Shown here: positions 1 to 64,000 of the stretch, one piece after another
How the letters are laid out: every line of letters starts with the position of its first letter
Numbering within the stretch: position 1 is the first letter of the stretch
Assembly: GCF_020524485.1 (NCBI RefSeq)
Contig: NZ_JAIVLF010000001.1
Span: 682,001-746,000 of the forward strand
Direction of reading: 5' to 3'
DNA length: 64,000 bases
Origin: Novosphingobium profundi
GTDB lineage: Bacteria > Pseudomonadota > Alphaproteobacteria > Sphingomonadales > Sphingomonadaceae
Notes under the pieces: generated by a model
Seen by the model: the letters and a program-made list of their open reading frames with translations, nothing else
What the model was told of the DNA's origin: nothing
Databases searched by the model: none
Translations under genes and position numbers: made by a program

Positions 1-2
1 CG

Positions 3-71
3 GTCAAGCGCGCCCGCTCGGGCAGTTCCTCGGCTTCTGCCGACACCACGACCACCCATGAGGACGCCTGA
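3..71 (+). CDS. hupS: Uptake [NiFe]-hydrogenase small subunit, C-terminal tail (partial)
   Basis: An open frame enters from the left edge and stops with TGA at 69-71, two bases before the hupL start. Only 22 codons are visible, and they encode a Ser/Thr/Ala-rich hydrophilic tail ending in HEDA. Nothing in this tail is diagnostic. The call rests on position, because small-subunit genes of membrane-bound uptake hydrogenases lie directly upstream of the large-subunit gene. In that family the C-terminus follows a membrane anchor, and a short polar tail would fit. Confidence 0.6.
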
Positions 72-73
72 GC

Positions 74-1873
74 ATGGCTACGCTGGCAACCCCTAACGGC
101 TACACTCTCGACAACACCGGCAAGCGCGTCGTCGTCGATCCCGTCACCCGCATCGAGGGGCACATGCGCTGCGAGGTCAATCTCGACAGCAACAACGTGA
201 TCCGCAACGCGGTCTCTACCGGCACCATGTGGCGGGGGCTGGAAGTGATCCTCAAGGGCCGCGATCCGCGTGATGCCTGGGCCTTTACCCAGCGCATCTG
301 CGGCGTGTGCACCGGCACCCACGCGCTGACCTCGGTGCGCGCGGTGGAGAATGCGCTCGGCATCGAGATCCCGGAAAACGCGAACTCGATCCGCAACATC
401 ATGCAGCTCTCGCTGCAGGTGCACGATCACCTCGTCCACTTCTACCACCTCCACGCGCTTGACTGGGTGAATCCGGTCAATGCGCTGAAAGCCGACCCCA
501 AGGCGACGAGCGAGCTCCAGCAGATGGTCTCGCCCGCGCACCCCAACTCCTCGCCCGGCTACTTCCGCGACATCCAGACACGCCTCAAGAAGTTCGTGGA
601 GAGCGGCCAGCTTGGGCCCTTCAAGAACGGCTACTGGACCAACCCTGCCTACCTGCTGCCGCCCGAGGCGGATCTCATGGCCGTGACGCACTATCTGGAA
701 GCGCTCGACTTCCAGAAGGAGATCATGACCGTGCGCACGATCTTTGGCGGCAAGGACATCCACCCCAACTGGCTGGTGGGCGGCGTCCCGTGCGCGATCA
801 ACATCGATGGCGACATGGCCGCGGGCGCGCCGGTCAACATGACCTCGCTCAACTACGTGCGCAAGATCACCGACAAGTGCATCGACTTCGTGAAGAACGT
901 CTACGTTCCCGACGTCATCGCCATCGGCAAGTTCTACAAGACCTGGCTCTACGGCGGGGGCATCGCGAACAAGTCGCTCATGGCCTACGGGGACATTCCC
1001 GACCGCGCGAACGACTACAGCCCGGAAAACCTGATGATGCCGCACGGCGCCATCGTCGACGGCAAGCTGACCGACATCCACCCGGTTGACCTTACCGACC
1101 CGGAGCAGATCCAGGAATTCGTGCCGCACTCGTGGTACAAGTACCCGGACGAGAGCAAGGGTCTGCACCCCTGGGACGGCATCACCGAGCCGCACTACGA
1201 ACTGGGCCCCAAGGCCAAGGGCACCTCAACGCGGATCGAGGAACTGGACGAGGGCGCCAAGTACTCGTGGATCAAGGCGCCGCGCTGGCGCGGCCACGCG
1301 ATGGAAGTGGGCCCGCTCGCGCGCTACATCATCGGTTACCAGCAGGGCCGCAAGGACATCCAGGAGCAGGTCGATGGCTGCCTTTCCGCGCTGGGGCTGC
1401 CGATGGAGGCGATGTTCTCCACCCTGGGCCGCACCGCGGCGCGCGCGCTGGAGGCGCAGTGGGCGGCTGAAAAGCAGGCCTACTTCCTCGACAAGCTCAT
1501 CACCAATGTGAAGAACGGCGACACCGCGACCGCCAATACCGCCAAGTTCGATCCCAAGACCTGGCCCGAGGAGGTCAAGGGCGTGGGCTTTACCGAGGCC
1601 CCGCGCGGCGCGCTGGCGCACTGGATCCGCATCAAGGGCGGCAAGATCGAGAACTACCAGTGCGTGGTCCCCACCACCTGGAACGGCACCCCGCGCGACA
1701 ATGAAGGCAATATCGGTGCCTTCGAGGCTTCGCTGCTGGACACCAAGGTGGAGCGCGCCGAAGAGCCGGTGGAGATCCTGCGCACGCTGCACAGCTTCGA
1801 TCCCTGCCTCGCCTGCTCGACCCACGTGATGGGGCCCGACGGGCAGGAACTGGCCGAAGTCAAAGTGCGCTGA
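74..1873 (+). CDS. hupL: Uptake [NiFe]-hydrogenase large subunit
   Basis: This is the 599-aa catalytic subunit that oxidises H2 at the NiFe centre of a membrane-bound periplasmic hydrogenase. The N-terminal nickel motif RICGVC lies at 74-79 and the C-terminal motif DPCLACSTH at 576-584, so all four Ni-binding cysteines (C76, C79, C578, C581) are present. The 15 residues after H584 form the C-terminal extension that the HupD protease removes after nickel insertion. Length and motifs fit group 1 uptake enzymes. The gene follows the small-subunit tail by two bases and is followed by hupE and hupC. Confidence 0.97.
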
Positions 1874-1890
1874 GGAAAAGGAAGATTACG

Positions 1891-2475
1891 ATGTTCAAAC
1901 GCACCTCGCCTGCGCGCACCGCTGCAATGGCCGTGGCCCTGGTGGCCGGTCTGGCCGCCACCCCTGCGCTGGCGCACCCCGGGCACCTGGGCGATGGCCT
2001 GGTGGCGGGCCTGGCGCACCCCTTCCTGGGGCTCGATCACCTGCTCGCCATGCTGGCGGTGGGTCTCTGGGCGGCGACCCGCAAGGCCGCGCAGGCCTGG
2101 CAGGCCCCGGCCATGTTCCTTGCCTGCCTTGCGCTCGGCGGCGTCCTTGGTCTTGCGACCGGGGCCATCGGCGCGCTGGAGGGCGTGGTCGCGGGCTCGC
2201 TGGTCGTGCTGGCCGCGCTGCTGGTCGCCGCGCCCTTCGTCGGCAACCGCGCAGGGCTTGCCCTGATCGGTCTCTTTGCACTGGCCCATGGCCATGCCCA
2301 TGGCGGGGAGGCGAGTGGTCTTGTGCCCGCCTACTTCGCCGGGTTCCTGGCCGCATCGGCCGCGCTGCACCTCATCGGCTGGAAGGTCGGTTGCCACCTC
2401 TTCGCCTCGCCTCTCGGGCGCTGGGCGGCGGGCCTTAGCATTGGCGGTGCGGGGCTGGCCCTCGCCTTTGGCTGA
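1891..2475 (+). CDS. hupE: HupE/UreJ-family nickel permease
   Basis: This 194-aa membrane protein belongs to the HupE/UreJ family of secondary nickel transporters, which supply Ni for hydrogenase maturation. An N-terminal signal-like segment (about 1-28) ends in ALA, followed by HPGH at 29-32 and the family signature HPFLGLDHLL from 43 on. A second His-rich stretch, ALAHGHAHGG, lies further along. About six hydrophobic segments are visible. A good ribosome site (AAGGAAG) precedes the ATG. The gene lies between hupL and hupC, whereas in Rhizobium-type clusters hupE follows hupD. Confidence 0.92.
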   Translation: MFKRTSPARTAAMAVALVAGLAATPALAHPGHLGDGLVAGLAHPFLGLDHLLAMLAVGLWAATRKAAQAWQAPAMFLACLALGGVLGLATGAIGALEGVVAGSLVVLAALLVAAPFVGNRAGLALIGLFALAHGHAHGGEASGLVPAYFAGFLAASAALHLIGWKVGCHLFASPLGRWAAGLSIGGAGLALAFG

Positions 2476-2504
2476 GCGGCGATAGCCAGGAGAAAGGACG
2501 CGTC

Positions 2505-3206
2505 ATGGCGAGCACGACCTCCAAGCCCCACACCGAGGAAACGGTCTACGTCTACGAGGCGCCCGTGCGCCTGTGGCACTGGATCAATGCGCTGGCGATC
2601 CTCGTCCTGTGCCTGAGCGGCTATCTCATCGGCAAGCCGCTGCCCGCGATCGGCGGCGAGGCCTACGACCACTTCATGTTCGGCAAGATCCGCTTTGCCC
2701 ATTTCGTTGCCGGGCAGATCCTCGTCGTGGGTTTTGTCTTCCGCTTCTACTGGGCCTTCGTGGGCAACGCGCACGCGCGTGAAATCTTCCACGTGCCGCT
2801 GACCCGCCCCTCGTACTGGAAGGAAATCTGGCACGAGATCAAGTGGTACGCGATGATGGAGAAGTCGCCCAAGAAGTACACCGGGCACAACCCGCTGGCG
2901 CGCATTTCCATGCACATCCTGTTCGTGTGGGGGATCGTCTTCATGATCCTGACCGGCTTTGCGCTCTACGGCGAGGGCGAGGGGCCGGGCGTGATCCACA
3001 CCCTCTTCACCAGTTGGGTGATCCCGCTCTTCGGCCAGAGCCAGGACGTCCATACCTGGCACCACATGGGCATGTGGGTGATCGTGATCTTCGTCATCGT
3101 CCATATTTACGCCGCCGTGCGGGAAGACATCATGAGCCGCCAGTCGATCATCTCCTCGATGTTCTCGGGCTGGCGGACGTTCAAGGATGACGGGTCCTCG
3201 GACTGA
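2505..3206 (+). CDS. hupC: Hydrogenase b-type cytochrome subunit
   Basis: This 233-aa integral membrane cytochrome b (HupC/HyaC family) anchors the hydrogenase dimer and passes its electrons to the quinone pool. Family hallmarks are the N-terminal RLWHWINALAI segment, several membrane helices and conserved histidines in each half, including VHTWHHMGMW and IVHIYAAVRED near the C-terminus. These are the expected heme ligands. AGGAGAAAGG precedes the ATG. A large inverted repeat follows the stop, so the structural operon may end here. Confidence 0.95.
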   Translation: MASTTSKPHTEETVYVYEAPVRLWHWINALAILVLCLSGYLIGKPLPAIGGEAYDHFMFGKIRFAHFVAGQILVVGFVFRFYWAFVGNAHAREIFHVPLTRPSYWKEIWHEIKWYAMMEKSPKKYTGHNPLARISMHILFVWGIVFMILTGFALYGEGEGPGVIHTLFTSWVIPLFGQSQDVHTWHHMGMWVIVIFVIVHIYAAVREDIMSRQSIISSMFSGWRTFKDDGSSD

Positions 3207-3227
3207 GGTCCGCCCGTCCTCCCCCTC

Positions 3228-3281
3228 GAAGCGCCGGCGGCCGAATTTCCGCCCATCTCTCTCCCAGGCAGCCGGCGCTTC
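3228..3281 (+). terminator. Inverted repeat downstream of hupC, possible terminator
   Basis: GAAGCGCCGGC at 3228-3238 is repeated as its exact reverse complement at 3271-3281, an 11-bp stem with a 32-nt loop, followed by a pyrimidine-rich CCTTTCTG. It starts about 20 bases after the hupC stop. The long loop and absence of a clean T-run make efficient intrinsic termination uncertain; RNA stabilisation is an alternative. Confidence 0.45.
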
Positions 3282-3312
3282 CCTTTCTGTGTGTAAGGAT
3301 ACTTTTCTAAGG

Positions 3313-3335
3313 AAACTTTCCAATATGGAAAGTTT
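3313..3335. promoter_or_regulatory. Perfect palindrome, candidate activator (HupR) site
   Basis: AAACTTTCC and GGAAAGTTT form a perfect 9-bp inverted repeat with a 5-nt AATAT spacer. The half-site ACTTTCCAAT recurs at 3441-3450. The palindrome centre lies about 85 bp before the -24 element of the sigma54 promoter, a usual distance for an enhancer bound by a protein of the HupR/HoxA type. Binding by HupR is inference; the element does not match a TTG-N5-CAA pattern. Confidence 0.45.
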
Positions 3336-3407
3336 ATATCCATAGGGCGTGCGCGCAAGGCGTACGCCGTCGCGAGTGACTGCGCCTTCGCAGGGAGGCC
3401 GCCCACT

Positions 3408-3423
3408 TGGCACGGCCTTTGCT
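3408..3423 (+). promoter_or_regulatory. Sigma54 (-24/-12) promoter upstream of hupD
   Basis: TGGCACGGCCTTTGCT matches the RpoN consensus closely. The invariant GG is at 3409-3410 and the invariant GC at 3421-3422, separated by exactly 10 bases. Initiation would be expected near 3433-3435, about 70 bases before the hupD start. The promoter would serve hupD and the tightly packed genes behind it, and the locus encodes its own sigma54 activator, HupR. Confidence 0.85.
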
Positions 3424-3504
3424 GTGCACATTGGCAAGACACTTTCCAATCGGGTCGGGGTGAAGCCGGAGCACGCGGCTAGCCCCACGGAGAAACGGCA
3501 AGAC

Positions 3505-4233
3505 ATGGCATCCCTCCCTGACAGCACACCTTCCGTTCTGGTGCTGGGCATCGGCAATCTCCTGTGGGCCGACGAAGGCTTCGGTGTGCGTGCGGTCGAG
3601 CACATGCACCGCCATTGGGCCTTCCCGGACAACGTGCGCCTGATCGACGGCGGCACCCAGGGGGTCTACCTTGTCCAGAACATCCGCGAGGCCGACATTC
3701 TCGTCGTCTTCGACGCCGTCGACTACGGCCTCGAACCGGGCACGATGAAGCGTGTGGAGGGCGAGGAAGTCCCCCGCTTCCTTGGCGCCAAGAAGGTCTC
3801 TCTGCACCAGACCGGCTTCCAGGAAGTGCTGATGATGGCCGAGATGCTCGGCGATCCGCCCGCGCACCAGCTCCTCATCGGCGTGCAGCCGGTCGAACTG
3901 GAGGACTACGGCGGCTCACTGCGTTCGCAGGTCAAGGACAAGATCGAGCCTGCCATCGCGATGGCGCTCGACTACCTCGCAGGCTTTGGCATCGTGGGCG
4001 AGCGCCGCACCGTTCCCCTCGGCGATGCCGAAAGCATCGGCAGTCTCGAGATGGTGCTCGAACGCTACGAGGGTGAGCGCCCCGACGCCGAGATCGCGCC
4101 GCGTCACGGGGACGACCGCGTGCTGGGCGCAGGCTTCGTGCCCCCCGCCGACTTTGACGCCGAGATGGCCGAACTGGTCAGCCGCATGCCGCTGGATGCG
4201 GCTGGGGCTACGGACCACGAGGGCGCGCGCTGA
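3505..4233 (+). CDS. hupD: Hydrogenase maturation endopeptidase
   Basis: HupD/HyaD-family protease, 242 aa, which cuts the C-terminal extension from the nickel-loaded large subunit. It has the N-terminal LVLGIGNLLWADEGFG motif (E24), the VVFDAVDYG segment (D70/D73) and H101 in LHQTGFQE, the nickel-sensing residues of the family. The ATG at 3505 is chosen because GGAG lies 12 bases upstream and the motif then starts at the usual distance. An open frame extends upstream to 3349, but that would cross the sigma54 promoter. The C-terminal 50 or so residues run past the usual core. The stop overlaps hupF by one base. Confidence 0.93.
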   Translation: MASLPDSTPSVLVLGIGNLLWADEGFGVRAVEHMHRHWAFPDNVRLIDGGTQGVYLVQNIREADILVVFDAVDYGLEPGTMKRVEGEEVPRFLGAKKVSLHQTGFQEVLMMAEMLGDPPAHQLLIGVQPVELEDYGGSLRSQVKDKIEPAIAMALDYLAGFGIVGERRTVPLGDAESIGSLEMVLERYEGERPDAEIAPRHGDDRVLGAGFVPPADFDAEMAELVSRMPLDAAGATDHEGAR

Positions 4234-4547
4234 TGTGCCTGGGTATCCCCATGAAGGTGGTCGAGGTCGCCGGGCCCGGCCGCGCGCTGTGCGCCAACGG
4301 CGATGTCTGGGTCGAGATCGACACGTTGCTGGTGGGCGATGTTGCCTCCGGCGAATGGCTGATGACCTTCCTTGGCGCCGCACGTGAGAAGATGGACGAG
4401 GTGAGTGCGCTGCGCAGCCGCGATGCCCTGACCGCGCTCGAAGCCATCATGAACGGCGGCGAGGTCGATATCGAGGCCGCCTTTGCCGACCTCATCGACC
4501 GTGAACCCCAATTGCCCGAACACCTGCGCAGCGGAGCCCCCAACTGA
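4233..4547 (+). CDS. hupF: HypC-family hydrogenase chaperone HupF
   Basis: This 104-aa small maturation chaperone of the HypC/HupF family starts with MCLGIP, in which Cys2 is the residue that contacts the large subunit and iron intermediate. It is longer at the C-terminus than HypC (104 against 84 aa), as HupF usually is. Family work indicates that HupF helps protect HupL during maturation in oxygen. The start overlaps the hupD stop (TGATG) and the stop overlaps hupG in the same way. A separate hypC lies at 9121. Confidence 0.92.
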   Translation: MCLGIPMKVVEVAGPGRALCANGDVWVEIDTLLVGDVASGEWLMTFLGAAREKMDEVSALRSRDALTALEAIMNGGEVDIEAAFADLIDREPQLPEHLRSGAPN

Positions 4548-4981
4548 TGACCCCCGTACTCGATTTCTCGCCGCTGCTGGAGGGCATCTGCCAGCGCCAT
4601 GGTTACCCGATCGTGGGCGAGGCCGATCTCGACGCCGCACTCGAGGGGGCTGCGCTGGCCCTGCTGTTCTTCTGCGGAGACCACCGCCGTCTGGCCGAGA
4701 GCAACGATGTGGCCGTGGTCCTGCCCGAACTCGACAAGGCGTTGGCAGGCCATGCGCGCGTGCTGGTCTGCGCGCGCGAGGACGAGCGCGCCCTTCAGCG
4801 CCGCTTCCGCTTTACCGCCTTTCCCACGCTCGTCTTCCTGCGCGAGGGGCGCTATCTCGGCGCCATCGAGGGGATCCGCGATTGGTCCGACTATCTGGTC
4901 GAGATCCCCGAGATCCTGGGACGCGAGCCGAGCGATCCGCCTGCCTACAAATTGCCCGCCGGTTGCGGCGAGAGCCGCTGA
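4547..4981 (+). CDS. hupG: HupG/HyaE-family small-subunit chaperone
   Basis: This 144-aa protein has a thioredoxin-like fold. HupG/HyaE proteins are thought to proofread or hold the Tat-exported small subunit before assembly. The FTAFPTLVFLREGRYLGAIEGIRDW segment is typical of thioredoxin folds. No CxxC redox motif is present at the active-site position (LLFFCGDHRR), as expected for this non-redox family. Start and stop fit tightly between hupF and hupH. Confidence 0.9.
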   Translation: MTPVLDFSPLLEGICQRHGYPIVGEADLDAALEGAALALLFFCGDHRRLAESNDVAVVLPELDKALAGHARVLVCAREDERALQRRFRFTAFPTLVFLREGRYLGAIEGIRDWSDYLVEIPEILGREPSDPPAYKLPAGCGESR

Positions 4982-4995
4982 GGAGCCCCCATCCC

Positions 4996-5871
4996 ATGAC
5001 GTCCTTCCCCTCTGTGCCTGGTATGGGCGCACTCGTTGGCCCGGGCAGCCAGCCCGAGAGCTTCGACGGCTCCAAGCTTGACTACATGATCATGCCCAGC
5101 GGCATGAGCACCTTCTCTGCCGCCCACGTGCCCGAGGCGGACGATGCGGCGGGGCACGCCCCCGCGCTGGCCGCTCTGGGCGCGATGCTGGACGCGCTGC
5201 GCCACGCCGAGGCGACGGGCGAGGGCGGCCGGATCGACCTCATGGGCCTCGCGCCGGACGACCTTACCTTCGTTGATCAACTGCTGGGCGAGGGTGAGGT
5301 CTCCATTGTCGCAGGCGGCGATGCGCAGGCGCAGGAATCGGTCCTGGCCGGGCTGTGGCGCGTGCGCGTCGCCGGCGCCGATGGCCGCCGCAGCGCGGAC
5401 TACGCCGAGATCGGCGCCTTCCCGCAGGACCTCCTGGCACAGGCGTTCGCGGGCGCGCAGTCCCATGTGGACCTGCCTGAAAGCGCTGGCCCCAACATCT
5501 TCAACGCGCCTGCGCTCGTCAGCGAGATCAACGAGCACGTGCCCCATGCGCGCGAAGCGGGCCGGGGGCCGCACATCATCAACCTCTCGCTCCTGCCGCA
5601 CACCGAGGAGGACCTGGCTTTCCTCGAGAGCGTGCTGGGGCCGGGCGAGCTGATCGTCCTGTCGCGCGGCTATGGTAACTGCCGCATCCGCGCGAGCGGC
5701 ACGCGCGACACCTGGTGGGTACGCTACTACAATTCGCAGGACACCCTGATCCTCAACTCGATCGAGATCAGCCCGATCCCCGAGGTCGCGCTGGCCGCGC
5801 CCGAGGACATTACGGATTCGGTCGAGCGCCTGTCCGAGATCCTCGACATCTACGCCCCGGCGGACGCCTGA
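4996..5871 (+). CDS. hupH: HupH/HyaF-family hydrogenase assembly protein
   Basis: This 291-aa protein of the HupH/HyaF family is needed to make active uptake hydrogenase, probably at small-subunit FeS maturation or subunit assembly. It is recognised by the C-terminal region with RGYGNCRIRASGTRDTWWVRYYNSQDTLILNSIEI and by its position. The ATG at 4996 is chosen because GAGGAG lies just upstream, overlapping the hupG stop. The open frame continues further upstream only because of base composition. Confidence 0.88.
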   Translation: MTSFPSVPGMGALVGPGSQPESFDGSKLDYMIMPSGMSTFSAAHVPEADDAAGHAPALAALGAMLDALRHAEATGEGGRIDLMGLAPDDLTFVDQLLGEGEVSIVAGGDAQAQESVLAGLWRVRVAGADGRRSADYAEIGAFPQDLLAQAFAGAQSHVDLPESAGPNIFNAPALVSEINEHVPHAREAGRGPHIINLSLLPHTEEDLAFLESVLGPGELIVLSRGYGNCRIRASGTRDTWWVRYYNSQDTLILNSIEISPIPEVALAAPEDITDSVERLSEILDIYAPADA

Positions 5872-5873
5872 GC

Positions 5874-6116
5874 ATGTCCGCGTCCCCGACACCCTCCACG
5901 GACCATTTCTTCGCCGGCAGCTATGGCGGCGATGCCTCCAAGCTGTCCGACGACACGCGGCTGGAATGCAAGATCTGCTGGCACATCTACGAGCCTTCGC
6001 AAGGCTGCGCGTACTGGCAGATCCCGGCGGGCACGCCGTTCGCGGCGCTGCCCGATCACTGGACCTGCCCGGAGTGCGATGGCGCCAAGGGCGACTTCAT
6101 GGTCATTCCGGACTGA
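5874..6116 (+). CDS. hupI: Rubredoxin HupI
   Basis: This 80-aa rubredoxin has two CxxC knuckles, CKIC at 32-35 and CPEC at 65-68, that bind one iron. HupI-type rubredoxins occur in uptake-hydrogenase clusters of aerobic bacteria and are thought to support redox protection or FeS assembly under oxygen. The start lies two bases after the hupH stop, and the hydrophilic N-terminal extension of about 25 residues is usual for HupI. Confidence 0.93.
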   Translation: MSASPTPSTDHFFAGSYGGDASKLSDDTRLECKICWHIYEPSQGCAYWQIPAGTPFAALPDHWTCPECDGAKGDFMVIPD

Positions 6117-6120
6117 CCTC

Positions 6121-6804
6121 ATGGAGACCTCGACCGAACTTTGCATGACTGACCTCTCGCTGTCCGATCTCTCTGCTCGGATCGAAGGGCTTTACGAGAC
6201 CATCGCGCGCACGCGCATGGCGGACATCGGCATACTCAATCCCCGTCTCGGTGTTTCGATGCGCGGCTTGCGGCGCTATGGGGAGAACCATGTCGGTATT
6301 CTGGTCACGCCCTGGTTCATGAATCTCCTGTTCCTTCCCGTGAACGCGCCCGGTTCGACGGACGGCGGGCCCCCGCCGCGCATCGGCAGTCCGAGCACCT
6401 TCGCGCTGCCTTCGGGGACTTATGAGGGTATCGCGGGGCACGAGCTTGGCCTGGGCTGGCATTGGAGTTGTTCTCTGTTCTCGCCGATGTTCGAGTTCGC
6501 CGACATGGAGGGCGCGGTGGAGACTGCGGACGTCTCGCTCGATCTGCTCTTCGACGCCCCCGAAGGCGCGCGTGGGAATGACGCGGGGCAAACCGGAACC
6601 TCGGAGGAATTTCGCACGGCAATGGTGCGTCCCGACAGCCATGGCACACTGGACGCGCGGCTTGCGGCAATCGAGGCACGCGAGGCCGAAGCTGCGGCCG
6701 AGGCGCGCATCGCGGAGAGCCCTGAGCTGGAAACCGAGGTGCCCCGCAATCTCGACCGCCGCGCCCTGTTCGGTCTGCGGCGCAGCGAGGGGCAGCACGG
6801 CTGA
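6121..6804 (+). CDS. hupJ: HupJ/HybE-family hydrogenase assembly chaperone
   Basis: This 227-aa protein belongs to the HybE/HupJ chaperone family ([NiFe]-hydrogenase assembly). The signature is visible in GENHVGILVTPWFMNLLFLP and in the following ALPSGTYEG and GLGWHWSCSLFSPMFEFAD blocks. The C-terminal third is rich in Ala/Glu and less conserved. Neither possible start (ATG at 6121 or 6145) has a strong ribosome site. I chose 6121 because it lies four bases after hupI and suits translational coupling. The stop overlaps hupK by one base. Confidence 0.85.
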   Translation: METSTELCMTDLSLSDLSARIEGLYETIARTRMADIGILNPRLGVSMRGLRRYGENHVGILVTPWFMNLLFLPVNAPGSTDGGPPPRIGSPSTFALPSGTYEGIAGHELGLGWHWSCSLFSPMFEFADMEGAVETADVSLDLLFDAPEGARGNDAGQTGTSEEFRTAMVRPDSHGTLDARLAAIEAREAEAAAEARIAESPELETEVPRNLDRRALFGLRRSEGQHG

Positions 6805-7823
6805 TGGTGCAGGGGCCCTTCCTTCGTATCGACGTGCCCTTGCCCGGCCCGGGTGAGGAGGAGCCGATCTTCATCGATTTTGCGGGCACCGGCCCGGTGG
6901 CGCGGCTGGTGACGGGCGCGCGTGCGGACGCGATGCCCGCGATGATCGGGCGGCTTTTTGCGATCTGCGTGAAGGCCCAGCAACTGGCATCCCGTGTGGC
7001 GCTGGCAGCTGCGCAGAACCTTGAAATTGATGCACAGGAGCTGGAGACGGCCCGCCATGGCGTCAGTCTGGAGGTGGTGCGCGAGACCGGGCTTCATATC
7101 CTCCTGGGCTGGCCCGCGCTGCTGGGCGAGAGCCCGCACAATGCGTCGGCCGCCGCGCTGCTGGCGGCCACGCAGGGCGCCGGGGATGCCGGGGCGCTTG
7201 ACGAGGTGCTGACACAGGCGATCTTCGGATGCTCCCCCGGGCATTGGCTTGCGGAGCAGACAGGAGGCGGTGCCACGCTGCGCTGGGCTTTCGCGGGCGC
7301 AACGCCCGCCGCGCGGCTGCTGGCGCGCGCCATCGATGCGAGCGCGGTGCCGATCCATCCCGCCCCGCCGCCGGGAAGCCCGGTCGATCGCTGCGCCCGG
7401 CAGATGTTCGTTGCGCAACTCGATCCCGGAAGCCTTGCCTCCCATCACGCCGCGCGCCTGTTCGAGCTTGCCCGGCTTGCTGCCCCCCACATTGCAGGTA
7501 GGCCCCACGCTGCATTCCTTGCCGCGCGCTCCGACGCGCCCGGCCATGGCCGCGCGGAAATCGCCTGCGCGCGCGGAACCCTTGTTCACGAGGTCGAGGT
7601 GGCCGAGGGACGCATCGCGCGGTGCGAGATGCGCTCGCCGACCGATGTCGCCTTCGCGCCCTATGGGCCGGGACGCATGTGGTTGCAAACCGTGGCCGAT
7701 GGCACGCTTGCCTGGCCATCCGAAGAGCGCGAGGCGGTCATGCGCGAGGTTCTGGCCGCGATCGATCCCTGCATGGAGTACCGCCTCACTTTCGCCTCTC
7801 CGGCCGCGGAAGGAGTGGTCTGA
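6804..7823 (+). CDS. hupK: HupK, degenerate large-subunit-like maturation protein
   Basis: This 339-aa protein resembles a hydrogenase large subunit that has lost its metal site. Where HupL has RICGVC, this has FAICVKAQ, and where HupL has DPCLAC it has DPCMEYRLTF. One cysteine of each pair therefore remains. HupK is needed for uptake hydrogenase activity in rhizobia and Rhodobacter, where it is viewed as a scaffold for cofactor assembly. It is coupled to hupJ upstream and hypA downstream by one-base overlaps. Confidence 0.88.
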   Translation: MVQGPFLRIDVPLPGPGEEEPIFIDFAGTGPVARLVTGARADAMPAMIGRLFAICVKAQQLASRVALAAAQNLEIDAQELETARHGVSLEVVRETGLHILLGWPALLGESPHNASAAALLAATQGAGDAGALDEVLTQAIFGCSPGHWLAEQTGGGATLRWAFAGATPAARLLARAIDASAVPIHPAPPPGSPVDRCARQMFVAQLDPGSLASHHAARLFELARLAAPHIAGRPHAAFLAARSDAPGHGRAEIACARGTLVHEVEVAEGRIARCEMRSPTDVAFAPYGPGRMWLQTVADGTLAWPSEEREAVMREVLAAIDPCMEYRLTFASPAAEGVV

Positions 7824-8164
7824 TGCACGAGATGGCGCTGTGCGAATCCATCCGCCAGATCATCGAGGAGCAGGCCGGGGCCCAGGGCTTCACCCGCGTT
7901 GAACGAGTCGCGCTTGATGTCGGGGCCTTTTCCGGCGTCGAGGTTGAGGCGCTGCGCTTTGGCTTCGATGTCGTCATGCGCGGGTCCCTCGCCGAGACGG
8001 CACGGCTCGAGATTCACCAATCCAAGGGGCAGGGCTGGTGCCTGCCCTGCGCGCGCGAAGTCGAGATCGCGCAGCGCTATGATGCCTGTCCGCACTGCGG
8101 CAGCTACCAGATGCAGGTGACGGGCGGCGAGAACCTGAGCATTCGTGAACTGGAGGTCTTCTGA
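7823..8164 (+). CDS. hypA: Hydrogenase nickel incorporation protein HypA
   Basis: This 113-aa nickel metallochaperone works with HypB to insert Ni into the large subunit. It starts MHE, where His2 is the key nickel ligand. It has the zinc-binding pair CLPC (73-76) and CPHC (89-92). The start is fixed by the conserved MHE and by overlap with the hupK stop. The stop overlaps hypB. Confidence 0.97.
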
Positions 8165-9108
8165 TGTGTACCGTGTGCGGCTGTAGCGACGGGGAAACCC
8201 GGATCGAGGGCAAGGCGCAGGCCCATTCCCATGCGCACGGCCACGATCACCACCATCATCATGGCCATGGGCATCATCATCACGACCATGACCATGACCA
8301 CCATCAGGCGCATGATCATCACCATGATCACGGGGGCCATCACCACCACGGTGAGCATGGCGATCTGCACTATGGTCAGGGGGCGGCGGGGACCTCGGTT
8401 CCGGGCATGAGCCAGACCCGTCTGATCCAGCTCGAAGCCGATATCCTGGGCAAGAACAATGGCTATGCGCAGGCGAACTGCGCGCAGTTTGCGCGAGATG
8501 GCATGTTCGTGCTCAACCTCGTCTCCTCGCCGGGCTCGGGCAAGACCACGCTTTTGTGCAAGACGCTGGAGGCCCTCAAGGACACGCTCGATCTCGCCGT
8601 GATCGAAGGCGACCAGCAGACCAGCGCCGATGCCGACCGAATCCGTGCAACGGGCGTACCCGCGATCCAGGTCAACACCGGCAAGGGCTGCCACCTCGAT
8701 GCCCACATGGTGGGCCACGCGGTGGAAAGCCTGAAGCCGGCGAAGGGCTCGGTTCTCCTGATCGAGAATGTCGGCAACCTGGTCTGTCCGGCGGGCTTTG
8801 ACCTTGGCGAAGCGCACAAGGTGGCGATCCTCTCTGTCACCGAGGGCGAGGACAAGCCGCTGAAGTACCCCGACATGTTCGCCGCCTCCGACCTCGTTCT
8901 CCTCAACAAGGTGGACCTTCTGCCCCACCTCGATTTCGATATCGAGGAGGCCGAGGCCAACGTGCGCCGGGTCAATCCGCGCGCCCGTGTGCTGCGCGTC
9001 TCGGCACGTTCGGGCGAGGGAATGGAGGCCTGGATGCAGTGGCTCAAGGGCGGGGCGATGATGGCCTCGGCCACGCTGCCTGCTACCGCGCCGCTCGCGG
9101 CCGAATAG
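8164..9108 (+). CDS. hypB: Hydrogenase nickel incorporation GTPase HypB, His-rich
   Basis: This 314-aa SIMIBI GTPase powers nickel delivery. It starts with a CTVCGC metal motif (2-7). Residues 21-69 then carry 29 histidines mixed with Gly and Asp, a nickel-binding and probably nickel-storing segment as in rhizobial HypB. The P-loop SSPGSGKTT is at 121-129, and a NKVDLL guanine-specificity motif follows later. The His tract is intact and in frame. Confidence 0.97.
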
Positions 9109-9120
9109 GACCTTCACGCC

Positions 9121-9375
9121 ATGTGCCTTGCCATTCCCGCTCTCGTCACCGCCGTCCTTGCCGACGACATGGCCACCGTGTCGCTGGGCGGGGTGGTCAA
9201 GACGGTCTCCGTCGCCCTGCTCGACGAGGTCGCGGTGGGCGATTACGTCCTCCTCCACGTGGGCTATGCGCTCCACAAGATCAGCGAGGAGGAGGCCGAG
9301 CGGACCCTGGCGATGATGGCCGAAGGCGGATTGCTCCAGGCCGAACTGGACGAGATCGCGGGAGACGCTGCATGA
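9121..9375 (+). CDS. hypC: Hydrogenase maturation chaperone HypC
   Basis: This 84-aa protein starts MCLAIP with the essential Cys2. It binds HypD and carries the Fe(CN)2CO unit to the large-subunit precursor. It is the second HypC-family gene in the locus, beside hupF at 4233. Its stop overlaps the hypD start by four bases (ATGA). Confidence 0.96.
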   Translation: MCLAIPALVTAVLADDMATVSLGGVVKTVSVALLDEVAVGDYVLLHVGYALHKISEEEAERTLAMMAEGGLLQAELDEIAGDAA

Positions 9376-10538
9376 AGTACGTCGAGGAATTCCGCGACCG
9401 CGCGCTTGCCGAGAAGCTGTCCGCCGCGATCCGGGCCGAGGCTGATCCTGTACGCAGCTACAACTTCATGGAGTTTTGCGGCGGGCACACCCACGCGATC
9501 TTCCGCTACGGCGTGCAGGATCTGGTGCCCGCGAACGTCCAGTTCGTCCACGGTCCGGGCTGTCCTGTATGCATCCTGCCGATCCGCCGCCTCGACGATG
9601 CCATCGAACTGGCCGAGCGGCACGGCGTGATCCTGTGCTCCTACGGGGACATGCTGCGCGTGCCCGGCTCGAAGCGGCGTTCACTGCTCAGCGCGAAGGC
9701 ACAAGGTGCGGATGTGCGCATGGTCTATTCCACGCTCGATGCGCTGGATATCGCGCGCCAGAACCCCGACCGGCAGGTCGTTTTCCTCGGCATCGGTTTC
9801 GAGACCACGACCCCGCCTACCGCGCTCGCCATCCGGCAGGCCGCCGACGAAGGGCTCACCAACTTTTCGGTCTTCTGCAACCACGTCCTGACGCCCGCAG
9901 CGATCCGCCACATCCTTGATGCGCCCGACATCGATCCGGACGAGGCCGTGCATCTCGACGGGTTCCTGGGGCCCAGCCACGTTTCCACCGTGATCGGCTC
10001 GAAGCCCTACGAGTTCCTCTCCGAGACCTACCGCAAGCCGGTGGTCATCGCCGGGTTCGAGCCGCTCGACGTCCTGCAGTCGGTGCTGATGCTGATCCGT
10101 CAGGTCAACGAAGGCCGGGTCGAGGTGGAGAACCAGTACGCGCGTGTCGTCACGCGCGAGGGCAACACCAAGGCGCAGGACCTCGTCGACGAAATCTTCG
10201 AGCTGCGCCCGGCCTTCGAATGGCGCGGGCTTGGCATGGTGGCCAGGAGCGCGCTCGCGATCCGGCCCGCCTATGCCGCCTTCGATGCCGAGGCGCGCTT
10301 TGACTTGAGCGACAAGACCTCGCGCGAGGTCAAGTCGTGCGAATGCCCCGCGATCCTGCGCGGGGTGAAGAAGCCCAAGGACTGCAAGCTCTTCGGCACC
10401 GTCTGCACGCCCGACAACCCGATGGGCAGTTGCATGGTCAGTTCGGAAGGCTCGTGCGCGGCCTACTGGACCTACCGCCGCGCCGAGACGCTGGCCGAGA
10501 TGGCAAAGGACAAGGCCATGGCGGAGCAGGCCGCATGA
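9372..10538 (+). CDS. hypD: Hydrogenase maturation protein HypD
   Basis: This 388-aa FeS protein is the scaffold on which the Fe(CN)2CO group is built with HypC and HypE. It has CGGHTH near residue 37, GPGCPVC near 65, and a C-terminal cysteine cluster (SCECP, DCKLFGTVC, GSC, GSC) for the [4Fe-4S] centre. The ATG at 9372 begins MKYVEEFRD, usual for the family, and overlaps hypC by four bases. The longer open frame upstream is an artefact. Confidence 0.96.
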   Translation: MKYVEEFRDRALAEKLSAAIRAEADPVRSYNFMEFCGGHTHAIFRYGVQDLVPANVQFVHGPGCPVCILPIRRLDDAIELAERHGVILCSYGDMLRVPGSKRRSLLSAKAQGADVRMVYSTLDALDIARQNPDRQVVFLGIGFETTTPPTALAIRQAADEGLTNFSVFCNHVLTPAAIRHILDAPDIDPDEAVHLDGFLGPSHVSTVIGSKPYEFLSETYRKPVVIAGFEPLDVLQSVLMLIRQVNEGRVEVENQYARVVTREGNTKAQDLVDEIFELRPAFEWRGLGMVARSALAIRPAYAAFDAEARFDLSDKTSREVKSCECPAILRGVKKPKDCKLFGTVCTPDNPMGSCMVSSEGSCAAYWTYRRAETLAEMAKDKAMAEQAA

Positions 10539-11581
10539 CCGCAATGCAGCCGATCCGCGCCAAGCGCTTTCCCGCCGATGCGCGCGTGACGATGAGCCAC
10601 GGGGGGGGCGGACGTGCGACAAGCGAACTCATCGCCTCGGTCTTCGCGCCCCATTTCGCGAACCCGCTGCTGGAGCAGGGACACGACGCCGCGCGGCTGG
10701 ACCGTCCGGCCGGGCGCATCGTCGTCTCGACCGACGGACACGTGATCTCGCCGCTGTTCTTTCCCGGCGGCGACATCGGTTCGCTCGCTGTTCACGGCAC
10801 GCTCAACGATGTCGCGATGGGCGGCGCGCGGCCGATTGCGCTGACGGCTGCCTTCGTGATCGAGGAGGGCTTCCCGCTTGCCAACCTCGAACGCATCGCG
10901 GCCTCCATGGGCGAGGCCGCCCGCCGCGCCGGGGTGCCCATTGCGACTGGGGACACCAAGGTTGTCGAGCGCGGCAAGGGTGACGGGGTCTTCATCACCA
11001 CCACCGGCATCGGCGTCGTGCCGGACGGCGTCGAGATCGGACCGGACCGCCTTGCCGCGGGCCAGGCCATTCTCCTGTCGGGCACGCTGGGCGACCATGG
11101 CGTCGCGATCATGTCACAGCGCCAGGGGCTGGAGTTCGAGACCACGATTACCTCGGACAGCGCCGCGCTCCACCGCATGGTCGCCGACATGGTGGCCGCC
11201 GTGCCGGGCATCGCGCTGCTGCGCGATCCGACGCGCGGCGGGCTTTCCTCCACGCTCAACGAACTAGTCGAGGGTACGCGGCTGGGCGTTCTGATCGAGG
11301 AAGCGGTGATCCCGGTGAAGGGCGAGGTCGCCTCGGCCTGCGAACTGCTGGGCCTCGACCCGCTCCACATCGCCAACGAAGGCAAGCTGGTCTGTATCTG
11401 CGAGGAGGCCGACGCCGAGACGCTGCTTGCCATCATGCGCAGCCATGGCGAGGGCACCGATGCCGCGCGGATCGGCACGGTCACGGCCGAAGAGCCCGGC
11501 TTCGTGCGCATGACCACCGCGATTGGAGGCACGCGCATTGTCGACTGGCTTTCGGGCGAACAATTGCCGAGGATCTGCTGA
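10535..11581 (+). CDS. hypE: Hydrogenase maturation protein HypE
   Basis: This 348-aa AIR-synthase-fold enzyme dehydrates the thiocarboxamide on its C-terminal cysteine to thiocyanate, the source of the active-site CN ligands. The protein ends in PRIC, the exact C-terminus required, so the gene is complete. The MSHGGGGRATSELI motif lies near the N-terminus. The start overlaps hypD by four bases and the stop overlaps hupR by one. Confidence 0.96.
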   Translation: MTAMQPIRAKRFPADARVTMSHGGGGRATSELIASVFAPHFANPLLEQGHDAARLDRPAGRIVVSTDGHVISPLFFPGGDIGSLAVHGTLNDVAMGGARPIALTAAFVIEEGFPLANLERIAASMGEAARRAGVPIATGDTKVVERGKGDGVFITTTGIGVVPDGVEIGPDRLAAGQAILLSGTLGDHGVAIMSQRQGLEFETTITSDSAALHRMVADMVAAVPGIALLRDPTRGGLSSTLNELVEGTRLGVLIEEAVIPVKGEVASACELLGLDPLHIANEGKLVCICEEADAETLLAIMRSHGEGTDAARIGTVTAEEPGFVRMTTAIGGTRIVDWLSGEQLPRIC

Positions 11582-13107
11582 TGCCCGATTCCGTCTCCAG
11601 CCTGCCTGTGGTGCTAGTCGTCGACGATGAGATCCGTTCGCTTGAATCGCTGCGCCGCATTCTCGATCACGATTTCGAGGTTCTGACCGCGGCCAGCACG
11701 GCGGCGGCCGAACGGCACCTTGAGGCGCAGAACGTCCACGTCATCCTGTGCGACCAGCGCATGCCCGAGCGCACCGGGGTCGACTTCCTGACCGAGGTGA
11801 AGACCCGCTGGCCCGATGTGATCCGCATGATCATCTCGGGCTACACCGATGCCCACGACATCATCGATGGCATCAACGAAGCGGGCATCTTCCAGTACAT
11901 CACCAAGCCCTGGCACCCCGACAACCTGCTGCTGACGCTGAAGGCCGCCTGCCGCCTGTTCGACCTCCAGCGCCAGAATGACCTGCTCGCCATCGAGCTG
12001 AAGATGCTGCCCGAAGCCGCCGACAAGCTGGTGGGCGAGAGGCGCGACAAGCTGCGCCGCGCCTACAGCTTCGAGGACGGCATCGTGCGCGCGCCGGGCA
12101 GTCCGATGGAGGGTGTCTGCCGCCAGCTGGCCGATGTCGCGCCGTACGACCTGCCCGTCCTTCTGTTCGGCGCATCCGGGACCGGCAAGGAACTGGCCGC
12201 GCGCGCGCTGCACTATGGCTCGCACCGCTGGGACAAGCCCTTCGTGGTCGAGAACTGCGGCGCGCTGCCCGACGAACTGCTGGAGAGCGAGCTCTTCGGC
12301 CACCGCAAGGGCGCCTTTACCGGCGCGGTGGCCGACCACATCGGCCTGTTCGAGCGCGCCGATGGAGGCACCGTCTTCCTTGACGAGATCGGCGAGGTGT
12401 CGGCTGCTTTTCAGGTCAAGTTGCTGCGCGTGCTGCAGGAGGGCGAGGTGCGCCCGCTTGGCGGCACCGTCACGCGCAAGGTCAACGTGCGCGTGATCGC
12501 GGCGACCAACCGCAACCTGGACGAGGAAGTACGCGCCAAGCGCTTCCGCGCCGACCTGTTCTACCGCCTTGCCGGGATGATCGTGCGCCTGCCCGACCTC
12601 AAGGACCGCACCTGCGACCTGCCTGTCCTTGTCGAGGCCATTCTCGCCCAGGCGACGAAGGCCATGGACAAGCCGGTCCGGGGCGTGAGCGAGGCGGCCA
12701 TGGCGCGGCTCGTTGCCTATCCCTGGCCGGGCAACGTGCGCGAACTCCAGAACGAGGTGCAGCGCATGGTGGTGCGCGGGCGCGAGGGGGAGTGGCTCGA
12801 TGTCGATGTCCTCTCCTCGCGCGTGCGCGGCGGCGAAGGGGGCTCCCCGCGCGTCGAGACCACGAACGAGGCACCTGCCGAGAGCCCCGCGCCCGCAGCC
12901 CGTTCGGCCGAACAGGCGAGCGGTTCGCTCAAGGAGCGGGTCGAGGCGCTCGAAGCCGAGATGATCCGCGATGCGCTCATCCGCCACCGCTGGAACAAGA
13001 GCCAGGTCGCGCGCGAACTGGGCCTCTCGCGCGTGGGTCTGCGCTCCAAGCTCGACCGCTACGGGCTCGAGAACGTCCATCCCATCGCCCGCCGCGCGGT
13101 GCACTGA
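11581..13107 (+). CDS. hupR: Sigma54-dependent response regulator of hydrogenase genes
   Basis: This 508-aa NtrC-type activator (HupR/HoxA) has three domains. A receiver domain occupies about 9-125, with acceptor D58 in ILCDQRMP. The AAA+ domain has Walker A at 197-204 (GASGTGKE) and an intact GAFTGA loop at 244-249 for contact with sigma54. A Fis-type helix-turn-helix lies near 475-500. The intact GAFTGA and the RpoN promoter at 3408 together imply true sigma54 control. In related systems the unphosphorylated form is the activator. The kinase hupT follows three bases later. Confidence 0.95.
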
Positions 13108-13110
13108 TCC

Positions 13111-14493
13111 GTGGCGGACCAGGGACATAGAGGCACCCCGACACCCCCGCCGCTGCTGGCGGGCGGGATCGACGGGATCGCCGGGGCCTTGGGCGAAGGC
13201 GGCGGCGAGGAGCTGTGGATCGAGGTCATCCAGCAGATGGATGCGGTCTATTCCGAGCTCGTGGAATCGCAGACCGCGCTCGAGGAGCAGCACCGCGAAC
13301 TGGGCGAGGCGCACGACTTCATCGGTTCCGTTCTCGATGCCATGACCGATGTCGTCATCGCCTGCGATGCCGAGGGGCACATCCTGCGCACCAACCGCGC
13401 GCTCGTGCGCATTCTGGGTGAGAGCGAGGAGGCGCTGCTGGGACGCGAGGTCGAGGCGCTCTTTGCGCCCGGCGAGCGCAAGGACGTCCATGCGGCGATG
13501 AACGAGGTGCGCGCAGGCACGCTGGTCGACCAGCGCGAATGGCACCTCCAGATGCCCGGCGGGGCGCTTGGCCTCATCTCCACCAACATCGCCCCGCGCC
13601 GCGAGGGAAGTGTGCGCTCCTGCGGCTTCGTCTTCGTCGGGAGGCCGCTGGGCGAACTGCAGCGCGCCTACCGCGAACTTGACGAGGCGCACAGCACGCT
13701 GAAGCGCACGCAGGAACAGCTTCTGATGAGCGAGAAGATGGCCGCGCTCGGCCGCCTTGTCGCGGGCGTCGCGCACGAACTCAACAACCCGATCAGCTTT
13801 GTCTTCGGCAACATGTACGCGCTCAAGCGCTACGGCGAGGCGATTGCGCGCTATCTTGAGGCGACGGGCCGCGCGCCCTCCGACCCCGAACTGGAGGCGC
13901 TGCGCACGCAGCTGCGCATCGACCGTATCCTGGAAGACATCGGCCCCCTCGTCGACGGGACGCTGGAAGGTGCCGAACGGGTGCGCGACATCGTCCAGGA
14001 CCTGCGGCGTTTCTCCTCCAACCAGGAGGAAACGCCCGAGACCTTCAATCTCACCCGGCTTGTGCGCACGGCGGCGGAATGGGTGGCCAAGGCCCAGCGT
14101 GCGCGGCCCGACTTCCACTTCGAGCTGCCCGATCCGCTCGACGTGACAAGCCGTAAGGGCCAGCTGCACCAGATCGCGGTGAACCTGATCCAGAATGCCT
14201 GCGACGCGCTGGAGGGCCGCGAAGCGGGCGAGGTGCGGGTGACCGCCTGGCGCGAGGGCGCGCTGGTCTACCTGGAGGTAGCGGACAACGGACCGGGTAT
14301 CGCGACCGCCAACCGCGACAAGATTTTCGAACCCTTCTTCACCACCAAGCCGATCGGTTCGGGAACGGGGCTTGGGCTCTACGTCAGCTACAATATGGCC
14401 GCAAAGCTGGGCGGGAGCCTCGCCTACGCTGAGAACGCGTCGGGGGGCGCTTCGTTCATCCTGGCGCTTCCGGCTGGCGAGGGCACGCCATGA
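13111..14493 (+). CDS. hupT: Sensor histidine kinase HupT/HoxJ
   Basis: This 460-aa soluble kinase starts with GTG three bases after hupR. A PAS-like domain (about 70-180) follows a short coiled region. The phosphoacceptor H222 lies in [14 protein letters not shown]. The ATP-binding domain has [19 protein letters not shown] and GSGTGLGLY. No membrane segment is visible, which fits a cytoplasmic kinase whose signal comes from the HupUV H2 sensor through the PAS region. The stop overlaps hupU by four bases. Confidence 0.93.
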
Positions 14494-15524
14494 CCCGGCC
14501 CGTGCGCCTGCTCTGGCTGCAATCGGGGGGCTGCGGGGGCTGCACGCTCTCGCTGCTTGGCGCGCAGGGGCCCGATCTCGTCTCGGCCCTGGAGCTGGCC
14601 GGGGTGGAGATCGTCTGGCATCCGTCGCTGAGCGCGGCCAGCGGGAGGGAGGCGCGCGCGCGGATCGAGGCGGTCGCCTCAGGCGATGAACCTCTTGATA
14701 TCTTCTGCCTCGAAGGTTCGGTGATGACGGGCCCCGATGGCACCGGCCTGTTCCACCGCATGGCCGGGACCGACGAGGCGATGATGCGCGTGATCGAGCG
14801 CGTGGCGCTGCGCGCGGACTATGTGCTTGCGGTTGGCAGCTGCGCGGCCTTTGGCGGAATTACGGCAGCGGGCGGCAACGAGGTCGGCGCGGTGGGGCTT
14901 GCCTACGACGGGCGCCAGGCGGGCGGCCTGCTGGGGCCCGACTTCCGTTCGGGCAAGGGCTTGCCGGTCATCAACATTGCGGGCTGTCCGATCCACCCCG
15001 ACTGGTTTACCCAGACCGTTCAGCAGATTGCGGCAGGGGTTTTTGATGAGCGCGATATCGACGAGTGGCAAAGGCCGCTCGCCTACACCGGGCATCTTGT
15101 CCACCATGGCTGCGCGCGCAATGAGTTTTACGAGTTCAAGGCCAGCGCGGAAAACCTGTGCGACATGGGCTGCATGATGGAGCATCTGGGCTGCAAGGGC
15201 ACGCAGGCGCGCGCGGACTGCAATATCCGTGCCTGGAACGGGTCGGGCTCCTGCCTTGATGGCAACTATCCCTGCATCAACTGCACCGCGCCGGGCTTCG
15301 AGGAGCCGGGCCATGAATTTACCCAGACGCCCAAGATTTCCGGTATCCCGGTGGGCCTGCCCACCGACATGCCCAAGGCCTGGTTCGTCGCGCTCGCCTC
15401 GCTGTCGAAGGCGGCCACGCCCGCGCGCCTCAAGGACAACGCCGCGCGCGACCGCATGGTGACGTTGCCGCGCGACAAGGCGCGGGATGCCGGTGGCGCA
15501 AAGCCGGGCAAGGGCAAGCAATGA
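14490..15524 (+). CDS. hupU: Regulatory (H2-sensing) hydrogenase small subunit
   Basis: This 344-aa small subunit of HupU/HoxB type begins directly at [18 protein letters not shown], so it lacks the long Tat signal of energy-converting small subunits and stays in the cytoplasm. Cysteines C15 and C18, a GCPIHPDW block and a C-terminal cysteine set provide FeS ligands. It pairs with hupV, whose start overlaps its stop. Confidence 0.94.
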   Translation: MTRPVRLLWLQSGGCGGCTLSLLGAQGPDLVSALELAGVEIVWHPSLSAASGREARARIEAVASGDEPLDIFCLEGSVMTGPDGTGLFHRMAGTDEAMMRVIERVALRADYVLAVGSCAAFGGITAAGGNEVGAVGLAYDGRQAGGLLGPDFRSGKGLPVINIAGCPIHPDWFTQTVQQIAAGVFDERDIDEWQRPLAYTGHLVHHGCARNEFYEFKASAENLCDMGCMMEHLGCKGTQARADCNIRAWNGSGSCLDGNYPCINCTAPGFEEPGHEFTQTPKISGIPVGLPTDMPKAWFVALASLSKAATPARLKDNAARDRMVTLPRDKARDAGGAKPGKGKQ

Positions 15525-16972
15525 GCGGGGAGGGCACACGCCTCATCATGGGGCCCTTCAACCGGGTCGAAGGCGATCTGGAAGTGCGCCTCGACACCAG
15601 TCTCGACACGGTGGTCAGCGCCGAGGTCTCCTCGCCGCTCTACCGCGGGTTCGAGCGCATGCTGGTGGGTAAGCCGGTCCACGACGCGCTGGTCTATGCG
15701 CCGCGCATCTGCGGCATCTGCTCGGTCTCGCAGTCGGTTGCGGCCGCGCGTGCGCTGGCAAGGCTCAGTCCCGCGGCCGTGCCCGAGGCGGGGGGCTACG
15801 CGGTGAACCTTGTCCACGCGGTCGAGAACCTGGCGGACCATTTTACGCATTTCTACCTCTTTTTCATGCCCGACTTCGCGCGCGAGGTGTACGCTAGGGA
15901 AGCCTGGTACGCGCCCATTGCGGCGCGGTTTCGCGCGATCAAGGGCAGCGCCGCGCGCGAGGCCTTGCAGGCCCGCGCCAGCTGGATGGAAATCATGGGG
16001 CTGCTGGCGGGCAAGTGGCCGCACACGCTCTCGATCCAGCCTGGAGGCTCGACCCGGGCGATCTCGCGGCCTGAGAAGGTCCAGGTGCTCACCCTCATCC
16101 GCCGCTTCCGTCAGTACCTGGAAACCACGCTCTTCGGGGACAAGCTGGAAGCCGTGGGCGAGCTGGCGAGCACCGAGGCTCTCCACGCCTGGAGCGAGGG
16201 GCGCAGCAGCGACTTCGCGCAGTTCCTCCAGGTGGCGCGCGCGCTGGAGCTGGACCGGCTCGGGCGTACCCGCAACGCGCATATGAGCTTTGGCGCCTAC
16301 GAACAGGGTGCAGGGCATCTCTTCGCGCAAGGGGTGTGGGTGGCAGGCGCGGTGCAACCGCTTGAGACCGCGTCCATCGCCGAGGACGTGAGCCACGCCT
16401 GGTACGCGCAGATGGCCGGTGCGCACGGGCCTTTGCGCGATGCGCCGGTGCCTGACGTGCAGAACGAGGATGCCTATTCGTGGTGCAAGGCGCCGCGCCT
16501 GGGCGGACAGGTGGTGGAAGTGGGCGCGCTTTCCCGCCTGCTCGTGGATGGCCACCCCCTCGCGCTTGATATGGCCCGAAAGGGCGGCCATGTCACCGCG
16601 CGCATCGCGGCGCGTATGCTCGAACTCGCGCTCGTCGTACCCGCGATGGAGGGCTGGATTTCCGCCATCGATCCCGATGCACCCTTCATCGACCACAGCG
16701 CGCTGGCCCCGGTCGGGGAAGGCGCCGGGCTGACCGAAGCCGCGCGCGGATCGCTGGGACACTGGCTGTGCGCGGACGCAGGGCGGCTTGACCACTACCA
16801 GATCATCGCGCCCACCACCTGGAACTTCAGCCCGCGCGATAGGCGCGGTGTTCCCGGCCCACTGGAGCAGGCGCTGGAGGGAACCCCGATCCGGCCCGGC
16901 GAAGAGGAGCCGGTCGCGGTGCAGCACGTGGTCCGCTCGTTCGACCCGTGCATGGTCTGCACGGTGCACTGA
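15521..16972 (+). CDS. hupV: Regulatory (H2-sensing) hydrogenase large subunit
   Basis: This 483-aa large subunit of HupV/HoxC type has RICGIC at 62-67 and ends exactly at DPCMVCTVH, with no residues beyond the final His. There is thus no cleavable extension, the diagnostic feature of regulatory hydrogenases, which mature without a protease. Together with HupU it signals H2 to HupT. The order hupT-hupU-hupV-hypF matches Rhodobacter. Confidence 0.95.
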   Translation: MSGEGTRLIMGPFNRVEGDLEVRLDTSLDTVVSAEVSSPLYRGFERMLVGKPVHDALVYAPRICGICSVSQSVAAARALARLSPAAVPEAGGYAVNLVHAVENLADHFTHFYLFFMPDFAREVYAREAWYAPIAARFRAIKGSAAREALQARASWMEIMGLLAGKWPHTLSIQPGGSTRAISRPEKVQVLTLIRRFRQYLETTLFGDKLEAVGELASTEALHAWSEGRSSDFAQFLQVARALELDRLGRTRNAHMSFGAYEQGAGHLFAQGVWVAGAVQPLETASIAEDVSHAWYAQMAGAHGPLRDAPVPDVQNEDAYSWCKAPRLGGQVVEVGALSRLLVDGHPLALDMARKGGHVTARIAARMLELALVVPAMEGWISAIDPDAPFIDHSALAPVGEGAGLTEAARGSLGHWLCADAGRLDHYQIIAPTTWNFSPRDRRGVPGPLEQALEGTPIRPGEEEPVAVQHVVRSFDPCMVCTVH

Positions 16973-19350
16973 TGGCGCGCGCCGCCGATCCTCTCACCGT
17001 GGATCGCAGTTACCGGACCTTGCGCGTTCGCGGACAGGTGCAGGCGGTCGGCTACCGTCCGTTCGTGTGGCAGTGCGCCCGCGCGCTCGGGCTGGCGGGC
17101 GATGTTGCCAACGATGGCGAGGGTGTTCTTGTGCGCGTCGCAGGCCCATCCGAGGCGCTCGACCATTTCGAGGCGCGTCTGCGCCACGAGGCTCCGCCGC
17201 TGGCCCGCGTTCTCTCAGTGGAGGTGCTGGGGACCGCGCCGTTCGCATGTGGCGAGGACTTCGCGATTGCGCGCAGTGGCGGTGGGGCCGTGACGACGGG
17301 CATCGTGCCCGATGCGGCCACCTGTCCGGCGTGCCGCGCCGAACTGCGCGATCCGGCCGACCGGCGTTATGGCTATGCCTTTGGCAACTGCACCCATTGC
17401 GGTCCGCGCCTCTCGATCATGTCCGCGCTTCCCTATGACCGTGCCCGTACCAGCATGGCCGACTTCGCGCTGTGCGAGGCTTGTGCGCGCGAATACGCGG
17501 ACCCAGCGGACCGGCGCTTTCACGCCCAGCCCATCGCCTGCCCCGCCTGCGGTCCCCGGCTGGAGTTGAGCGGAAAGGGGGAGGGCGCGCTCGATCCGCT
17601 GGCCGCCAGCGTGGACCTGCTGCGCAAGGGATGCATCGTCGCGATCAAGGGGCTGGGGGGCTACCATCTCGCCTGTCTCGCTTCAGATGCCGAAGTCGTG
17701 GCAAAGCTGCGCACGCGCAAGGCCCGTGATGCCAAGCCCTTCGCGGTCATGGTTCCCTCGCTCACAGCCGGGCGGGAGCTGTGCGAAGTGTCGGACGAAG
17801 CCGCGCAGGCGCTGGAGAGCCCGGCCGCGCCCATCGTCCTCCTGCCGCTTCGCCAGGACGGAGCCGCCTTGCCCGAGGGCGTGGCGCCGGGGCAGGATCA
17901 CCTGGGGCTCCTGCTGCCCTACACGCCGCTCCACCACCTCCTGATGGATGCGCTGCAGGCGCCTCTGGTCATGACCTCGGGCAACCGCAGCGACGAGCCG
18001 CAAGTGACCGATGATGGCGAGGCGCGCACGAAACTTGCCGGGATCGCCGACGCCTGGCTTGGCCATGACCGGGCCATCGTCAACCGCATCGACGACAGCG
18101 TGATGGCCTTTGATGCGCGCGGGCCCGTGGTCCTGCGCCGGGCACGCGGACTCGCGCCCGACCCGATCCTTCTGCCCGAAAGCCTCGCCGCGCCCGTGCC
18201 GATCCTGGCCATGGGGGGCGAGCTCAAGGCGACATTCTGCTTGCTGCGTGGGCGCGAGGCCGTCCTGTCGCCCCATATCGGAGATCTCGAGGACGCGGTC
18301 GCGCGCGCCGACTATCGGCGCATGCTCGACCTATTCTGCGATCTCTACGCTTTCACGCCGGGCGCCATCGCGGTGGACGGCCACCCGGACTATGCTTCCA
18401 CCCGGATCGGCAGGGCTCTGGCGCACGAGCGCGGCCTTCCGCTTGTCACCGTCGACCATCACCACGCGCACCTTGCGGCGTGTCTGGCCGAGAATGGCGT
18501 CGCGGCGGGCGAGACGGTCACGGCCCTTGTGTGCGATGGCCTTGGCCTTGGCGGCGATGGTACGCTGTGGGGCGGTGAGGTGCTGCGCGGTGGCTATGGC
18601 GAGGCCGCGCGGACCGGCGCGCTGCCCGCCGTGGCGCTTCCGGGCGGAGCGGCGGCGATGAAACAGCCCTGGCGCAACCTGCTCGCGCACCTCCGCCATG
18701 CCTTCGGGGACGAGTGGGCCGACGCGGTGCCATTGCTGGCCGAGCGCGTGCCCGCAGGACCATCGCGCCAGGTCCTGCAACGCGCCATTGCGCAGGGGCT
18801 CAACAGCCCGGTCTGTTCCTCGGGCGGGCGGCTGTTCGATGCGGTGGCGGCGGCGCTGGACGTGTGCGGGCCGAGCATCTCCCACGAAGGCGAGGCCGCC
18901 ATGGCGCTGGAGGCCGCGGCCCGACCTTTCGTGACTGGGGAGGCAGGCTATCCCTTTGCGCTCGCGCGCGATGCGGCGGGCCTTGCGCGGCTGGACTTCG
19001 CGCACCTGTGGCAGGCGCTGGCGCGCGATCTGGGCGCGGGCGTACCGGTCGGGCAGATGGCCGCGCGCTTCCACCTGGGGCTGGCCGATGCACTTGTCGC
19101 GTTGGCAGGCGCGGGGGAGGCGTCCTTATCCCATGGTCGGGTGGCGCTGAGCGGCGGGGTGTTCAACAATCGCATCCTGCGCGAGGCGGTGGCGCAGCGG
19201 ATTGAGGATGCGGGGGCTGTGCCCCTTGTCCATCGACGGGTTCCGGCAGGCGATGGCGGACTTTCGTTGGGGCAAGCGGCGGTGGCCGCGGCGCGGCTGA
19301 ACAGGGGCGAGATGATCGGGGACTGGCAGGAGGACACGGGGACATGCTGA
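16972..19350 (+). CDS. hypF: Carbamoyltransferase HypF
   Basis: This 792-aa enzyme transfers the carbamoyl group from carbamoyl phosphate to the HypE C-terminus. Domains in order are an acylphosphatase domain (VRGQVQAVGYRPFV near 18-32), two zinc fingers of CxxC pairs, a YrdC-like domain, and a Kae1-like domain with VDHHHAHLAACLAENG. The ATG at 16972 overlaps the hupV stop. An in-frame start at 16948 would lie inside hupV and is less likely. hypF is separated from the other hyp genes by the regulatory block. Confidence 0.95.
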   Translation: MARAADPLTVDRSYRTLRVRGQVQAVGYRPFVWQCARALGLAGDVANDGEGVLVRVAGPSEALDHFEARLRHEAPPLARVLSVEVLGTAPFACGEDFAIARSGGGAVTTGIVPDAATCPACRAELRDPADRRYGYAFGNCTHCGPRLSIMSALPYDRARTSMADFALCEACAREYADPADRRFHAQPIACPACGPRLELSGKGEGALDPLAASVDLLRKGCIVAIKGLGGYHLACLASDAEVVAKLRTRKARDAKPFAVMVPSLTAGRELCEVSDEAAQALESPAAPIVLLPLRQDGAALPEGVAPGQDHLGLLLPYTPLHHLLMDALQAPLVMTSGNRSDEPQVTDDGEARTKLAGIADAWLGHDRAIVNRIDDSVMAFDARGPVVLRRARGLAPDPILLPESLAAPVPILAMGGELKATFCLLRGREAVLSPHIGDLEDAVARADYRRMLDLFCDLYAFTPGAIAVDGHPDYASTRIGRALAHERGLPLVTVDHHHAHLAACLAENGVAAGETVTALVCDGLGLGGDGTLWGGEVLRGGYGEAARTGALPAVALPGGAAAMKQPWRNLLAHLRHAFGDEWADAVPLLAERVPAGPSRQVLQRAIAQGLNSPVCSSGGRLFDAVAAALDVCGPSISHEGEAAMALEAAARPFVTGEAGYPFALARDAAGLARLDFAHLWQALARDLGAGVPVGQMAARFHLGLADALVALAGAGEASLSHGRVALSGGVFNNRILREAVAQRIEDAGAVPLVHRRVPAGDGGLSLGQAAVAAARLNRGEMIGDWQEDTGTC

Positions 19351-20627
19351 ACGAACACGACCTCCGGCGGCGTATCGTCGGGGAAATGCACCTGCGGCGC
19401 TGGCCTCACGTCTGCGCGCCCTCCACGATCGTGCAGTTCGTGCGCGTGCTTGAACCGGACCAGCGCGAGGCCGAACTACGCTGCGTCGAGACGCTGCCCT
19501 CGGGCGGTGTCGCCGGGCGCAGCGAGAACCCTCGCCATCGCGCCGGATCGCTCGGCCCCGGCATTGCCTTTGGCTGGGAGCGCCAGAGCGAGGCCAGCAC
19601 GACGACGCTGTTCATCGACCGCCTGCTGGTGGACGGAGAGGGCAATTTCACGCCCGATCCGGCTGCACTGGAAGCGCTGAGCTGGGCCAAGGGGATGCCG
19701 GGCAAGGTCCTGCGTGCGATCCGCGTGCTGATCGTGCCGGACGAGGACGCCGCCCGCACGCTGATCCCGGCGATGGGCTACGACCCGCTCGACCTTGTGA
19801 GCTGCCATATCTCCTGCCAGGACGGCGAACAGGCCGCGCGGGTGTGGTCCGACTTCCGTTTTCGCGACGAGGGCTACGGCCAGATCCTGGTGGCGGCCAA
19901 CGGTATGGCGGGCGGCGATCTCTCGCGCTCGGTTCAGCGCCTGCAGGAACTGGGCAATTACCGCAATCTGGCGCTGCTAGGCCTGCCGGTGGCGCAGGAT
20001 GGCTGGAAGCTGCTGGACCGGATCGAGGATGAACTCAGCGATCTCACCTCGCAGGTCGCCGACCCTGCCGTGCGCGACGATGATCTCCTGAGCGAGGTCA
20101 CGCGCCTTTCAATGGAGCTGATCGCCCATTCGACCGAGACCGATTACCGCCTGAGCGCGACGCAGGCCTACGCCACCATCGTCGAGGACCGGCTGGAGGG
20201 GCTCCACATACGCGCCTGTCCGGGGCATCCCTCGCTCGCCGATTTTACCCAGCGCCGCTTCCTGCCCGCGGTGCGCACCTGCGCCGCGCATCGCCGCCGC
20301 GAGGAGCAGCTGGCCCAGCGCACCGAGCGGCTGGTCTCGCTGCTGCGCACCCGCGTCGAGACCCGCATCGAGAACCAGAACGGGCGCCTGCTTGCCTCAA
20401 TGGAACGCTCGAGCACGCGCCAGCTGCGCCTGCAGCAACTGGTCGAGGGCCTCTCGGTCGTAGCGCTCAGCTACTATGGGATCAGCCTCATCGCTCACAT
20501 GCTCGAAGGGGTGGAACTGCTGGCCCCGCACTTCCATGCACACCTTGTCGTAGCCGCGCTGACGCCGGTCATGGTGATCGGCATGTATCTGGGATTGCAC
20601 CACCTCAAGAAGCGCATCCTCGACTGA
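19344..20627 (+). CDS. DUF3422 family membrane-anchored protein
   Basis: This 427-aa protein belongs to the uncharacterised DUF3422 family. The body is soluble and rich in charged residues. A likely coiled region with many Arg/Gln residues (around 320-360) precedes two hydrophobic helices near 370-390 and 402-420, so it is probably anchored in the inner membrane by its C-terminus, resembling CorA-like architecture. Its start lies inside hypF (7-bp overlap) with an AGGAGG ribosome site at 19328-19333 within the hypF coding region. It is therefore co-translated with the hydrogenase maturation genes. The role is unknown. Confidence 0.8.
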   Translation: MLNEHDLRRRIVGEMHLRRWPHVCAPSTIVQFVRVLEPDQREAELRCVETLPSGGVAGRSENPRHRAGSLGPGIAFGWERQSEASTTTLFIDRLLVDGEGNFTPDPAALEALSWAKGMPGKVLRAIRVLIVPDEDAARTLIPAMGYDPLDLVSCHISCQDGEQAARVWSDFRFRDEGYGQILVAANGMAGGDLSRSVQRLQELGNYRNLALLGLPVAQDGWKLLDRIEDELSDLTSQVADPAVRDDDLLSEVTRLSMELIAHSTETDYRLSATQAYATIVEDRLEGLHIRACPGHPSLADFTQRRFLPAVRTCAAHRRREEQLAQRTERLVSLLRTRVETRIENQNGRLLASMERSSTRQLRLQQLVEGLSVVALSYYGISLIAHMLEGVELLAPHFHAHLVVAALTPVMVIGMYLGLHHLKKRILD

Positions 20628-20636
20628 GCACGGGCC

Positions 20637-22163
20637 TCAGGCCGCCGGGGCAGGTTTTGCGGCGCAGGTCCTGGCGATGAAGGTCGCATGGTCCGGCAGC
20701 CGCTCGGCGGCGCGGGCGAGCGTGGTGCGGCGCTGGTCGAGGAGGGCGCGCAGGTCCTTTTCAGGTAACAACCGGGTGCGCGGATTGACCGTGCGGGGCA
20801 GCACGCCTTGGCCCAGCATGATGGCAACCCAGCTGGGTTCCTGGTGCGATTCCAGATCGTACATCGGAACCCGGCCGCAGGCATCCCAGGCGTCGAGCTT
20901 GGCGCTAAGGGTGCCTGGCAGGTCCATCGCCGCGACCTGGCGCCAGAGCGGTTCGGTGCGGCGCGTGCGGCAGTAGTGGGCAATGATGAAGTCGCGGATG
21001 CGCTCGTATTCGAGCGCGGTCTGGCGGTTGTATTCGGCCGCCAGTGCGGGGTCGGGCACCTTGCCGGGCAGGAACTCGACGAGCCGGGTGACGCCGGTCT
21101 GGATCAGCTGGATCGCGGTCGATTCCAACGGTTCGAGGAAGCCTGCGGCAAGGCCGATGGCAATCACGTTGCCCTCCCAGAAACGGGAGCGGCGCCCGGG
21201 CGTGAAGCGCAGCAGGCGCGGTTCAGCCAGCGCCTCGCCGTCGAGACCATCCAGAAGCTGCGCGACGGCCTCGTCGTCCGAGATATGGGCGCTCGAATAG
21301 ACATGGCCGTTTCCGGTGCGGTTCTGGAGCGGGATGCGCCATTGCCAGCCCGCCTTCTTCGCCGTGGAGCGGGTGAAGGGCGTGAAGCGTCCCGCGCGCG
21401 CGCAGGGAACAGCGGCGGCGCGGTCGCAGGGAAGCCACTGGCTCCAGTCCTCGAAGCCGACGCCCTGCGCCTGGCCCAGAAGCAGGCTGGCAAAGCCGGT
21501 GCAGTCGAGGAACACGTCGCCCTCGACGCGCCGATCCCCGTCAAGCTGGAGGGCGCGCACATGGGCGCTCTGGCCATCGCGGGTGACATGTTCGATGTGC
21601 CCTTCGATACGTTTGACGCCCATGCCTTCGGCCAAGCGGCGCAGGTACGCGGCGTAGAGCGCAGCGTCGAAGTGGAAGGCGTGGCGGAACTGCGCGGCTT
21701 CGCCCGAAAGCGCTTCGTGCGGCACGAAACGATCCTGGGAGGCCAGCACCTCGGCCATGGAAAAGTCGCCCAGCGCCGGAACCTGACCCTCGCGGGCAAG
21801 GCGCAGCCAGTGCTGGTGGACGGGAAGCCCGGCAATATCGGCGCCGTAGTCGCCAAAGCCGTGGAAGTGGCGGTTGCCGATCTCGCCCCAGTTGGCGAAC
21901 TCGATGCCCAGCTTGAAGGTGCCGTTGGTGGCGGCCACGAACTCGGGCTCGTGGATGCCCAAAAACCGGTTGAGCTCCCCGATCAGGGGGACGGTCGCCT
22001 CGCCGACGCCGATGATGCCGATGTCCTCGGATTCGACGAGAGTGATCCGCGCGGCGGGAGGCGGGAGAAAACGAGCCAGTACCGCGGCCGAAATCCAGCC
22101 CGCACTGCCGCCTCCGGCAATGACGAAATGGACAGGCTGGGGTTCGGATCCGGCCATTGGCAT
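20637..22163 (-). CDS. Tryptophan-halogenase-family flavoprotein
   Basis: This 508-aa FAD-dependent halogenase-like protein (PrnA/RebH family) has the FAD-binding GGGSAGW near 17-23, the catalytic lysine position K84 in TFKLGIEF, the WQWRIP motif at 273-278 and the glutamate E347 in LEPLESTA. All residues thought necessary for halide oxidation and HOCl guidance are kept. The gene lies 71 bases downstream of a TonB receptor on the same strand. Such genes recur in TonB-receptor glycan loci of sphingomonads, Caulobacter and Xanthomonas, with no proven substrate there. Free tryptophan is not assumed to be the substrate. Confidence 0.88.
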   Translation of the reverse strand: MPMAGSEPQPVHFVIAGGGSAGWISAAVLARFLPPPAARITLVESEDIGIIGVGEATVPLIGELNRFLGIHEPEFVAATNGTFKLGIEFANWGEIGNRHFHGFGDYGADIAGLPVHQHWLRLAREGQVPALGDFSMAEVLASQDRFVPHEALSGEAAQFRHAFHFDAALYAAYLRRLAEGMGVKRIEGHIEHVTRDGQSAHVRALQLDGDRRVEGDVFLDCTGFASLLLGQAQGVGFEDWSQWLPCDRAAAVPCARAGRFTPFTRSTAKKAGWQWRIPLQNRTGNGHVYSSAHISDDEAVAQLLDGLDGEALAEPRLLRFTPGRRSRFWEGNVIAIGLAAGFLEPLESTAIQLIQTGVTRLVEFLPGKVPDPALAAEYNRQTALEYERIRDFIIAHYCRTRRTEPLWRQVAAMDLPGTLSAKLDAWDACGRVPMYDLESHQEPSWVAIMLGQGVLPRTVNPRTRLLPEKDLRALLDQRRTTLARAAERLPDHATFIARTCAAKPAPAA

Positions 22164-22234
22164 GATGCTCCCGTCAGAAGTCGGCCCCGACCTCTTCCTT
22201 GCGGAGAAAGCCGGGGCCTTGGGAGGAGCTGGTA

Positions 22235-25204
22235 TCAGAAGCGCGTGCGCACGACCATGGCGACGCGGCGGTCGGTCTCGGTCCAGCTGTAGCGCGGCTG
22301 GAAGCTGGGATCGCCCACGCGCAGGTACGTGCGCGAGGTGAGCAGGTTGGTGCCCTGCACGCCGACCTTGAGGTGCTCGTTCACGTTGACCAAGATCGAG
22401 GCATCAAGCTGGCCGTAGTCGTCGTTCCAGACCGGGTAGTTGATGTTCGCAGCCGACGTGGTCAGCAGGTACTTCTTGCGCCAGTTGTAGGCGACGCGGG
22501 CCGAAATGCCGGGCGTCTCGTAGATCGCGGCCACGTTGTAGGACCACTTCGAGAGGCCTTCGAGCGGCAGGTTGAGGCCTGCGTTCTCGCCGTTGGCGGT
22601 GTCGAAGACGTTGACCGAGGAGTTCGCGCCACCGGTCGAGTCGACGTAGGTCAGGTTGCCGGTGAAGCCCAGGCCCGAGAGCGGTCCGGGCAGGAAGTCG
22701 AGGAACTGGGTGTAGGCCAGCTCGAAGCCCTTGATCTTGCCCTTGGCACCGTTGGTCTGGCGGTTGACGTCGAAAGTGATCGTCTCGCCGCCGCTGGTGT
22801 ACTCCTGCTGCTCCAGGCCGACGAAGATGTAGTCGCTGATTTCCTTGTAGAAGAGCGCCAGCGTCAGGCTGTTCGAGCGGCCGTAGTAGTACTCGAAGCT
22901 GAGGTCGAAGTTGTTCGAGCGCGTGGGCTTCAGGTCCGGGTTGCCCGCGGTGCCGGTGAACGCGGTGGTCGCACCGCCCACGCCCGTGCCGTTGGGGTTG
23001 CCGTCGTTGTCGAACGAGAAGTTCAGCGAGGTGTAGGGGTTCAGCTGCGCGAAGGTCGGACGCGAGATGCCCTTCGAGGCCGCGAAGCGAACCTGGAAGT
23101 CGTCGGTCACGAAGTAGCGCAGGTTGAAGCTGGGCAGAACATCGGTGTAGCTGTTGCTGCCCGCGGTGATCGAAGTACCCAGATCGCCCGAGGCAAAGGC
23201 CATGGCGCTGTTGAAATCATCGCAGCTGGTCGCGACGGCCGGGTCACAGGTCGTCGAGATGGTGCCGACGTTGATCGCTGAACCCAGCGAATTGAGCTTG
23301 GTGTGGACTACCCGCACGCCCACGTTGCCGTCGAAGCGGCCGACCGGGCTGTAGTCCATGCCGAAGCGCGCCATCGCGTAACCCGCGAGCACTTCCTGGC
23401 CCTGATTGTTGATGCCGCCCTGGCCGGTGGTCTGCGAGAAGTCGTCGCTGAGCGGAGCCCAGCCCCAACCGTTGGAGAGCGTGGCGCCCAGGTAGTCGAA
23501 GGCATGGCCGGTGCCCTGGTTGACGAGGCTGGGTGCGGGCAGCCAGAGGCCCGAAGTCGGGTTGCTGGCTTCGCCGCGGAAGAAGTTGTTGAAGGGCACG
23601 AAGGTGGACTGGTTGGGCAGGTCCGCGATCTGCGGGCCACCCGGGTAGCCAGTCTCATCAAGGCGCACTTCGTTGCCCGGAAGCCAGTACTGGCCCGAAA
23701 GAAGGCCCCAGTTGTAGGTGGTCTGGCGCGTGATCGCGGTGCGGTCCGACCAGCGGCCGCCGACCTTGAGGGACTTCAGGAAGCCTTCGTCGAACTTGTA
23801 TTCGACATCGCCGCGGATCGCCCACTGGTCCGCCTCGTTGTCCTCGAGGTGGTCCATCGCGGCGGCCCACCAGTTCGCGCCCTTTTCGGCAAGCGACTGG
23901 GAGGGGTCGGTCGGACGCATGTTCATGTAGGGGGTGTTGCCGTCGAGGTCGAAGTCGAAGGTGGTGCCCACGTCCGTGCCGGTGAAGGCGGTCATCGAAT
24001 AGACGCTGGCGGTCGACTTCGAGTACTGGACATCGGCCGTGACGGTCCAGTGGCTGTCGGGCTCCCACAGGGCCTTGAACGAGTAGTCCTGGTTCTTCTT
24101 GTCCTGGCTGCCGGCGCGTGTGTCGAGCAGCGGCTGCTGGTTGTCGGCAACGCCCGACACAAGCTGGTTCTGTTCACCGTAGACGAAGCCCGGGGTCGAC
24201 GGGTCCATCTGGGTCGAATTGCCGATGTAGTATTCGGTGTCGCGCGGCTTGGCGGTCGAGATCAGCGCCTCGGCGGTGAACTCGAGCGTACCCGAGGGGC
24301 GCCACTGCAGCGAGGCGTCGAAGGCGCGGCGTTCCTGCTGCCAGTCGATGCGGCGGAAGCCGACCGAGTTGGGCACGTAGACCGTGTCGCCCGCGTTGTA
24401 GCCGTTCGCGTCGGTCGGCATCTCGCGCTGGAGGAAGCGGTCGGCCGAGATCGAGTCGGTGCGGTTGCCGATGTTGCTGATCGAGTAGGAAACGAGGACG
24501 CCGATTTCGCCCAGGCCCGTGTCGAAGCGGTCGCTGACGAGCGCGCTGCCCGACAGGAAGCTCTTGGAGCGCAGGTCCGCGTAGTTCACGTCGCCCGAAA
24601 CCGCAGCCACGAAGCCCGGCGCATCGAAGGGCTTGCGCGTGCGCAGGTCGATGGTGCCGCCGATGCCGCCCTCGATCATGTCCGCCGAGGGGTTCTTGTA
24701 GACGTCCACGCCCGACATGAGGTCGGCCGAGATGTCCTCGAACGAAAGCGAGTTGCCGCTGTTGGCCGAGAACACGTCACGGCCGTTGAGCTCGGAGCGC
24801 ACGAAGGAGAGGCCGCGAATGAAGACGCCGCCGCCTTCACCCGACAGACGCGCGGGATCGCGCGCCTCGCTGGTGCGCTGCAGGGTGACGCCCGGGATGC
24901 GCTGGAGCGCTTCGGAAACCGAACGGTCGGGAAGGGCGCCGATGTCCTGCGCGGTGATCGAATCGACGACGACTTCGGCGTCGCGCTTGCGGTCGATCGC
25001 GCTCTCGAGCGAGGCGCGGATGCCGGTGACGATGATCGCCTGCTCTTCGTTGAGCGTGGCTTCGGCAGGCGTGTCCGCCTCCTGAGCCGCGGCGAGCGCG
25101 GGCATGGCGCAGATCGCGAGTGCGGTCGCGGAGGTGCCTGCGCGCAGGAGCATATCCCCACGGATTCCGGTGAAACTGTTACGAATGCGAGTGAACGCTG
25201 CCAT
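22235..25204 (-). CDS. TonB-dependent outer-membrane receptor, glycan type
   Basis: This 989-aa receptor is probably the outer-membrane importer for xyloglucan oligosaccharides. It has a signal peptide ending near ALAAAQ, the segment EEQAIIVTGIRASL, a plug domain (IPGVTLQR, VFIRGLSFVRSELNG), a long beta-barrel and a C-terminal aromatic residue (RTRF), typical of this proteobacterial TonB receptor family. The ATG at 25204 is chosen over 25276 because AGGAGGG lies at the right distance. There is no SusD partner, as expected outside Bacteroidetes. A LacI-type operator lies 43-56 bases upstream. Confidence 0.92.
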   Translation of the reverse strand: MAAFTRIRNSFTGIRGDMLLRAGTSATALAICAMPALAAAQEADTPAEATLNEEQAIIVTGIRASLESAIDRKRDAEVVVDSITAQDIGALPDRSVSEALQRIPGVTLQRTSEARDPARLSGEGGGVFIRGLSFVRSELNGRDVFSANSGNSLSFEDISADLMSGVDVYKNPSADMIEGGIGGTIDLRTRKPFDAPGFVAAVSGDVNYADLRSKSFLSGSALVSDRFDTGLGEIGVLVSYSISNIGNRTDSISADRFLQREMPTDANGYNAGDTVYVPNSVGFRRIDWQQERRAFDASLQWRPSGTLEFTAEALISTAKPRDTEYYIGNSTQMDPSTPGFVYGEQNQLVSGVADNQQPLLDTRAGSQDKKNQDYSFKALWEPDSHWTVTADVQYSKSTASVYSMTAFTGTDVGTTFDFDLDGNTPYMNMRPTDPSQSLAEKGANWWAAAMDHLEDNEADQWAIRGDVEYKFDEGFLKSLKVGGRWSDRTAITRQTTYNWGLLSGQYWLPGNEVRLDETGYPGGPQIADLPNQSTFVPFNNFFRGEASNPTSGLWLPAPSLVNQGTGHAFDYLGATLSNGWGWAPLSDDFSQTTGQGGINNQGQEVLAGYAMARFGMDYSPVGRFDGNVGVRVVHTKLNSLGSAINVGTISTTCDPAVATSCDDFNSAMAFASGDLGTSITAGSNSYTDVLPSFNLRYFVTDDFQVRFAASKGISRPTFAQLNPYTSLNFSFDNDGNPNGTGVGGATTAFTGTAGNPDLKPTRSNNFDLSFEYYYGRSNSLTLALFYKEISDYIFVGLEQQEYTSGGETITFDVNRQTNGAKGKIKGFELAYTQFLDFLPGPLSGLGFTGNLTYVDSTGGANSSVNVFDTANGENAGLNLPLEGLSKWSYNVAAIYETPGISARVAYNWRKKYLLTTSAANINYPVWNDDYGQLDASILVNVNEHLKVGVQGTNLLTSRTYLRVGDPSFQPRYSWTETDRRVAMVVRTRF

Positions 25205-25246
25205 TTCGGTGCCCTCCTGTCCCAACTCTGCTGCGCTGCATCTATT

Positions 25247-25260
25247 AGATAGCGCTATCA
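25247..25260. promoter_or_regulatory. LacI-type operator upstream of the TonB receptor
   Basis: AGATAGCGCTATCA contains a perfect 12-bp palindrome, GATAGCGCTATC at 25248-25259, with the central CG typical of LacI-family sites. It lies 43-56 bases before the receptor start and would overlap a plausible promoter (TTGCCG and TATCTA on the minus strand). Similar sites occur at 29752, 36138 and 43242. Confidence 0.7.
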
Positions 25261-25463
25261 TTTTGCGATGCGGCAAAAACTATAGGTACGAATGCTGACG
25301 ATTGCCGCGCCGTGGCGCTGGCTACTATCACCGGTGAAATACCCGCGCAACACAAAATGATGACCGCTAACATTTGTCGGTCCAGTGTTGCGCGAACGCG
25401 TCACGGTGCGCGTTTCCTATTGGAAAGGCGCTTGAAAATTTTCGATTTGGGCGAACTGATCGC

Positions 25464-26258
25464 TTAGCGATTATCGTCGTTGAGGGCCTGCGCGATTGCC
25501 GCTGCGGCAATCGGAGCCATGACCTCATAGCCCGCCGCGGTGGGATGGATGCCATCCTTCGTGAATGCCGGTTTCAGCAGACCCTTGTCGGTCTTCATCG
25601 CCGGGGCGTAGTCGGCGAAGGCGTAGCCGCGTGCGGCGGCAAGCGCGCGCAGCCGGGCGTTGATCGCGCGCAACTGGGCGGGCTTGCGTTCGGCCTCGAC
25701 CCACTGCGCCTCGGGCGTGTTGGTGACCGGCAGGATCGAGCAGAGCACGACCTTGATGCCGTGGCGCTCGGCGATGTCGGCCATCGCGGTGATGTTGCTG
25801 ACGATACCCTCGGTGGTCTCCACCTGAAGCATGCCCGAGACATCGTTGACGCCGCCCAGGATGACCACGGCGCGGGGCTTCAGGGCGACGACGTCCTGCT
25901 CGAAGCGAACCAGCATCTGCGCGGTGACCTGCGCGCCGATGCCGCGGTTCACATAGGGCTTGCCGGGAAAGAAGCGTTCGAGATTCCACAAGTCGGTGAT
26001 CGAATCGCCCATGAAGACAACGCGCTGTTCGCCCGGCGCGGGCGGTGCCAGCTTCGCGTTGGCGGGCGCGTAGAGATAGCGCTCACCGAAGTCGCGCATC
26101 ATGGAGGGGACCAGCTTGTCGCGGAATGGGCCGGCCCAGGGGCCCCAGTCGCGGGTCTCCTCGACGGTGCGGCGTTCCGGGCTCGACTGGTAGGGCGCGG
26201 GCTCGTCCGCCGCGATCAGGAGGGCCGCTCCGGCGACCAGCAGGCCAAGGCGCTTCAT
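25464..26258 (-). CDS. SGNH/GDSL-family esterase, secreted
   Basis: This 264-aa hydrolase has a short signal peptide (1-17). Block I is VVFMGDSITDLWN with S86, followed by GGVNDVSG and the catalytic DGIHP pair D235/H238. It is probably a carbohydrate O-acetylesterase that removes acetyl groups from xyloglucan side chains, but the substrate is inferred from context. The ATG at 26258 overlaps the preceding esterase stop (ATGA). The stop codon lies in a small ATCGC-TTA-GCGAT hairpin. Confidence 0.87.
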   Translation of the reverse strand: MKRLGLLVAGAALLIAADEPAPYQSSPERRTVEETRDWGPWAGPFRDKLVPSMMRDFGERYLYAPANAKLAPPAPGEQRVVFMGDSITDLWNLERFFPGKPYVNRGIGAQVTAQMLVRFEQDVVALKPRAVVILGGVNDVSGMLQVETTEGIVSNITAMADIAERHGIKVVLCSILPVTNTPEAQWVEAERKPAQLRAINARLRALAAARGYAFADYAPAMKTDKGLLKPAFTKDGIHPTAAGYEVMAPIAAAAIAQALNDDNR

Positions 26259-27253
26259 GCCGCGAAGACTCCGTGGCGCTGGCCGTAGGCGTAGAACAGG
26301 TCGGGCCAGGCGTGGGCGGGCGTGGCGGGATCGAGGCGCACGCCGAAGCCGTGACCGCCCTTGTCGAAGCCGTGGAATTCGCACGGGCGCTGCTGCGCGA
26401 GCATCGCCGAGTACATCGCGAGCGAATTCTGGATGGGCACGAGGCCATCGTCGCTCGCTGCGGTGAGGAAGACCGGCGGGGTGTCCGCGCCAACCCGGTT
26501 CTCGACCGAGGCGTATTTGGCATCCTTGGCGGGCGCCCCTTCGCCCAGCAGGTTGTCGCGCGACCCGGCGTGGGTGAAGGGTTCGGCCAGCGAGATGACC
26601 GGGTAGATAAGCCCGGCAAGGTCCGGGCGGGCGGAGACTTCGTCGATCGCGTCGAGCGGTGCATAGGTCTCTTCGGCAAAGCGCGTGGCGAGGCTGCCGC
26701 CCAGATGGCCGCCCGCCGAAAAGCCGAGCACGGCCAAGCGCTTCGGATCGAGCGCGAATTCGCTGGCGCGCGAGCGGATGATCCGCATGGCGCGCTGCGC
26801 GTCCTGCAAGGGCACGAGGGCGCGCTTGGCCCAGCCCTCTGCGGGAAGGCGGTAGGAGAGGATGAAGCAGGTGACGCCGCGCTGGGTCAGCCAGCGGGCC
26901 TGCTCCTCCCCCTCATTGTCCCAGGCGAGGAAGCCGTAGCCGCCGCCCGGGATCAGCAGTACCGCGGAACCATTGCGGTAGGCGGGCTGGCGCACCTCGA
27001 GCCAGGGCGTGCCGACGCCGGTCACGATGCGCTCATCGAAGCTGGGGTCCGTGCTCCCTTGCGAAACCTTGCGTTCGGGCAGGCGCGCAGGGGCCCCGGG
27101 CGCCTTCTTTGGCCAGAGCGGGATCGTCGGCCCCGAGGTGGTGATCGCCTTGGGGCCCGCGTGCGCGCTGCGGCTGCGCGCGGTGGCGGCCACGCCCAGC
27201 GCGGCGAGGCCGCCGAGCAGGGCCCGGCGCGAGGTGGCGGGGGAAGCAGTCAT
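26255..27253 (-). CDS. Alpha/beta-hydrolase esterase with Tat signal
   Basis: This 332-aa enzyme has a twin-arginine signal (SRRALLGG at 8-15) ending at SAHA, an oxyanion loop IPGGGYGF near 101-108 and nucleophile S179 in GFSAGGH. The DDGLVP acid and the KGGHGFG histidine follow. It resembles acetyl-esterases of the acetyl-xylan or BD-FAE group found in hemicellulose loci. A perfect AAGGAGGT ribosome site fixes the ATG at 27253. It is the middle gene of a GH3-esterase-SGNH operon. Xyloglucan or xylan acetyl groups are plausible substrates, not shown. Confidence 0.87.
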   Translation of the reverse strand: MTASPATSRRALLGGLAALGVAATARSRSAHAGPKAITTSGPTIPLWPKKAPGAPARLPERKVSQGSTDPSFDERIVTGVGTPWLEVRQPAYRNGSAVLLIPGGGYGFLAWDNEGEEQARWLTQRGVTCFILSYRLPAEGWAKRALVPLQDAQRAMRIIRSRASEFALDPKRLAVLGFSAGGHLGGSLATRFAEETYAPLDAIDEVSARPDLAGLIYPVISLAEPFTHAGSRDNLLGEGAPAKDAKYASVENRVGADTPPVFLTAASDDGLVPIQNSLAMYSAMLAQQRPCEFHGFDKGGHGFGVRLDPATPAHAWPDLFYAYGQRHGVFAA

Positions 27254-27267
27254 CGCGCGAGACCTCC

Positions 27268-29703
27268 TTATTCGGGGCAGACGGTTCCGGCCGGGTCGGT
27301 GGCGATGCGCATGTCCGAGATCGAGACCGCGAAGGGCGCCTTGGCCTTGAGCGCGAAGGGCTTGGTGATGCCGCCCAGGTACGTGCCATGCTGGCCGAAG
27401 CACTTGAGCGAGATCTTGAGCGAAGACCAGGTGCCCGGTTGCGCCAGCGCTTCGTCGATGCGCACTGTGCCCGAACCCAGCGAAAGCGTGACGGGGGCCG
27501 TCGGCACAGTGTCGAGGCGGTAGATCACCTCCACGTTCATGTCCGCATTGGCCTCGCGGTCGAGCTTGAGGTTGGGGCCATCGATGTTCATCTGCCCTTC
27601 GCCCGCCCAGTCGAGCCGGATCGCGCCTTCCTGGCGGTCGGCACTGTCGACGAGACGCTGCGAGACCGCGCCGTCGAGGCTCATCGTGAAGGGCTTCGCA
27701 AGAATACCATCGGCAATGTAGGTGCTCGAATTGGTCGCGCTGGCATCGATCCCGGGCTCCTCGCCGAGCGCGGGGACGTGGCCGCTCTTCGCATAGCTCA
27801 GACCATAGCCGAGCGCGAAGAGCGGGTCGTAGTCCGCATCGCCCGCGTTGAGGCGGAACTGGTCGGCGCGCTTGGGCCAGCTGAACGAGAGGGCGCCCGT
27901 GAAGTCGGTCGTACCGCCCACCAGAACGTCGGCCACACCGGCGCCTTCCGAGCCCGGATACCAGGCCGCGACAAAGGCGTCGGACTGGTTGATCTCGGGG
28001 TTTACCCAAAGCGGGCGGCCCGAAAGGAAGACCGAGACGGTCGGGATCCCGGCCGCCTTCAGCTTGGCAAGGAGCGCGAGTGCCTTCTTGTCGCCGGGCT
28101 GGAATTCGAGGCTGCGGATGTCCCCGCGAAGCTCCGCGTAGGGTTCCTCGCCGAAGACGACGATGGCGACATCGGGCTTCTGCGTGAAGCTGCCGTCGAC
28201 CGAGAGGGTGGCTGTGCCGCCGCCCGCTTCAAGCGCCTGTTCGATGCCGGCGTAGATCGAGGTTGCGCCCGGGAAATCGGCGTTGGTGTTGCCATCGCCC
28301 TGCCAGGAGAGCGTCCACCCGCCCGACTGACGGCCGATGTCGTCGGCTGCCTCGCCCGCGACGAGGACGTTGGCGCTCGACTTGATCGGGAGCACGCCTT
28401 CGTTCTTGAGGAGGACGAGGCTCTCACGCACGGCGCGCCGGGCAATCGCGCGGTGCTCGGGCGCGCCCATCACGTCCTGCCACTTGGCCTCGTAGGGGCG
28501 GGCCGTGTCGAACAGGCCCAGCTTGAACTTGATGCGCAGGATACGGCGCACGGCATCGTCGATGCGCGCCATCGGGATGGTGCCATCCTCGGCGTGCTTG
28601 AGAGTCGAGTTGAACAGGCCCTTCCAGCTGTCGGGCGCCATCGCCATGTCGAGCCCGGCGTTGAAGGTGTCGGGGCAATCGGTGTTGGTGCAGCCCGGAA
28701 TCTGGCCATGGCCGTTCCAGTCCCCCACGACGAAGCCGTCGAAGCCCATGCGGCCCTTGAGGACATCGGTGAGCAGGGCCTTGTTGCCGTGCATCTTGAT
28801 CCCGTTCCAGCTCTGGAATGAGGCCATGACGGTCATCGTGCCCGCATCAACGGCGGGCGGATAGCCTGCATCGTGGATGCGGATGAGGGTGTCCTCGTCG
28901 ACCTGGGTGTCGCCCTGGTCAATGCCCTCGGTGGTGCCGCCATCGCCCAGGAAGTGCTTGACGCTGGCCGAGACGCGGCCTGCCTGGACGGTGTTGGGGG
29001 TGCCGGGGGTACCCTGCAGGCCCTCGATCATCGGCGCGGCGTAGGCGGCGACGAGTGCGGGGTTTTCCGAATAGCCTTCGTAGGCACGGCCCCAGCGATC
29101 GTCCTGCGGCACGGCGAGCGTGGGCCCGAAGGCCCAGTGGATGCCGCTCGCGGCAGTCTCGGCGGCAGTGGCCCGGCCGATCTCGCGCATGAGTTCGGGG
29201 TCGTGCATTGCGCCAAGCCCGCTGTTGTGCGGGAAGAGCGTGGCACCCACGACATTGGAATTGCCGTGGACCGCATCGATGCCGAAGATGATGGGAATGG
29301 CGACGTGCCCCTTGCGCTTTTCCAGCGCGACCGCATCGAAGGCGTGGCTGGTGGCGATCCAGGGCTCGGCGGGTGAGCGGTCGGGCGCGCCAATCGGGGG
29401 CGAGTTGCCGCCTGCGAGGATCGATCCGAGCGGATATTCGCGCAGGTCCTCAGGCGTGATCGCGGCGGTGTCGGCCTGGATCATCTGGCCGACCTTCTCG
29501 CGCAGCGACATCTGCGCCATGAGCTTGGTGATCTTCGCCTCGATCGCGGGATCAATGAAGTCGGGGCTCTTGGCCGCGGGCCACTTTTCCGGGTGCACCG
29601 GAGTGGGCGCGGGGGCCTCGTCGCCAAGAGCAGGCTGGGCCAGCGCGAGCGCCGCGCAGGAACTGAGCGCAAACGCCTGCGCGATGCGGTTGAAACGCCT
29701 CAT
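27268..29703 (-). CDS. Glycoside hydrolase family 3 beta-glucosidase, secreted
   Basis: This 811-aa enzyme has a signal peptide of about 27 residues, a GH3 TIM-barrel and a C-terminal domain. The substrate motif KHFLGDGGTTEGIDQGDTQ and the nucleophile D328 in GFVVGDWNGHG are visible, and the region from 690 on looks like an extra beta-sandwich domain. It would release glucose from cello- or xyloglucan-derived oligosaccharides in the periplasm. The ATG at 29703 has GAGG upstream; longer in-frame starts would cross the operator. It is the first gene of its operon. Confidence 0.93.
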   Translation of the reverse strand: MRRFNRIAQAFALSSCAALALAQPALGDEAPAPTPVHPEKWPAAKSPDFIDPAIEAKITKLMAQMSLREKVGQMIQADTAAITPEDLREYPLGSILAGGNSPPIGAPDRSPAEPWIATSHAFDAVALEKRKGHVAIPIIFGIDAVHGNSNVVGATLFPHNSGLGAMHDPELMREIGRATAAETAASGIHWAFGPTLAVPQDDRWGRAYEGYSENPALVAAYAAPMIEGLQGTPGTPNTVQAGRVSASVKHFLGDGGTTEGIDQGDTQVDEDTLIRIHDAGYPPAVDAGTMTVMASFQSWNGIKMHGNKALLTDVLKGRMGFDGFVVGDWNGHGQIPGCTNTDCPDTFNAGLDMAMAPDSWKGLFNSTLKHAEDGTIPMARIDDAVRRILRIKFKLGLFDTARPYEAKWQDVMGAPEHRAIARRAVRESLVLLKNEGVLPIKSSANVLVAGEAADDIGRQSGGWTLSWQGDGNTNADFPGATSIYAGIEQALEAGGGTATLSVDGSFTQKPDVAIVVFGEEPYAELRGDIRSLEFQPGDKKALALLAKLKAAGIPTVSVFLSGRPLWVNPEINQSDAFVAAWYPGSEGAGVADVLVGGTTDFTGALSFSWPKRADQFRLNAGDADYDPLFALGYGLSYAKSGHVPALGEEPGIDASATNSSTYIADGILAKPFTMSLDGAVSQRLVDSADRQEGAIRLDWAGEGQMNIDGPNLKLDREANADMNVEVIYRLDTVPTAPVTLSLGSGTVRIDEALAQPGTWSSLKISLKCFGQHGTYLGGITKPFALKAKAPFAVSISDMRIATDPAGTVCPE

Positions 29704-29751
29704 GTCATCCTCGTCCAGAAATTCTTCGCGGGAACCGTAGGACATGCGGAA

Positions 29752-29765
29752 TGATTGCGCTACCA
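29752..29765. promoter_or_regulatory. LacI-type operator between GH3 and lacI
   Basis: TGATTGCGCTACCA is an imperfect palindrome centred on CG in the 139-bp divergent region. It lies 49-62 bases before the GH3 start and 78 bases before the LacI-family gene, so it could control both, including autoregulation. It shares the TGRTAGCGYTAYCA pattern with three other sites in the locus. Confidence 0.68.
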
Positions 29766-29842
29766 TTTTTCGCCGATGTGAAAATTTTGGCATCGCCAAG
29801 GCTACGCCTTTGCCTTTGGCGAAGTCCTGCTAAAGTCGGCTT

Positions 29843-30937
29843 ATGGCAGATAGTGAGCGCAAACGCCGGTCCCCGCGATCGCGGCAGACGGGAGCCCCAA
29901 CGATTGCAGACGTGGCCGCGATGGCGGGCGTCTCGATGATGACCGTTTCGCGCGTGATCAATGCCGAGCCCAAAGTGCGCCAGTCCACGCGCGACACCGT
30001 GAACGAGGCGATCGCCAAGCTCAACTACGCGCCCAACCGCGCCGCGCGCAGCCTGGCTGGAGCCTCCCAGATCCGCATCGGCCTGCTCTATTCCAACCCG
30101 TCCGAGGCGTTCCTTTCGGCCTTCATCGTCGGCAGCCTGGAAGAGGCAGGCCGGCTTGACGTGCAGATCGTCATCCAGAAGGTGGAAGAGGGCGAGGAAT
30201 TGGCCGCGGCGGTGGAGCGCATGGTCGCAGGCGGCGTTGATGGCGTGATCCTGCCCCCGCCGATCTGCGAATCCGAGGAAGTCCTCGGCGTTCTGCGCGA
30301 GTCCGGCATCCCGACCGTGGCCGTCGCCACGCCCAAGGAGCAGGACGGCATCGCCACGATCCTGATCGACGATGCGAGCGCGGCGCGCGAGATGACCGCG
30401 CACCTCGCCTCCCTCGGGCATGAGCGGATCGGCTTCATCCTTGGCCACCCCGATCTTGCGGCCAGCAAGGACCGCCATGAAGGCTATCTTCAGGGGTTGG
30501 CCGACGCGGGCTATGCCTATGACGAGGCGCTCGTCGCGCAGGGCTTCTTTACCTACCGCTCCGGGCTCGATGCGGCCGAGCAGCTGCTTGCGCAGGACAA
30601 CCCGCCGACCGCGATCTTCGCCAGCAATGACGACATGGCCGCTGCGGCTGTTGCGGTCGCGCATCGGCGCGGGCTCGACGTGCCCGGCGATCTCACCGTC
30701 TGCGGGTTCGACGATGTGGCCATGGCGACGACGATCTGGCCCGAACTCACCACGATCCACCAGCCCATCGCGGCGATGAGCCGTCAGGCGGTCGAGCTCC
30801 TCGCGACGTTCCTGCGCAACAAGCGCAGCGCCGAAGTGGGCGAGCAGCGCATCATGGTCGATTATGAGCTCGTGCGCCGGCAGTCCGACGCGGCCCCGCG
30901 CCGCCGTCCGGCAACGCGGGTTCCTGCCACCGTCTGA
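29843..30937 (+). CDS. LacI-family transcriptional regulator
   Basis: This 364-aa regulator has the N-terminal helix-turn-helix PTIADVAAMAGVSMMTVSRVIN (about 20-41), a hinge helix near 65-75 and a periplasmic-binding-protein-like sugar domain. It is the only LacI-type gene in the glycan region and is divergent from the GH3 operon, so it is the natural candidate to bind the four operators, with xylose or a xyloglucan fragment as inducer (inference). The ribosome site is weak. It ends six bases from the convergent epimerase gene. Confidence 0.9.
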   Translation: MADSERKRRSPRSRQTGAPTIADVAAMAGVSMMTVSRVINAEPKVRQSTRDTVNEAIAKLNYAPNRAARSLAGASQIRIGLLYSNPSEAFLSAFIVGSLEEAGRLDVQIVIQKVEEGEELAAAVERMVAGGVDGVILPPPICESEEVLGVLRESGIPTVAVATPKEQDGIATILIDDASAAREMTAHLASLGHERIGFILGHPDLAASKDRHEGYLQGLADAGYAYDEALVAQGFFTYRSGLDAAEQLLAQDNPPTAIFASNDDMAAAAVAVAHRRGLDVPGDLTVCGFDDVAMATTIWPELTTIHQPIAAMSRQAVELLATFLRNKRSAEVGEQRIMVDYELVRRQSDAAPRRRPATRVPATV

Positions 30938-30943
30938 GCCCTC

Positions 30944-31777
30944 TCAGGCCGAGCGGATCGTCATTTCAAGCGTGCGCGTGGCGCCGGGTTCCAGCGGGGC
31001 GGGCGCGTCGCGGTTGACCGCATCGGGCATGGTCGTTTGCGGTTCGGCGCAGAAGAAGTCGGCGCCTTGCGGCACGAAGAGGTGGAGGTAGGGCGTGCCC
31101 GCACTTTCGAGCACGAGGTCGCCGTCGCGGCGCGCGATGCGCACGGCGCCGTTCCATCCGGTGTAGCAGTTGTCGATAAGGTGCGGCAGGTCGAGCGGAG
31201 CGGGCGTGCTCCAGTCCCCAAGGGCATCGGGGGCGGTGTGCTCGGTCGGGAGCATCTCGGCATCGCCCAGCCACAGGCCCTTGGCCGCAAAGGAAATTGC
31301 GGTGACGTCCGCGCGCGCAAACCAGGGGTGGAAGCCCAGGCTCGCAGGCATCGCGCGTGTGTCGGTGTTGGTGATCTGGAGGCGCGCGGTAAGCCCTTGC
31401 GCGCTCAGGTGCAGCGTCTGGGTCAGCGCGAAGGACCAGGGCCAGTCCATATTGGCTTTATGCGCGTGGACCAGCGTGACCGTGTCCTCCCGGCTGTCGC
31501 GCACCATCCATTCGCCCAGCCAGGAAGTGCCGTGGATCGGGTGGGCGATGGCCGGATGGTTGGGGGTGAGCGAGAAGGTCTCGCCTCCCCAGTCAAAACG
31601 CCCGTGCGCGATCCGGTTGGCGTAGGGCGCGAGGGGAAAGCAGGCGCTTTCCAGAGAGTCTTCGCTGCCCTCGGGCATGGGGCGCAGGATGTCCGCGCCC
31701 CGCCGGGTCAGCGTGCGGATCAGGCCGCCCGCTGACGGATCGAGCGTGAGGGCCCAGTCGCCCGAGGCCAAGCGCAT
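30944..31777 (-). CDS. Aldose 1-epimerase
   Basis: This 277-aa enzyme of the GalM-like superfamily interconverts the alpha and beta anomers of aldoses. It has SACFPLAPYANRIAHGRF, HPIHGTSWLGEW and LGFHPWF, where the histidines and an Asp/Glu near the C-terminal half serve catalysis. No signal peptide is present. The ATG lies two bases after the sugar transporter stop, so it is the last gene of the xylose operon and would prepare imported xylose for the dehydrogenase. Confidence 0.9.
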   Translation of the reverse strand: MRLASGDWALTLDPSAGGLIRTLTRRGADILRPMPEGSEDSLESACFPLAPYANRIAHGRFDWGGETFSLTPNHPAIAHPIHGTSWLGEWMVRDSREDTVTLVHAHKANMDWPWSFALTQTLHLSAQGLTARLQITNTDTRAMPASLGFHPWFARADVTAISFAAKGLWLGDAEMLPTEHTAPDALGDWSTPAPLDLPHLIDNCYTGWNGAVRIARRDGDLVLESAGTPYLHLFVPQGADFFCAEPQTTMPDAVNRDAPAPLEPGATRTLEMTIRSA

Positions 31778-31779
31778 CC

Positions 31780-33177
31780 TTACATGTCCTCGAGTTCGCG
31801 GCCGCGCGTCTCGATCACCGTGGCGCGCACGAAGAAGAACGAGACGAGGGCGGCCAGCGCATAGAGCACGTACGTCACCGAGAGGCCGGGGGTCGTGGCC
31901 AGCGTCGGGAAGCTGACCGAGATCACCGCATTCGCGATCCACTGCGCGAAGCCGGCCACGGCGAGCGCCGAGCCGCGGATCTGGTTGGGGAACATCTCGC
32001 CCAGCATCACCCACATGACAGGGCCCCAGCTGACGTTGAAGAAGACGACATAGGCGTTGGCCGAGATCAGCGCGATGAGGCCTGCGTTGCCCGGCAGGCT
32101 CACGGCTCCGTCCGCGCCGGTGACGGCAGTCGAGAAGGCCCAGGCGACCACGCCCAGCGTTACGGTCATGCCCGCCGAGCCGATCAGCAGCAGGGGCTTG
32201 CGCCCGATGCGGTCAATGAAGGCGATGGCGATGAGGCACGCGCCGATCGAAAGCGCACCCGAGATGATGTTGATCTGGAGCGCGGAGTCTTCGGTGAAGC
32301 CGACTGCCTGCCACAGCGTGGCGCCATAGTAGAAGACGACGTTGATGCCCACGAGCTGCTGGAACACGGCGATGCCGATGCCCACCCACAGGATCGGGCG
32401 GATCTTGCCGGTGGCCTTGTCGACGAGGTCGGAGAGCTTGGGCTGGTGATGGTCGGCGGCGAGCGAGGCCTCGATCTCGGCGACCTTGCGCTGCGCGGTG
32501 GCGGCGCCGAAGAGGCGGGTCAGCACCTCGCGGGCTTCCTCGATGCGCCCTTGCGCGACAAGGTAGCGCGGGCTCTCGGGGATGCCCAGGAGCGCGAGGA
32601 AGTAGATCAGGGCCGGGATCGCCTGGAGCCAGAACATCCAGCGCCATGCCGGAAAGTCCAGCCAGAGCGTCGCGGTCGAACCACCGGCCCAGCGCGCCAG
32701 CACGAAGTTGGCCAAGAAGGCGCCGGTAAGGCCGGTGATGATCATCACCTGCTGCACGCTGGAGAGGCGTCCGCGCACTTCGGCGGGCGTCATTTCGGAG
32801 ATATAGACCGGCGAGGTGACGCTGGCTGCGCCGACCCCGAGCCCGCCGATGATGCGCGCGATGATGAAGATGGCCGAGGAACCTGCCGCGCCCGCGAGAA
32901 GGGCGGAGACGAGGAAGAGGACGGCGGCCAGCATCATCGTGCCGCGCCGCCCGATCCGGTCGGACAGGCGGCCTGCGATGAAGGCGCCGAACGAGGAGCC
33001 GACAAGGATCGCGCCGACATTGATGCCGATGCCCAGGCTGCCGAGGTCAAAGGCCGCCTCAAGCCCGTTCTGCGTCCCGTTGATGACGCCCGAATCGTAG
33101 CCGAACATGAACCCGCCGATGGTTGCCACGGCGACGACGAGCGCCACCAGGCGGGTGTTGATTTCAACCCTGTCCAT
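31780..33177 (-). CDS. MFS sugar porter, probable xylose transporter
   Basis: This 465-aa transporter of the major facilitator sugar porter family has about twelve membrane helices. Signatures are GYDSGVINGTQ in helix 1, GRLSDRIGRR between helices 2 and 3, PESPRYLV, and DRIGRKPLLL in the second half. The start at 33177 has AAAGGAT upstream. Its place between xylC and the aldose epimerase suggests pentose uptake across the inner membrane; specificity is inference. Confidence 0.92.
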   Translation of the reverse strand: MDRVEINTRLVALVVAVATIGGFMFGYDSGVINGTQNGLEAAFDLGSLGIGINVGAILVGSSFGAFIAGRLSDRIGRRGTMMLAAVLFLVSALLAGAAGSSAIFIIARIIGGLGVGAASVTSPVYISEMTPAEVRGRLSSVQQVMIITGLTGAFLANFVLARWAGGSTATLWLDFPAWRWMFWLQAIPALIYFLALLGIPESPRYLVAQGRIEEAREVLTRLFGAATAQRKVAEIEASLAADHHQPKLSDLVDKATGKIRPILWVGIGIAVFQQLVGINVVFYYGATLWQAVGFTEDSALQINIISGALSIGACLIAIAFIDRIGRKPLLLIGSAGMTVTLGVVAWAFSTAVTGADGAVSLPGNAGLIALISANAYVVFFNVSWGPVMWVMLGEMFPNQIRGSALAVAGFAQWIANAVISVSFPTLATTPGLSVTYVLYALAALVSFFFVRATVIETRGRELEDM

Positions 33178-33241
33178 TCCAGTAATCCTTTCCCAACGGG
33201 CCGCCGCACGTCTTGGGGGCAGCGTGCGGCCCGCGCTCAAA

Positions 33242-34114
33242 TCAGGTGTTGGCGCTGCGTGGCGCGCCTGCGGGTACATCGACCCGGAAGGTGAAGAGAT
33301 CGCCCGCCTGCGGCTGCGCGGCCAGTTCGGCCTCGTTCAGGCCCTGGCGCGCGGTCGTGGCGTAGGCGGTCCGACCGTCCGGGCCGCCCAGCGTGATCTT
33401 GGTGACGTTGCTGACCGGGAAGCGAACCTCGTGGGTCAGGGTGCCATCGGGCGCGAAGCGGCGCGCGGCGCCCCCGCCGAAGAAGCCCTGCCAGATGCCG
33501 CCCTCTGCATCGCAGATCGCGCCGTCGGGATGCCCCCAGTCGTCGCGATCGGGCGTGGTGAAGTCGAGGAAGAGCTCGCCTTCACCCGCCGTGCCGTCGG
33601 CCTGGATGGCGTGGCGGAAAACCCGGCGCCCGATGGTGTCGACGTGGTAGAGCCAATTGCCGCACGGCGAAATCGCCGGGCCATTGGTGATGGTGATCGC
33701 CGGGATCGCGCTCTCGCGCACTTCGCCCTTGTCGAGGACGAAGACAACACCGGTTTCGCTCTCTTCCAGATTGTCCATCGAGCCGAACCACACGCGGCCC
33801 TGGGCATCAATGGCGGCATCGTTCAGACGGTTGTCGGGCAGGTCGGTGTGGACCTGCGCAATCCGGGTGAGGGTGCCGCTCTCGGGATCGAGGCGGTGCG
33901 GGCCCGACTGGAGGCCGACGATGAGGTCGCCGTGCGCGCTCGGCAGGACCCAGCCCACGTGCTCGGGCGTGGCCCAGCGGGTGAGCGCGTGGGTCTCGGG
34001 ATCGACCTTGAAGACGGTGTTGCCCTTGATGTCGACGAACCACAGCGCGCCGTCGATCCAGCAGGGGCCTTCGCCAAGGTGCGCGCCGACTTTCAGGAAA
34101 TGGTCTGCCTGCAT
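33242..34114 (-). CDS. xylC: SMP-30-family sugar lactonase, probable xylonolactonase
   Basis: This 290-aa six-bladed beta-propeller lactonase of the SMP-30/gluconolactonase family has metal-site residues in LGEGPCW (Glu), ITNGPAIS (Asn) and HPDGAICD (Asp). Located after xylB, it probably hydrolyses xylono-lactone in the Weimberg route, as XylC does in Caulobacter. The start at 34114 follows a weak GAGAG; an upstream in-frame start at 34207 would overlap xylB. Confidence 0.85.
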   Translation of the reverse strand: MQADHFLKVGAHLGEGPCWIDGALWFVDIKGNTVFKVDPETHALTRWATPEHVGWVLPSAHGDLIVGLQSGPHRLDPESGTLTRIAQVHTDLPDNRLNDAAIDAQGRVWFGSMDNLEESETGVVFVLDKGEVRESAIPAITITNGPAISPCGNWLYHVDTIGRRVFRHAIQADGTAGEGELFLDFTTPDRDDWGHPDGAICDAEGGIWQGFFGGGAARRFAPDGTLTHEVRFPVSNVTKITLGGPDGRTAYATTARQGLNEAELAAQPQAGDLFTFRVDVPAGAPRSANT

Positions 34115-34164
34115 CGCTCTCACTCTCTCGTCCTTGTGTTCTTTATAGGCTCGAAGGGACCGGA

Positions 34165-34950
34165 TCAGCGCCAGCCGGCGTCGATCCAGTAATCGTGGCC
34201 GGTACACATACGGGCCCCGTGCGAGCTAAGAAAGAGGACAAGTGCGGCGACGTCGTCGGGCATGATGCGGCCCGAAAGGCATTGCGCGGCAACGATTTCC
34301 GCTTCGCCTTCGGGGCTGTACCACTTTTCCTGGCGCGGCGTTTTCACGTTGCCCGGGACCACCGTGTTGACGCGGATGTTGTCGCGGCCAAGGTCGCGCG
34401 CGAGGCTGCGGGTCATGCCCGAGATCGCGGCCTTGGCAGTCTGGTAGAGAACGAGGTCGGGCAGGCCCAGGTGCCAGGAGATCGAACCGAAATTGATGAT
34501 CGCACCGCCACCGGCGGCCTTCATCGCGGGGATGACGGCCTGGGCGGCGAAGAACTGGTGGCGCAGGTTCACGTTCATGCGCTCTTCCCAGAACGCCGGC
34601 GTGACGTCGGCGACAGCGTGGCGATCATCGTTCGCGGCGTTGTTGACGAGCACGTCGACGCCGCCAAGCTGCGCGACCAGATCTGCCATCGTTGCCTGCA
34701 CCGCGCCGATGTCGGTGAGGTCGAGGTGGTGGTAGATCGGCGCGTGGCGCGCATCTTGCGCCAGCTCGCGTGCCAACGCGTTACCGGCCTCGTCCTGGAT
34801 ATCGACGAAAGCGACCTGCGCCCCTTGCGCCACGAACGCCTTGACCAGGCCCTCGCCGATGCCGCTCGCGCCGCCCGAGACGATGACCTTCGCGTCCTGG
34901 AGTTCGGGATAGATAGCGCTCACGCCATCGGTGGAAGCCTTGCTCAGCAT
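34165..34950 (-). CDS. xylB: Short-chain D-xylose dehydrogenase
   Basis: This 261-aa SDR oxidoreductase has the NAD motif GGASGIGEG near 26-34, the NNAANDD segment and the active-site Ser/YxxxK (YQTAK). The sequence follows the Caulobacter crescentus XylB pattern closely from memory, including DVLVNNA, INFGSISWHLGL, VVPGNVKT and the C-terminal TGHDYWIDAGWR. The reaction is NAD-dependent oxidation of D-xylose to xylonolactone. The start at ATG 34950 is preferred to an in-frame GTG at 34968. Confidence 0.9.
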   Translation of the reverse strand: MLSKASTDGVSAIYPELQDAKVIVSGGASGIGEGLVKAFVAQGAQVAFVDIQDEAGNALARELAQDARHAPIYHHLDLTDIGAVQATMADLVAQLGGVDVLVNNAANDDRHAVADVTPAFWEERMNVNLRHQFFAAQAVIPAMKAAGGGAIINFGSISWHLGLPDLVLYQTAKAAISGMTRSLARDLGRDNIRVNTVVPGNVKTPRQEKWYSPEGEAEIVAAQCLSGRIMPDDVAALVLFLSSHGARMCTGHDYWIDAGWR

Positions 34951-34999
34951 CGTGTCCTGCTCGCCCACGTCTATTCTCGTTCTTTTGCTTGGATGGTTT

Positions 35000-36115
35000 T
35001 CAAAGAAGCCCGCGCTTGGCGAGATTCTGGAAGAGGTCGGAAAGGCCGAAGGTCCAGGGGGCGACCTCGGCCGAAGTCCGGACGGTGTTGGTCAGCGTGC
35101 CCAGCCGCGCGCTCGAGATGGTGACCGTGTCGCCCACCTTGTGCGTGAAGCCCTTGCCCGGCTCGTCGCGGTCCTGCGTGGGGGCGAACAGCGTGCCGCA
35201 GAACAGCACAAGGCCGTCCGGGTACTGGTGTTCGCTCATCGCCTGACCCAGCAGGTCCTCGGGATCGCGGCTGATCTCCCGCATGGTCGAGTGGCCTTCG
35301 AGGCGGTAGCCGTCGGTGCCCTCGATGGTCATCGCGACATCGGCGCTGCGCACGTCCTCGATGGTGTAACTCTCGTCGAAGAGGCGGATGAAGGGGCCAA
35401 GCGAGCAGCTGGCGTTGTTGTCCTTGGCCTTGCCCAGGAGCAGGGCCGAGCGGCCCTCGAAGTCACGCAGGTTGACGTCGTTACCCAGCGTCGCGCCCAC
35501 GGCCTTGCCATCGGGGCCAGCCACCATCACCACTTCGGGTTCGGGGTTGTTCCAGCTGGAATCCGAGCGCACGCCGATCTCGGCGTCCTGCCCCACGGTT
35601 GCCAGGACCGGGCACTTGGTAAAGACTTCCGCGTCCGGCCCGATGGCGACTTCGAGGTACTGCGACCACAGGTCCTCGCCGATCAGCGTCTGCTTGAGAG
35701 CATCGGCCTCGGGCGAGCCGGGGACGGTGGTGCGGACCGAGCCGCCCAGCGCATCCTCGATCTTGCCGCGCAGTTCCTGGGCCTTGCGGTAGTCGCCGCG
35801 GGCGCGTTCCTCGATCACGCGCTCGAGCGCGGAGACCGCGAACGTCACGCCGCAGGCCTTTACGCACTGCAGATCGATTGGGCTGAGCAGGGCGGCTTCG
35901 TCCAGAACTTCAATTCCGCCCAGTTCTGTGCCGCCTTCGCGAACGTTCTGCGCGATGAGATCGGCGACGGTCGGCGCGACTTTGGCCATGTCGAAGACAC
36001 GTCCGTCGCGAATCAGAATGGGGCTGGGGCCTTCGCTGGTCTCGATACGGCCAAGAAACGTGCCGGCGCGCCAGTCTTCGGGCAGGCCCCTGTCAAGGGC
36101 CGGTATATTTTTCAT
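35000..36115 (-). CDS. xylX: FAH-family 2-keto-3-deoxy-xylonate dehydratase
   Basis: This 371-aa protein has a C-terminal fumarylacetoacetate-hydrolase fold; metal-binding residues are expected in AIGPDAEVF, NPEPEVVMV and NDVNLRDFEG. In Caulobacter the FAH-type XylX converts 2-keto-3-deoxyxylonate to alpha-ketoglutarate semialdehyde. Being first in the operon before xylB and xylC supports the same role. GGAGGGG lies before the ATG. A LacI-type operator sits about 22-36 bases upstream. A role on arabinonate is an alternative. Confidence 0.85.
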   Translation of the reverse strand: MKNIPALDRGLPEDWRAGTFLGRIETSEGPSPILIRDGRVFDMAKVAPTVADLIAQNVREGGTELGGIEVLDEAALLSPIDLQCVKACGVTFAVSALERVIEERARGDYRKAQELRGKIEDALGGSVRTTVPGSPEADALKQTLIGEDLWSQYLEVAIGPDAEVFTKCPVLATVGQDAEIGVRSDSSWNNPEPEVVMVAGPDGKAVGATLGNDVNLRDFEGRSALLLGKAKDNNASCSLGPFIRLFDESYTIEDVRSADVAMTIEGTDGYRLEGHSTMREISRDPEDLLGQAMSEHQYPDGLVLFCGTLFAPTQDRDEPGKGFTHKVGDTVTISSARLGTLTNTVRTSAEVAPWTFGLSDLFQNLAKRGLL

Positions 36116-36137
36116 CAGTGCTATTCCCCTCCGCAGG

Positions 36138-36151
36138 TGTTAGCGTTATCT
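36138..36151. promoter_or_regulatory. LacI-type operator between xylX and GH74
   Basis: TGTTAGCGTTATCT is an imperfect palindrome of the same family as the sites at 25247, 29752 and 43242. It lies in the divergent region 22 bases before xylX (minus strand) and 80 bases before the GH74 start (plus strand), so one repressor could control both operons. Confidence 0.68.
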
Positions 36152-36231
36152 ATGACAACCACGACAGCGTCAAGACGCGACTTTGGGATTGGTCGGCCAG
36201 AAGGTTCGATCGTGAGGAGAGCGGGGCAGTT

Positions 36232-38505
36232 ATGGCCTGGGGCAAGGCACGTAGGGCGGCGTTTTATGCGCTCACATTACCTCTCGCGGGAGTGGCCTTG
36301 GCCGCGTCTGCAGGTCAGGTCCTTGCGCGCTCCGAACGAGCCGAATCGGCTTCCTACGATTGGCAGCACGTGCGCGTCGGCGGAGGTGGTTTCACGCCCG
36401 GCATCATCTTCAGTCCCATCGAGAAGGGACTGGCGTACCTGCGCAGCGACATGGGCGGTGCTTATCGCTGGGACGCGAAGGCGGACCGCTGGGTGCAGCT
36501 TCTCGACGGCGTCTCCGAAGGCAGCTTCATGGGCATCGAGAGCGTGGCCGCCGATCCCGTCGATGCGGGCACGGTCTATCTGGCGGCGGGCATGCACAAG
36601 GGCGGCGCGGCCGCCATCTTCCGCTCGCGCGACTATGGTGCGAACTGGGTGCGCAGCGATGTTCCCTTCGCGATGGGCGGCAATGAGGACGGACGCGGTC
36701 TGGGCGAACGGCTTGCCATCGATCCGTCCGACAATCAGCGCCTGTTCTTCGGCTCGCGGCACCAGGGGCTGTGGCGCAGCGAGGATGCGGGCGCGAGCTG
36801 GCGCAAGGTCGAAGCCTTTCCGCTGGAAGGGCTGGGCATCCCTGAGGGGCGCCGCGCAACGCATGGCGGGCTTTCCTTCGTGGTGTTCGATCCGGCGGTG
36901 AAGGGGCGTGTCTTCGTGGGCAACGCCGATCCTGAAGGCGCGCACATCTACCGTTCCGAGGATGGTGGAGAAACCTGGCAGGCGGTTGCGGGCGGTCCGG
37001 GCAGGGGGCTCCTTGCGGTCAAGGCCGTGGTCGGCAGCGATCATGTGCTGACGGTCACGCTGTGCGACGCCATCGGTCCCAATGGTATCACGCGCGGCGC
37101 GGTTTGGCGGTTCGATCCGGCGCGGGAAAGCTGGCGGGACGTGACGCCGCAGAAGGGCCCGGAAGCGCCCGTGGGGGGCTACATGGGCGTGGCTGTCTCG
37201 GCGCAGGACCCTGCCATGCTGGCCGTCAGCACCGTGGACCGGGGCAATCCCGTCGACACCGTCTGGCTGAGCCGCGATGCAGGGGCGCACTGGGAGGCAC
37301 TTTGGAAGCGTTCGGTGCGCGATGTGTCGGCCACGCCCTTCCTCGACTTCGGCGACAAGGCGAATTTCGGGCACTGGATCGCGGGGCTTGCTATCGATCC
37401 CTACGATGCCGGGCACGCCGCCTATGTGACGGGCGCGACGGTCTATGCAACGGACGAGCTGGACGCGGGCGACACGATGCACTGGCAGCCCTGGACAAAG
37501 GGCGTGGAGCAGACCGCGATCATCACAATGGTCAGCCCGACCGGCGGGGCACACCTGATCTCCGGCTTTGGGGACATTGGTGGCTTCCGGCATGACGACT
37601 TCGCGGTCTCGCCAGCGACGCAGCACGTGAACCCGTTTCTTTCCAACACCAACACGCTCGACTATGCGGGCGATGCGCCGCAGATCCTCGTGCGCAGCGG
37701 CAATACCCACGCCCGCACAGTGCCGGACACCTCGCTTGCTTGGTCCGACGATGGGGCGACGAGCTGGCAGCCGCTCTATGTGCCCGAGGGCGAGCGCCAC
37801 GCCGATGGATCGCCTCTGCCTGAGGAGACCGGAAATGCGGCGATCACCGTCTCGGCGGACGGGAGCACGTTCCTTGTCGAGACGGATGAGCCGCAATACT
37901 CGCGCGACCACGGGGCAAGCTGGCACGCCGTCGAAGGCCTGCCCTCTCGCGTGCGGGTAACCTCGGACAAGCGTGATGCCCGCCGGTTCTACGCCATCGA
38001 TTTTGCGAACAACCGGATCGTGCGCAGCTACGATGGCGGCGCGCACTTCATGGAAGCGGGGGGGCATGGATTGCCCAGCGATCTCTCGCCCGCCTATTCG
38101 GCCAACCGCGAGGCGCCCGCGCCGATCCTCGCTGATCCCAGCCGCGCTGGAAACTTGTGGCTGCAACTGGGCGGCGACTTGTGGCACTCGCCCGATTTCG
38201 GGGAGAACTGGGACCGGACAGGCGGCGACCTCGACGTCGAGCGCTATGGCCTTGGCAAGGGCGCGTCCGAGGCGGGCGTCCCGGCGCTCTATGCGCTGGG
38301 GACGAAGCAGGGCGTGCGCGCGATCTGGCGCTCGCTTGATGGCGGTGCGAACTGGCAGCGCATCAACGATGACAAGCACCAGTGGGGTCTGCGCATCCGC
38401 ATGGTGACTGGCGATCCGCGTCTGTTCGGGCGCGTCTATATTGCAACCGACGGCCGCGGCATCGTCTATGGCGATCCGAAAAGCGGCGCGGGGGAGAGGA
38501 AGTGA
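36232..38505 (+). CDS. GH74 endo-xyloglucanase, secreted
   Basis: This 757-aa enzyme has an N-terminal signal segment (about 1-32) and two beta-propeller halves with BNR/Asp-box-like repeats (SRDYGANW, SEDAGASW, SEDGGETW, SRDAGAHW). The conserved catalytic Asp positions are visible in RSDMGGAYRWD (D73) and GFGDIGGF. GH74 enzymes cut the glucan backbone of xyloglucan and start its breakdown. The ATG at 36232 has GAGGAG upstream. The stop overlaps the next gene by one base (TGATG), so GH74-GH35-GH31 form an operon. Confidence 0.92.
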   Translation: MAWGKARRAAFYALTLPLAGVALAASAGQVLARSERAESASYDWQHVRVGGGGFTPGIIFSPIEKGLAYLRSDMGGAYRWDAKADRWVQLLDGVSEGSFMGIESVAADPVDAGTVYLAAGMHKGGAAAIFRSRDYGANWVRSDVPFAMGGNEDGRGLGERLAIDPSDNQRLFFGSRHQGLWRSEDAGASWRKVEAFPLEGLGIPEGRRATHGGLSFVVFDPAVKGRVFVGNADPEGAHIYRSEDGGETWQAVAGGPGRGLLAVKAVVGSDHVLTVTLCDAIGPNGITRGAVWRFDPARESWRDVTPQKGPEAPVGGYMGVAVSAQDPAMLAVSTVDRGNPVDTVWLSRDAGAHWEALWKRSVRDVSATPFLDFGDKANFGHWIAGLAIDPYDAGHAAYVTGATVYATDELDAGDTMHWQPWTKGVEQTAIITMVSPTGGAHLISGFGDIGGFRHDDFAVSPATQHVNPFLSNTNTLDYAGDAPQILVRSGNTHARTVPDTSLAWSDDGATSWQPLYVPEGERHADGSPLPEETGNAAITVSADGSTFLVETDEPQYSRDHGASWHAVEGLPSRVRVTSDKRDARRFYAIDFANNRIVRSYDGGAHFMEAGGHGLPSDLSPAYSANREAPAPILADPSRAGNLWLQLGGDLWHSPDFGENWDRTGGDLDVERYGLGKGASEAGVPALYALGTKQGVRAIWRSLDGGANWQRINDDKHQWGLRIRMVTGDPRLFGRVYIATDGRGIVYGDPKSGAGERK

Positions 38506-40136
38506 TGAAGTTTCCACGTATCGCAGCGTCCCTGGCGCTTCTGGCCGGGGCGGCGCTTGCTGGCCCCCTGCTCGCCGCGCCCGGCGAATTGCCGCGCCTG
38601 GAAAGCAAGGACGGGCGCCACGCGCTGATCGTCGATGGCGCGCCGTTCCTGATGCTGGGCGCGCAGGCCAACAATTCGAGCAACTACCCCGCGATGCTGG
38701 ACGAGGTCTGGCCGGTGCTGGAGGCGATGCACGCCAACACGCTGGAGATCCCGATTGCCTGGGAGCAGGTCGAGCCGGTCGAGGGGCACTTTGATTTCAG
38801 CTATCTGGAGGCGCTGCTCGAAGGTGCCCGCGCGCACGACACGCGCGTCGTCCTGCTCTGGTTCGGGACCTGGAAGAACACCAGCCCCAGCTATACTCCG
38901 GCCTGGGTGAAGCTCGACAACGCGCGCTTTCCCCGCATGAAGGCGCCCGATGGCTCGGACCACTATGTGCTTTCGCCGCTCTCGCAAAATACGCTGGATG
39001 CAGACCGCCGGGCCTTCGTGAAGGTGATGGAATACCTGCGCGACCATGACGCGCAAAACACCGTCATCATGGTCCAGCCCGAAAACGAGACCGGCTCCTA
39101 CCGCGTCCCGCGCGACTATTCGGCCGCAGCCAACGCGCAGTTCGCCAAGGCCATTCCGGCGGCGCTTGCCAACGCCGAGGGAAAGTCCGGGACCTGGGAA
39201 GAGGTCTACGGCGCGCAGGCCCCGCGCGCGTTTCAGACCTGGCATGTCGCGCACTTCGTGAACGAGGTCGCGAAGGCGGGCAAGGCGGTGAAGAACCTGC
39301 CGATGTACGTCAACGCCTCGCTTGCAGGCCCCTCCAACGTGCCCGATCCCACCGGTGTTGCCAGCGGCGGGCCGCAGTGGGACGTGCTCGACATCTGGAA
39401 GGCGGCCGCGCCCGACATCGACTTTGCCGGGCCGGACATCTACGACCGCGAGAGCGCGAACATCGTCGCCTATCTCGACAAGTACGCCCGGCCCGACAAC
39501 GCGCTGATGGTGCCCGAGATCGGCAATTCCATCGAGTTCGCGCGCTTCTTCTGGCCCACCATCGGGCGCGGCGGGATCGGGTTTGCGCCCTTCGGCATGG
39601 ATGACACGGGTTTCTTCAACTACCCGCTGGGCGCGCGCACGCTGGATGATGAGACGCTGGGCGCCTTTGCACTGCCCTATGCGACGCTCGCGCCCATTGC
39701 GCGCGAATGGGCAAAGATCGCCTATACCCGCCCGACCTGGGGCACGGCCAAGCCCGACGACGGCTCGCCGCGCGAGACGGTGCTGGGCAAGTGGAAGATC
39801 AGCGCGGACTGGGGGCAGTGGCAGTTCGGAGAGAAGGACTGGACCTGGCTCCCCTCCGAGCCGCCCGAATGGGCCGAGGCGCCGGTGGGCGGTGTCGCGG
39901 TCGCGCAGCTGTCCCAGACCGAGTACCTCGTCATGGGCGATCACGTGCGCGTACGCTTCAGTCCGGCTGATGGCGCGGCGAACGGCGTGGTCGTCTCGGT
40001 CGAGGAGGGCACCTTCGAGAACGGAAGGTGGGTGCTGAAACGACGCTGGAACGGCGATCAGACCGACTACGGGATCAACCTTATCGACCGGCCGCAGGTG
40101 CTCAAGGTCACCACCGGTTTCTATTCATCCAAGTGA
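38505..40136 (+). CDS. GH35 beta-galactosidase with DUF5597 domain (copy 1)
   Basis: This 543-aa secreted enzyme has a signal peptide (about 1-24), a GH35-type barrel and a C-terminal DUF5597 beta domain. The acid/base is E195 in QPENETG and the probable nucleophile is E338 in MVPEIGN. It should remove beta-galactose from xyloglucan side chains. It shares many blocks (GRHALIVDGAPFLMLGAQ, PAWVKLDNARFPRM) and the exact length with the gene at 45016. It overlaps GH74. Confidence 0.9.
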   Translation: MKFPRIAASLALLAGAALAGPLLAAPGELPRLESKDGRHALIVDGAPFLMLGAQANNSSNYPAMLDEVWPVLEAMHANTLEIPIAWEQVEPVEGHFDFSYLEALLEGARAHDTRVVLLWFGTWKNTSPSYTPAWVKLDNARFPRMKAPDGSDHYVLSPLSQNTLDADRRAFVKVMEYLRDHDAQNTVIMVQPENETGSYRVPRDYSAAANAQFAKAIPAALANAEGKSGTWEEVYGAQAPRAFQTWHVAHFVNEVAKAGKAVKNLPMYVNASLAGPSNVPDPTGVASGGPQWDVLDIWKAAAPDIDFAGPDIYDRESANIVAYLDKYARPDNALMVPEIGNSIEFARFFWPTIGRGGIGFAPFGMDDTGFFNYPLGARTLDDETLGAFALPYATLAPIAREWAKIAYTRPTWGTAKPDDGSPRETVLGKWKISADWGQWQFGEKDWTWLPSEPPEWAEAPVGGVAVAQLSQTEYLVMGDHVRVRFSPADGAANGVVVSVEEGTFENGRWVLKRRWNGDQTDYGINLIDRPQVLKVTTGFYSSK

Positions 40137-40163
40137 GAGCCTGACAGGGCAGGGGATACGAAA

Positions 40164-43040
40164 ATGAAGTTTGTGAAATTGTCAGCGCTGCTTGCCGGCT
40201 CTGCGCTCTGTTCGATGCCGGCGCTGGCCGCCAGCGTGGAAAAGATCGAGGGCGGCGTCATCGTCACCCCCGACAGCGGCCCGTCCGACACCGTGACGGT
40301 AACCCTCCACGGCGAGGGCATCTTCCACGTGGTGGCCGATGCCAAGGGCTTCGAGGCGCCCGCCGCCAACGCCAGCCTGATGGCGCCCAATCCGCCCAAG
40401 GCGGGCACCTACAAGGTAAGCGAGAAGCAGGGCTATGTCTTTGTGAGCGCGGCCAAGGCCAGCGCCGCGATCAACACCGCGACCGGGCAGGTGCGCTTCT
40501 ACGACGCCAAGGGCGCGGAGCTCCTGAGCGAAAGCGCGCCGGCCGTCTTCACCCAGACTTCGGCTGACGGCACGCCCTACGTCACCGTCTCGCAGCAGTT
40601 CAACCGCGGCACCGACGAGGGCATCTATGGCCTCGGCCAGCACCAGCAGGCGGTGATGGACTACAACGGCAAGGACGTGGAACTTGCCCAGCACAACATG
40701 GATATCGGCACGCCCTTCCTCGTCTCGACGAAGAACTACGGCCTGCTCTGGGACAACGAGAGCATCACCCGCTTCGGCAACCCGATGCCCTACGCGCTGG
40801 TGGGCGAAGAGGGCGGCCTGAAGGTCACCTCGGACGGCAAGCCCGGCTTCAAGGCGCAGTACTTCCTCGATGGCAAGCTCGCCGTCGAACAGCAGGAAGC
40901 TTCGATCGACTACCAGTACATCGAGGACCAGGCCAAGTGGCCCGAAGCCGCCAAGGCGAAGACCGAAGCCGCGACCGAAGGCCAGAACACGGCCGGTAAC
41001 GCGGTGCAGACCCAGACTGTGGTGTGGACCGGCACGCTCCACCCCGAGAAGACCGGCACCCACCAGTTCCAGCTCTATGGTTCGAGCTATTACAAGGTCT
41101 ACGTCGATGGCGAGCTGCTGCTCGACCGCTGGCGCCAGAACTGGAACCCCTGGTACGCCGATTTCGAGGTGCCGCTGACCGCGGGCAAGGACGCCGAGGT
41201 GCGCATCGAGTGGGAGCCTAACGCGGGCTACATGGCGCTGCTGCACAAGGACCCGATGCCCGAGGCCGACCGCCACTCGGTCTGGTTCACGAGCGAGGTC
41301 GCGCGCGACAAGGACTACTGGTTCATTCCGGGCAAGGACATGGACGGTGTCGTTGCGGGCTACCGCGAGCTGACCGGCAAGTCGGAAATGATGCCCAAGT
41401 GGGTCTACGGTTTCTGGCAGTCGCGCCAGCGCTACGAGGACGAGAGCCAGCTACTCGACGTGCTCCACACCTATCGCCAGCTGAACTATCCCATCGACAA
41501 CATCGTGCTCGACTGGCGCTACTGGAAGGACGATGCCTGGGGCAGCCACGACTTCGACGAGACGCGCTTCCCCGATCCGGCCGCGATGGTCGAGGACGTC
41601 CACGCGAACAACGCCGAGATCATGATCTCGGTCTGGCCCAAGTTCTATCCCACCACCGAGAACTACAAGGAGCTCGATGCCGCGGGCGCGATGTACCACG
41701 GCAACATCGAGCAGGGGAACAAGGACTGGGTCGGCGTGGGCTACCTCAACTCCTTCTATGATCCCTATTCGGAGAAGGGACGCGAGATTTTCTGGGATCA
41801 GATCGAGAAGAAGATCGCGGTCAAGGGCTTCGACGCCTGGTGGGCGGACGCATCCGAGCCGGATCTGCACTCCAACCTCTCGATCGAGAAGCGCATCGAT
41901 ACGATGGGCCCGACCGCAGCTGGTCCTGCGGCCGAGTTCTTCAACTCGTTCCCGCTGATGAATGCCGAGGCGTTCTACGACGGCTGGTCGTCCTACAAGA
42001 GCGACGTGCGCCCCTTCCTGCTGACGCGCTCGGGTTTCGCAGGGCTGCAGCGTTACAGCTCGGCCGTGTGGTCGGGTGATGTTGCGACGCGCTGGTATGA
42101 CCTCAAGGCGCAGATTTCGGCGGGCGTGAACACCGCCATGTCGGGCTTTGCCAACTGGACGCACGACATTGGCGGCTTCTCGGTCGAGCCGCGCTGGACC
42201 GTCGAGAACCCGACGCCGGAAGACCTTGCCGAATGGCAGGAGCTGAACCTGCGCTGGTTCCAGTTCGGCGCCTTCAGCCCGATCTTCCGCAGCCACGGCG
42301 AGTTCCCCTACCGCGAGATCTTCGAGATCGCGCCGGAAGGTTCGGACATGCGCACCTCGATGGTGTGGTACGACAAGCTGCGCTACCGCCTGATGCCCTA
42401 CATCTACACCCTGGGCGCGGACACCTACCTCAAGGATGGCTCGATCATGCGCGGCATGGTCATGGACTTCCCCGAGGATGCAAAGGCTCGCGCGGTCAAC
42501 GACCAGTTCCTCTTCGGCAAGGCCTTCCTGGTTGCGCCGGTCGCAGACTACCAGGTGCGTGAGCGCGAGGTCTGGTTCCCGGGCGAGGGCCTGACCTGGT
42601 ACGACTTCGAGACCGGCAAGGCCTACGAGGGCGGTACCTCGGCGACCGTACCGGCGCCTGCCGAGCGGATGCCGCTGTTCGTGAAGGCGGGCTCGATCGT
42701 GCCGATGGGCCCGGTCATCCAGTATGTCGACGAACAGCCCGAGGCGCCCGTGACGCTGGTCGTCTACACCGGCGCGGACGGTGCGTTCTCGCTCTACAAC
42801 GACGATGGCCGCTCGCTCGGCTACAAGACCGGTGCGTTCGAGCGCATGCCGATCCGCTACGACGATGCCACCGGCACCGTCACGCTCGGCGCGCGTGAGG
42901 GGCAGGGCTACGAGGGCATGCCCCAGAGCCGTACCGTACGCGTGAAGTGGATCGCACCCGGCGACAGTGTGGCCGAGGCGACGAGCTACGATGCGCAAGT
43001 GACATGGAATGGCAAGGCGGTGCGGATCGAGCGTCCGTAA
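40164..43040 (+). CDS. GH31 alpha-xylosidase with PA14 insert, secreted
   Basis: This 958-aa enzyme starts with a signal peptide ending ALAAS. An N-terminal beta domain is followed by a PA14 module at about 220-370 (VVWTGTLHPEKTGTHQF, DGELLLDRWRQNW), then the GH31 barrel with nucleophile D562 in FDAWWADASEPD. This layout matches the xyloglucan-specific alpha-xylosidase of Cellvibrio, which removes xylose from oligosaccharide ends. It starts 27 bases after the GH35 stop and is followed by a hairpin. Confidence 0.94.
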   Translation: MKFVKLSALLAGSALCSMPALAASVEKIEGGVIVTPDSGPSDTVTVTLHGEGIFHVVADAKGFEAPAANASLMAPNPPKAGTYKVSEKQGYVFVSAAKASAAINTATGQVRFYDAKGAELLSESAPAVFTQTSADGTPYVTVSQQFNRGTDEGIYGLGQHQQAVMDYNGKDVELAQHNMDIGTPFLVSTKNYGLLWDNESITRFGNPMPYALVGEEGGLKVTSDGKPGFKAQYFLDGKLAVEQQEASIDYQYIEDQAKWPEAAKAKTEAATEGQNTAGNAVQTQTVVWTGTLHPEKTGTHQFQLYGSSYYKVYVDGELLLDRWRQNWNPWYADFEVPLTAGKDAEVRIEWEPNAGYMALLHKDPMPEADRHSVWFTSEVARDKDYWFIPGKDMDGVVAGYRELTGKSEMMPKWVYGFWQSRQRYEDESQLLDVLHTYRQLNYPIDNIVLDWRYWKDDAWGSHDFDETRFPDPAAMVEDVHANNAEIMISVWPKFYPTTENYKELDAAGAMYHGNIEQGNKDWVGVGYLNSFYDPYSEKGREIFWDQIEKKIAVKGFDAWWADASEPDLHSNLSIEKRIDTMGPTAAGPAAEFFNSFPLMNAEAFYDGWSSYKSDVRPFLLTRSGFAGLQRYSSAVWSGDVATRWYDLKAQISAGVNTAMSGFANWTHDIGGFSVEPRWTVENPTPEDLAEWQELNLRWFQFGAFSPIFRSHGEFPYREIFEIAPEGSDMRTSMVWYDKLRYRLMPYIYTLGADTYLKDGSIMRGMVMDFPEDAKARAVNDQFLFGKAFLVAPVADYQVREREVWFPGEGLTWYDFETGKAYEGGTSATVPAPAERMPLFVKAGSIVPMGPVIQYVDEQPEAPVTLVVYTGADGAFSLYNDDGRSLGYKTGAFERMPIRYDDATGTVTLGAREGQGYEGMPQSRTVRVKWIAPGDSVAEATSYDAQVTWNGKAVRIERP

Positions 43041-43054
43041 CTGCCTTGCGGGGT

Positions 43055-43098
43055 CTGGCCTGCCTCGCCTCTCCTCCTCCAAAAGTGAGGCAGGCCAG
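43055..43098 (+). terminator. Hairpin after the GH74-GH35-GH31 operon
   Basis: CTGGCCTGCCTC at 43055-43066 pairs perfectly with 43087-43098, a 12-bp stem with a 20-nt loop, starting 14 bases after the GH31 stop. No T-run follows, so it may be a weak terminator or an mRNA end protector. Confidence 0.5.
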
Positions 43099-43241
43099 GC
43101 CCTCCCATGCAGAAGTGTGCCCCCTCGGGCAAGTCCTGAGGGGGCGATATTGACTATAAATCATAGTTGTATCGCCCAATCGTGCCGTTTTTTCGGCCTC
43201 TTGAATTAATTTGAAACAAACGCCGATGCCGCGCTAGTTGG

Positions 43242-43255
43242 TGGTAGCGTTACCT
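43242..43255. promoter_or_regulatory. LacI-type operator upstream of GH29
   Basis: TGGTAGCGTTACCT is a near-palindrome with a central CG, 67-81 bases before the GH29 start. It fits the pattern of the other three sites and gives the fucosidase/second GH35 unit its own control point behind the hairpin at 43055. Confidence 0.7.
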
Positions 43256-43322
43256 TTTCTGGGAGAGCCATCCGCATGTCCGCGTCACGCAGGAACAGCC
43301 GAGCCACGAGGCGGTGCGCACC

Positions 43323-44975
43323 ATGCTGAAGGGGCTACATCCGTCCCGGCGCGCCTTCCTCGGCAGCATGCTTGGAGCAGGCGGTCTTGCCGGACTGGCC
43401 GGATCGGCTCAGGGACAGATCGCGACGAAGCCTGGGCCGGTCGAGCCGACCTGGAATTCGCTGGTGGCGAACTACCGCTACCCGGACTGGTTTCGGGACG
43501 CCAAGTTCGGCATCTGGTCGCACTGGGGGCCGCAGTCGGTGCCCGAGCAGGGCGACTGGTATGGCCGCTTCATGTACATGCAGGGCCACCCCATGTACGA
43601 GCACCATCTGCGCACCTATGGCCATCCCGCTGACACGGGCATGATGGAGGTCCAGAAGCGCTGGACCGCCGACAAGTGGGACCCTGAAGGCCTGATGGAC
43701 CGCTTCGTGAAAGCGGGCGCGAAGTACTTTGTCAGCCTCGCCTGCCATCACGACAACCTGGATTGCTACGATTCCGCGCACCACGGCTGGAACTCGCTGC
43801 GCGTCGGGCCGGGGCGCGACGTGGTCGGGACCTGGGAGAAGGCGGCGCGCCGGGCAGGCCTCAAGTTTGGTGTCTCCAACCACACCTCGCACGCCTGGCA
43901 CTGGTATCAGCCGGCTTATGCCTATGATCCCGAAGGGCCGCGTGCGGGTGAGCGCTACGATGCCTACCATCTGACGAAGGAGGATGGCGCAGGCACCTGG
44001 TGGGAGGGGCTCGATCCGCAGGATCTCTATACCGGCCGCCACATGGTCGCGCCGGACGGCATTGATAGCGTCGCGGCCATGAACGCCTGGCATGACGCGC
44101 ACGACGGTGAGTGGATCGAGACCGTGCCGCCCGGTGACACCGCCTTCGCGCGCCAGTGGTTGCTGCGCCAGATGGACCTGGTGGCAAAGTACCGCCCCGA
44201 CTTCTGCTATACGGACAATTACGAGCTGCCCTTCGGGCCCTATGGCCTCGCCGCAGCGGCCGACTATTACAACCGCTCGCTCGAATGGCACGGCAAGATC
44301 GACGTGGTGCTGACGGCCAAGCAGTTGACCCCGCGCGCGCGCTTCGGGCTCGTGCAGGATGTCGAGCGCGGCTTCACAGACCATCTCTGGGACGAGCCCT
44401 GGCAGACCGACACGTGCCTGGGCGACTGGTTCTACAACCGCGCGCGCTTTACCGACAAGAGCTACGTGCCCGCCGCCGCCGTGGTGCAGCGTCTGGCCGA
44501 CGTCATTTCGAAGAACGGCAACCTGCTCCTGTCGGTGCCCCAGCGCGGCGATGGCACGATCGATGCCGAGGAAGAGAAGATCCTCGACGATCTCGCACGC
44601 TGGTTCGCGGTGAACGGAGAGGCGGTCTATGGCTCGCGCCCCTGGCACGTCTACGGCGAGGGACCGACCCAGCTTCAGGTCGGCATGCAGAACGAGGGCG
44701 GTTTTGAAGGCTTCGTGCCGGGCGACGTGCGCTTCACGACCAGGGAGGACGCGCTCTACCTCTTCGTGCTGGCGACAGGCGATGCGCCGCTCCAGGTCCG
44801 GGCTCTCGGCCGCCGCGCGCTGGCGCAGGCGGGCAAGGGCCGAATTGCGCGGATCACACAGGTGGGCGGTGGCCCGGTGCCCTTCCGTCAGGACGCAGGC
44901 GTGCTGCATCTCGACCTCGCGCCGGGGGACATTTTCGTGCCGGTGCTCAAGATCGAGGGGCCGGGGCTCGTCTGA
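43323..44975 (+). CDS. GH29 alpha-L-fucosidase, Tat-exported
   Basis: This 550-aa enzyme has a twin-arginine signal (SRRAFLGSMLGAGGLAGL) and a GH29 barrel. FGIWSHWGPQSVPEQGDWY and the His-rich ACHHDNLDCYDS blocks are typical, and the likely nucleophile is D298 in FCYTDNYEL. It should remove terminal fucose from fucosylated xyloglucan. I chose the ATG at 43323 over a GTG at 43314 since the Tat signal begins properly there. The second GH35 gene follows 40 bases later. Confidence 0.92.
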   Translation: MLKGLHPSRRAFLGSMLGAGGLAGLAGSAQGQIATKPGPVEPTWNSLVANYRYPDWFRDAKFGIWSHWGPQSVPEQGDWYGRFMYMQGHPMYEHHLRTYGHPADTGMMEVQKRWTADKWDPEGLMDRFVKAGAKYFVSLACHHDNLDCYDSAHHGWNSLRVGPGRDVVGTWEKAARRAGLKFGVSNHTSHAWHWYQPAYAYDPEGPRAGERYDAYHLTKEDGAGTWWEGLDPQDLYTGRHMVAPDGIDSVAAMNAWHDAHDGEWIETVPPGDTAFARQWLLRQMDLVAKYRPDFCYTDNYELPFGPYGLAAAADYYNRSLEWHGKIDVVLTAKQLTPRARFGLVQDVERGFTDHLWDEPWQTDTCLGDWFYNRARFTDKSYVPAAAVVQRLADVISKNGNLLLSVPQRGDGTIDAEEEKILDDLARWFAVNGEAVYGSRPWHVYGEGPTQLQVGMQNEGGFEGFVPGDVRFTTREDALYLFVLATGDAPLQVRALGRRALAQAGKGRIARITQVGGGPVPFRQDAGVLHLDLAPGDIFVPVLKIEGPGLV

Positions 44976-45015
44976 TCGCCCCGGTAGAGAAGGCATGGAA
45001 AGACAGGAGAGAGCG

Positions 45016-46647
45016 ATGTTTCGGCGAATGGTTCGGTGCGGCTTGGGAATGGCAGGCGCTCTGGCGCTGTCGGCCCTGCCCGCGATGGCAGGTGCCGACG
45101 AGTTGCCTCGGATCGCCACGAAGGATGGGCGCCACGCTCTGATGGTCGATGGCGCGCCGTTCCTGATGCTGGGCGCGCAGATCAATAATTCCAGTTCCTG
45201 GCCCGCCGCGATGCCCGGCGTCTGGCCCGCGATGGAGGCCATGCACGTCAACACCGTGGAAGCGCCGATCGGCTGGGAGCAGATCGAGCCGGAGGAAGGC
45301 AAGTTCGACTTCTCCGCCGTCGATACCCTGCTGGACGAAGCCCGCGCGCATGATGTGCGCCTGGTTCTCCTGTGGTTCGCGACCTGGAAGAACACCAACC
45401 CGCAGTACGCACCTGCCTGGGTGAAGCTGGACAACGCCCGCTTCCCGCGCATGCGCCGGGCCGATGGCACCTTCCACTACGCGCTTTCGCCTTTCGCGAA
45501 GTCGACGCTGGAGGCCGACAGCCGCGCCTTCGCTGCGCTCATGGGCCACCTGAAGGAGGCCGATCCGCAGAACACGGTCATCATGGTGCAGGTCCAGAAC
45601 GAGCCGGGCACCTATGGCCTTGCCCGCGACCACTCGCCCGCAGCCGAAAAGGCCTTTGCCGCCCCCGTTCCCGAGGCGCTGCGCCGCCGGACGGGCAAGG
45701 GGAAAGGGACTTGGCAGGAGCTCTACGGGCGCGATGCCGAGCTCTATTTCCACTCTTGGCATGTCGCGCGCTACATCGATGCGGTTGCCGCTGCGGGAAA
45801 GGCGGTAAAGCCGCTGCCGATGTACGCGAACGCCGCGCTGACCGGCAATCCCTTCGACTGGCAGGATCCCAATACCTACGCGAGCGGCGGCCCGGCCAAC
45901 ACCGTGATCGACGTCTACAAGGCGGCCGCGCCGCATCTCGACCTTGTCGGTCCCGATATCTACACCACGAAGCACAAGGATTACCTCGGCTTCCTCGACA
46001 AGTACGACCGCCCTGACAACGCGCTCTTCGTGCCGGAGACGGGTCATGCCAAGGAGTACGCGCGCTTCTTCTTCGAGGCGATGGGGCGCGGCGCGATCGG
46101 CTGGTCGCCCTTCGGGATCGACCGCTTGCGCTATTTGCCGAGCTTTCCCGTGACTTCGAAGCTGAACGACGAGGCGTTGACCCCGTTTTCGGCGAACTAC
46201 GCCCTGTTCGAGGGGCTCGAACGGCTCTGGCCGAAATGGGCCTTTGCGGGCAAGACCTGGGGCGTGGCCGAGCCGGAAGACCCGGCGGACGAACACCGCG
46301 AGGTACTGGACCTCGGCCGCTACAAGGCCGAGGTCAGCTTCGGGCGCGGCGACTGGGGCATGGGCGAGGCCAAGGGCAATGACTGGCCCAAGGGTGGAGC
46401 GGCTATCGCCCAAATCGCCCCCGACGAATACCTTGTCACGGGCCGCTTCGCGCGCGTGACGTTCGAGATGGCGGATCCGGCCCGTGCGAACCTCATCCTC
46501 GATCGCGTCGAGCAGGGCCACTACGACGAGGCAGGCAACTGGGTCTTCGAGCGGGTGTGGAACGGGGACCAGGTCGACTGGGGGCTGAACTTCACCGCCG
46601 CCAACCAGATCCTGCATGTGAAGCTGGCGACATACCCGATCCGGTAA
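45016..46647 (+). CDS. GH35 beta-galactosidase with DUF5597 domain (copy 2)
   Basis: This 543-aa secreted enzyme is a paralogue of the gene at 38505. It has a signal peptide ending AMAGA, acid/base E196 in QVQNEPG, probable nucleophile E341 in FVPETGH and the C-terminal DUF5597 domain. Differences around the active site (QVQNEPGTYG against QPENETGSYR) suggest a different linkage or side chain. CAGGAGAG precedes the ATG at 45016; the open frame upstream overlaps GH29 and is spurious. Confidence 0.9.
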   Translation: MFRRMVRCGLGMAGALALSALPAMAGADELPRIATKDGRHALMVDGAPFLMLGAQINNSSSWPAAMPGVWPAMEAMHVNTVEAPIGWEQIEPEEGKFDFSAVDTLLDEARAHDVRLVLLWFATWKNTNPQYAPAWVKLDNARFPRMRRADGTFHYALSPFAKSTLEADSRAFAALMGHLKEADPQNTVIMVQVQNEPGTYGLARDHSPAAEKAFAAPVPEALRRRTGKGKGTWQELYGRDAELYFHSWHVARYIDAVAAAGKAVKPLPMYANAALTGNPFDWQDPNTYASGGPANTVIDVYKAAAPHLDLVGPDIYTTKHKDYLGFLDKYDRPDNALFVPETGHAKEYARFFFEAMGRGAIGWSPFGIDRLRYLPSFPVTSKLNDEALTPFSANYALFEGLERLWPKWAFAGKTWGVAEPEDPADEHREVLDLGRYKAEVSFGRGDWGMGEAKGNDWPKGGAAIAQIAPDEYLVTGRFARVTFEMADPARANLILDRVEQGHYDEAGNWVFERVWNGDQVDWGLNFTAANQILHVKLATYPIR

Positions 46648-46657
46648 GAAAAGGGCT

Positions 46658-46690
46658 TTCCGAGGGCCATCGCCCTCGGGCTCCCCAAAC
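46658..46690 (+). repeat. Palindromic intergenic repeat, copy A
   Basis: This 33-bp unit contains CGAGGGCCATCGCCCTCG, a 7-bp stem with CATC loop, followed by GGCTCCCCAAAC. It is identical to 50736-50768, and its core occurs inverted at 50882-50907. It lies just after the second GH35 stop. Confidence 0.75.
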
Positions 46691-46693
46691 TGT

Positions 46694-46739
46694 CTGCCTC
46701 ACCTTTCTCAGCCACCGTGGCGCGCGGAAGGTGAGGCAG
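46694..46739. terminator. Hairpin between GH35 copy 2 and the TRIC gene
   Basis: CTGCCTCACCTT at 46694-46705 pairs perfectly with 46728-46739, a 12-bp stem with a 22-nt loop, in the gap between convergent genes. It could end transcription from either side. No strong T-run follows. Like the hairpin at 43055, it contains TGCCTC paired with GAGGCA. Confidence 0.5.
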
Positions 46740-46782
46740 ATAGTATGGGGTCAAGGGGTGATGGCCCCTTGAATCATCACTT

Positions 46783-47427
46783 CTACCCCTTGTGCCGCGG
46801 CAGCCGCAGGCCCCAGTGGATCGCCGCGCCGCGCAGGCAAAAGCCGCAAAGCGTGGCAAGGATCGTCGCGAGCCCGGACGACAGCCCGGCCATGGTCAGG
46901 CCCAGAAAGACACCCGCCGCCAGCAGCGCGGCGGTGACGTAGAGTTCGTTGCGCAGGAGGATCGAGGGGACGCCTGCGACCACGTCGCGGATGACGCCGC
47001 CCATGCACGCGCTCATTACCCCCATGGCTACGGCGGGAAGGGGGGCTGCGCCCAGGCTCAGCGCCTTGCCGGTGCCGAAGACCGCGAAAGCGGCAAGGCC
47101 GCCCGCATCGAACCATTCCAGCGCACGCTCGGGCCAGATGCGGGTGGGCAAGAGCCAGACCAGGATGCCCACTGCGATGCACAGCACCAGCGGGGCGGGA
47201 GAGAGGATCCAGTTGACCTGAACGCCCGTGAAGACGTCGCGCAGCGAGCCTCCTCCGATCCCCGCGACGGTGGCGAAGAAGATAGAGGCGATGATGTCGA
47301 GGTTCTTGCGCGCGGCAACGAGCGCACCCGAAACCGCGAACACGGCGATCCCGGTGTAGTTCACGATGTCGAGGATCGGTCCGACGAGAACGAGTTCAGC
47401 GGGGACGAGTTGGGTGGCAACAGGCAT
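46783..47427 (-). CDS. TRIC/UPF0126-family membrane protein
   Basis: This 214-aa integral membrane protein has seven probable helices in two homologous halves, each with a glycine-rich motif: GIGGGSLRDVFTG in the first and ACMGGVIRDVVAGVP in the second. This is the signature of the YicG/UPF0126 family, structurally related to trimeric intracellular cation channels. It probably conducts monovalent cations. The ATG at 47427 is preferred to the GTG one codon before. Confidence 0.9.
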   Translation of the reverse strand: MPVATQLVPAELVLVGPILDIVNYTGIAVFAVSGALVAARKNLDIIASIFFATVAGIGGGSLRDVFTGVQVNWILSPAPLVLCIAVGILVWLLPTRIWPERALEWFDAGGLAAFAVFGTGKALSLGAAPLPAVAMGVMSACMGGVIRDVVAGVPSILLRNELYVTAALLAAGVFLGLTMAGLSSGLATILATLCGFCLRGAAIHWGLRLPRHKG

Positions 47428-47539
47428 CACCCAGCCTTACACACGCCCGGGCGTGAGGGGGAATAGGGGGCGACCCGCAGGTGCTGCGTTGTCCGAAGGA
47501 ATTTTCATATCGCAGGAATTCGCGGCCCCTGAAACGACA

Positions 47540-47565
47540 GAAGGCGCCCCTGTCGGGGCGCCTTC
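47540..47565 (-). terminator. Terminator hairpin downstream of infC
   Basis: GAAGGCGCCCC (47540-47550) and GGGGCGCCTTC (47555-47565) form a perfect 11-bp stem with a TGTC loop, about 30 bases beyond the infC stop. On the minus strand it is followed by TGTCGTTTC, a weak T-rich tail. Confidence 0.75.
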
Positions 47566-47596
47566 CGGAAGTTCGTGGCGCGAAGGCCCGAGATGC

Positions 47597-48139
47597 TTAC
47601 TTGGGCGAGAGCACCATGAGCATCTGGCGGCCTTCCATGCGCGGGTAGGCTTCGACCTTGGCGATCTCGGCAACGCCTTCCTGCACGCGGCGCAGCAGGT
47701 TCATGCCCAGCTGCTGGTGCGAAAGTTCGCGGCCGCGGAAGCGCAGGGTGACCTTCACCTTGTCGCCCGCCTCGATGAAGCGCTGTACGTTGCGCATCTT
47801 CACGTCGTAGTCGTGGTCATCGATGTTCGGACGCATCTTGATCTCTTTGATCTCCTGCGTCTTCTGGGTCTTGCGCGCTGCGTTGGCCTTCTTCTGGGCC
47901 TCGTAGCGGTACTTGCCTACATCGAGAAACTTGCACACCGGCGGATCGGCGTTGGGCGACACTTCCACGAGGTCGAGGCCGACATCGGCCGCACGCTCGA
48001 TTGCGTCACGCGTCGAAAGGACGCCAACATTCTCGCCGTTCTCGTCGATCACGCGGACCTTGTCGGCTTGGATGAACTTGTTGTAGCGCGGTCCGCTCTT
48101 GACCGGTGGCGCCATCATGCGCCGGGGTGGGGGTGCTAT
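47597..48139 (-). CDS. infC: Translation initiation factor IF-3 (ATA start)
   Basis: This 180-aa protein has the IF-3 N domain ([27 protein letters not shown]), a Lys-rich linker and the C domain ([39 protein letters not shown]). The nearest ATG (48118) has no ribosome site, while ATA at 48137-48139 lies seven bases after GGAG at 48147-48150. infC is the classic gene with a rare AUU/AUA start used for self-regulation, so I place the start at the ATA. If wrong, the protein starts seven codons later. Confidence 0.9.
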
Positions 48140-48146
48140 ATGCGTT

Positions 48147-48150
48147 CTCC
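48147..48150 (-). promoter_or_regulatory. Shine-Dalgarno site that selects the infC ATA start
   Basis: On the minus strand GGAGAACGCAT precedes ATA with seven-base spacing from GGAG. The two in-frame ATG codons are 28 and 31 bases away and have only C/G-rich sequence before them. This decides the non-standard start. Confidence 0.7.
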
Positions 48151-48286
48151 TGAGTCGTTACTCTGAAATCGTGCGAATGCGGGCGTCCTTAATGCGAATC
48201 GTGGCCTCGCGCAAAGTGCGATTTTCCAAACGTTCCACAATGAATGCCCCGGCCGGAGACCCGGCCTTGTTCACTTATATAGGCAA

Positions 48287-48979
48287 TCAGGCCGCTTTTC
48301 GCCAGAGGGGGTAGCGAACAAGCCGTTTTTGCGCCGGGATCAGGGCATCTATGGCCTGGGCGGGCTGTAGCGCACCCAGTATCGCGGGATCGTCGGCCGC
48401 CATGCCTCCGGTGAGCGCGCCGAAGGCCGGGAGGATAAGGCGCGTCTCGCTCGCCACGGTGCAGGCGCGGCGGATGCGGCGCCCGCGTGCGGTCACTTCC
48501 AGACGGGGGTGGAAATGCCCGGAAAGCTCCGGCTCGGTGACGTTGGGCTGAGCCTCGTGGCGCAGCGCAATGCCCGAGACGTGCATTTCTGCCACGCAGG
48601 TGCCGCCCGCCGCCGTTCCCAGTTCGGGGTCGTGGTTGCCGGTGATCCAGACCCATTCGAGTGCGCGGGTGAGAGCATCGAGCATGCCTGCCGCGTGTGG
48701 CTCCAGACGCTCAGGGCCCGCGCTGTCGTGGAAATTGTCGCCGAGCGCGAAGACCCGGCGTGCGCCGGTCTGGCGCACCGCCTGCGCCAGACGCTCGAGC
48801 GTCTCGCGGCTGTCGTAGGGCGGCAGCATCTGTCCGGTGCGCGCGTAGAAGCTGGCCTTCTCCAGATGCAGGTCGGCGACCAGCAGCGCATCCTCGCGCG
48901 GCCAGTAGAGCGCACCGGGGCGCGAACCGGAGCCTTCCAGCAGGACCATTTCCTGCGCGCAGAACGAAAAGGGAACCAT
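48287..48979 (-). CDS. pdeM: PdeM, DNA-repair-associated metallophosphoesterase
   Basis: This 230-aa calcineurin-like phosphoesterase matches the ligase-associated DNA damage response endonuclease PdeM. Metal motifs in order are VADLHLEK, FALGDNFHD, WITGNHDPEL and LSGHFHPR. PdeM genes usually sit next to a Lhr-like helicase; here the neighbour is the divergent hemF, so the usual partner is not seen in the window. Start ATG at 48979. Confidence 0.87.
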   Translation of the reverse strand: MVPFSFCAQEMVLLEGSGSRPGALYWPREDALLVADLHLEKASFYARTGQMLPPYDSRETLERLAQAVRQTGARRVFALGDNFHDSAGPERLEPHAAGMLDALTRALEWVWITGNHDPELGTAAGGTCVAEMHVSGIALRHEAQPNVTEPELSGHFHPRLEVTARGRRIRRACTVASETRLILPAFGALTGGMAADDPAILGALQPAQAIDALIPAQKRLVRYPLWRKAA

Positions 48980-49045
48980 GGCTTTTCCTTGCCGTGTCCG
49001 GTCCGATTTGGCAAGCGCGTGCCAACAACGAGAAACAGGACTGCT

Positions 49046-49909
49046 ATGACCGATTGGGCCCCCTACACCCGCCGCGCCAGCGAATGGTTCGAAACCCTGC
49101 GCAACCAGATATGCGCCGAGTTCGAGGCGATCGAGCGCGAAGCCGGTAGCGAGGCCTCGTTCCAGTACACGCCCTGGCGGCGCGATGCGGTCGACGATGA
49201 AAAGGGCGAGACCGGCGGCGGTACGCGCGGACTAATGAAGGGGCAGGTGTTCGAGAAGGTGGGGGTCAACATCTCCACCGTTCACGGCGCTTTCGGCAAG
49301 GAGTTTGCCGGCTCGATCAACGGGGCCTCGGTGGAGCGCCCGGAATTTTCGGCGACAGGCATCAGCCTCGTTGCGCACATGGCCAATCCGCATGTGCCGG
49401 CGGTCCACATGAACACCCGCTTCCTCACCACGACCAAGGCCTGGTTCGGGGGCGGTGCAGACCTCAATCCGCCGCTGCCCTACGATGAGGATACCGAGGA
49501 ATTCCACGCGGCCTTCAAGGCTGCCTGTGACGCGCATGGCGAGGATTACTACGAGCGCTTCAAGGCTTGGGCGGATGAGTACTTCTATATTCCTCACCGC
49601 AAGGTCCACCGGGGTGTGGGCGGGATCTTCTACGATCACCTCGAATGCGCCGACGAAGCGATGTGGGAGGCGAACTTCGCCTTCACGAAGGCGGTGGGCG
49701 AGGCGTTCCTTGCCATCTTCCCCAAGCTGGTGCGCCGCCGCATGGGGATGGACTTCACGCCCGCCGACAAGGCGCAGCAGCTGGAATGGCGCGGGCGCTA
49801 TGCCGAGTTCAACCTCGTCCATGACCGGGGCACGCTGTTTGGCCTCAAGACCGGCGGCAACATCGATGCCATCCTGATGAGCCTTCCGCCCGAGGCGACC
49901 TGGAGTTGA
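49046..49909 (+). CDS. hemF: Oxygen-dependent coproporphyrinogen III oxidase
   Basis: This 287-aa enzyme uses O2 to decarboxylate coproporphyrinogen III to protoporphyrinogen IX in heme synthesis. Family blocks GAFGKEFAGSINGA, ISLVAHMANPHVPAVHMNTRF, WFGGGADLNP and RGRYAEFNLVHDRGTLFGLKTGG are present, including the conserved histidines. AAACAGGA precedes the ATG at 49046. The stop overlaps the TTG start of map. Confidence 0.96.
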   Translation: MTDWAPYTRRASEWFETLRNQICAEFEAIEREAGSEASFQYTPWRRDAVDDEKGETGGGTRGLMKGQVFEKVGVNISTVHGAFGKEFAGSINGASVERPEFSATGISLVAHMANPHVPAVHMNTRFLTTTKAWFGGGADLNPPLPYDEDTEEFHAAFKAACDAHGEDYYERFKAWADEYFYIPHRKVHRGVGGIFYDHLECADEAMWEANFAFTKAVGEAFLAIFPKLVRRRMGMDFTPADKAQQLEWRGRYAEFNLVHDRGTLFGLKTGGNIDAILMSLPPEATWS

Positions 49910-50715
49910 GCCGCCAGGACTTCTGCAAGGCGCCCTGGGAGGTCGATCTTATGGCCGAAGCCGGGCGCCTGCTGGCCTCGGTCTTCGGGCTGATCGACCG
50001 TACGCCGCTGGCGGGCAAGTCCACGCTGGAAATCGACACCATGGTCGAGCGCTTCATCGTCGATGAACTGGACGCGCGCCCGGCAAGCAAGGGGCAGTAC
50101 GGCTTTCCCTATGTGCTCAATTCCTCGATCAATTCGGTGGTGTGCCATGGCATGCCCAAGGACAGCGATGTCCTGAAGGACGGCGACATCGTCAACTTCG
50201 ACATCACGCTGGAGAAGGGCGGCTACATCGCCGACTCCAGCAAGACCTATCTGGTCGGAGACGTCCACCCGGCCGCGCGCAAGCTGGTCGAAACGACCTA
50301 CGCCGCGCTCTGGAAGGGCATTGCCGAAGTGCGCCCGGGCGCGCGGCTGGGTGATATCGGCCACGTCATCGAACGCCACGCGCATCGCGCGGGCTATTCG
50401 GTCGTGCGCGAGTTCTGCGGGCACGGCATCGGCCAGCAGATGCACGAGGAACCCCAGGTCCTCCACTTCGGCCGCCCGGGTACCGGCGTCCTGATCGAGG
50501 AGGGCATGACCTTCACCATCGAACCGATGCTCAATCAGGGCCGACGCGGCGTGCGCCAGGAGAAGGACGGCTGGACCGTGCGCACGCTCGACGGCGGCCT
50601 CTCCGCACAGTTCGAGCACACCGTTGCGGTTACGGCGAGCGGAGTGCGCGTGCTGACGTTGCGGCCTGAAGAGCGCGCGATGGCCGCGAAGCTGGAGCGG
50701 GCAGGGGCGTTCTAG
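49906..50715 (+). CDS. map: Methionine aminopeptidase type I (TTG start)
   Basis: This 269-aa metalloprotease removes the initiator methionine. The five metal ligands are visible in DIVNFDIT (Asp), GGYIADSSKTY (Asp), GHGIG (His), FTIEPML (Glu) and QFEHTVAV (Glu), with CHGMP near the substrate pocket. The likely start is TTG at 49906, which overlaps the hemF stop and has GAGG ten bases upstream. A later ATG at 49951 has GGGAGG but would delete conserved N-terminal residues. Confidence 0.94.
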   Translation: MSRQDFCKAPWEVDLMAEAGRLLASVFGLIDRTPLAGKSTLEIDTMVERFIVDELDARPASKGQYGFPYVLNSSINSVVCHGMPKDSDVLKDGDIVNFDITLEKGGYIADSSKTYLVGDVHPAARKLVETTYAALWKGIAEVRPGARLGDIGHVIERHAHRAGYSVVREFCGHGIGQQMHEEPQVLHFGRPGTGVLIEEGMTFTIEPMLNQGRRGVRQEKDGWTVRTLDGGLSAQFEHTVAVTASGVRVLTLRPEERAMAAKLERAGAF

Positions 50716-50735
50716 GTTGAAGAAATAAAAGGATG

Positions 50736-50768
50736 TTCCGAGGGCCATCGCCCTCGGGCTCCCCAAAC
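50736..50768 (+). repeat. Palindromic intergenic repeat, copy B
   Basis: Identical over 33 bp to copy A at 46658. It lies just after the map stop and forms, with copy C at 50882, a larger imperfect inverted repeat that fills the 215-bp gap between the convergent map and phoD genes. Confidence 0.75.
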
Positions 50769-50881
50769 CTGTCGAGCGCAGCGCGTTTCTGCAAACGAGC
50801 GCCCGGGGCGAAGCCCCATTGCCCCGCATCCTCGCTTTTGCAGCGCGATGGTTCCGGAGGCGAACTGCCGCTGCCGATTCC

Positions 50882-50907
50882 GGGAGCCCGAGGGCGATGG
50901 CCCTCGG
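50882..50907 (-). repeat. Palindromic intergenic repeat, copy C (inverted)
   Basis: The 26-bp core of the repeat is present in reverse orientation, 24 bases beyond the phoD stop. With copy B it brackets sequences that are partly complementary (a TTTCTGCAAACGAG stretch near 50785 and a CTCGCTTTTGCAG stretch near 50831). The whole looks like a BIME-style bipartite element and could end transcription from both sides. Confidence 0.7.
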
Positions 50908-50930
50908 ATGTCCCTTCTTCTACTTTCCGA

Positions 50931-52553
50931 TCAAACGGCGGCGAACGCGTGGGCCCCCCAGTTCACCACGCGCTCTTCGTGCGTCGTGCCTGTGGTCGTG
51001 CGCGCGGCGATGGTGCTCATGAAGTGCCAGGCCCCGCGCACGCTGTCTTGCGTAAGGTCGAGCGAGACGTAGCCGCGGCGGCTGGCGTCGCACAGCGAGA
51101 GGCCGGGGTTGGCGCCTTGCAGTGCGCGGGCGAGGTTCTGCGGGGCAACCGAGGGAAGGTAGCTCTCGAAGCCCGGCGAGGTGACCGAGTGGCCTGCGTA
51201 CTCGACACCGACGGGGGCGCCATCGACGCTGAGGTTCTGGCCCCAGGCGTTGTGGCTGTCGCCCGAGAGGACGACGAGGTTCGCTTCGGCCTCGCGCGCG
51301 GCGCGCAGCAGGCGTTCGCGTGCCGCTGGGTAGCCGTCCCAGGAATCCATGTTGAAGGGCAGGCCGACCTTGCTGGCTGCGGCAATGCCCATGAGCGCCT
51401 GGCGCACCTTGGGGTCCGCACCGTTAGGGGTGATGTCGCCCATCTCGGTAGGCGACTTGAGCGAGCCCATGACGATCTGCTGCGCGAGGACCTGCCAGCG
51501 CGTACCGGACTTGACCGACTGCGCGATCTCGCGGTTGAGCCATTGCTCCTGCTTCGCGCCCATAACGGTACGGGCCGGGTCCTGCCAGGCGCCGTCGCGA
51601 AATTCGATCATGGCCTTGGCGATGTCGTCCTTGCCTACGAGCGCCTTGGCGAAATCGAGCTGTTCGACGCGTCCGGTGATGCGGGTTTCGGGGCGGAAGA
51701 TCGTGGCGAGCGAGCCGATCTGGAAGCTGTTGTAGGGAGTGTCGGAGACCGGCATCCATTCGCGGTAGACGCGCTCGGCAATGGCGCGCCGCGCGCTCCA
51801 GGGGCCTTCGGTGTCGCTCTGGTGGTTCTCCGCGCCGTTCATCCAGGCATCGTTCGCCAGTTCGTGGTCGTCCCACTGCGCCAGCATCGGGAAGCGGCGG
51901 TGAAGCGCCTGTAGGTCCGGATCCAGACGATAGGAGGCGTAGCGCAGGCGGTAGTCCGCGAGCGTCAGGATCTCGTGGTCGGGCTGGACCTCGCGCCCGG
52001 CCATGGCCTTGGCCGGATAGGAGCCGTTGGGCGCGTACTCGTAGAGGTAATCGCCGACGTGGATGACGAGGTCGAGGTCGTCGCGCTTGGCCGCATGGGC
52101 ATAGGCGTTGAAGAAGCCGAAGGGCATGTTCGAGCAGGAGAACAGCCCGATGCCGAAGCGCGCGACATCGCCGGTGGGCAGCGTGCGGGTGCGGCCGACA
52201 TCGCTGATGGAGCCATCGGGGGCGATGAAGCGGTAGTGGTACCAGCGGTTGGGGGCAAGGCCGGTGACGACCAGCTTGGCGCAGTTGTCATGCTCGGGCG
52301 AGGCGATCACCTCGCCGCCCGACACGACCTTGCGGAAAGCTTCGTCGACGGCGACCTCGCAGCGCAGTTTCGTCTCACCGCTGCCGACGTAGCGGGTCCA
52401 CAGGAGGACCGAATTGCCCGACGGTTCACCGCTCGCCACGCCGTGGGTGAAGCCCTGGGCGGTCATCGCCTGGGCCAGGCCCGGCAGCGCCAGAGCGCCG
52501 AGGCCGAGGAGGCTGCCCTGGATGAGAAGGCGGCGGTCGAGAGTGAGAGGCAT
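50931..52553 (-). CDS. phoD: PhoD-family alkaline phosphatase, Tat-exported
   Basis: This 540-aa phosphodiesterase/phosphatase has a twin-arginine signal (DRRLLIQGSLLGLGALALPGLAQA), an N-terminal PhoD beta domain and the metallophosphatase core. Motifs include FSCSNMPFGFF, VIHVGDYLYEY, AQWDDHELANDAW and VVLSGDSHNAWG. It releases phosphate from organic esters in the periplasm. The ATG at 52553 is preferred to a TTG at 52562. A TonB receptor lies upstream on the same strand, with a terminator between. Confidence 0.93.
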   Translation of the reverse strand: MPLTLDRRLLIQGSLLGLGALALPGLAQAMTAQGFTHGVASGEPSGNSVLLWTRYVGSGETKLRCEVAVDEAFRKVVSGGEVIASPEHDNCAKLVVTGLAPNRWYHYRFIAPDGSISDVGRTRTLPTGDVARFGIGLFSCSNMPFGFFNAYAHAAKRDDLDLVIHVGDYLYEYAPNGSYPAKAMAGREVQPDHEILTLADYRLRYASYRLDPDLQALHRRFPMLAQWDDHELANDAWMNGAENHQSDTEGPWSARRAIAERVYREWMPVSDTPYNSFQIGSLATIFRPETRITGRVEQLDFAKALVGKDDIAKAMIEFRDGAWQDPARTVMGAKQEQWLNREIAQSVKSGTRWQVLAQQIVMGSLKSPTEMGDITPNGADPKVRQALMGIAAASKVGLPFNMDSWDGYPAARERLLRAAREAEANLVVLSGDSHNAWGQNLSVDGAPVGVEYAGHSVTSPGFESYLPSVAPQNLARALQGANPGLSLCDASRRGYVSLDLTQDSVRGAWHFMSTIAARTTTGTTHEERVVNWGAHAFAAV

Positions 52554-52602
52554 GGCAGGCAATGTCCTGTGTCGCAGGCTATCGGGAAGTGCGAAAAAGG
52601 GG

Positions 52603-52646
52603 CGGGGTGGCCGGGCGCGGGACGTGTCCTGTGCCCGGCCACCCCG
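52603..52646 (-). terminator. Intrinsic terminator after the phosphate-locus TonB receptor
   Basis: A 14-bp perfect stem pairs 52603-52616 with 52633-52646 around a 16-nt loop. On the minus strand it is followed by CCCTTTTTCGC, giving a five-T run. It starts six bases beyond the receptor stop and lies before phoD, so phoD expression would need readthrough or its own promoter. Confidence 0.8.
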
Positions 52647-52651
52647 GATCG

Positions 52652-54949
52652 TCAGAAGCGGGCCTTCACGGTCACGCCGTAGGTGCGCGGCTCGGCCGGG
52701 ATGAAGGTGGGGTGCCCGAAGGCGCCGCCGGTGTTGCCCGCATCGAGGAGGTACTTCTCGTCGAAGAGGTTACGCGCCCAGCCCGCGATTTCATACTGGC
52801 CGTTGGCGAAGGTCACGCCGCCGCGCACGTTGGCGAGCGTCACGCCGGGCTGGCTGATCGCTTCGGTGTTGGGCGTCTCGAAGTAGATCTTCGAGCGGTA
52901 GGTCACGCTGGGCGAGAGGAACAGGCCGACGGTCTCGGTTACCGGGGCATCGATGATGAGCCCGGCCGAGGCCTGCCACTCGGGCTGGAGGCGGAAGCGC
53001 GAACCGGCCAGGTTGCCGTTCTCGGGATCGTTGTCGATACCGCCATCGATCCAGCCACCGTTGGCGTAGGCGCGCAGCCAGGAAGTGGGGCTCACCTCGA
53101 CTTCGGCCTCGACGCCCAGGTTGCTGGCCGAGCCCGCGCTGATCGTGCGCGCGTTGCCGCCCGCCTCGATCACGGTGACCTGGAAGTCGGAGTACTGCTG
53201 GTAGTAGACGCCGAGCGAGCCCGAGAAGATGCCGCTCGCCATCTTCACGCCGCCTTCGTAGTTCCACACGGTCTCGTTGCCGACCTCGTTGGGGCCTGCA
53301 TAGCGTGCCCCTGTGTCGGCGTCGGTGAGCGTCGTCACCTGGACCGAGGGTGAACGGCGGCCCTTGGAGATAGTGGCGTAGAGGTTGACCTCGTCGGTCA
53401 CGCGCAGCAGCGCGTTGAAGCGCGGCAGGAATGCCGCGTAGCTGCGGTCCGCGTAGACCACCTCGCCATCGGTGTTGGCGTAAGGCAGCAGCGGCTGGCC
53501 GTAGATCGGGGCGACCGGCTGGTAGGTGGAATAGCCCGAGCGGCGCTTCTCGATGAGGACGCGCGCGCCCGCGTTGAGTTCAAGCGCCGGGGTAGGGATC
53601 CAGGTCGCCTCGCCGAACATCGACCAGGACTGGTTGCGGCCCTCGTTCTGGAACCAGCTGGCATAGGGCGCGCTTTCGATCAGGCCGCCGGTGGCAAGAC
53701 CCGTGGCGAGCGCGGCGGGCACGGAATTGTCGGGCGCTACGCAGCCAAGGCCGGGGATGATGTTCGCGGTGCACTGCAGGTAGGTGCCGACTTCGCTGGA
53801 GAAGGGCACGTACTGGCGCGTGTCCTCGATCATGTAGTTCCAGCCGAAGTGGGCGCGCCACTGGTCATCGGCATAGGCGAAGCGGCCCTCGTGGCTGAAC
53901 TGCCAGCCATCGGCCTGCTCGGCGAATTCCAGATAGGAGGCGGCCGAACCATCGGCGTCGAAGACCTCCAGCGAATCGAAGTTGCGGTAGCCGTTGACCG
54001 TGGTGAAGCTCCAGCCGTCCGCGAAGTCCCAGTTGAAGGTGAAGTTCACGTCGTAGACGTCACGGTCGAGGCCCAGCTTGTCCTTGCCCAGGACTTCCTG
54101 TGAATTGGGCGAGCCGCCCAGGTACGCATCGCCGTAGACGTCGTCCACGGCCGTCGAGCCGAGCGTGCGCGAAAGGAACGGCGTGCCCGAGTTGCGCTGG
54201 CGGTCGTAGGTGAAGACGAGATCCGCGGTGATGTCCGGGGTGGGGGTGAAGCGCAGCGAGCCGCGCACGCCCAGCGTGTTGATGCCGTAGAGGTCGTCCT
54301 GATCGGGCGCGAGGTTCTTCACGTAGCCGTCGCGGTTCTTGTACTTGAACGCGACGCGGCCCGCGATCACGTCGTTGCCTGCATTCAGGAAGCCGCCCGC
54401 TTCATAATAGTCATAGTTGCCGTAGCCGCCCGAAATCTCGGCCGAGAGGCCGGGCTTGGGCTTGGCCGAGACCATCGAGATCGCGCCCACGGTCGAAGCG
54501 GTGCCGAACAGGGTCGCCTGCGGGCCCTTGACGACCTCAATGCGCTCCATGTCGTAGATGCCCTGGTAGGCCCCGCGCGAGCGCGAGATGTCGACGCCGT
54601 TGTAATAGAGCGTGACGCGCGCGGCGTCCTGCGCCGAGCCGCTGTCCGAGGTGATGCCGCGGATCACGATGCCCGGGTTGTTGGCGCTCTGCTCCTGGAT
54701 GTTGAGGCCGGGAACGTAAGCCGAAAGCTCGTCGAGTTCGGAAACGCCGATTTCCGCCATGCGTTCGCCCGAAAGCGCGCTGAGGGTGACGGGCACGTCC
54801 TGTGCGCGCTGTTCATAGCGCTGCGTGGTGACGATGATCGCGTTTTCGCTTTCGCCAATGCCGTCGGCCTCGGCGGCCTGTGCGGCAGAGGCAAGCGCGA
54901 CAAGGGACGAACCGACGACAAGTGCGGAGAAGACAGCGGACAGTTTCAC
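52652..54949 (-). CDS. TonB-dependent outer-membrane receptor (GTG start)
   Basis: This 765-aa receptor has a signal peptide ending ASAAQA, a TonB-box-like NAIIVTTQRYEQRAQDVPVTLSA, a plug domain (YVPGLNIQEQ, IVIRGITS, ERIEVVKGPQATLFG), a beta-barrel and a C-terminal Phe (VKARF). The short VTTQRRE-like start resembles siderophore and vitamin receptors. The phoD neighbour suggests a phosphorus- or organic-ester-related substrate, but this is inference. The start is GTG with GAGGGA about 10-15 bases upstream. Confidence 0.88.
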   Translation of the reverse strand: MKLSAVFSALVVGSSLVALASAAQAAEADGIGESENAIIVTTQRYEQRAQDVPVTLSALSGERMAEIGVSELDELSAYVPGLNIQEQSANNPGIVIRGITSDSGSAQDAARVTLYYNGVDISRSRGAYQGIYDMERIEVVKGPQATLFGTASTVGAISMVSAKPKPGLSAEISGGYGNYDYYEAGGFLNAGNDVIAGRVAFKYKNRDGYVKNLAPDQDDLYGINTLGVRGSLRFTPTPDITADLVFTYDRQRNSGTPFLSRTLGSTAVDDVYGDAYLGGSPNSQEVLGKDKLGLDRDVYDVNFTFNWDFADGWSFTTVNGYRNFDSLEVFDADGSAASYLEFAEQADGWQFSHEGRFAYADDQWRAHFGWNYMIEDTRQYVPFSSEVGTYLQCTANIIPGLGCVAPDNSVPAALATGLATGGLIESAPYASWFQNEGRNQSWSMFGEATWIPTPALELNAGARVLIEKRRSGYSTYQPVAPIYGQPLLPYANTDGEVVYADRSYAAFLPRFNALLRVTDEVNLYATISKGRRSPSVQVTTLTDADTGARYAGPNEVGNETVWNYEGGVKMASGIFSGSLGVYYQQYSDFQVTVIEAGGNARTISAGSASNLGVEAEVEVSPTSWLRAYANGGWIDGGIDNDPENGNLAGSRFRLQPEWQASAGLIIDAPVTETVGLFLSPSVTYRSKIYFETPNTEAISQPGVTLANVRGGVTFANGQYEIAGWARNLFDEKYLLDAGNTGGAFGHPTFIPAEPRTYGVTVKARF

Positions 54950-55231
54950 GGAAAAAAGGTTCCCTCACGAAATAAGCGACACGTTGGAGTGGCTTGCGGG
55001 AAGCCCCCTAGCCGGTGTTTGTGACAGCCGCGCGAACCCTTCCGCTTGAAAACGGGGAAGGTCTACGGTGCCGGGGAGGCCCTTTGTCGCAAATTTACAA
55101 TCGGGAACAGCCTGTTCGTGCAGGCATCAGGATGTGCCTTCGACAGACACGCAGACGCAGCCGGACGCGTAAGGGCCGACTGCGTGGGATGTGCGAGAGG
55201 TCCAGGAAGGACGACGCCGGGGGGCGGCGCC

Positions 55232-55696
55232 TCAGCAGGCGTAGAGAGGGGCGCTCTCTGCCTTGGGTGTGGCGCGCAAGAGGCGGTTCTCCACCTGCCC
55301 GCCCAGAGTTCCGGCCATGTTGCCGTTGCGGCGCTGGTTGGCCAGACCGATGCCATGCAGGTCGAGAGGGGCGGATAACTGCACGCCGAATTCGCGGCCT
55401 TCCACCCAGCGGACCTCGCCCTTGAGGCCGAAGGTCCCGGCAAGGTCAAGCTCGATCACTTCGCCGCAGCAAGGGAGCAGGTCCTTGCTGGCAAGGCACA
55501 TGCCCTGCTCGGAAACGTTGCGGATCATCACCGGGGTGCCGTCCAGACCGGGCAGCGTCATCATCGCGCGCATCAAGGTGCGGTGGCGGGGTGCGCGCGT
55601 CACGCGGGCCATGCGGCCGCCCCGTGCCTTCATCGCACTCGCTTCCGCCGTCTGCTGCGTCCCCGCTATCGCGGCCTCTCTATCCAGCATTCCCAT
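55232..55696 (-). CDS. PilZ-domain protein
   Basis: This 154-aa protein has a single PilZ domain, a cyclic-di-GMP receptor fold. The Arg-rich motif RAPRHR lies at 34-39 and the second motif NVSEQG at 60-65, followed by LPCCGEVIELDL and VRWVEGREFGVQL. Gene context does not point to a target. GAGGAGACC precedes the ATG. The 282-bp gap toward the TonB receptor shows no further gene. Confidence 0.87.
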   Translation of the reverse strand: MGMLDREAAIAGTQQTAEASAMKARGGRMARVTRAPRHRTLMRAMMTLPGLDGTPVMIRNVSEQGMCLASKDLLPCCGEVIELDLAGTFGLKGEVRWVEGREFGVQLSAPLDLHGIGLANQRRNGNMAGTLGGQVENRLLRATPKAESAPLYAC

Positions 55697-55956
55697 ATCG
55701 TCGGGTCTCCTCGCTGGTCTTCCGCATCGGGCGGCAGACTCTCCTCACTCTCAATCTAGATGATGCGCGGGACATTGCTGGCGAAGCGTTAACCCTCGCC
55801 CCGGTGGATTTGCGATGAAAACGATTGAATTTGCGCCGTGCACGGGGTTAATCTTTTCCGGCCTGCCCCGGCCTCGCGCGTATCTGGTTGCAAAGACTGC
55901 ATCTGAGCACGGCAAGGCTTGCCGTGCGCCAAAAAATCTTCACATGACATGGAACG

Positions 55957-58050
55957 ATGCTGCGCCAGTACGAACTAGTTGAACGCGTCAAGGAATACGC
56001 GCCCGAGGCCGACGAGGCCCTGCTCAACCGTGCCTATGTCTACACGGTCCAGAAGCATGGAACCCAAAAGCGGGCGAGCGGGGACCCCTATTTCTCGCAC
56101 CCGGTCGAAGTCGCCGGCCTGATGACCGAGCTCAAGCTCGACCAGCAGACAATTATCACCGCGCTCCTCCACGACACGGTCGAGGATACGCTGGCGACGA
56201 CCGACGAGATCGAGAAGCTCTTTGGCGCTGACGTTGCGCGGCTGGTCGATGGCGTCACCAAGCTCTCCAAGATCGAGGTGATGACCGAGAACGAGCGCGC
56301 GGCCGAGAACCTGCGCAAGTTCCTCCTTGCCATGAGCGAGGACCTGCGCGTCCTCCTCGTCAAGCTGGCCGACCGCCTCCACAACATGCGCACGCTCCAC
56401 TTCATCAAGAAGCCGGAGAAGCGCCAGCGCATCGCGCGCGAGACCATGGAGATCTACGCGCCGCTGGCCGAGCGCGTGGGCATGTACGAATACATGCGCG
56501 AGATGCAGCTCCTCGCCTTCGAGCAGCTCGAGCCCGAAGGCTACGCCACGATCACCGGGCGTCTGGCCCAGATACGCAGCCAGGAAGGTGGGCAGGTCGA
56601 TGCGATTGCGCTGGCCATCAAGCAGGCGCTCGCCGAAGCGGGCATCGCGGTCGAGGTGACGGGGCGGGAGAAGCACCCCTATTCGATCTGGCGCAAGATG
56701 AAGGAGCGCCACGTCTCCTTCGAGCAGATCACCGACATCATGGCCTTCCGCGTCCTCACCGAAAACCCGGACGACTGCTACCGCGCGCTGGGCGTGCTGC
56801 ACCAGCACTGGCAGATGATCCCGGGGCGCTTCAAGGACTACATCTCGACGCCCAAGTCGAATGGCTACCAGTCCCTGCACACCGCGCTCATCTACGAGAA
56901 CTCGATGCGCATGGAAGTGCAGATCCGCACCCGCGAGATGCACCGCCTCAACGAGTTCGGCCTGGCCGCACACTGGGCCTACAAGCAGGGCGGCTCGCGC
57001 CCCGACGGGCAGGTCGGCTGGCTGCGCGATCTGATCGAGATCGTCGACAGCACGCACGACGCCGAGGAACTGCTCGAGAACACCAAGCTCGCGATCTACC
57101 AGGACCGCATCTTCGCTTTCACCCCCAAGGGCGCGCTGCACCAGCTGCCCAAGGGCTCGACCGCGGTCGACTTCGCCTTCGCGGTCCATACCGATCTTGG
57201 CAGTTCGGCGGTGGGCGCCAAGATCAACAACCGCCACATGCCGCTGCGCACCCGTCTCAACAATGGCGACGTGGTGGAGATCATCAAGAGCGAGGGGTCC
57301 GAGCCGCAGCTCTCCTGGCTGGGCTTCGTCGTGACCGGCAAGGCCCGCGCCACGATCCGCCGCGCGGTGCGCGCCAAGGAGCGCGCCGAGATCGCCGAGA
57401 TCGGCTCCAAGCTTTACGACGAGATCGTCACCCGCCTGCCCCAGCGCATCGGCAAGAAGGCGCTCCACGCCGCAATGGAACGCCTCGGAATGCGCAGTGA
57501 GGAAGACCTCATGTTCGCGATCGGCTCGGCCCATGTGACCGACCGCGAGGTGATGGAAGCGCTGGTCCCGGGCAGCACCGAGACCATGCCCGACGATCCC
57601 GAATGGACCCGCAGCGAGAAGGCCATCTCGATCAAGGGGCTGACGGCGGGGATGGGATTCGAGCTCGCCAAGTGCTGCCACCCGGTGCCGGGCGATCGCA
57701 TCGTCGGTCTGCGCCGTCCCGACCACAAGGTCGAGGTCCACACGATCGATTGCCTGACGCTGGCCAATGGCGTCGATGCCGACTGGCTCGACCTGTCCTG
57801 GGGCTCGCGCACGACGGGCGCGACCGGACGTCTGCGCCTCGTGCTCTACAACCGGCCCGGCACGCTGGCCGAAGTCACGCAGATCTTCGCCAACGCGCAC
57901 GCCAACGTCGCCAGCCTCAACATGGTCCAGCGCGACGATCCCTTCGGCACCTACGAGGCGGATCTCGAAGTCGCCGACCTGGCCCACCTCACGCGCATCA
58001 TCGCGGCGCTACGGGCAAGTGCGGCGGTGACCGACGCGGAGCGCATCTAG
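55957..58050 (+). CDS. rsh: Bifunctional (p)ppGpp synthetase/hydrolase
   Basis: This 697-aa Rel/SpoT homologue controls the stringent response. The HD hydrolase domain has FSHPVEVA (H48) and HDTVEDT at 72-78, both intact. The synthetase domain has RFKDYISTPKSNGYQSLHT. A TGS domain (FAFTPKGALHQLPKGSTAVDFAFAVH), a CC/zinc-like region (AKCCHPVPGD) and an ACT domain follow. It is the only such gene in the window and both active sites look functional. GGAAC lies close before the ATG. Confidence 0.96.
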   Translation: MLRQYELVERVKEYAPEADEALLNRAYVYTVQKHGTQKRASGDPYFSHPVEVAGLMTELKLDQQTIITALLHDTVEDTLATTDEIEKLFGADVARLVDGVTKLSKIEVMTENERAAENLRKFLLAMSEDLRVLLVKLADRLHNMRTLHFIKKPEKRQRIARETMEIYAPLAERVGMYEYMREMQLLAFEQLEPEGYATITGRLAQIRSQEGGQVDAIALAIKQALAEAGIAVEVTGREKHPYSIWRKMKERHVSFEQITDIMAFRVLTENPDDCYRALGVLHQHWQMIPGRFKDYISTPKSNGYQSLHTALIYENSMRMEVQIRTREMHRLNEFGLAAHWAYKQGGSRPDGQVGWLRDLIEIVDSTHDAEELLENTKLAIYQDRIFAFTPKGALHQLPKGSTAVDFAFAVHTDLGSSAVGAKINNRHMPLRTRLNNGDVVEIIKSEGSEPQLSWLGFVVTGKARATIRRAVRAKERAEIAEIGSKLYDEIVTRLPQRIGKKALHAAMERLGMRSEEDLMFAIGSAHVTDREVMEALVPGSTETMPDDPEWTRSEKAISIKGLTAGMGFELAKCCHPVPGDRIVGLRRPDHKVEVHTIDCLTLANGVDADWLDLSWGSRTTGATGRLRLVLYNRPGTLAEVTQIFANAHANVASLNMVQRDDPFGTYEADLEVADLAHLTRIIAALRASAAVTDAERI

Positions 58051-58057
58051 GCGCGGG

Positions 58058-58375
58058 CTAGAAGGTCAGCTCCACCTCGACTGGCTCATCTTCGGCTAGG
58101 TCTTCGGCCTTGCGCACGGCGGCCTTGATGGGGAGCAGCCAGGCGCCGTCGCCCTTGCTGGGAAAGACCGAGGTCGCAAAGCGCGTCGCTCCGATACGCG
58201 CCTGGACCTTGATCGAACCGAAGCCGCGCCCCAGGCCCTCCAGCTTGCGCATCAGCGCGGTCGCGCTCAGCGTCTCGGCATCGGCGCCGGTGATACTGAG
58301 GAAGTACCAGGTCCCCCCGTTCGCGCTGCCCGTCCAGCGCCAGAGCGAGGCGGTGTGCGTGAGTGTCTCGCTCAT
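58058..58375 (-). CDS. DUF1905 domain protein
   Basis: This 105-aa small protein has a single DUF1905 domain, recognised by WRWTGSANGGTWYFLSI and GFGSIKVQARIGATRFATSVFPSKGDGAWLLPIKAAVRKAED. The family has a beta-barrel fold and unknown function. Its ATG overlaps the cyclophilin stop by four bases, so the two are co-translated. It is convergent with rsh, with seven bases between. Confidence 0.85.
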   Translation of the reverse strand: MSETLTHTASLWRWTGSANGGTWYFLSITGADAETLSATALMRKLEGLGRGFGSIKVQARIGATRFATSVFPSKGDGAWLLPIKAAVRKAEDLAEDEPVEVELTF

Positions 58376-59451
58376 TTCGCGGCGTGGCGGATGGGCACGG
58401 GGATGTTGCAGATGTCGATGCCGCCTGTGGGCTGGATGTAGAATGTGTCCTTGCGGTTGGCGCGCGAGGCGACGTACTTTTCAAAGCTTACGCTGTCGGT
58501 GGCGAGATATTCGAAGGCGGAAAGGTCCGCCACTTCGTCACCCATGCGCACCGAGACGATGGGTGTGCGCTCCTGCGGCGTTTCGTAGAAGCTGAGTTCG
58601 CCCGTGCCGCGCGGCAGCGAGGAGAGGTACTCCATCCCTTCGATCACCCGGCCGACGACGGCGATGTTGCGGTCGAGCTGGCGCGGGGCCTGTCCGATCA
58701 CCGCGTAGAGCTCGGCGCCGGTACCGGTGTCGGGCGAATAATTGCGGCCCACTCCCACCGCGCCGTAGCAGTGGAGGGGCCAGAATCTCGGGTCGGTCTC
58801 GTCGGGATCTTCCGGGGCATCGGTGGCAACCGGCCAGCCCTGGTAGAACTCCACCCAGGGCGCGTAGCTGTCGCGCATGTGCCAGCCCATGTCGGCCTTC
58901 GCGGTGGCTGTGGCGGGAATCGAGGCGGGAGGGAGATCCTCTCCGATGAACAGGGATTGCGAATCGACTTCGGCCATGTCGGCCGAGACACGCGCTTCCG
59001 CTGCGCACTCGGAGTAGTCCTCCTCCGCGAACGAGGTGGTGTAGTCCTCCTCGCCCGGCGTGCAGAGCCCGTCCGGCAGCGGCTTGGCCTTGGCCGGGTT
59101 TTCACCCTCTGGATCGCCCCATTGCACCACGTAGTTGTCCTGGACCCGGACAATGGCGATGCCGTCGTACCAGCGCGCGGCAACGAGCGCGCGCATGTTG
59201 TGCGTCCAGGGTACCGAGAAGGGTCGCGGCATGAGCTGGATCACCACCCGGCGCGGCGTGCCATCTGTGGCAGGGGCCAGGTCCATGACCATGAGATCGG
59301 ACGGCGCGATCTTACGCCATTCCCGGGCCTCGGACGCCTTGACGATGCTGTCGGGTGTGACGTCCGGTGCTCCCTCCTGCGCCGCTAGGGGAACTGCAAG
59401 AGCGGACGTGGCGGCGAGCAAGGGCAGGAGATGCCGAAGGAAAATGCGCAT
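58372..59451 (-). CDS. Periplasmic cyclophilin-type peptidylprolyl isomerase
   Basis: This 359-aa protein has a signal peptide (about 1-24, ending PLAAQ) and a cyclophilin-like domain. It is recognised by the RRVVIQLMPRPFSVPWTHNMRALVAARWYDGIAIVRVQDNYVVQWGDPEG block, GYGAVGVGRNYSPDTGTGAELYAVIGQAPRQLDRNIAVVGRVIEGM and nearby residues, although HCYGAVGVGR diverges from the strict active site. An insertion of about 80 residues lies in the middle. It may assist outer-membrane protein folding. The start at ATG 59451 excludes an upstream frame running through the tRNA. Confidence 0.87.
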   Translation of the reverse strand: MRIFLRHLLPLLAATSALAVPLAAQEGAPDVTPDSIVKASEAREWRKIAPSDLMVMDLAPATDGTPRRVVIQLMPRPFSVPWTHNMRALVAARWYDGIAIVRVQDNYVVQWGDPEGENPAKAKPLPDGLCTPGEEDYTTSFAEEDYSECAAEARVSADMAEVDSQSLFIGEDLPPASIPATATAKADMGWHMRDSYAPWVEFYQGWPVATDAPEDPDETDPRFWPLHCYGAVGVGRNYSPDTGTGAELYAVIGQAPRQLDRNIAVVGRVIEGMEYLSSLPRGTGELSFYETPQERTPIVSVRMGDEVADLSAFEYLATDSVSFEKYVASRANRKDTFYIQPTGGIDICNIPVPIRHAAK

Positions 59452-59525
59452 GAAATGACGATGCCACGCGCTCAGTGCTTGCGAAAGCCAAAAAGTGGCG
59501 CTAGTGGCACGCGCTCCAGCGATGC

Positions 59526-59616
59526 GGAGCGGTGGCCGAGTGGTCGAAGGCGCACGCCTGGAAAGTGTGTATACGGTAACCCCGTATCGAGGGTTCGAAT
59601 CCCTCCCGCTCCGCCA
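59526..59616 (+). tRNA. tRNA-Ser (anticodon GGA)
   Basis: A full class II cloverleaf is visible. The acceptor stem GGAGCGG pairs with CCGCTCC at 59606-59612. The anticodon loop CTGGAAA at 59558-59564 has anticodon GGA at 59560-59562. A long variable arm, the TTCGAAT T-loop and an encoded CCA at 59614-59616 follow. Its 3' end is probably the island attachment site. Confidence 0.97.
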
Positions 59617-59760
59617 CTGGTGGCAACACCCACATTCATAATCGTCCACGAAAAGCCAAGGAATACCTTGGCTTACGTGGTGATTCGCGTCCTCCTGCAT
59701 CCAGCCTCATCCACCGGTGTCCGATTGGAAATGTGGGAAGGAATGTGGGAGAATTTGGGC

Positions 59761-60909
59761 ATGGGAAAGCTCTCCGTAACCGCTGTAAAAGCCGCCACGC
59801 GACCGGGGCGATTGGGCGATGGTGACGGCCTCTACCTCGTCGTTCAGCCGGGTGGTTCGAAAAGCTGGGTCTGCCGGGTGCAGAAGCATGGAATGCGTCG
59901 CGACTTTGGCTTGGGCAGCGCCGCGAAGGTGTCGCTTGCCGATGCGCGCGAGCGAGCAAGGGAGATTCGGGGCTGGGTCGAGCAGGGGCTCGATCCGATC
60001 TTCGAGCGGCGAAAGGAGCAAGGCATTCCGACCTTTCGCGAAGCTGCCGCCAAGGTGCTCGCGAGCTATCGCAAGACCTGGCGCAACGAAAAGCATGAAG
60101 CCCAATGGTCGAGCACGCTCAAGGCCTATGCCTTCCCCCATATCGGGGATCTGCAGGTCAACGCCATCACCGGCCCCATGATCCGCAACCTGCTGGCGGA
60201 AATCTGGCTGACCAAGCCTGAGACCGCGCGGCGGGTGCGCCAGCGGGTCGGAACGGTCCTCGATTGGGCCTACGCGTCGGGCTACCGCGATTCGGAAGCG
60301 CCCATGCGCGCGGTGACGCGCGGCTTGCCGCGTCAGCCCAAGAAAGAGGGGCATTTCGCGGCCATGCCCTTCGACAAGGTTCCGGCGTTCTTGATTCGGT
60401 TGCGCGAGCGTGAGTCCTTCAGTCGTCTTGCGCTGCAGTTCGCGATCCTCACCGCCGCGCGCTCGGGGGAAGTTCGCCACGCAACCTGGGACGAGATCGA
60501 CTTCGACGCCGCTCTTTGGACGATTCCCAAAGAGCGCATGAAAGCCCAGCGCGAGCATGTCGTGCCTTTGACGTCTCCAGCGCTGCGCATCCTTGAGCGT
60601 TGCAACGAATTACGGCTGGCCAATTGCCAGCTGGTCTTTCCGGGCGCGCGGCGCAATGCGCCGCTGTCCGACATGACGCTGACCAAGTTGCTCAAGGAAA
60701 TGAAGGAGCCTTATACGGCACATGGCTTCCGGTCGGCCTTCCGCGACTGGGTGAGTGAGACGACCAATCACCCAGGCGATGTCGCCGAAGCGGCCTTGGC
60801 CCATGTGGTCAAGAACAAGACCGAGGCGGCTTACCGGCGCGGCAACCTCTTGGAGAAGCGACGTGGCATGATGAAGGACTGGGCTGCCTTTTGTGCGCCG
60901 CGCATGTGA
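59761..60909 (+). CDS. int: Tyrosine-type site-specific integrase
   Basis: This 382-aa integrase of the P4/DUF4102 type has an N-terminal arm-binding domain (GKLSVTAVKAATRPGRLGDGDGLYLVV), a core-binding domain and a catalytic domain. Catalytic residues are visible in TAARSGEVR (Arg), AHGFRSAFRDW (His-x-x-Arg), LAHVV (His) and AAYRRG (Tyr). GGGAG lies nine bases before the ATG at 59761; earlier in-frame ATG codons at 59731 and 59743 exist. It is complete and should be active. Confidence 0.92.
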   Translation: MGKLSVTAVKAATRPGRLGDGDGLYLVVQPGGSKSWVCRVQKHGMRRDFGLGSAAKVSLADARERAREIRGWVEQGLDPIFERRKEQGIPTFREAAAKVLASYRKTWRNEKHEAQWSSTLKAYAFPHIGDLQVNAITGPMIRNLLAEIWLTKPETARRVRQRVGTVLDWAYASGYRDSEAPMRAVTRGLPRQPKKEGHFAAMPFDKVPAFLIRLRERESFSRLALQFAILTAARSGEVRHATWDEIDFDAALWTIPKERMKAQREHVVPLTSPALRILERCNELRLANCQLVFPGARRNAPLSDMTLTKLLKEMKEPYTAHGFRSAFRDWVSETTNHPGDVAEAALAHVVKNKTEAAYRRGNLLEKRRGMMKDWAAFCAPRM

Positions 60910-61337
60910 GCTCGGTGAGGCAAAGCGGGCTGTGTGAAGGGCTGATGCAAGCGTTGCAGGCTGATCCGCGCCGATGGCGCGGCCGGGCTCTATTTCGCTG
61001 ACGCTCAACCGAGCCACCGGCTGCGCCGCCGTCTCGTCGGCAGGGCCGTGACGATCCCTGTCAGGGGCGGGATGCGGCTCGCATCCCTTCAGCGGTCGCC
61101 GCGCTGACCCGCGCGGCGGCGTTGGCCTTTGTCGGCTCCAAGGTGACGGGGGGCGTCGCTGCCCGATAGCCCCGCCTCGACGGGGCGCAACCCGTCCGCT
61201 GCGCTCCCGGGTCCTTCACGTTGTTACGGCCTTGCAGGTGCTCCCCGCCTTTTGCCGGCGGGGCTGCTGGTTCGCTCCTGCCGCCCCCCGCTACCCTGGC
61301 GCCGGTCAATGGCGGTTGAAGGAAGGAGTGAAGGAGC
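60910..61337 (+). other. 428-bp structured leader before the ardC-like gene
   Basis: No gene is supported here. Four perfect hairpins are present: 61069-61087 (8-bp stem, GCT loop), 61097-61118 (8 bp), 61169-61186 (6 bp) and 61243-61263 (7 bp). The first is flanked by short CCCTG/CAGGG repeats. GGAAGGAG and AAGGAG precede the ardC ATG. The stretch could be a long 5' untranslated region, a transfer-related site or a recombination site. No function is established. Confidence 0.5.
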
Positions 61338-62225
61338 ATGGCCAAGGACAACCGTCAGAGCCTCTATGGAGAGGTCACGAACCGGATCATTGCCGAACTG
61401 GAGGAAGGCCGCGTGCCGTGGGTGCAGCCGTGGGACGCGGCGCGGTGCCCGGTGACGATGCCTCAGAATGGAGTAACCGGGCGAATCTACAGCGGCATTA
61501 ACGTGCTGATCCTGTGGGCAGCCGGGATCGGAGGCGGCTATTCCTCGCAGCGCTGGCTTACCTACAAGCAAGCCGAGAAGGCAGGCGGCAACGTCAAGCG
61601 CGGGGAGAAGGGAACGGTCATCTGTTACGCGGATCGTTTCACGCCCAAGGACGAGGTGCAAAAGGCGCAGAGCGAGGACCGCGACGCGCGCACCGTGGCG
61701 TTCCTCAAGCGGTTCACGGTCTTCAATCTTGACCAGTGCGAAGGGCTTCCCATCGAGGCCGGTGCGGCCGCGAGCGTACCTGATCCGGTCATGACGCGGA
61801 TCGAGGCCGACCGGATCATAAAGCTTTCAGGCGCGGACTTTCGGATAGGCGGGCGCGAGGCCTACTATGCTCCGGCCGAAGACTTCGTGATGGTGCCGCC
61901 ACAGGTTGCTTTCCCCGATCCGATCAACTGGTACCGCACCGCGCTGCACGAACTGGGGCATTGGACCGGGCATCCCACCCGCCTCAACCGGGACCAGTCG
62001 GGCCGTTATCGCTCCTCGAAGTATGGCCGGGAGGAACTGGTTGCCGAGATGACCAGCGCCTTTGTCTGCGCCTCTTTGGGGATCGCGCCAAGCGTGCGGC
62101 ATTCCGACTATATCGGTGCGTGGCTCACGGTATTGCGCGAGGACGAAAAGGCCATCTTTCGTGCAGCCAGTGCCGCCAGCAAGGCCGCCGATTACCTCCT
62201 TGCCTTCGGGGAGGATGCGGCATGA
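61338..62225 (+). CDS. ardC: ArdC-like antirestriction protein
   Basis: This 295-aa protein has an N-terminal ArdC ssDNA-binding domain (SLYGEVTNRIIAELEEGRVPWVQPW, TGRIYSGINVLILW, WLTYKQAEKAGGNVKRGEKGT) and a C-terminal zinc-metallopeptidase-like domain with HELGHWTGH starting at H204. In plasmids and integrative elements ArdC protects incoming DNA from restriction. A strong AAGGAG lies before the ATG. Its stop overlaps the next gene by four bases. Confidence 0.9.
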   Translation: MAKDNRQSLYGEVTNRIIAELEEGRVPWVQPWDAARCPVTMPQNGVTGRIYSGINVLILWAAGIGGGYSSQRWLTYKQAEKAGGNVKRGEKGTVICYADRFTPKDEVQKAQSEDRDARTVAFLKRFTVFNLDQCEGLPIEAGAAASVPDPVMTRIEADRIIKLSGADFRIGGREAYYAPAEDFVMVPPQVAFPDPINWYRTALHELGHWTGHPTRLNRDQSGRYRSSKYGREELVAEMTSAFVCASLGIAPSVRHSDYIGAWLTVLREDEKAIFRAASAASKAADYLLAFGEDAA

Positions 62226-62506
62226 TCCGGCCTCTTGCTTTCCTCGTCCAGCGTATCCGCGAGGCGTTCCTCAAGGGCGCCTTTACGGAGGTAACCGATC
62301 CCCGGCACCGGCGGTATATGCGCGCGATGGCCTCGCTTCCCGATGCCGAGCACGCGGCCTTTCGTCTGGCCCGCATCGAAGGCTTGAACGTGCCCCGGAT
62401 CGCGGCCGAACTTGGTATCTCGAACGCGCAGGCCGAGACCCATCTGACCCATGCAATCGAAATGATCGCCAGTTCTCTGCGGCGTCAGGAACGCAAGGGA
62501 TGGTGA
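62222..62506 (+). CDS. Small sigma-region-4-like helix-turn-helix protein
   Basis: This 94-aa protein has a C-terminal helix-turn-helix like sigma70 region 4 (LPDAEHAAFRLARIEGLNVPRIAAELGISNAQAETHLTHAIEMI). No region 2 is present, so it cannot act as a full sigma factor; a regulatory or anti-sigma role is possible. Translationally coupled to ardC (ATGA). Confidence 0.75.
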   Translation: MIRPLAFLVQRIREAFLKGAFTEVTDPRHRRYMRAMASLPDAEHAAFRLARIEGLNVPRIAAELGISNAQAETHLTHAIEMIASSLRRQERKGW

Positions 62507-62515
62507 TATGCGCGC

Positions 62516-62540
62516 GGCCGGAGCCCACAGGGCCCCGGCC
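62516..62540 (+). terminator. Terminator after the ardC operon
   Basis: GGCCGGAGCCC (62516-62526) and GGGCCCCGGCC (62530-62540) form an 11-bp stem with one mismatch and an ACA loop, followed by GCTATCATTTT. It lies nine bases after the stop of the sigma-like gene. Confidence 0.75.
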
Positions 62541-62590
62541 GCTATCATTTTGCACTTGGCAGCAAGGATGTTAGGCGCAAGTCTGTGCCC

Positions 62591-63520
62591 ATGAAAACGA
62601 GCCTCGACCATCTCCCGGCGAACAAGCAGCGCGAGCTCGAACGCGTGGTGCAGATCGTCTTCGAGGAATTCGAGGACGCCTTCGCGCTTTCGACGCAGAA
62701 CTGGAAGAAGAAGGGGCGCATCCTCAAGATCGTGCTCTACGGCAGCTATGCCCGGGGCAACTGGATCGACGAGCCGCACACCGCCAAGGGCTACAAGTCG
62801 GACTACGATCTGCTGGTGATCGTCAGCGACAAGCGGCTGACCGACCGGGTCAAGTACTGGACCCGCGTCGATGAGCGGCTGATGCGCGAATACGGCATCA
62901 CCGAGAGCCTCAAGACGCCGGTCAATTTCATCGTCCACACCATGCAGGAAGTGAACGACGGGCTCGCCCAGGGGCGGTACTTCTTCATGGACATCGCCCG
63001 CGATGGCATCGCACTTTACGAGGCCGACGACAGCGAGCTGGCGACCCCCAAACCCAAGACCCCGCATGCCGCGCTGGATCTGGCGAAGGAGTACTACGAG
63101 GAGTGGTATCCTAGCGCTGTCGAGTTCATTGAAGGATACAAGTTTTATCGAGATCGGGAGAGCTGGAAAAAGGCCGCCTTCTTGCTCCATCAAGGCACAG
63201 AGGCTTTCTACCACTGTGTCCTGCTGGTCTCGACGTTCTACACCCCGCACGTCCACAATCTGGCGTTCCTGCGCACCCAGGCCGAGCGTCTCGATCCCCG
63301 GCTGGTCTACGCCTGGCCGCGCGAAAATCGCTGGCAGCGCGGCATGTTCGAGAAGCTCAAGGAAGCTTACGTCAAGGCGCGCTACTCCAAGCACTACACC
63401 GTGAGTGAAGAAGAGCTGACCTGGCTCGGCGAACAGGTCGAGGAGCTTGGCCGCGTCGTCCAGACCGTGTGCTCCGAACGCATCGCCCAGCTCGAAGAGA
63501 CCGCCCGCGAAGCCAGCTGA
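62591..63520 (+). CDS. Nucleotidyltransferase-HEPN fusion protein
   Basis: This 309-aa protein has two domains. Residues 40-130 form a MNT-type nucleotidyltransferase with GSYARG (G51, S52) and the metal pair D71/D73 in KSDYDLLVI. Residues about 165-300 form a HEPN domain with AAFLLHQGTEAFYHCVLL and PHVHNLAFLR. Single-chain and two-gene MNT-HEPN pairs act as toxin-antitoxin or defence modules in other bacteria. Here both catalytic halves look intact in one chain, so self-regulation is possible (inference). No strong ribosome site; a GTG at 62585 is the alternative start. Confidence 0.83.
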   Translation: MKTSLDHLPANKQRELERVVQIVFEEFEDAFALSTQNWKKKGRILKIVLYGSYARGNWIDEPHTAKGYKSDYDLLVIVSDKRLTDRVKYWTRVDERLMREYGITESLKTPVNFIVHTMQEVNDGLAQGRYFFMDIARDGIALYEADDSELATPKPKTPHAALDLAKEYYEEWYPSAVEFIEGYKFYRDRESWKKAAFLLHQGTEAFYHCVLLVSTFYTPHVHNLAFLRTQAERLDPRLVYAWPRENRWQRGMFEKLKEAYVKARYSKHYTVSEEELTWLGEQVEELGRVVQTVCSERIAQLEETAREAS

Positions 63521-63541
63521 GCGGCTGGTTTTCATTCCCTT

Positions 63542-63904
63542 TTAGACGCGCTCCTCGACCACGAAATCGAGCGTCAGTTGCAGCACATTCTCGTCCGCAT
63601 CGGCGGCTTCAGGCTGCAGGGTTTCCTGGCCGCAAGCGAGCGTGATCCACTCGAAATTTGAGGCCAGATCGACCCGGTCACCGTCTTCGTGACGCGCGAT
63701 GCGAACCTGCGCCGCACCCTCGACCGCGAGGGCAAAACGGCAGGTGAAAGCACCGTCCAGGAACGTCCCATGGATCAAGGTTCCATCCGAAAACGCCAGC
63801 GAAAAACCCTCGGCAATCCCGCGCGCCGGCACATCGAGACGTGTCTCGATATCGCCTGTCAGCAGCAGGCTTGGTTTGCCTCCACCCTCAATGTGAACAC
63901 CCAT
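63542..63904 (-). CDS. Uncharacterised protein
   Basis: I do not recognise this 120-aa protein. It has no signal peptide or membrane segment, looks rich in beta-strand (ALAVEGAAQVRIARHEDGDRVDLASNFEWITLA) and is acidic. It is convergent with the NTase-HEPN gene, 21 bases away. GGAGG lies nine bases before the ATG at 63904; an in-frame start at 63964 is possible. A role within the island, for example as a partner or regulator, cannot be supported from sequence alone. Confidence 0.6.
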   Translation of the reverse strand: MGVHIEGGGKPSLLLTGDIETRLDVPARGIAEGFSLAFSDGTLIHGTFLDGAFTCRFALAVEGAAQVRIARHEDGDRVDLASNFEWITLACGQETLQPEAADADENVLQLTLDFVVEERV

Positions 63905-64000
63905 GCTGCCATGCCTCCATGCGACTCGATGCGGGTACTCTAATATAGAACATAGAGCGAACATCGTGAAGGCCGCTTCCTCGGCGGGTCGGATGAGGGG

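Follow-up and report, generated by a model that had tools for sequence, protein, structure and literature searches.

The window analysed here, a stretch of 64,000 nucleotides from Novosphingobium profundi, carries an intact flavin-dependent halogenase (FDH) gene of the Pfam family PF04820 that is under purifying selection, and the constant partner of this type of enzyme is a TonB-dependent receptor (TBDR), not an aromatic-bearing glycan. FDHs of this type belong to loci for xyloglucan and xylan-like glycans, and equally to loci for alpha-glucans and for fructan or sucrose. The papers found by searching gave no description of a halogenase-receptor module. Modification of the receptor precursor by the FDH in the cytosol is tentatively favoured as the explanation. 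The genes of the operon and the associated operator-like sites are as follows.

20637-22163, minus strand: FDH (PF04820) of 508 residues, assigned by Pfam profile and motifs
22164-22234, minus strand: 71-bp gap between the receptor and FDH genes, with a GC-rich hairpin without a T run (fold z -1.64, weak)
22235-25204, minus strand: TBDR (TIGR01782) of 989 residues, first gene of the operon (672.5 bits against a cut-off of 310)
25247-25260, unstranded: palindromic operator-like site AGATAGCGCTATCA ahead of the TBDR gene, with the perfect word GATAGCGCTATC at 25248
29752-29765, unstranded: operator-like site between the GH3 and LacI genes (12 of 14 letters)
36138-36151, unstranded: operator-like site ahead of the GH74-type gene (11 of 14 letters)
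43242-43255, unstranded: operator-like site ahead of the fucosidase gene (10 of 14 letters, a score that alone is at chance level)

The Pfam Trp_halogenase profile PF04820 matched residues 13-467 of the FDH (E 2.5e-169, profile positions 2-457 of 458). The Lys84, Glu347 and WxWxIP positions named in the original prediction were all confirmed, the motifs being located at residues 17-23 (GGGSAGW), from residue 83 (FKLGI, containing Lys84), at residues 273-278 (WQWRIP) and from residue 344 (EPLEST, containing Glu347). K84, E347, W273 and W275 were invariant in an alignment of 14 sequences, and across the group Lys84 was conserved in 156 and Glu347 in 158 of 165 FDHs (approximately 95%, with five distant FDHs excluded). 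Values of dN/dS relative to Novosphingobium sp. BW1 were 0.084 for the FDH, 0.05 for GH3, 0.062 for DUF3422, 0.106 for SGNH, 0.208 for BD-FAE and 0.224 for the TBDR; a decayed enzyme was set aside in view of the intact motifs in combination with the FDH value. The gene is the sole full-length PF04820 match of its own genome (4.64 Mb, 15 contigs), in which two further matches covered only about 65-75 profile positions at 20 to 27 bits. Three flavin reductases are encoded in the same genome, none of them adjoining the FDH gene.

The highest-scoring solved structures for the FDH were Xcc4156 (PDB ID: 6y1w, 458 bits), BrvH (PDB ID: 6frl, 439 bits) and 9luq (434 bits), and lower scores of about 210-255 bits were obtained for RebH, PrnA, PyrH and Thal (about 240 bits for RebH and PrnA). 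FDH residues 416-500, which encompass the lid region, aligned to BrvH without gaps, suggesting a short lid of the BrvH/Xcc4156 type, and the RebH alignment ended at residue 428, ahead of the lid, which argues against a long lid of the RebH type. Free tryptophan was set aside as the probable substrate on the basis of this early end of the RebH match. The window FDH, a new member of a family already known, is best explained as a functional BrvH/Xcc4156-type halogenase. Use of the fold for a different flavin reaction (release of peroxide or hypohalite, or hydroxylation), with no stable halogenation, would be in keeping with group members that have no known native product (PMC7336383, available portion). 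However, Lys84 and Glu347 are retained in about 95% of the group and the relatives BrvH and Xcc4156 do halogenate, according to the accessible parts of PMC5945002 and PMC7336383, and such a reaction is considered very unlikely.

The FDH is the second gene of its operon, with the TBDR gene upstream on the same strand at a distance of 71 bp, in agreement with the earlier placement of the halogenase in one operon with a TonB receptor. The gap is too short to encode more than about 23 residues. Its hairpin, which was equalled in folding by 16 of 200 shuffled sequences, could tune the expression of the second gene. Between 20500 and 25500, no sigma-70-like promoter was found and the three terminator-like matches equalled the level in shuffled sequence. 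For alignments, the receptor was called from position 25153 instead of 25204.

Allowing up to two mismatches, the operator word was matched eight times in the window against an expectation of 1.9, and none of 100 shuffles reached eight. Several of these matches fall within genes, and the shared operator is therefore to be regarded as a prediction. The perfect palindrome at the receptor gene, together with the weaker related words at the GH3/LacI, GH74 and fucosidase genes, makes a shared LacI regulon likely; the receptor-halogenase operon and the glycan genes are thus likely to be under common LacI control, as predicted from these sites. The original prediction of an operator common to the halogenase and the glycan genes was upheld in this form, with the perfect word at 25248 and related words at 29752, 36138 and 43242. 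The genes of the glycan locus are listed below.

25464-26258, minus strand: GDSL/SGNH esterase
26255-27253, minus strand: BD-FAE-like esterase
27268-29745, minus strand: GH3 glycosidase
29921-30937, plus strand: LacI-family regulator
30944-31777, minus strand: aldose 1-epimerase
31780-33177, minus strand: sugar porter of the MFS type (XylE-like)
33242-34114, minus strand: SMP-30/gluconolactonase family protein
34165-34968, minus strand: D-xylose 1-dehydrogenase (NF053674, above cut-off)
35000-36115, minus strand: FAA-hydrolase family enzyme
36370-38505, plus strand: GH74-type xyloglucanase, matching solved xyloglucan hydrolases
38505-40136, plus strand: GH35-like enzyme (NCBIfam GH35 just under cut-off)
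40215-43040, plus strand: GH31 alpha-xylosidase with PA14
43368-44975, plus strand: alpha-L-fucosidase (PF01120)
45049-46647, plus strand: second GH35-like enzyme

From this enzyme set, which includes the GH74, GH31, GH35-like and fucosidase genes, the glycan was assigned as probably xyloglucan, possibly fucosylated. A TBDR, an endo-xyloglucanase, side-chain glycosidases, a transporter and a regulator were found together, as expected of a xyloglucan CUT or PUL whose glycan is deduced from its enzymes. The halogenase does lie within a glycan locus, as had been claimed, namely a predicted LacI-regulated xyloglucan gene set. The gene order GH3, BD-FAE, SGNH, TBDR, FDH is conserved in Novosphingobium sp. 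BW1 (FDH 92% identical) and in N. endophyticum (FDH 73% identical), the latter carrying a second, tandem FDH with 50% identity to that of the window. Second tandem FDHs were observed behind the first in the xyloglucan-locus relatives L259 (9491-11038) and L064 (10260-11801); the window and BW1 have one FDH each at this locus. The locus is adjoined by a nickel-iron hydrogenase cluster (10535-19350) comprising the hydrogenase subunits (14490-16972), HypF (16972-19350), a sensor kinase and a sigma-54 response regulator. A DUF3422 protein gene (19344-20627; BW1 copy 95.6% identical) is convergent with the FDH gene, and a PhoD-like phosphatase gene, accompanied by a separate TonB-dependent receptor gene and no FDH, was located at 50931-54949.

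The recurrence of the receptor-halogenase pair was assessed in 100 stretches of 6 to 20 kb fetched from other genomes, each surrounding an FDH, and TBDRs were located in them by tblastn. These loci were a non-random sample, consisting of 46 and 14 loci from two match listings and 40 picked by hand from a third, seven of which (L201-L207) were deliberately distant. In this non-random sample, 82 of the 100 loci had a TBDR at most 600 bp from an FDH, and 91 had one within 2.3 kb. In the 82 near pairs, the TBDR was upstream on the same strand in 64 cases, divergent in 10, convergent in 5 and downstream in 3. Near receptors were lacking at five of the seven distant loci (L201, L202, L203, L206 and L207) and present at two (L204 and L205); the other four loci without one were the exceptions L107, L120 and L175 and the 6.1-kb contig L198. 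The L175 FDH was missed by our own gene calling and found by tblastn. A second, equally non-random set was made up of 80 named loci that ranked highest among the matches listed (Alpha-, Beta- and Gammaproteobacteria), and here a TBDR was found within 600 bp in 60 loci, within 2.3 kb in 68, beyond 2.3 kb in 6 and anywhere in the stretch in 74. The six named loci in which no TBDR was found (L290, L292, L313, L328, L331 and L333) include some short contigs. Conservation of the pair across genomes, which the original prediction had put forward as a check, is therefore positive, with receptors within 600 bp in 82/100 and 60/80 loci. Arrays of four FDH genes beside a single receptor were observed at L099, L110, L112, L113 and L122.

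The genome of the window contains 93 TonB receptor plug domains over cut-off, as compared with its one full-length halogenase. From these 93 domains and about 4400 genes, a number estimated from genome size, approximately 4% of genes would adjoin a receptor by chance; since neither locus set was random, this value served as a rough yardstick and not as a test. Hitch-hiking, in which the FDH is unconnected with the receptor and the two occur together through joint inheritance of glycan loci, is regarded as highly improbable, because adjacency far exceeds the rough 4% expectation across differing enzymes and receptor types and the FDH is under purifying selection. In its favour, GH97 co-occurs with the FDH nearly as well as the receptors do, and no FDH is present at L239, the maltodextrin-type locus in the genome of the window.

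The glycans and receptors of the loci varied. Domain counts across the 100 loci were 49 for LacI, 43 for GH13, 28 for GH97, 18 for GH3, 7 for GH74-like, 6 each for GH31 and GH43, 5 each for GH29 and GH9 and 4 for GH32, the gene-cluster names in these counts resting on one or two scanned representatives each. Among the receptors were the TIGR01782 type, another type found in GH32-containing loci, and OMP_b-brl_4 receptors. Wall phenolics are not expected to come along with starch- or sucrose-type glycans. The occurrence of FDH-TBDR pairs in alpha-glucan and GH32 loci therefore weakens the earlier suggestion that a phenolic or indolic wall compound enters with the glycan, as same-family FDHs adjoin receptors in GH13/GH97, GH32 and GH43 loci. 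Import of wall phenolics was accordingly set aside as a source of a general FDH substrate. For the window itself, action on such an imported compound would suit a locus that targets a plant-wall glycan, but the pair is also present in GH13/GH97 and GH32 loci and, of the locus genes that were scanned, none was recognised as a gene for aromatic catabolism, leaving this possibility with very little probability.

At least one of four companions, Cupin_8, DUF6445, SapC and TPR-2OG, was present in 35 of the 100 and 28 of the 80 loci, with counts in the 100 loci of 16, 15, 9 and 5, respectively. These FDH companions are oxygenase-like and cytosolic in appearance. The order TBDR-SapC-Cupin_8-FDH is repeated in more distant proteobacteria (L183, L193, L195 and L197). 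Signal-peptide-like starts were detected in 10 of 175 FDHs, in 58 of 88 receptors and in none of 45 companions (16 Cupin_8, 15 DUF6445, 9 SapC and 5 TPR-2OG), using a crude hydropathy test that detects only these 58 of the 88 receptors. As the FDHs and companions mostly do not have such starts, they probably act in the cytosol, and modification of the receptor precursor in that compartment is tentatively favoured for the same reason. The recurrence of the companions, together with the lack of a signature residue in the receptors, could also indicate that the FDH modifies not the receptor but a different target linked to its function, either another protein of the cytosol or a component of the envelope, such as one that SapC handles. 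This alternative appears unlikely; the window and most loci are without the companions, so the FDH works in their absence.

Of the candidate targets, the receptor precursor is considered the likeliest because the receptor is the constant partner, the alignment assigns the substrate site to the open type, and a peptide-tryptophan brominase, SrpI, exists. SrpI is described in the available part of PMC10858898 as a flavin brominase with a catalytic Lys84 that acts on tryptophan of a ribosomal peptide and needs a proteusin leader. In the proposed mechanism, the FDH would stay in the cytosol, where a general flavin reductase would supply it with reduced FAD, and hypohalous acid would be generated, probably with a preference for bromide as reported for relatives. 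The receptor precursor would then be halogenated on an exposed aromatic side chain prior to export and folding, as the open substrate site of a BrvH/Xcc4156-type FDH could take a peptide chain. Different receptors would present different acceptor residues, perhaps close to the sugar-binding site, which would fit with the retention of a separate FDH at each locus, and the halogenation might affect sugar binding. In a wider form, the FDH, Cupin_8, DUF6445, TPR-2OG and SapC would be interchangeable cytosolic sets that chemically mature glycan-importing TonB receptors, with proteobacteria halogenating, and perhaps hydroxylating, receptor aromatics; this generalisation is possible but doubtful.

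The main rival to the receptor precursor is an aromatic compound free in the cytosol, for example a derivative of indole, with the product serving as a signal or an anti-competitor weapon and the receptor link reflecting common regulation. The active site of the FDH is intact, and the nearest studied relatives brominate indole or its derivatives (PMC5945002 and PMC7336383, accessible text). BrvH, which has a solvent-exposed site, brominates indole and not tryptophan, and the authors of that work question whether indole is its native substrate (PMC5945002, in the part available); for BrvH and three Xanthomonas enzymes, native substrates are stated to 'remain unknown' in the corresponding part of PMC7336383. 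Against a free aromatic, indole is thus doubted as native even for BrvH, and many loci hold their own FDH, some in tandem, copies that a common small product does not need. Furthermore, the window genes scanned with Pfam (10.3 to 58 kb) included none that could be recognised as part of anything like a natural-product pathway. A free indole-like substrate is held to be rather unlikely.

Modification of the receptor was also examined by comparing receptor sequences. No aromatic residue was near-universal in 91 FDH-linked and rare in 21 unlinked receptors, in a comparison that is blind to acceptors differing between receptors and to an FDH acting in trans. Two of the unlinked receptors, L239_4 (encoded at the maltodextrin-type locus in the genome of the window) and L246_3, fall inside linked clades and retain the full set of conserved Trp/Tyr/Phe columns of these clades (7 and 10 columns, respectively). 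The Trp content of linked and unlinked receptors was equal, and Tyr was lower in linked receptors. In favour of receptor modification, the distances in 30 loci with all four genes correlated more strongly for FDH and receptor (r 0.63) than for regulator and receptor (0.43) or GH13 and receptor (0.41); against it, the value for FDH and regulator was 0.67, and that for FDH and receptor fell to 0.31 over 90 loci.

Across 296 genomes of the order, an FDH (E 1e-100) was present in 147 of 151 genomes with either of two receptor types, compared with 39 of 145 without. However, it was also present in 128 of 135 GH97 genomes, so that GH97 tracks the FDH nearly as the receptors do and genome-level co-occurrence cannot separate the receptor from the locus. 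The maltodextrin-type receptor occurs in four genomes that lack an FDH at E 1e-100, and in the window's own genome the maltodextrin-type locus L239 (C8:3000-15000; MFS, LacI, TBDR, GH13, GH13, GH97) has no FDH beside its receptor; an adjacent FDH is therefore not an absolute requirement, unless the enzyme acts in trans. In contrast to L239, many relatives do have an FDH beside the receptor of their maltodextrin-type locus. A smaller comparison, in which the receptor was detected at E 1e-40 in 10 of 19 FDH-positive and 0 of 19 FDH-negative genomes, was not leaned on because of the GH97-type confound and the unlike make-up of the two sets (positives, 13 of 19 from the window's genus and four genera in total; negatives, 15 genera). 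Modification of an outer-membrane component, the other idea of the original prediction, appears to fit better than an imported phenolic, but direct support for it was not obtained from the sequence tests.

It is the adjoining sugar receptor, rather than a natural product, with which the genomes connect the FDH. Should the FDH act on the receptor, a large outer-membrane protein would be halogenated by an enzyme, a kind of protein modification new for bacteria that would affect sugar uptake, and receptor-maturation sets would provide the orphan BrvH/Xcc4156 class with a native substrate. Literature on FDHs or tryptophan halogenases in connection with TonB receptors, SapC, xylan or PULs was searched, and the pair was not found described in the portions available, although it may stand in subscription papers, such as the 2019 Xanthomonas campestris B100 halogenase paper cited in PMC8269204, or in other places. 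The matching papers PMC11337851, PMC7333567 and PMC3377617 concern other subject matter, and the pair was not found in the accessible parts of PMC7142613, PMC8269204 and PMC12615548. The word TonB is absent from the text of PMC7336383 (Xcc4156) and PMC5945002 (BrvH), and 'halogenase' was counted zero times in the available text of PMC1790865 (CUT loci) and of PMC8245568 and PMC4285296 (xyloglucan).

Among known systems, Xcc4156 and BrvH are of the same family as the window FDH and have the same catalytic Lys and Glu, with an alignment to BrvH that is gapless across the lid. RebH, PrnA, PyrH and Thal share the fold family and the catalytic motifs but differ in their lower scores. The long lid of RebH over its substrate, which binds the amino and carboxyl groups of tryptophan (PMC5945002, as far as available), appears to have no counterpart in the window FDH. 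SrpI, a RiPP enzyme likened here by description, is flavin-dependent and has a catalytic Lys84 as does the window FDH, the proteusin leader requirement being a feature of SrpI (PMC10858898, available part). The locus as a whole resembles the CUT and xyloglucan utilization loci of Proteobacteria, in which a TBDR, glycosidases, a transporter and a regulator are likewise found together (PMC1790865, accessible portion), and has the GH74, GH31 and GH35-type set in common with xyloglucan loci.
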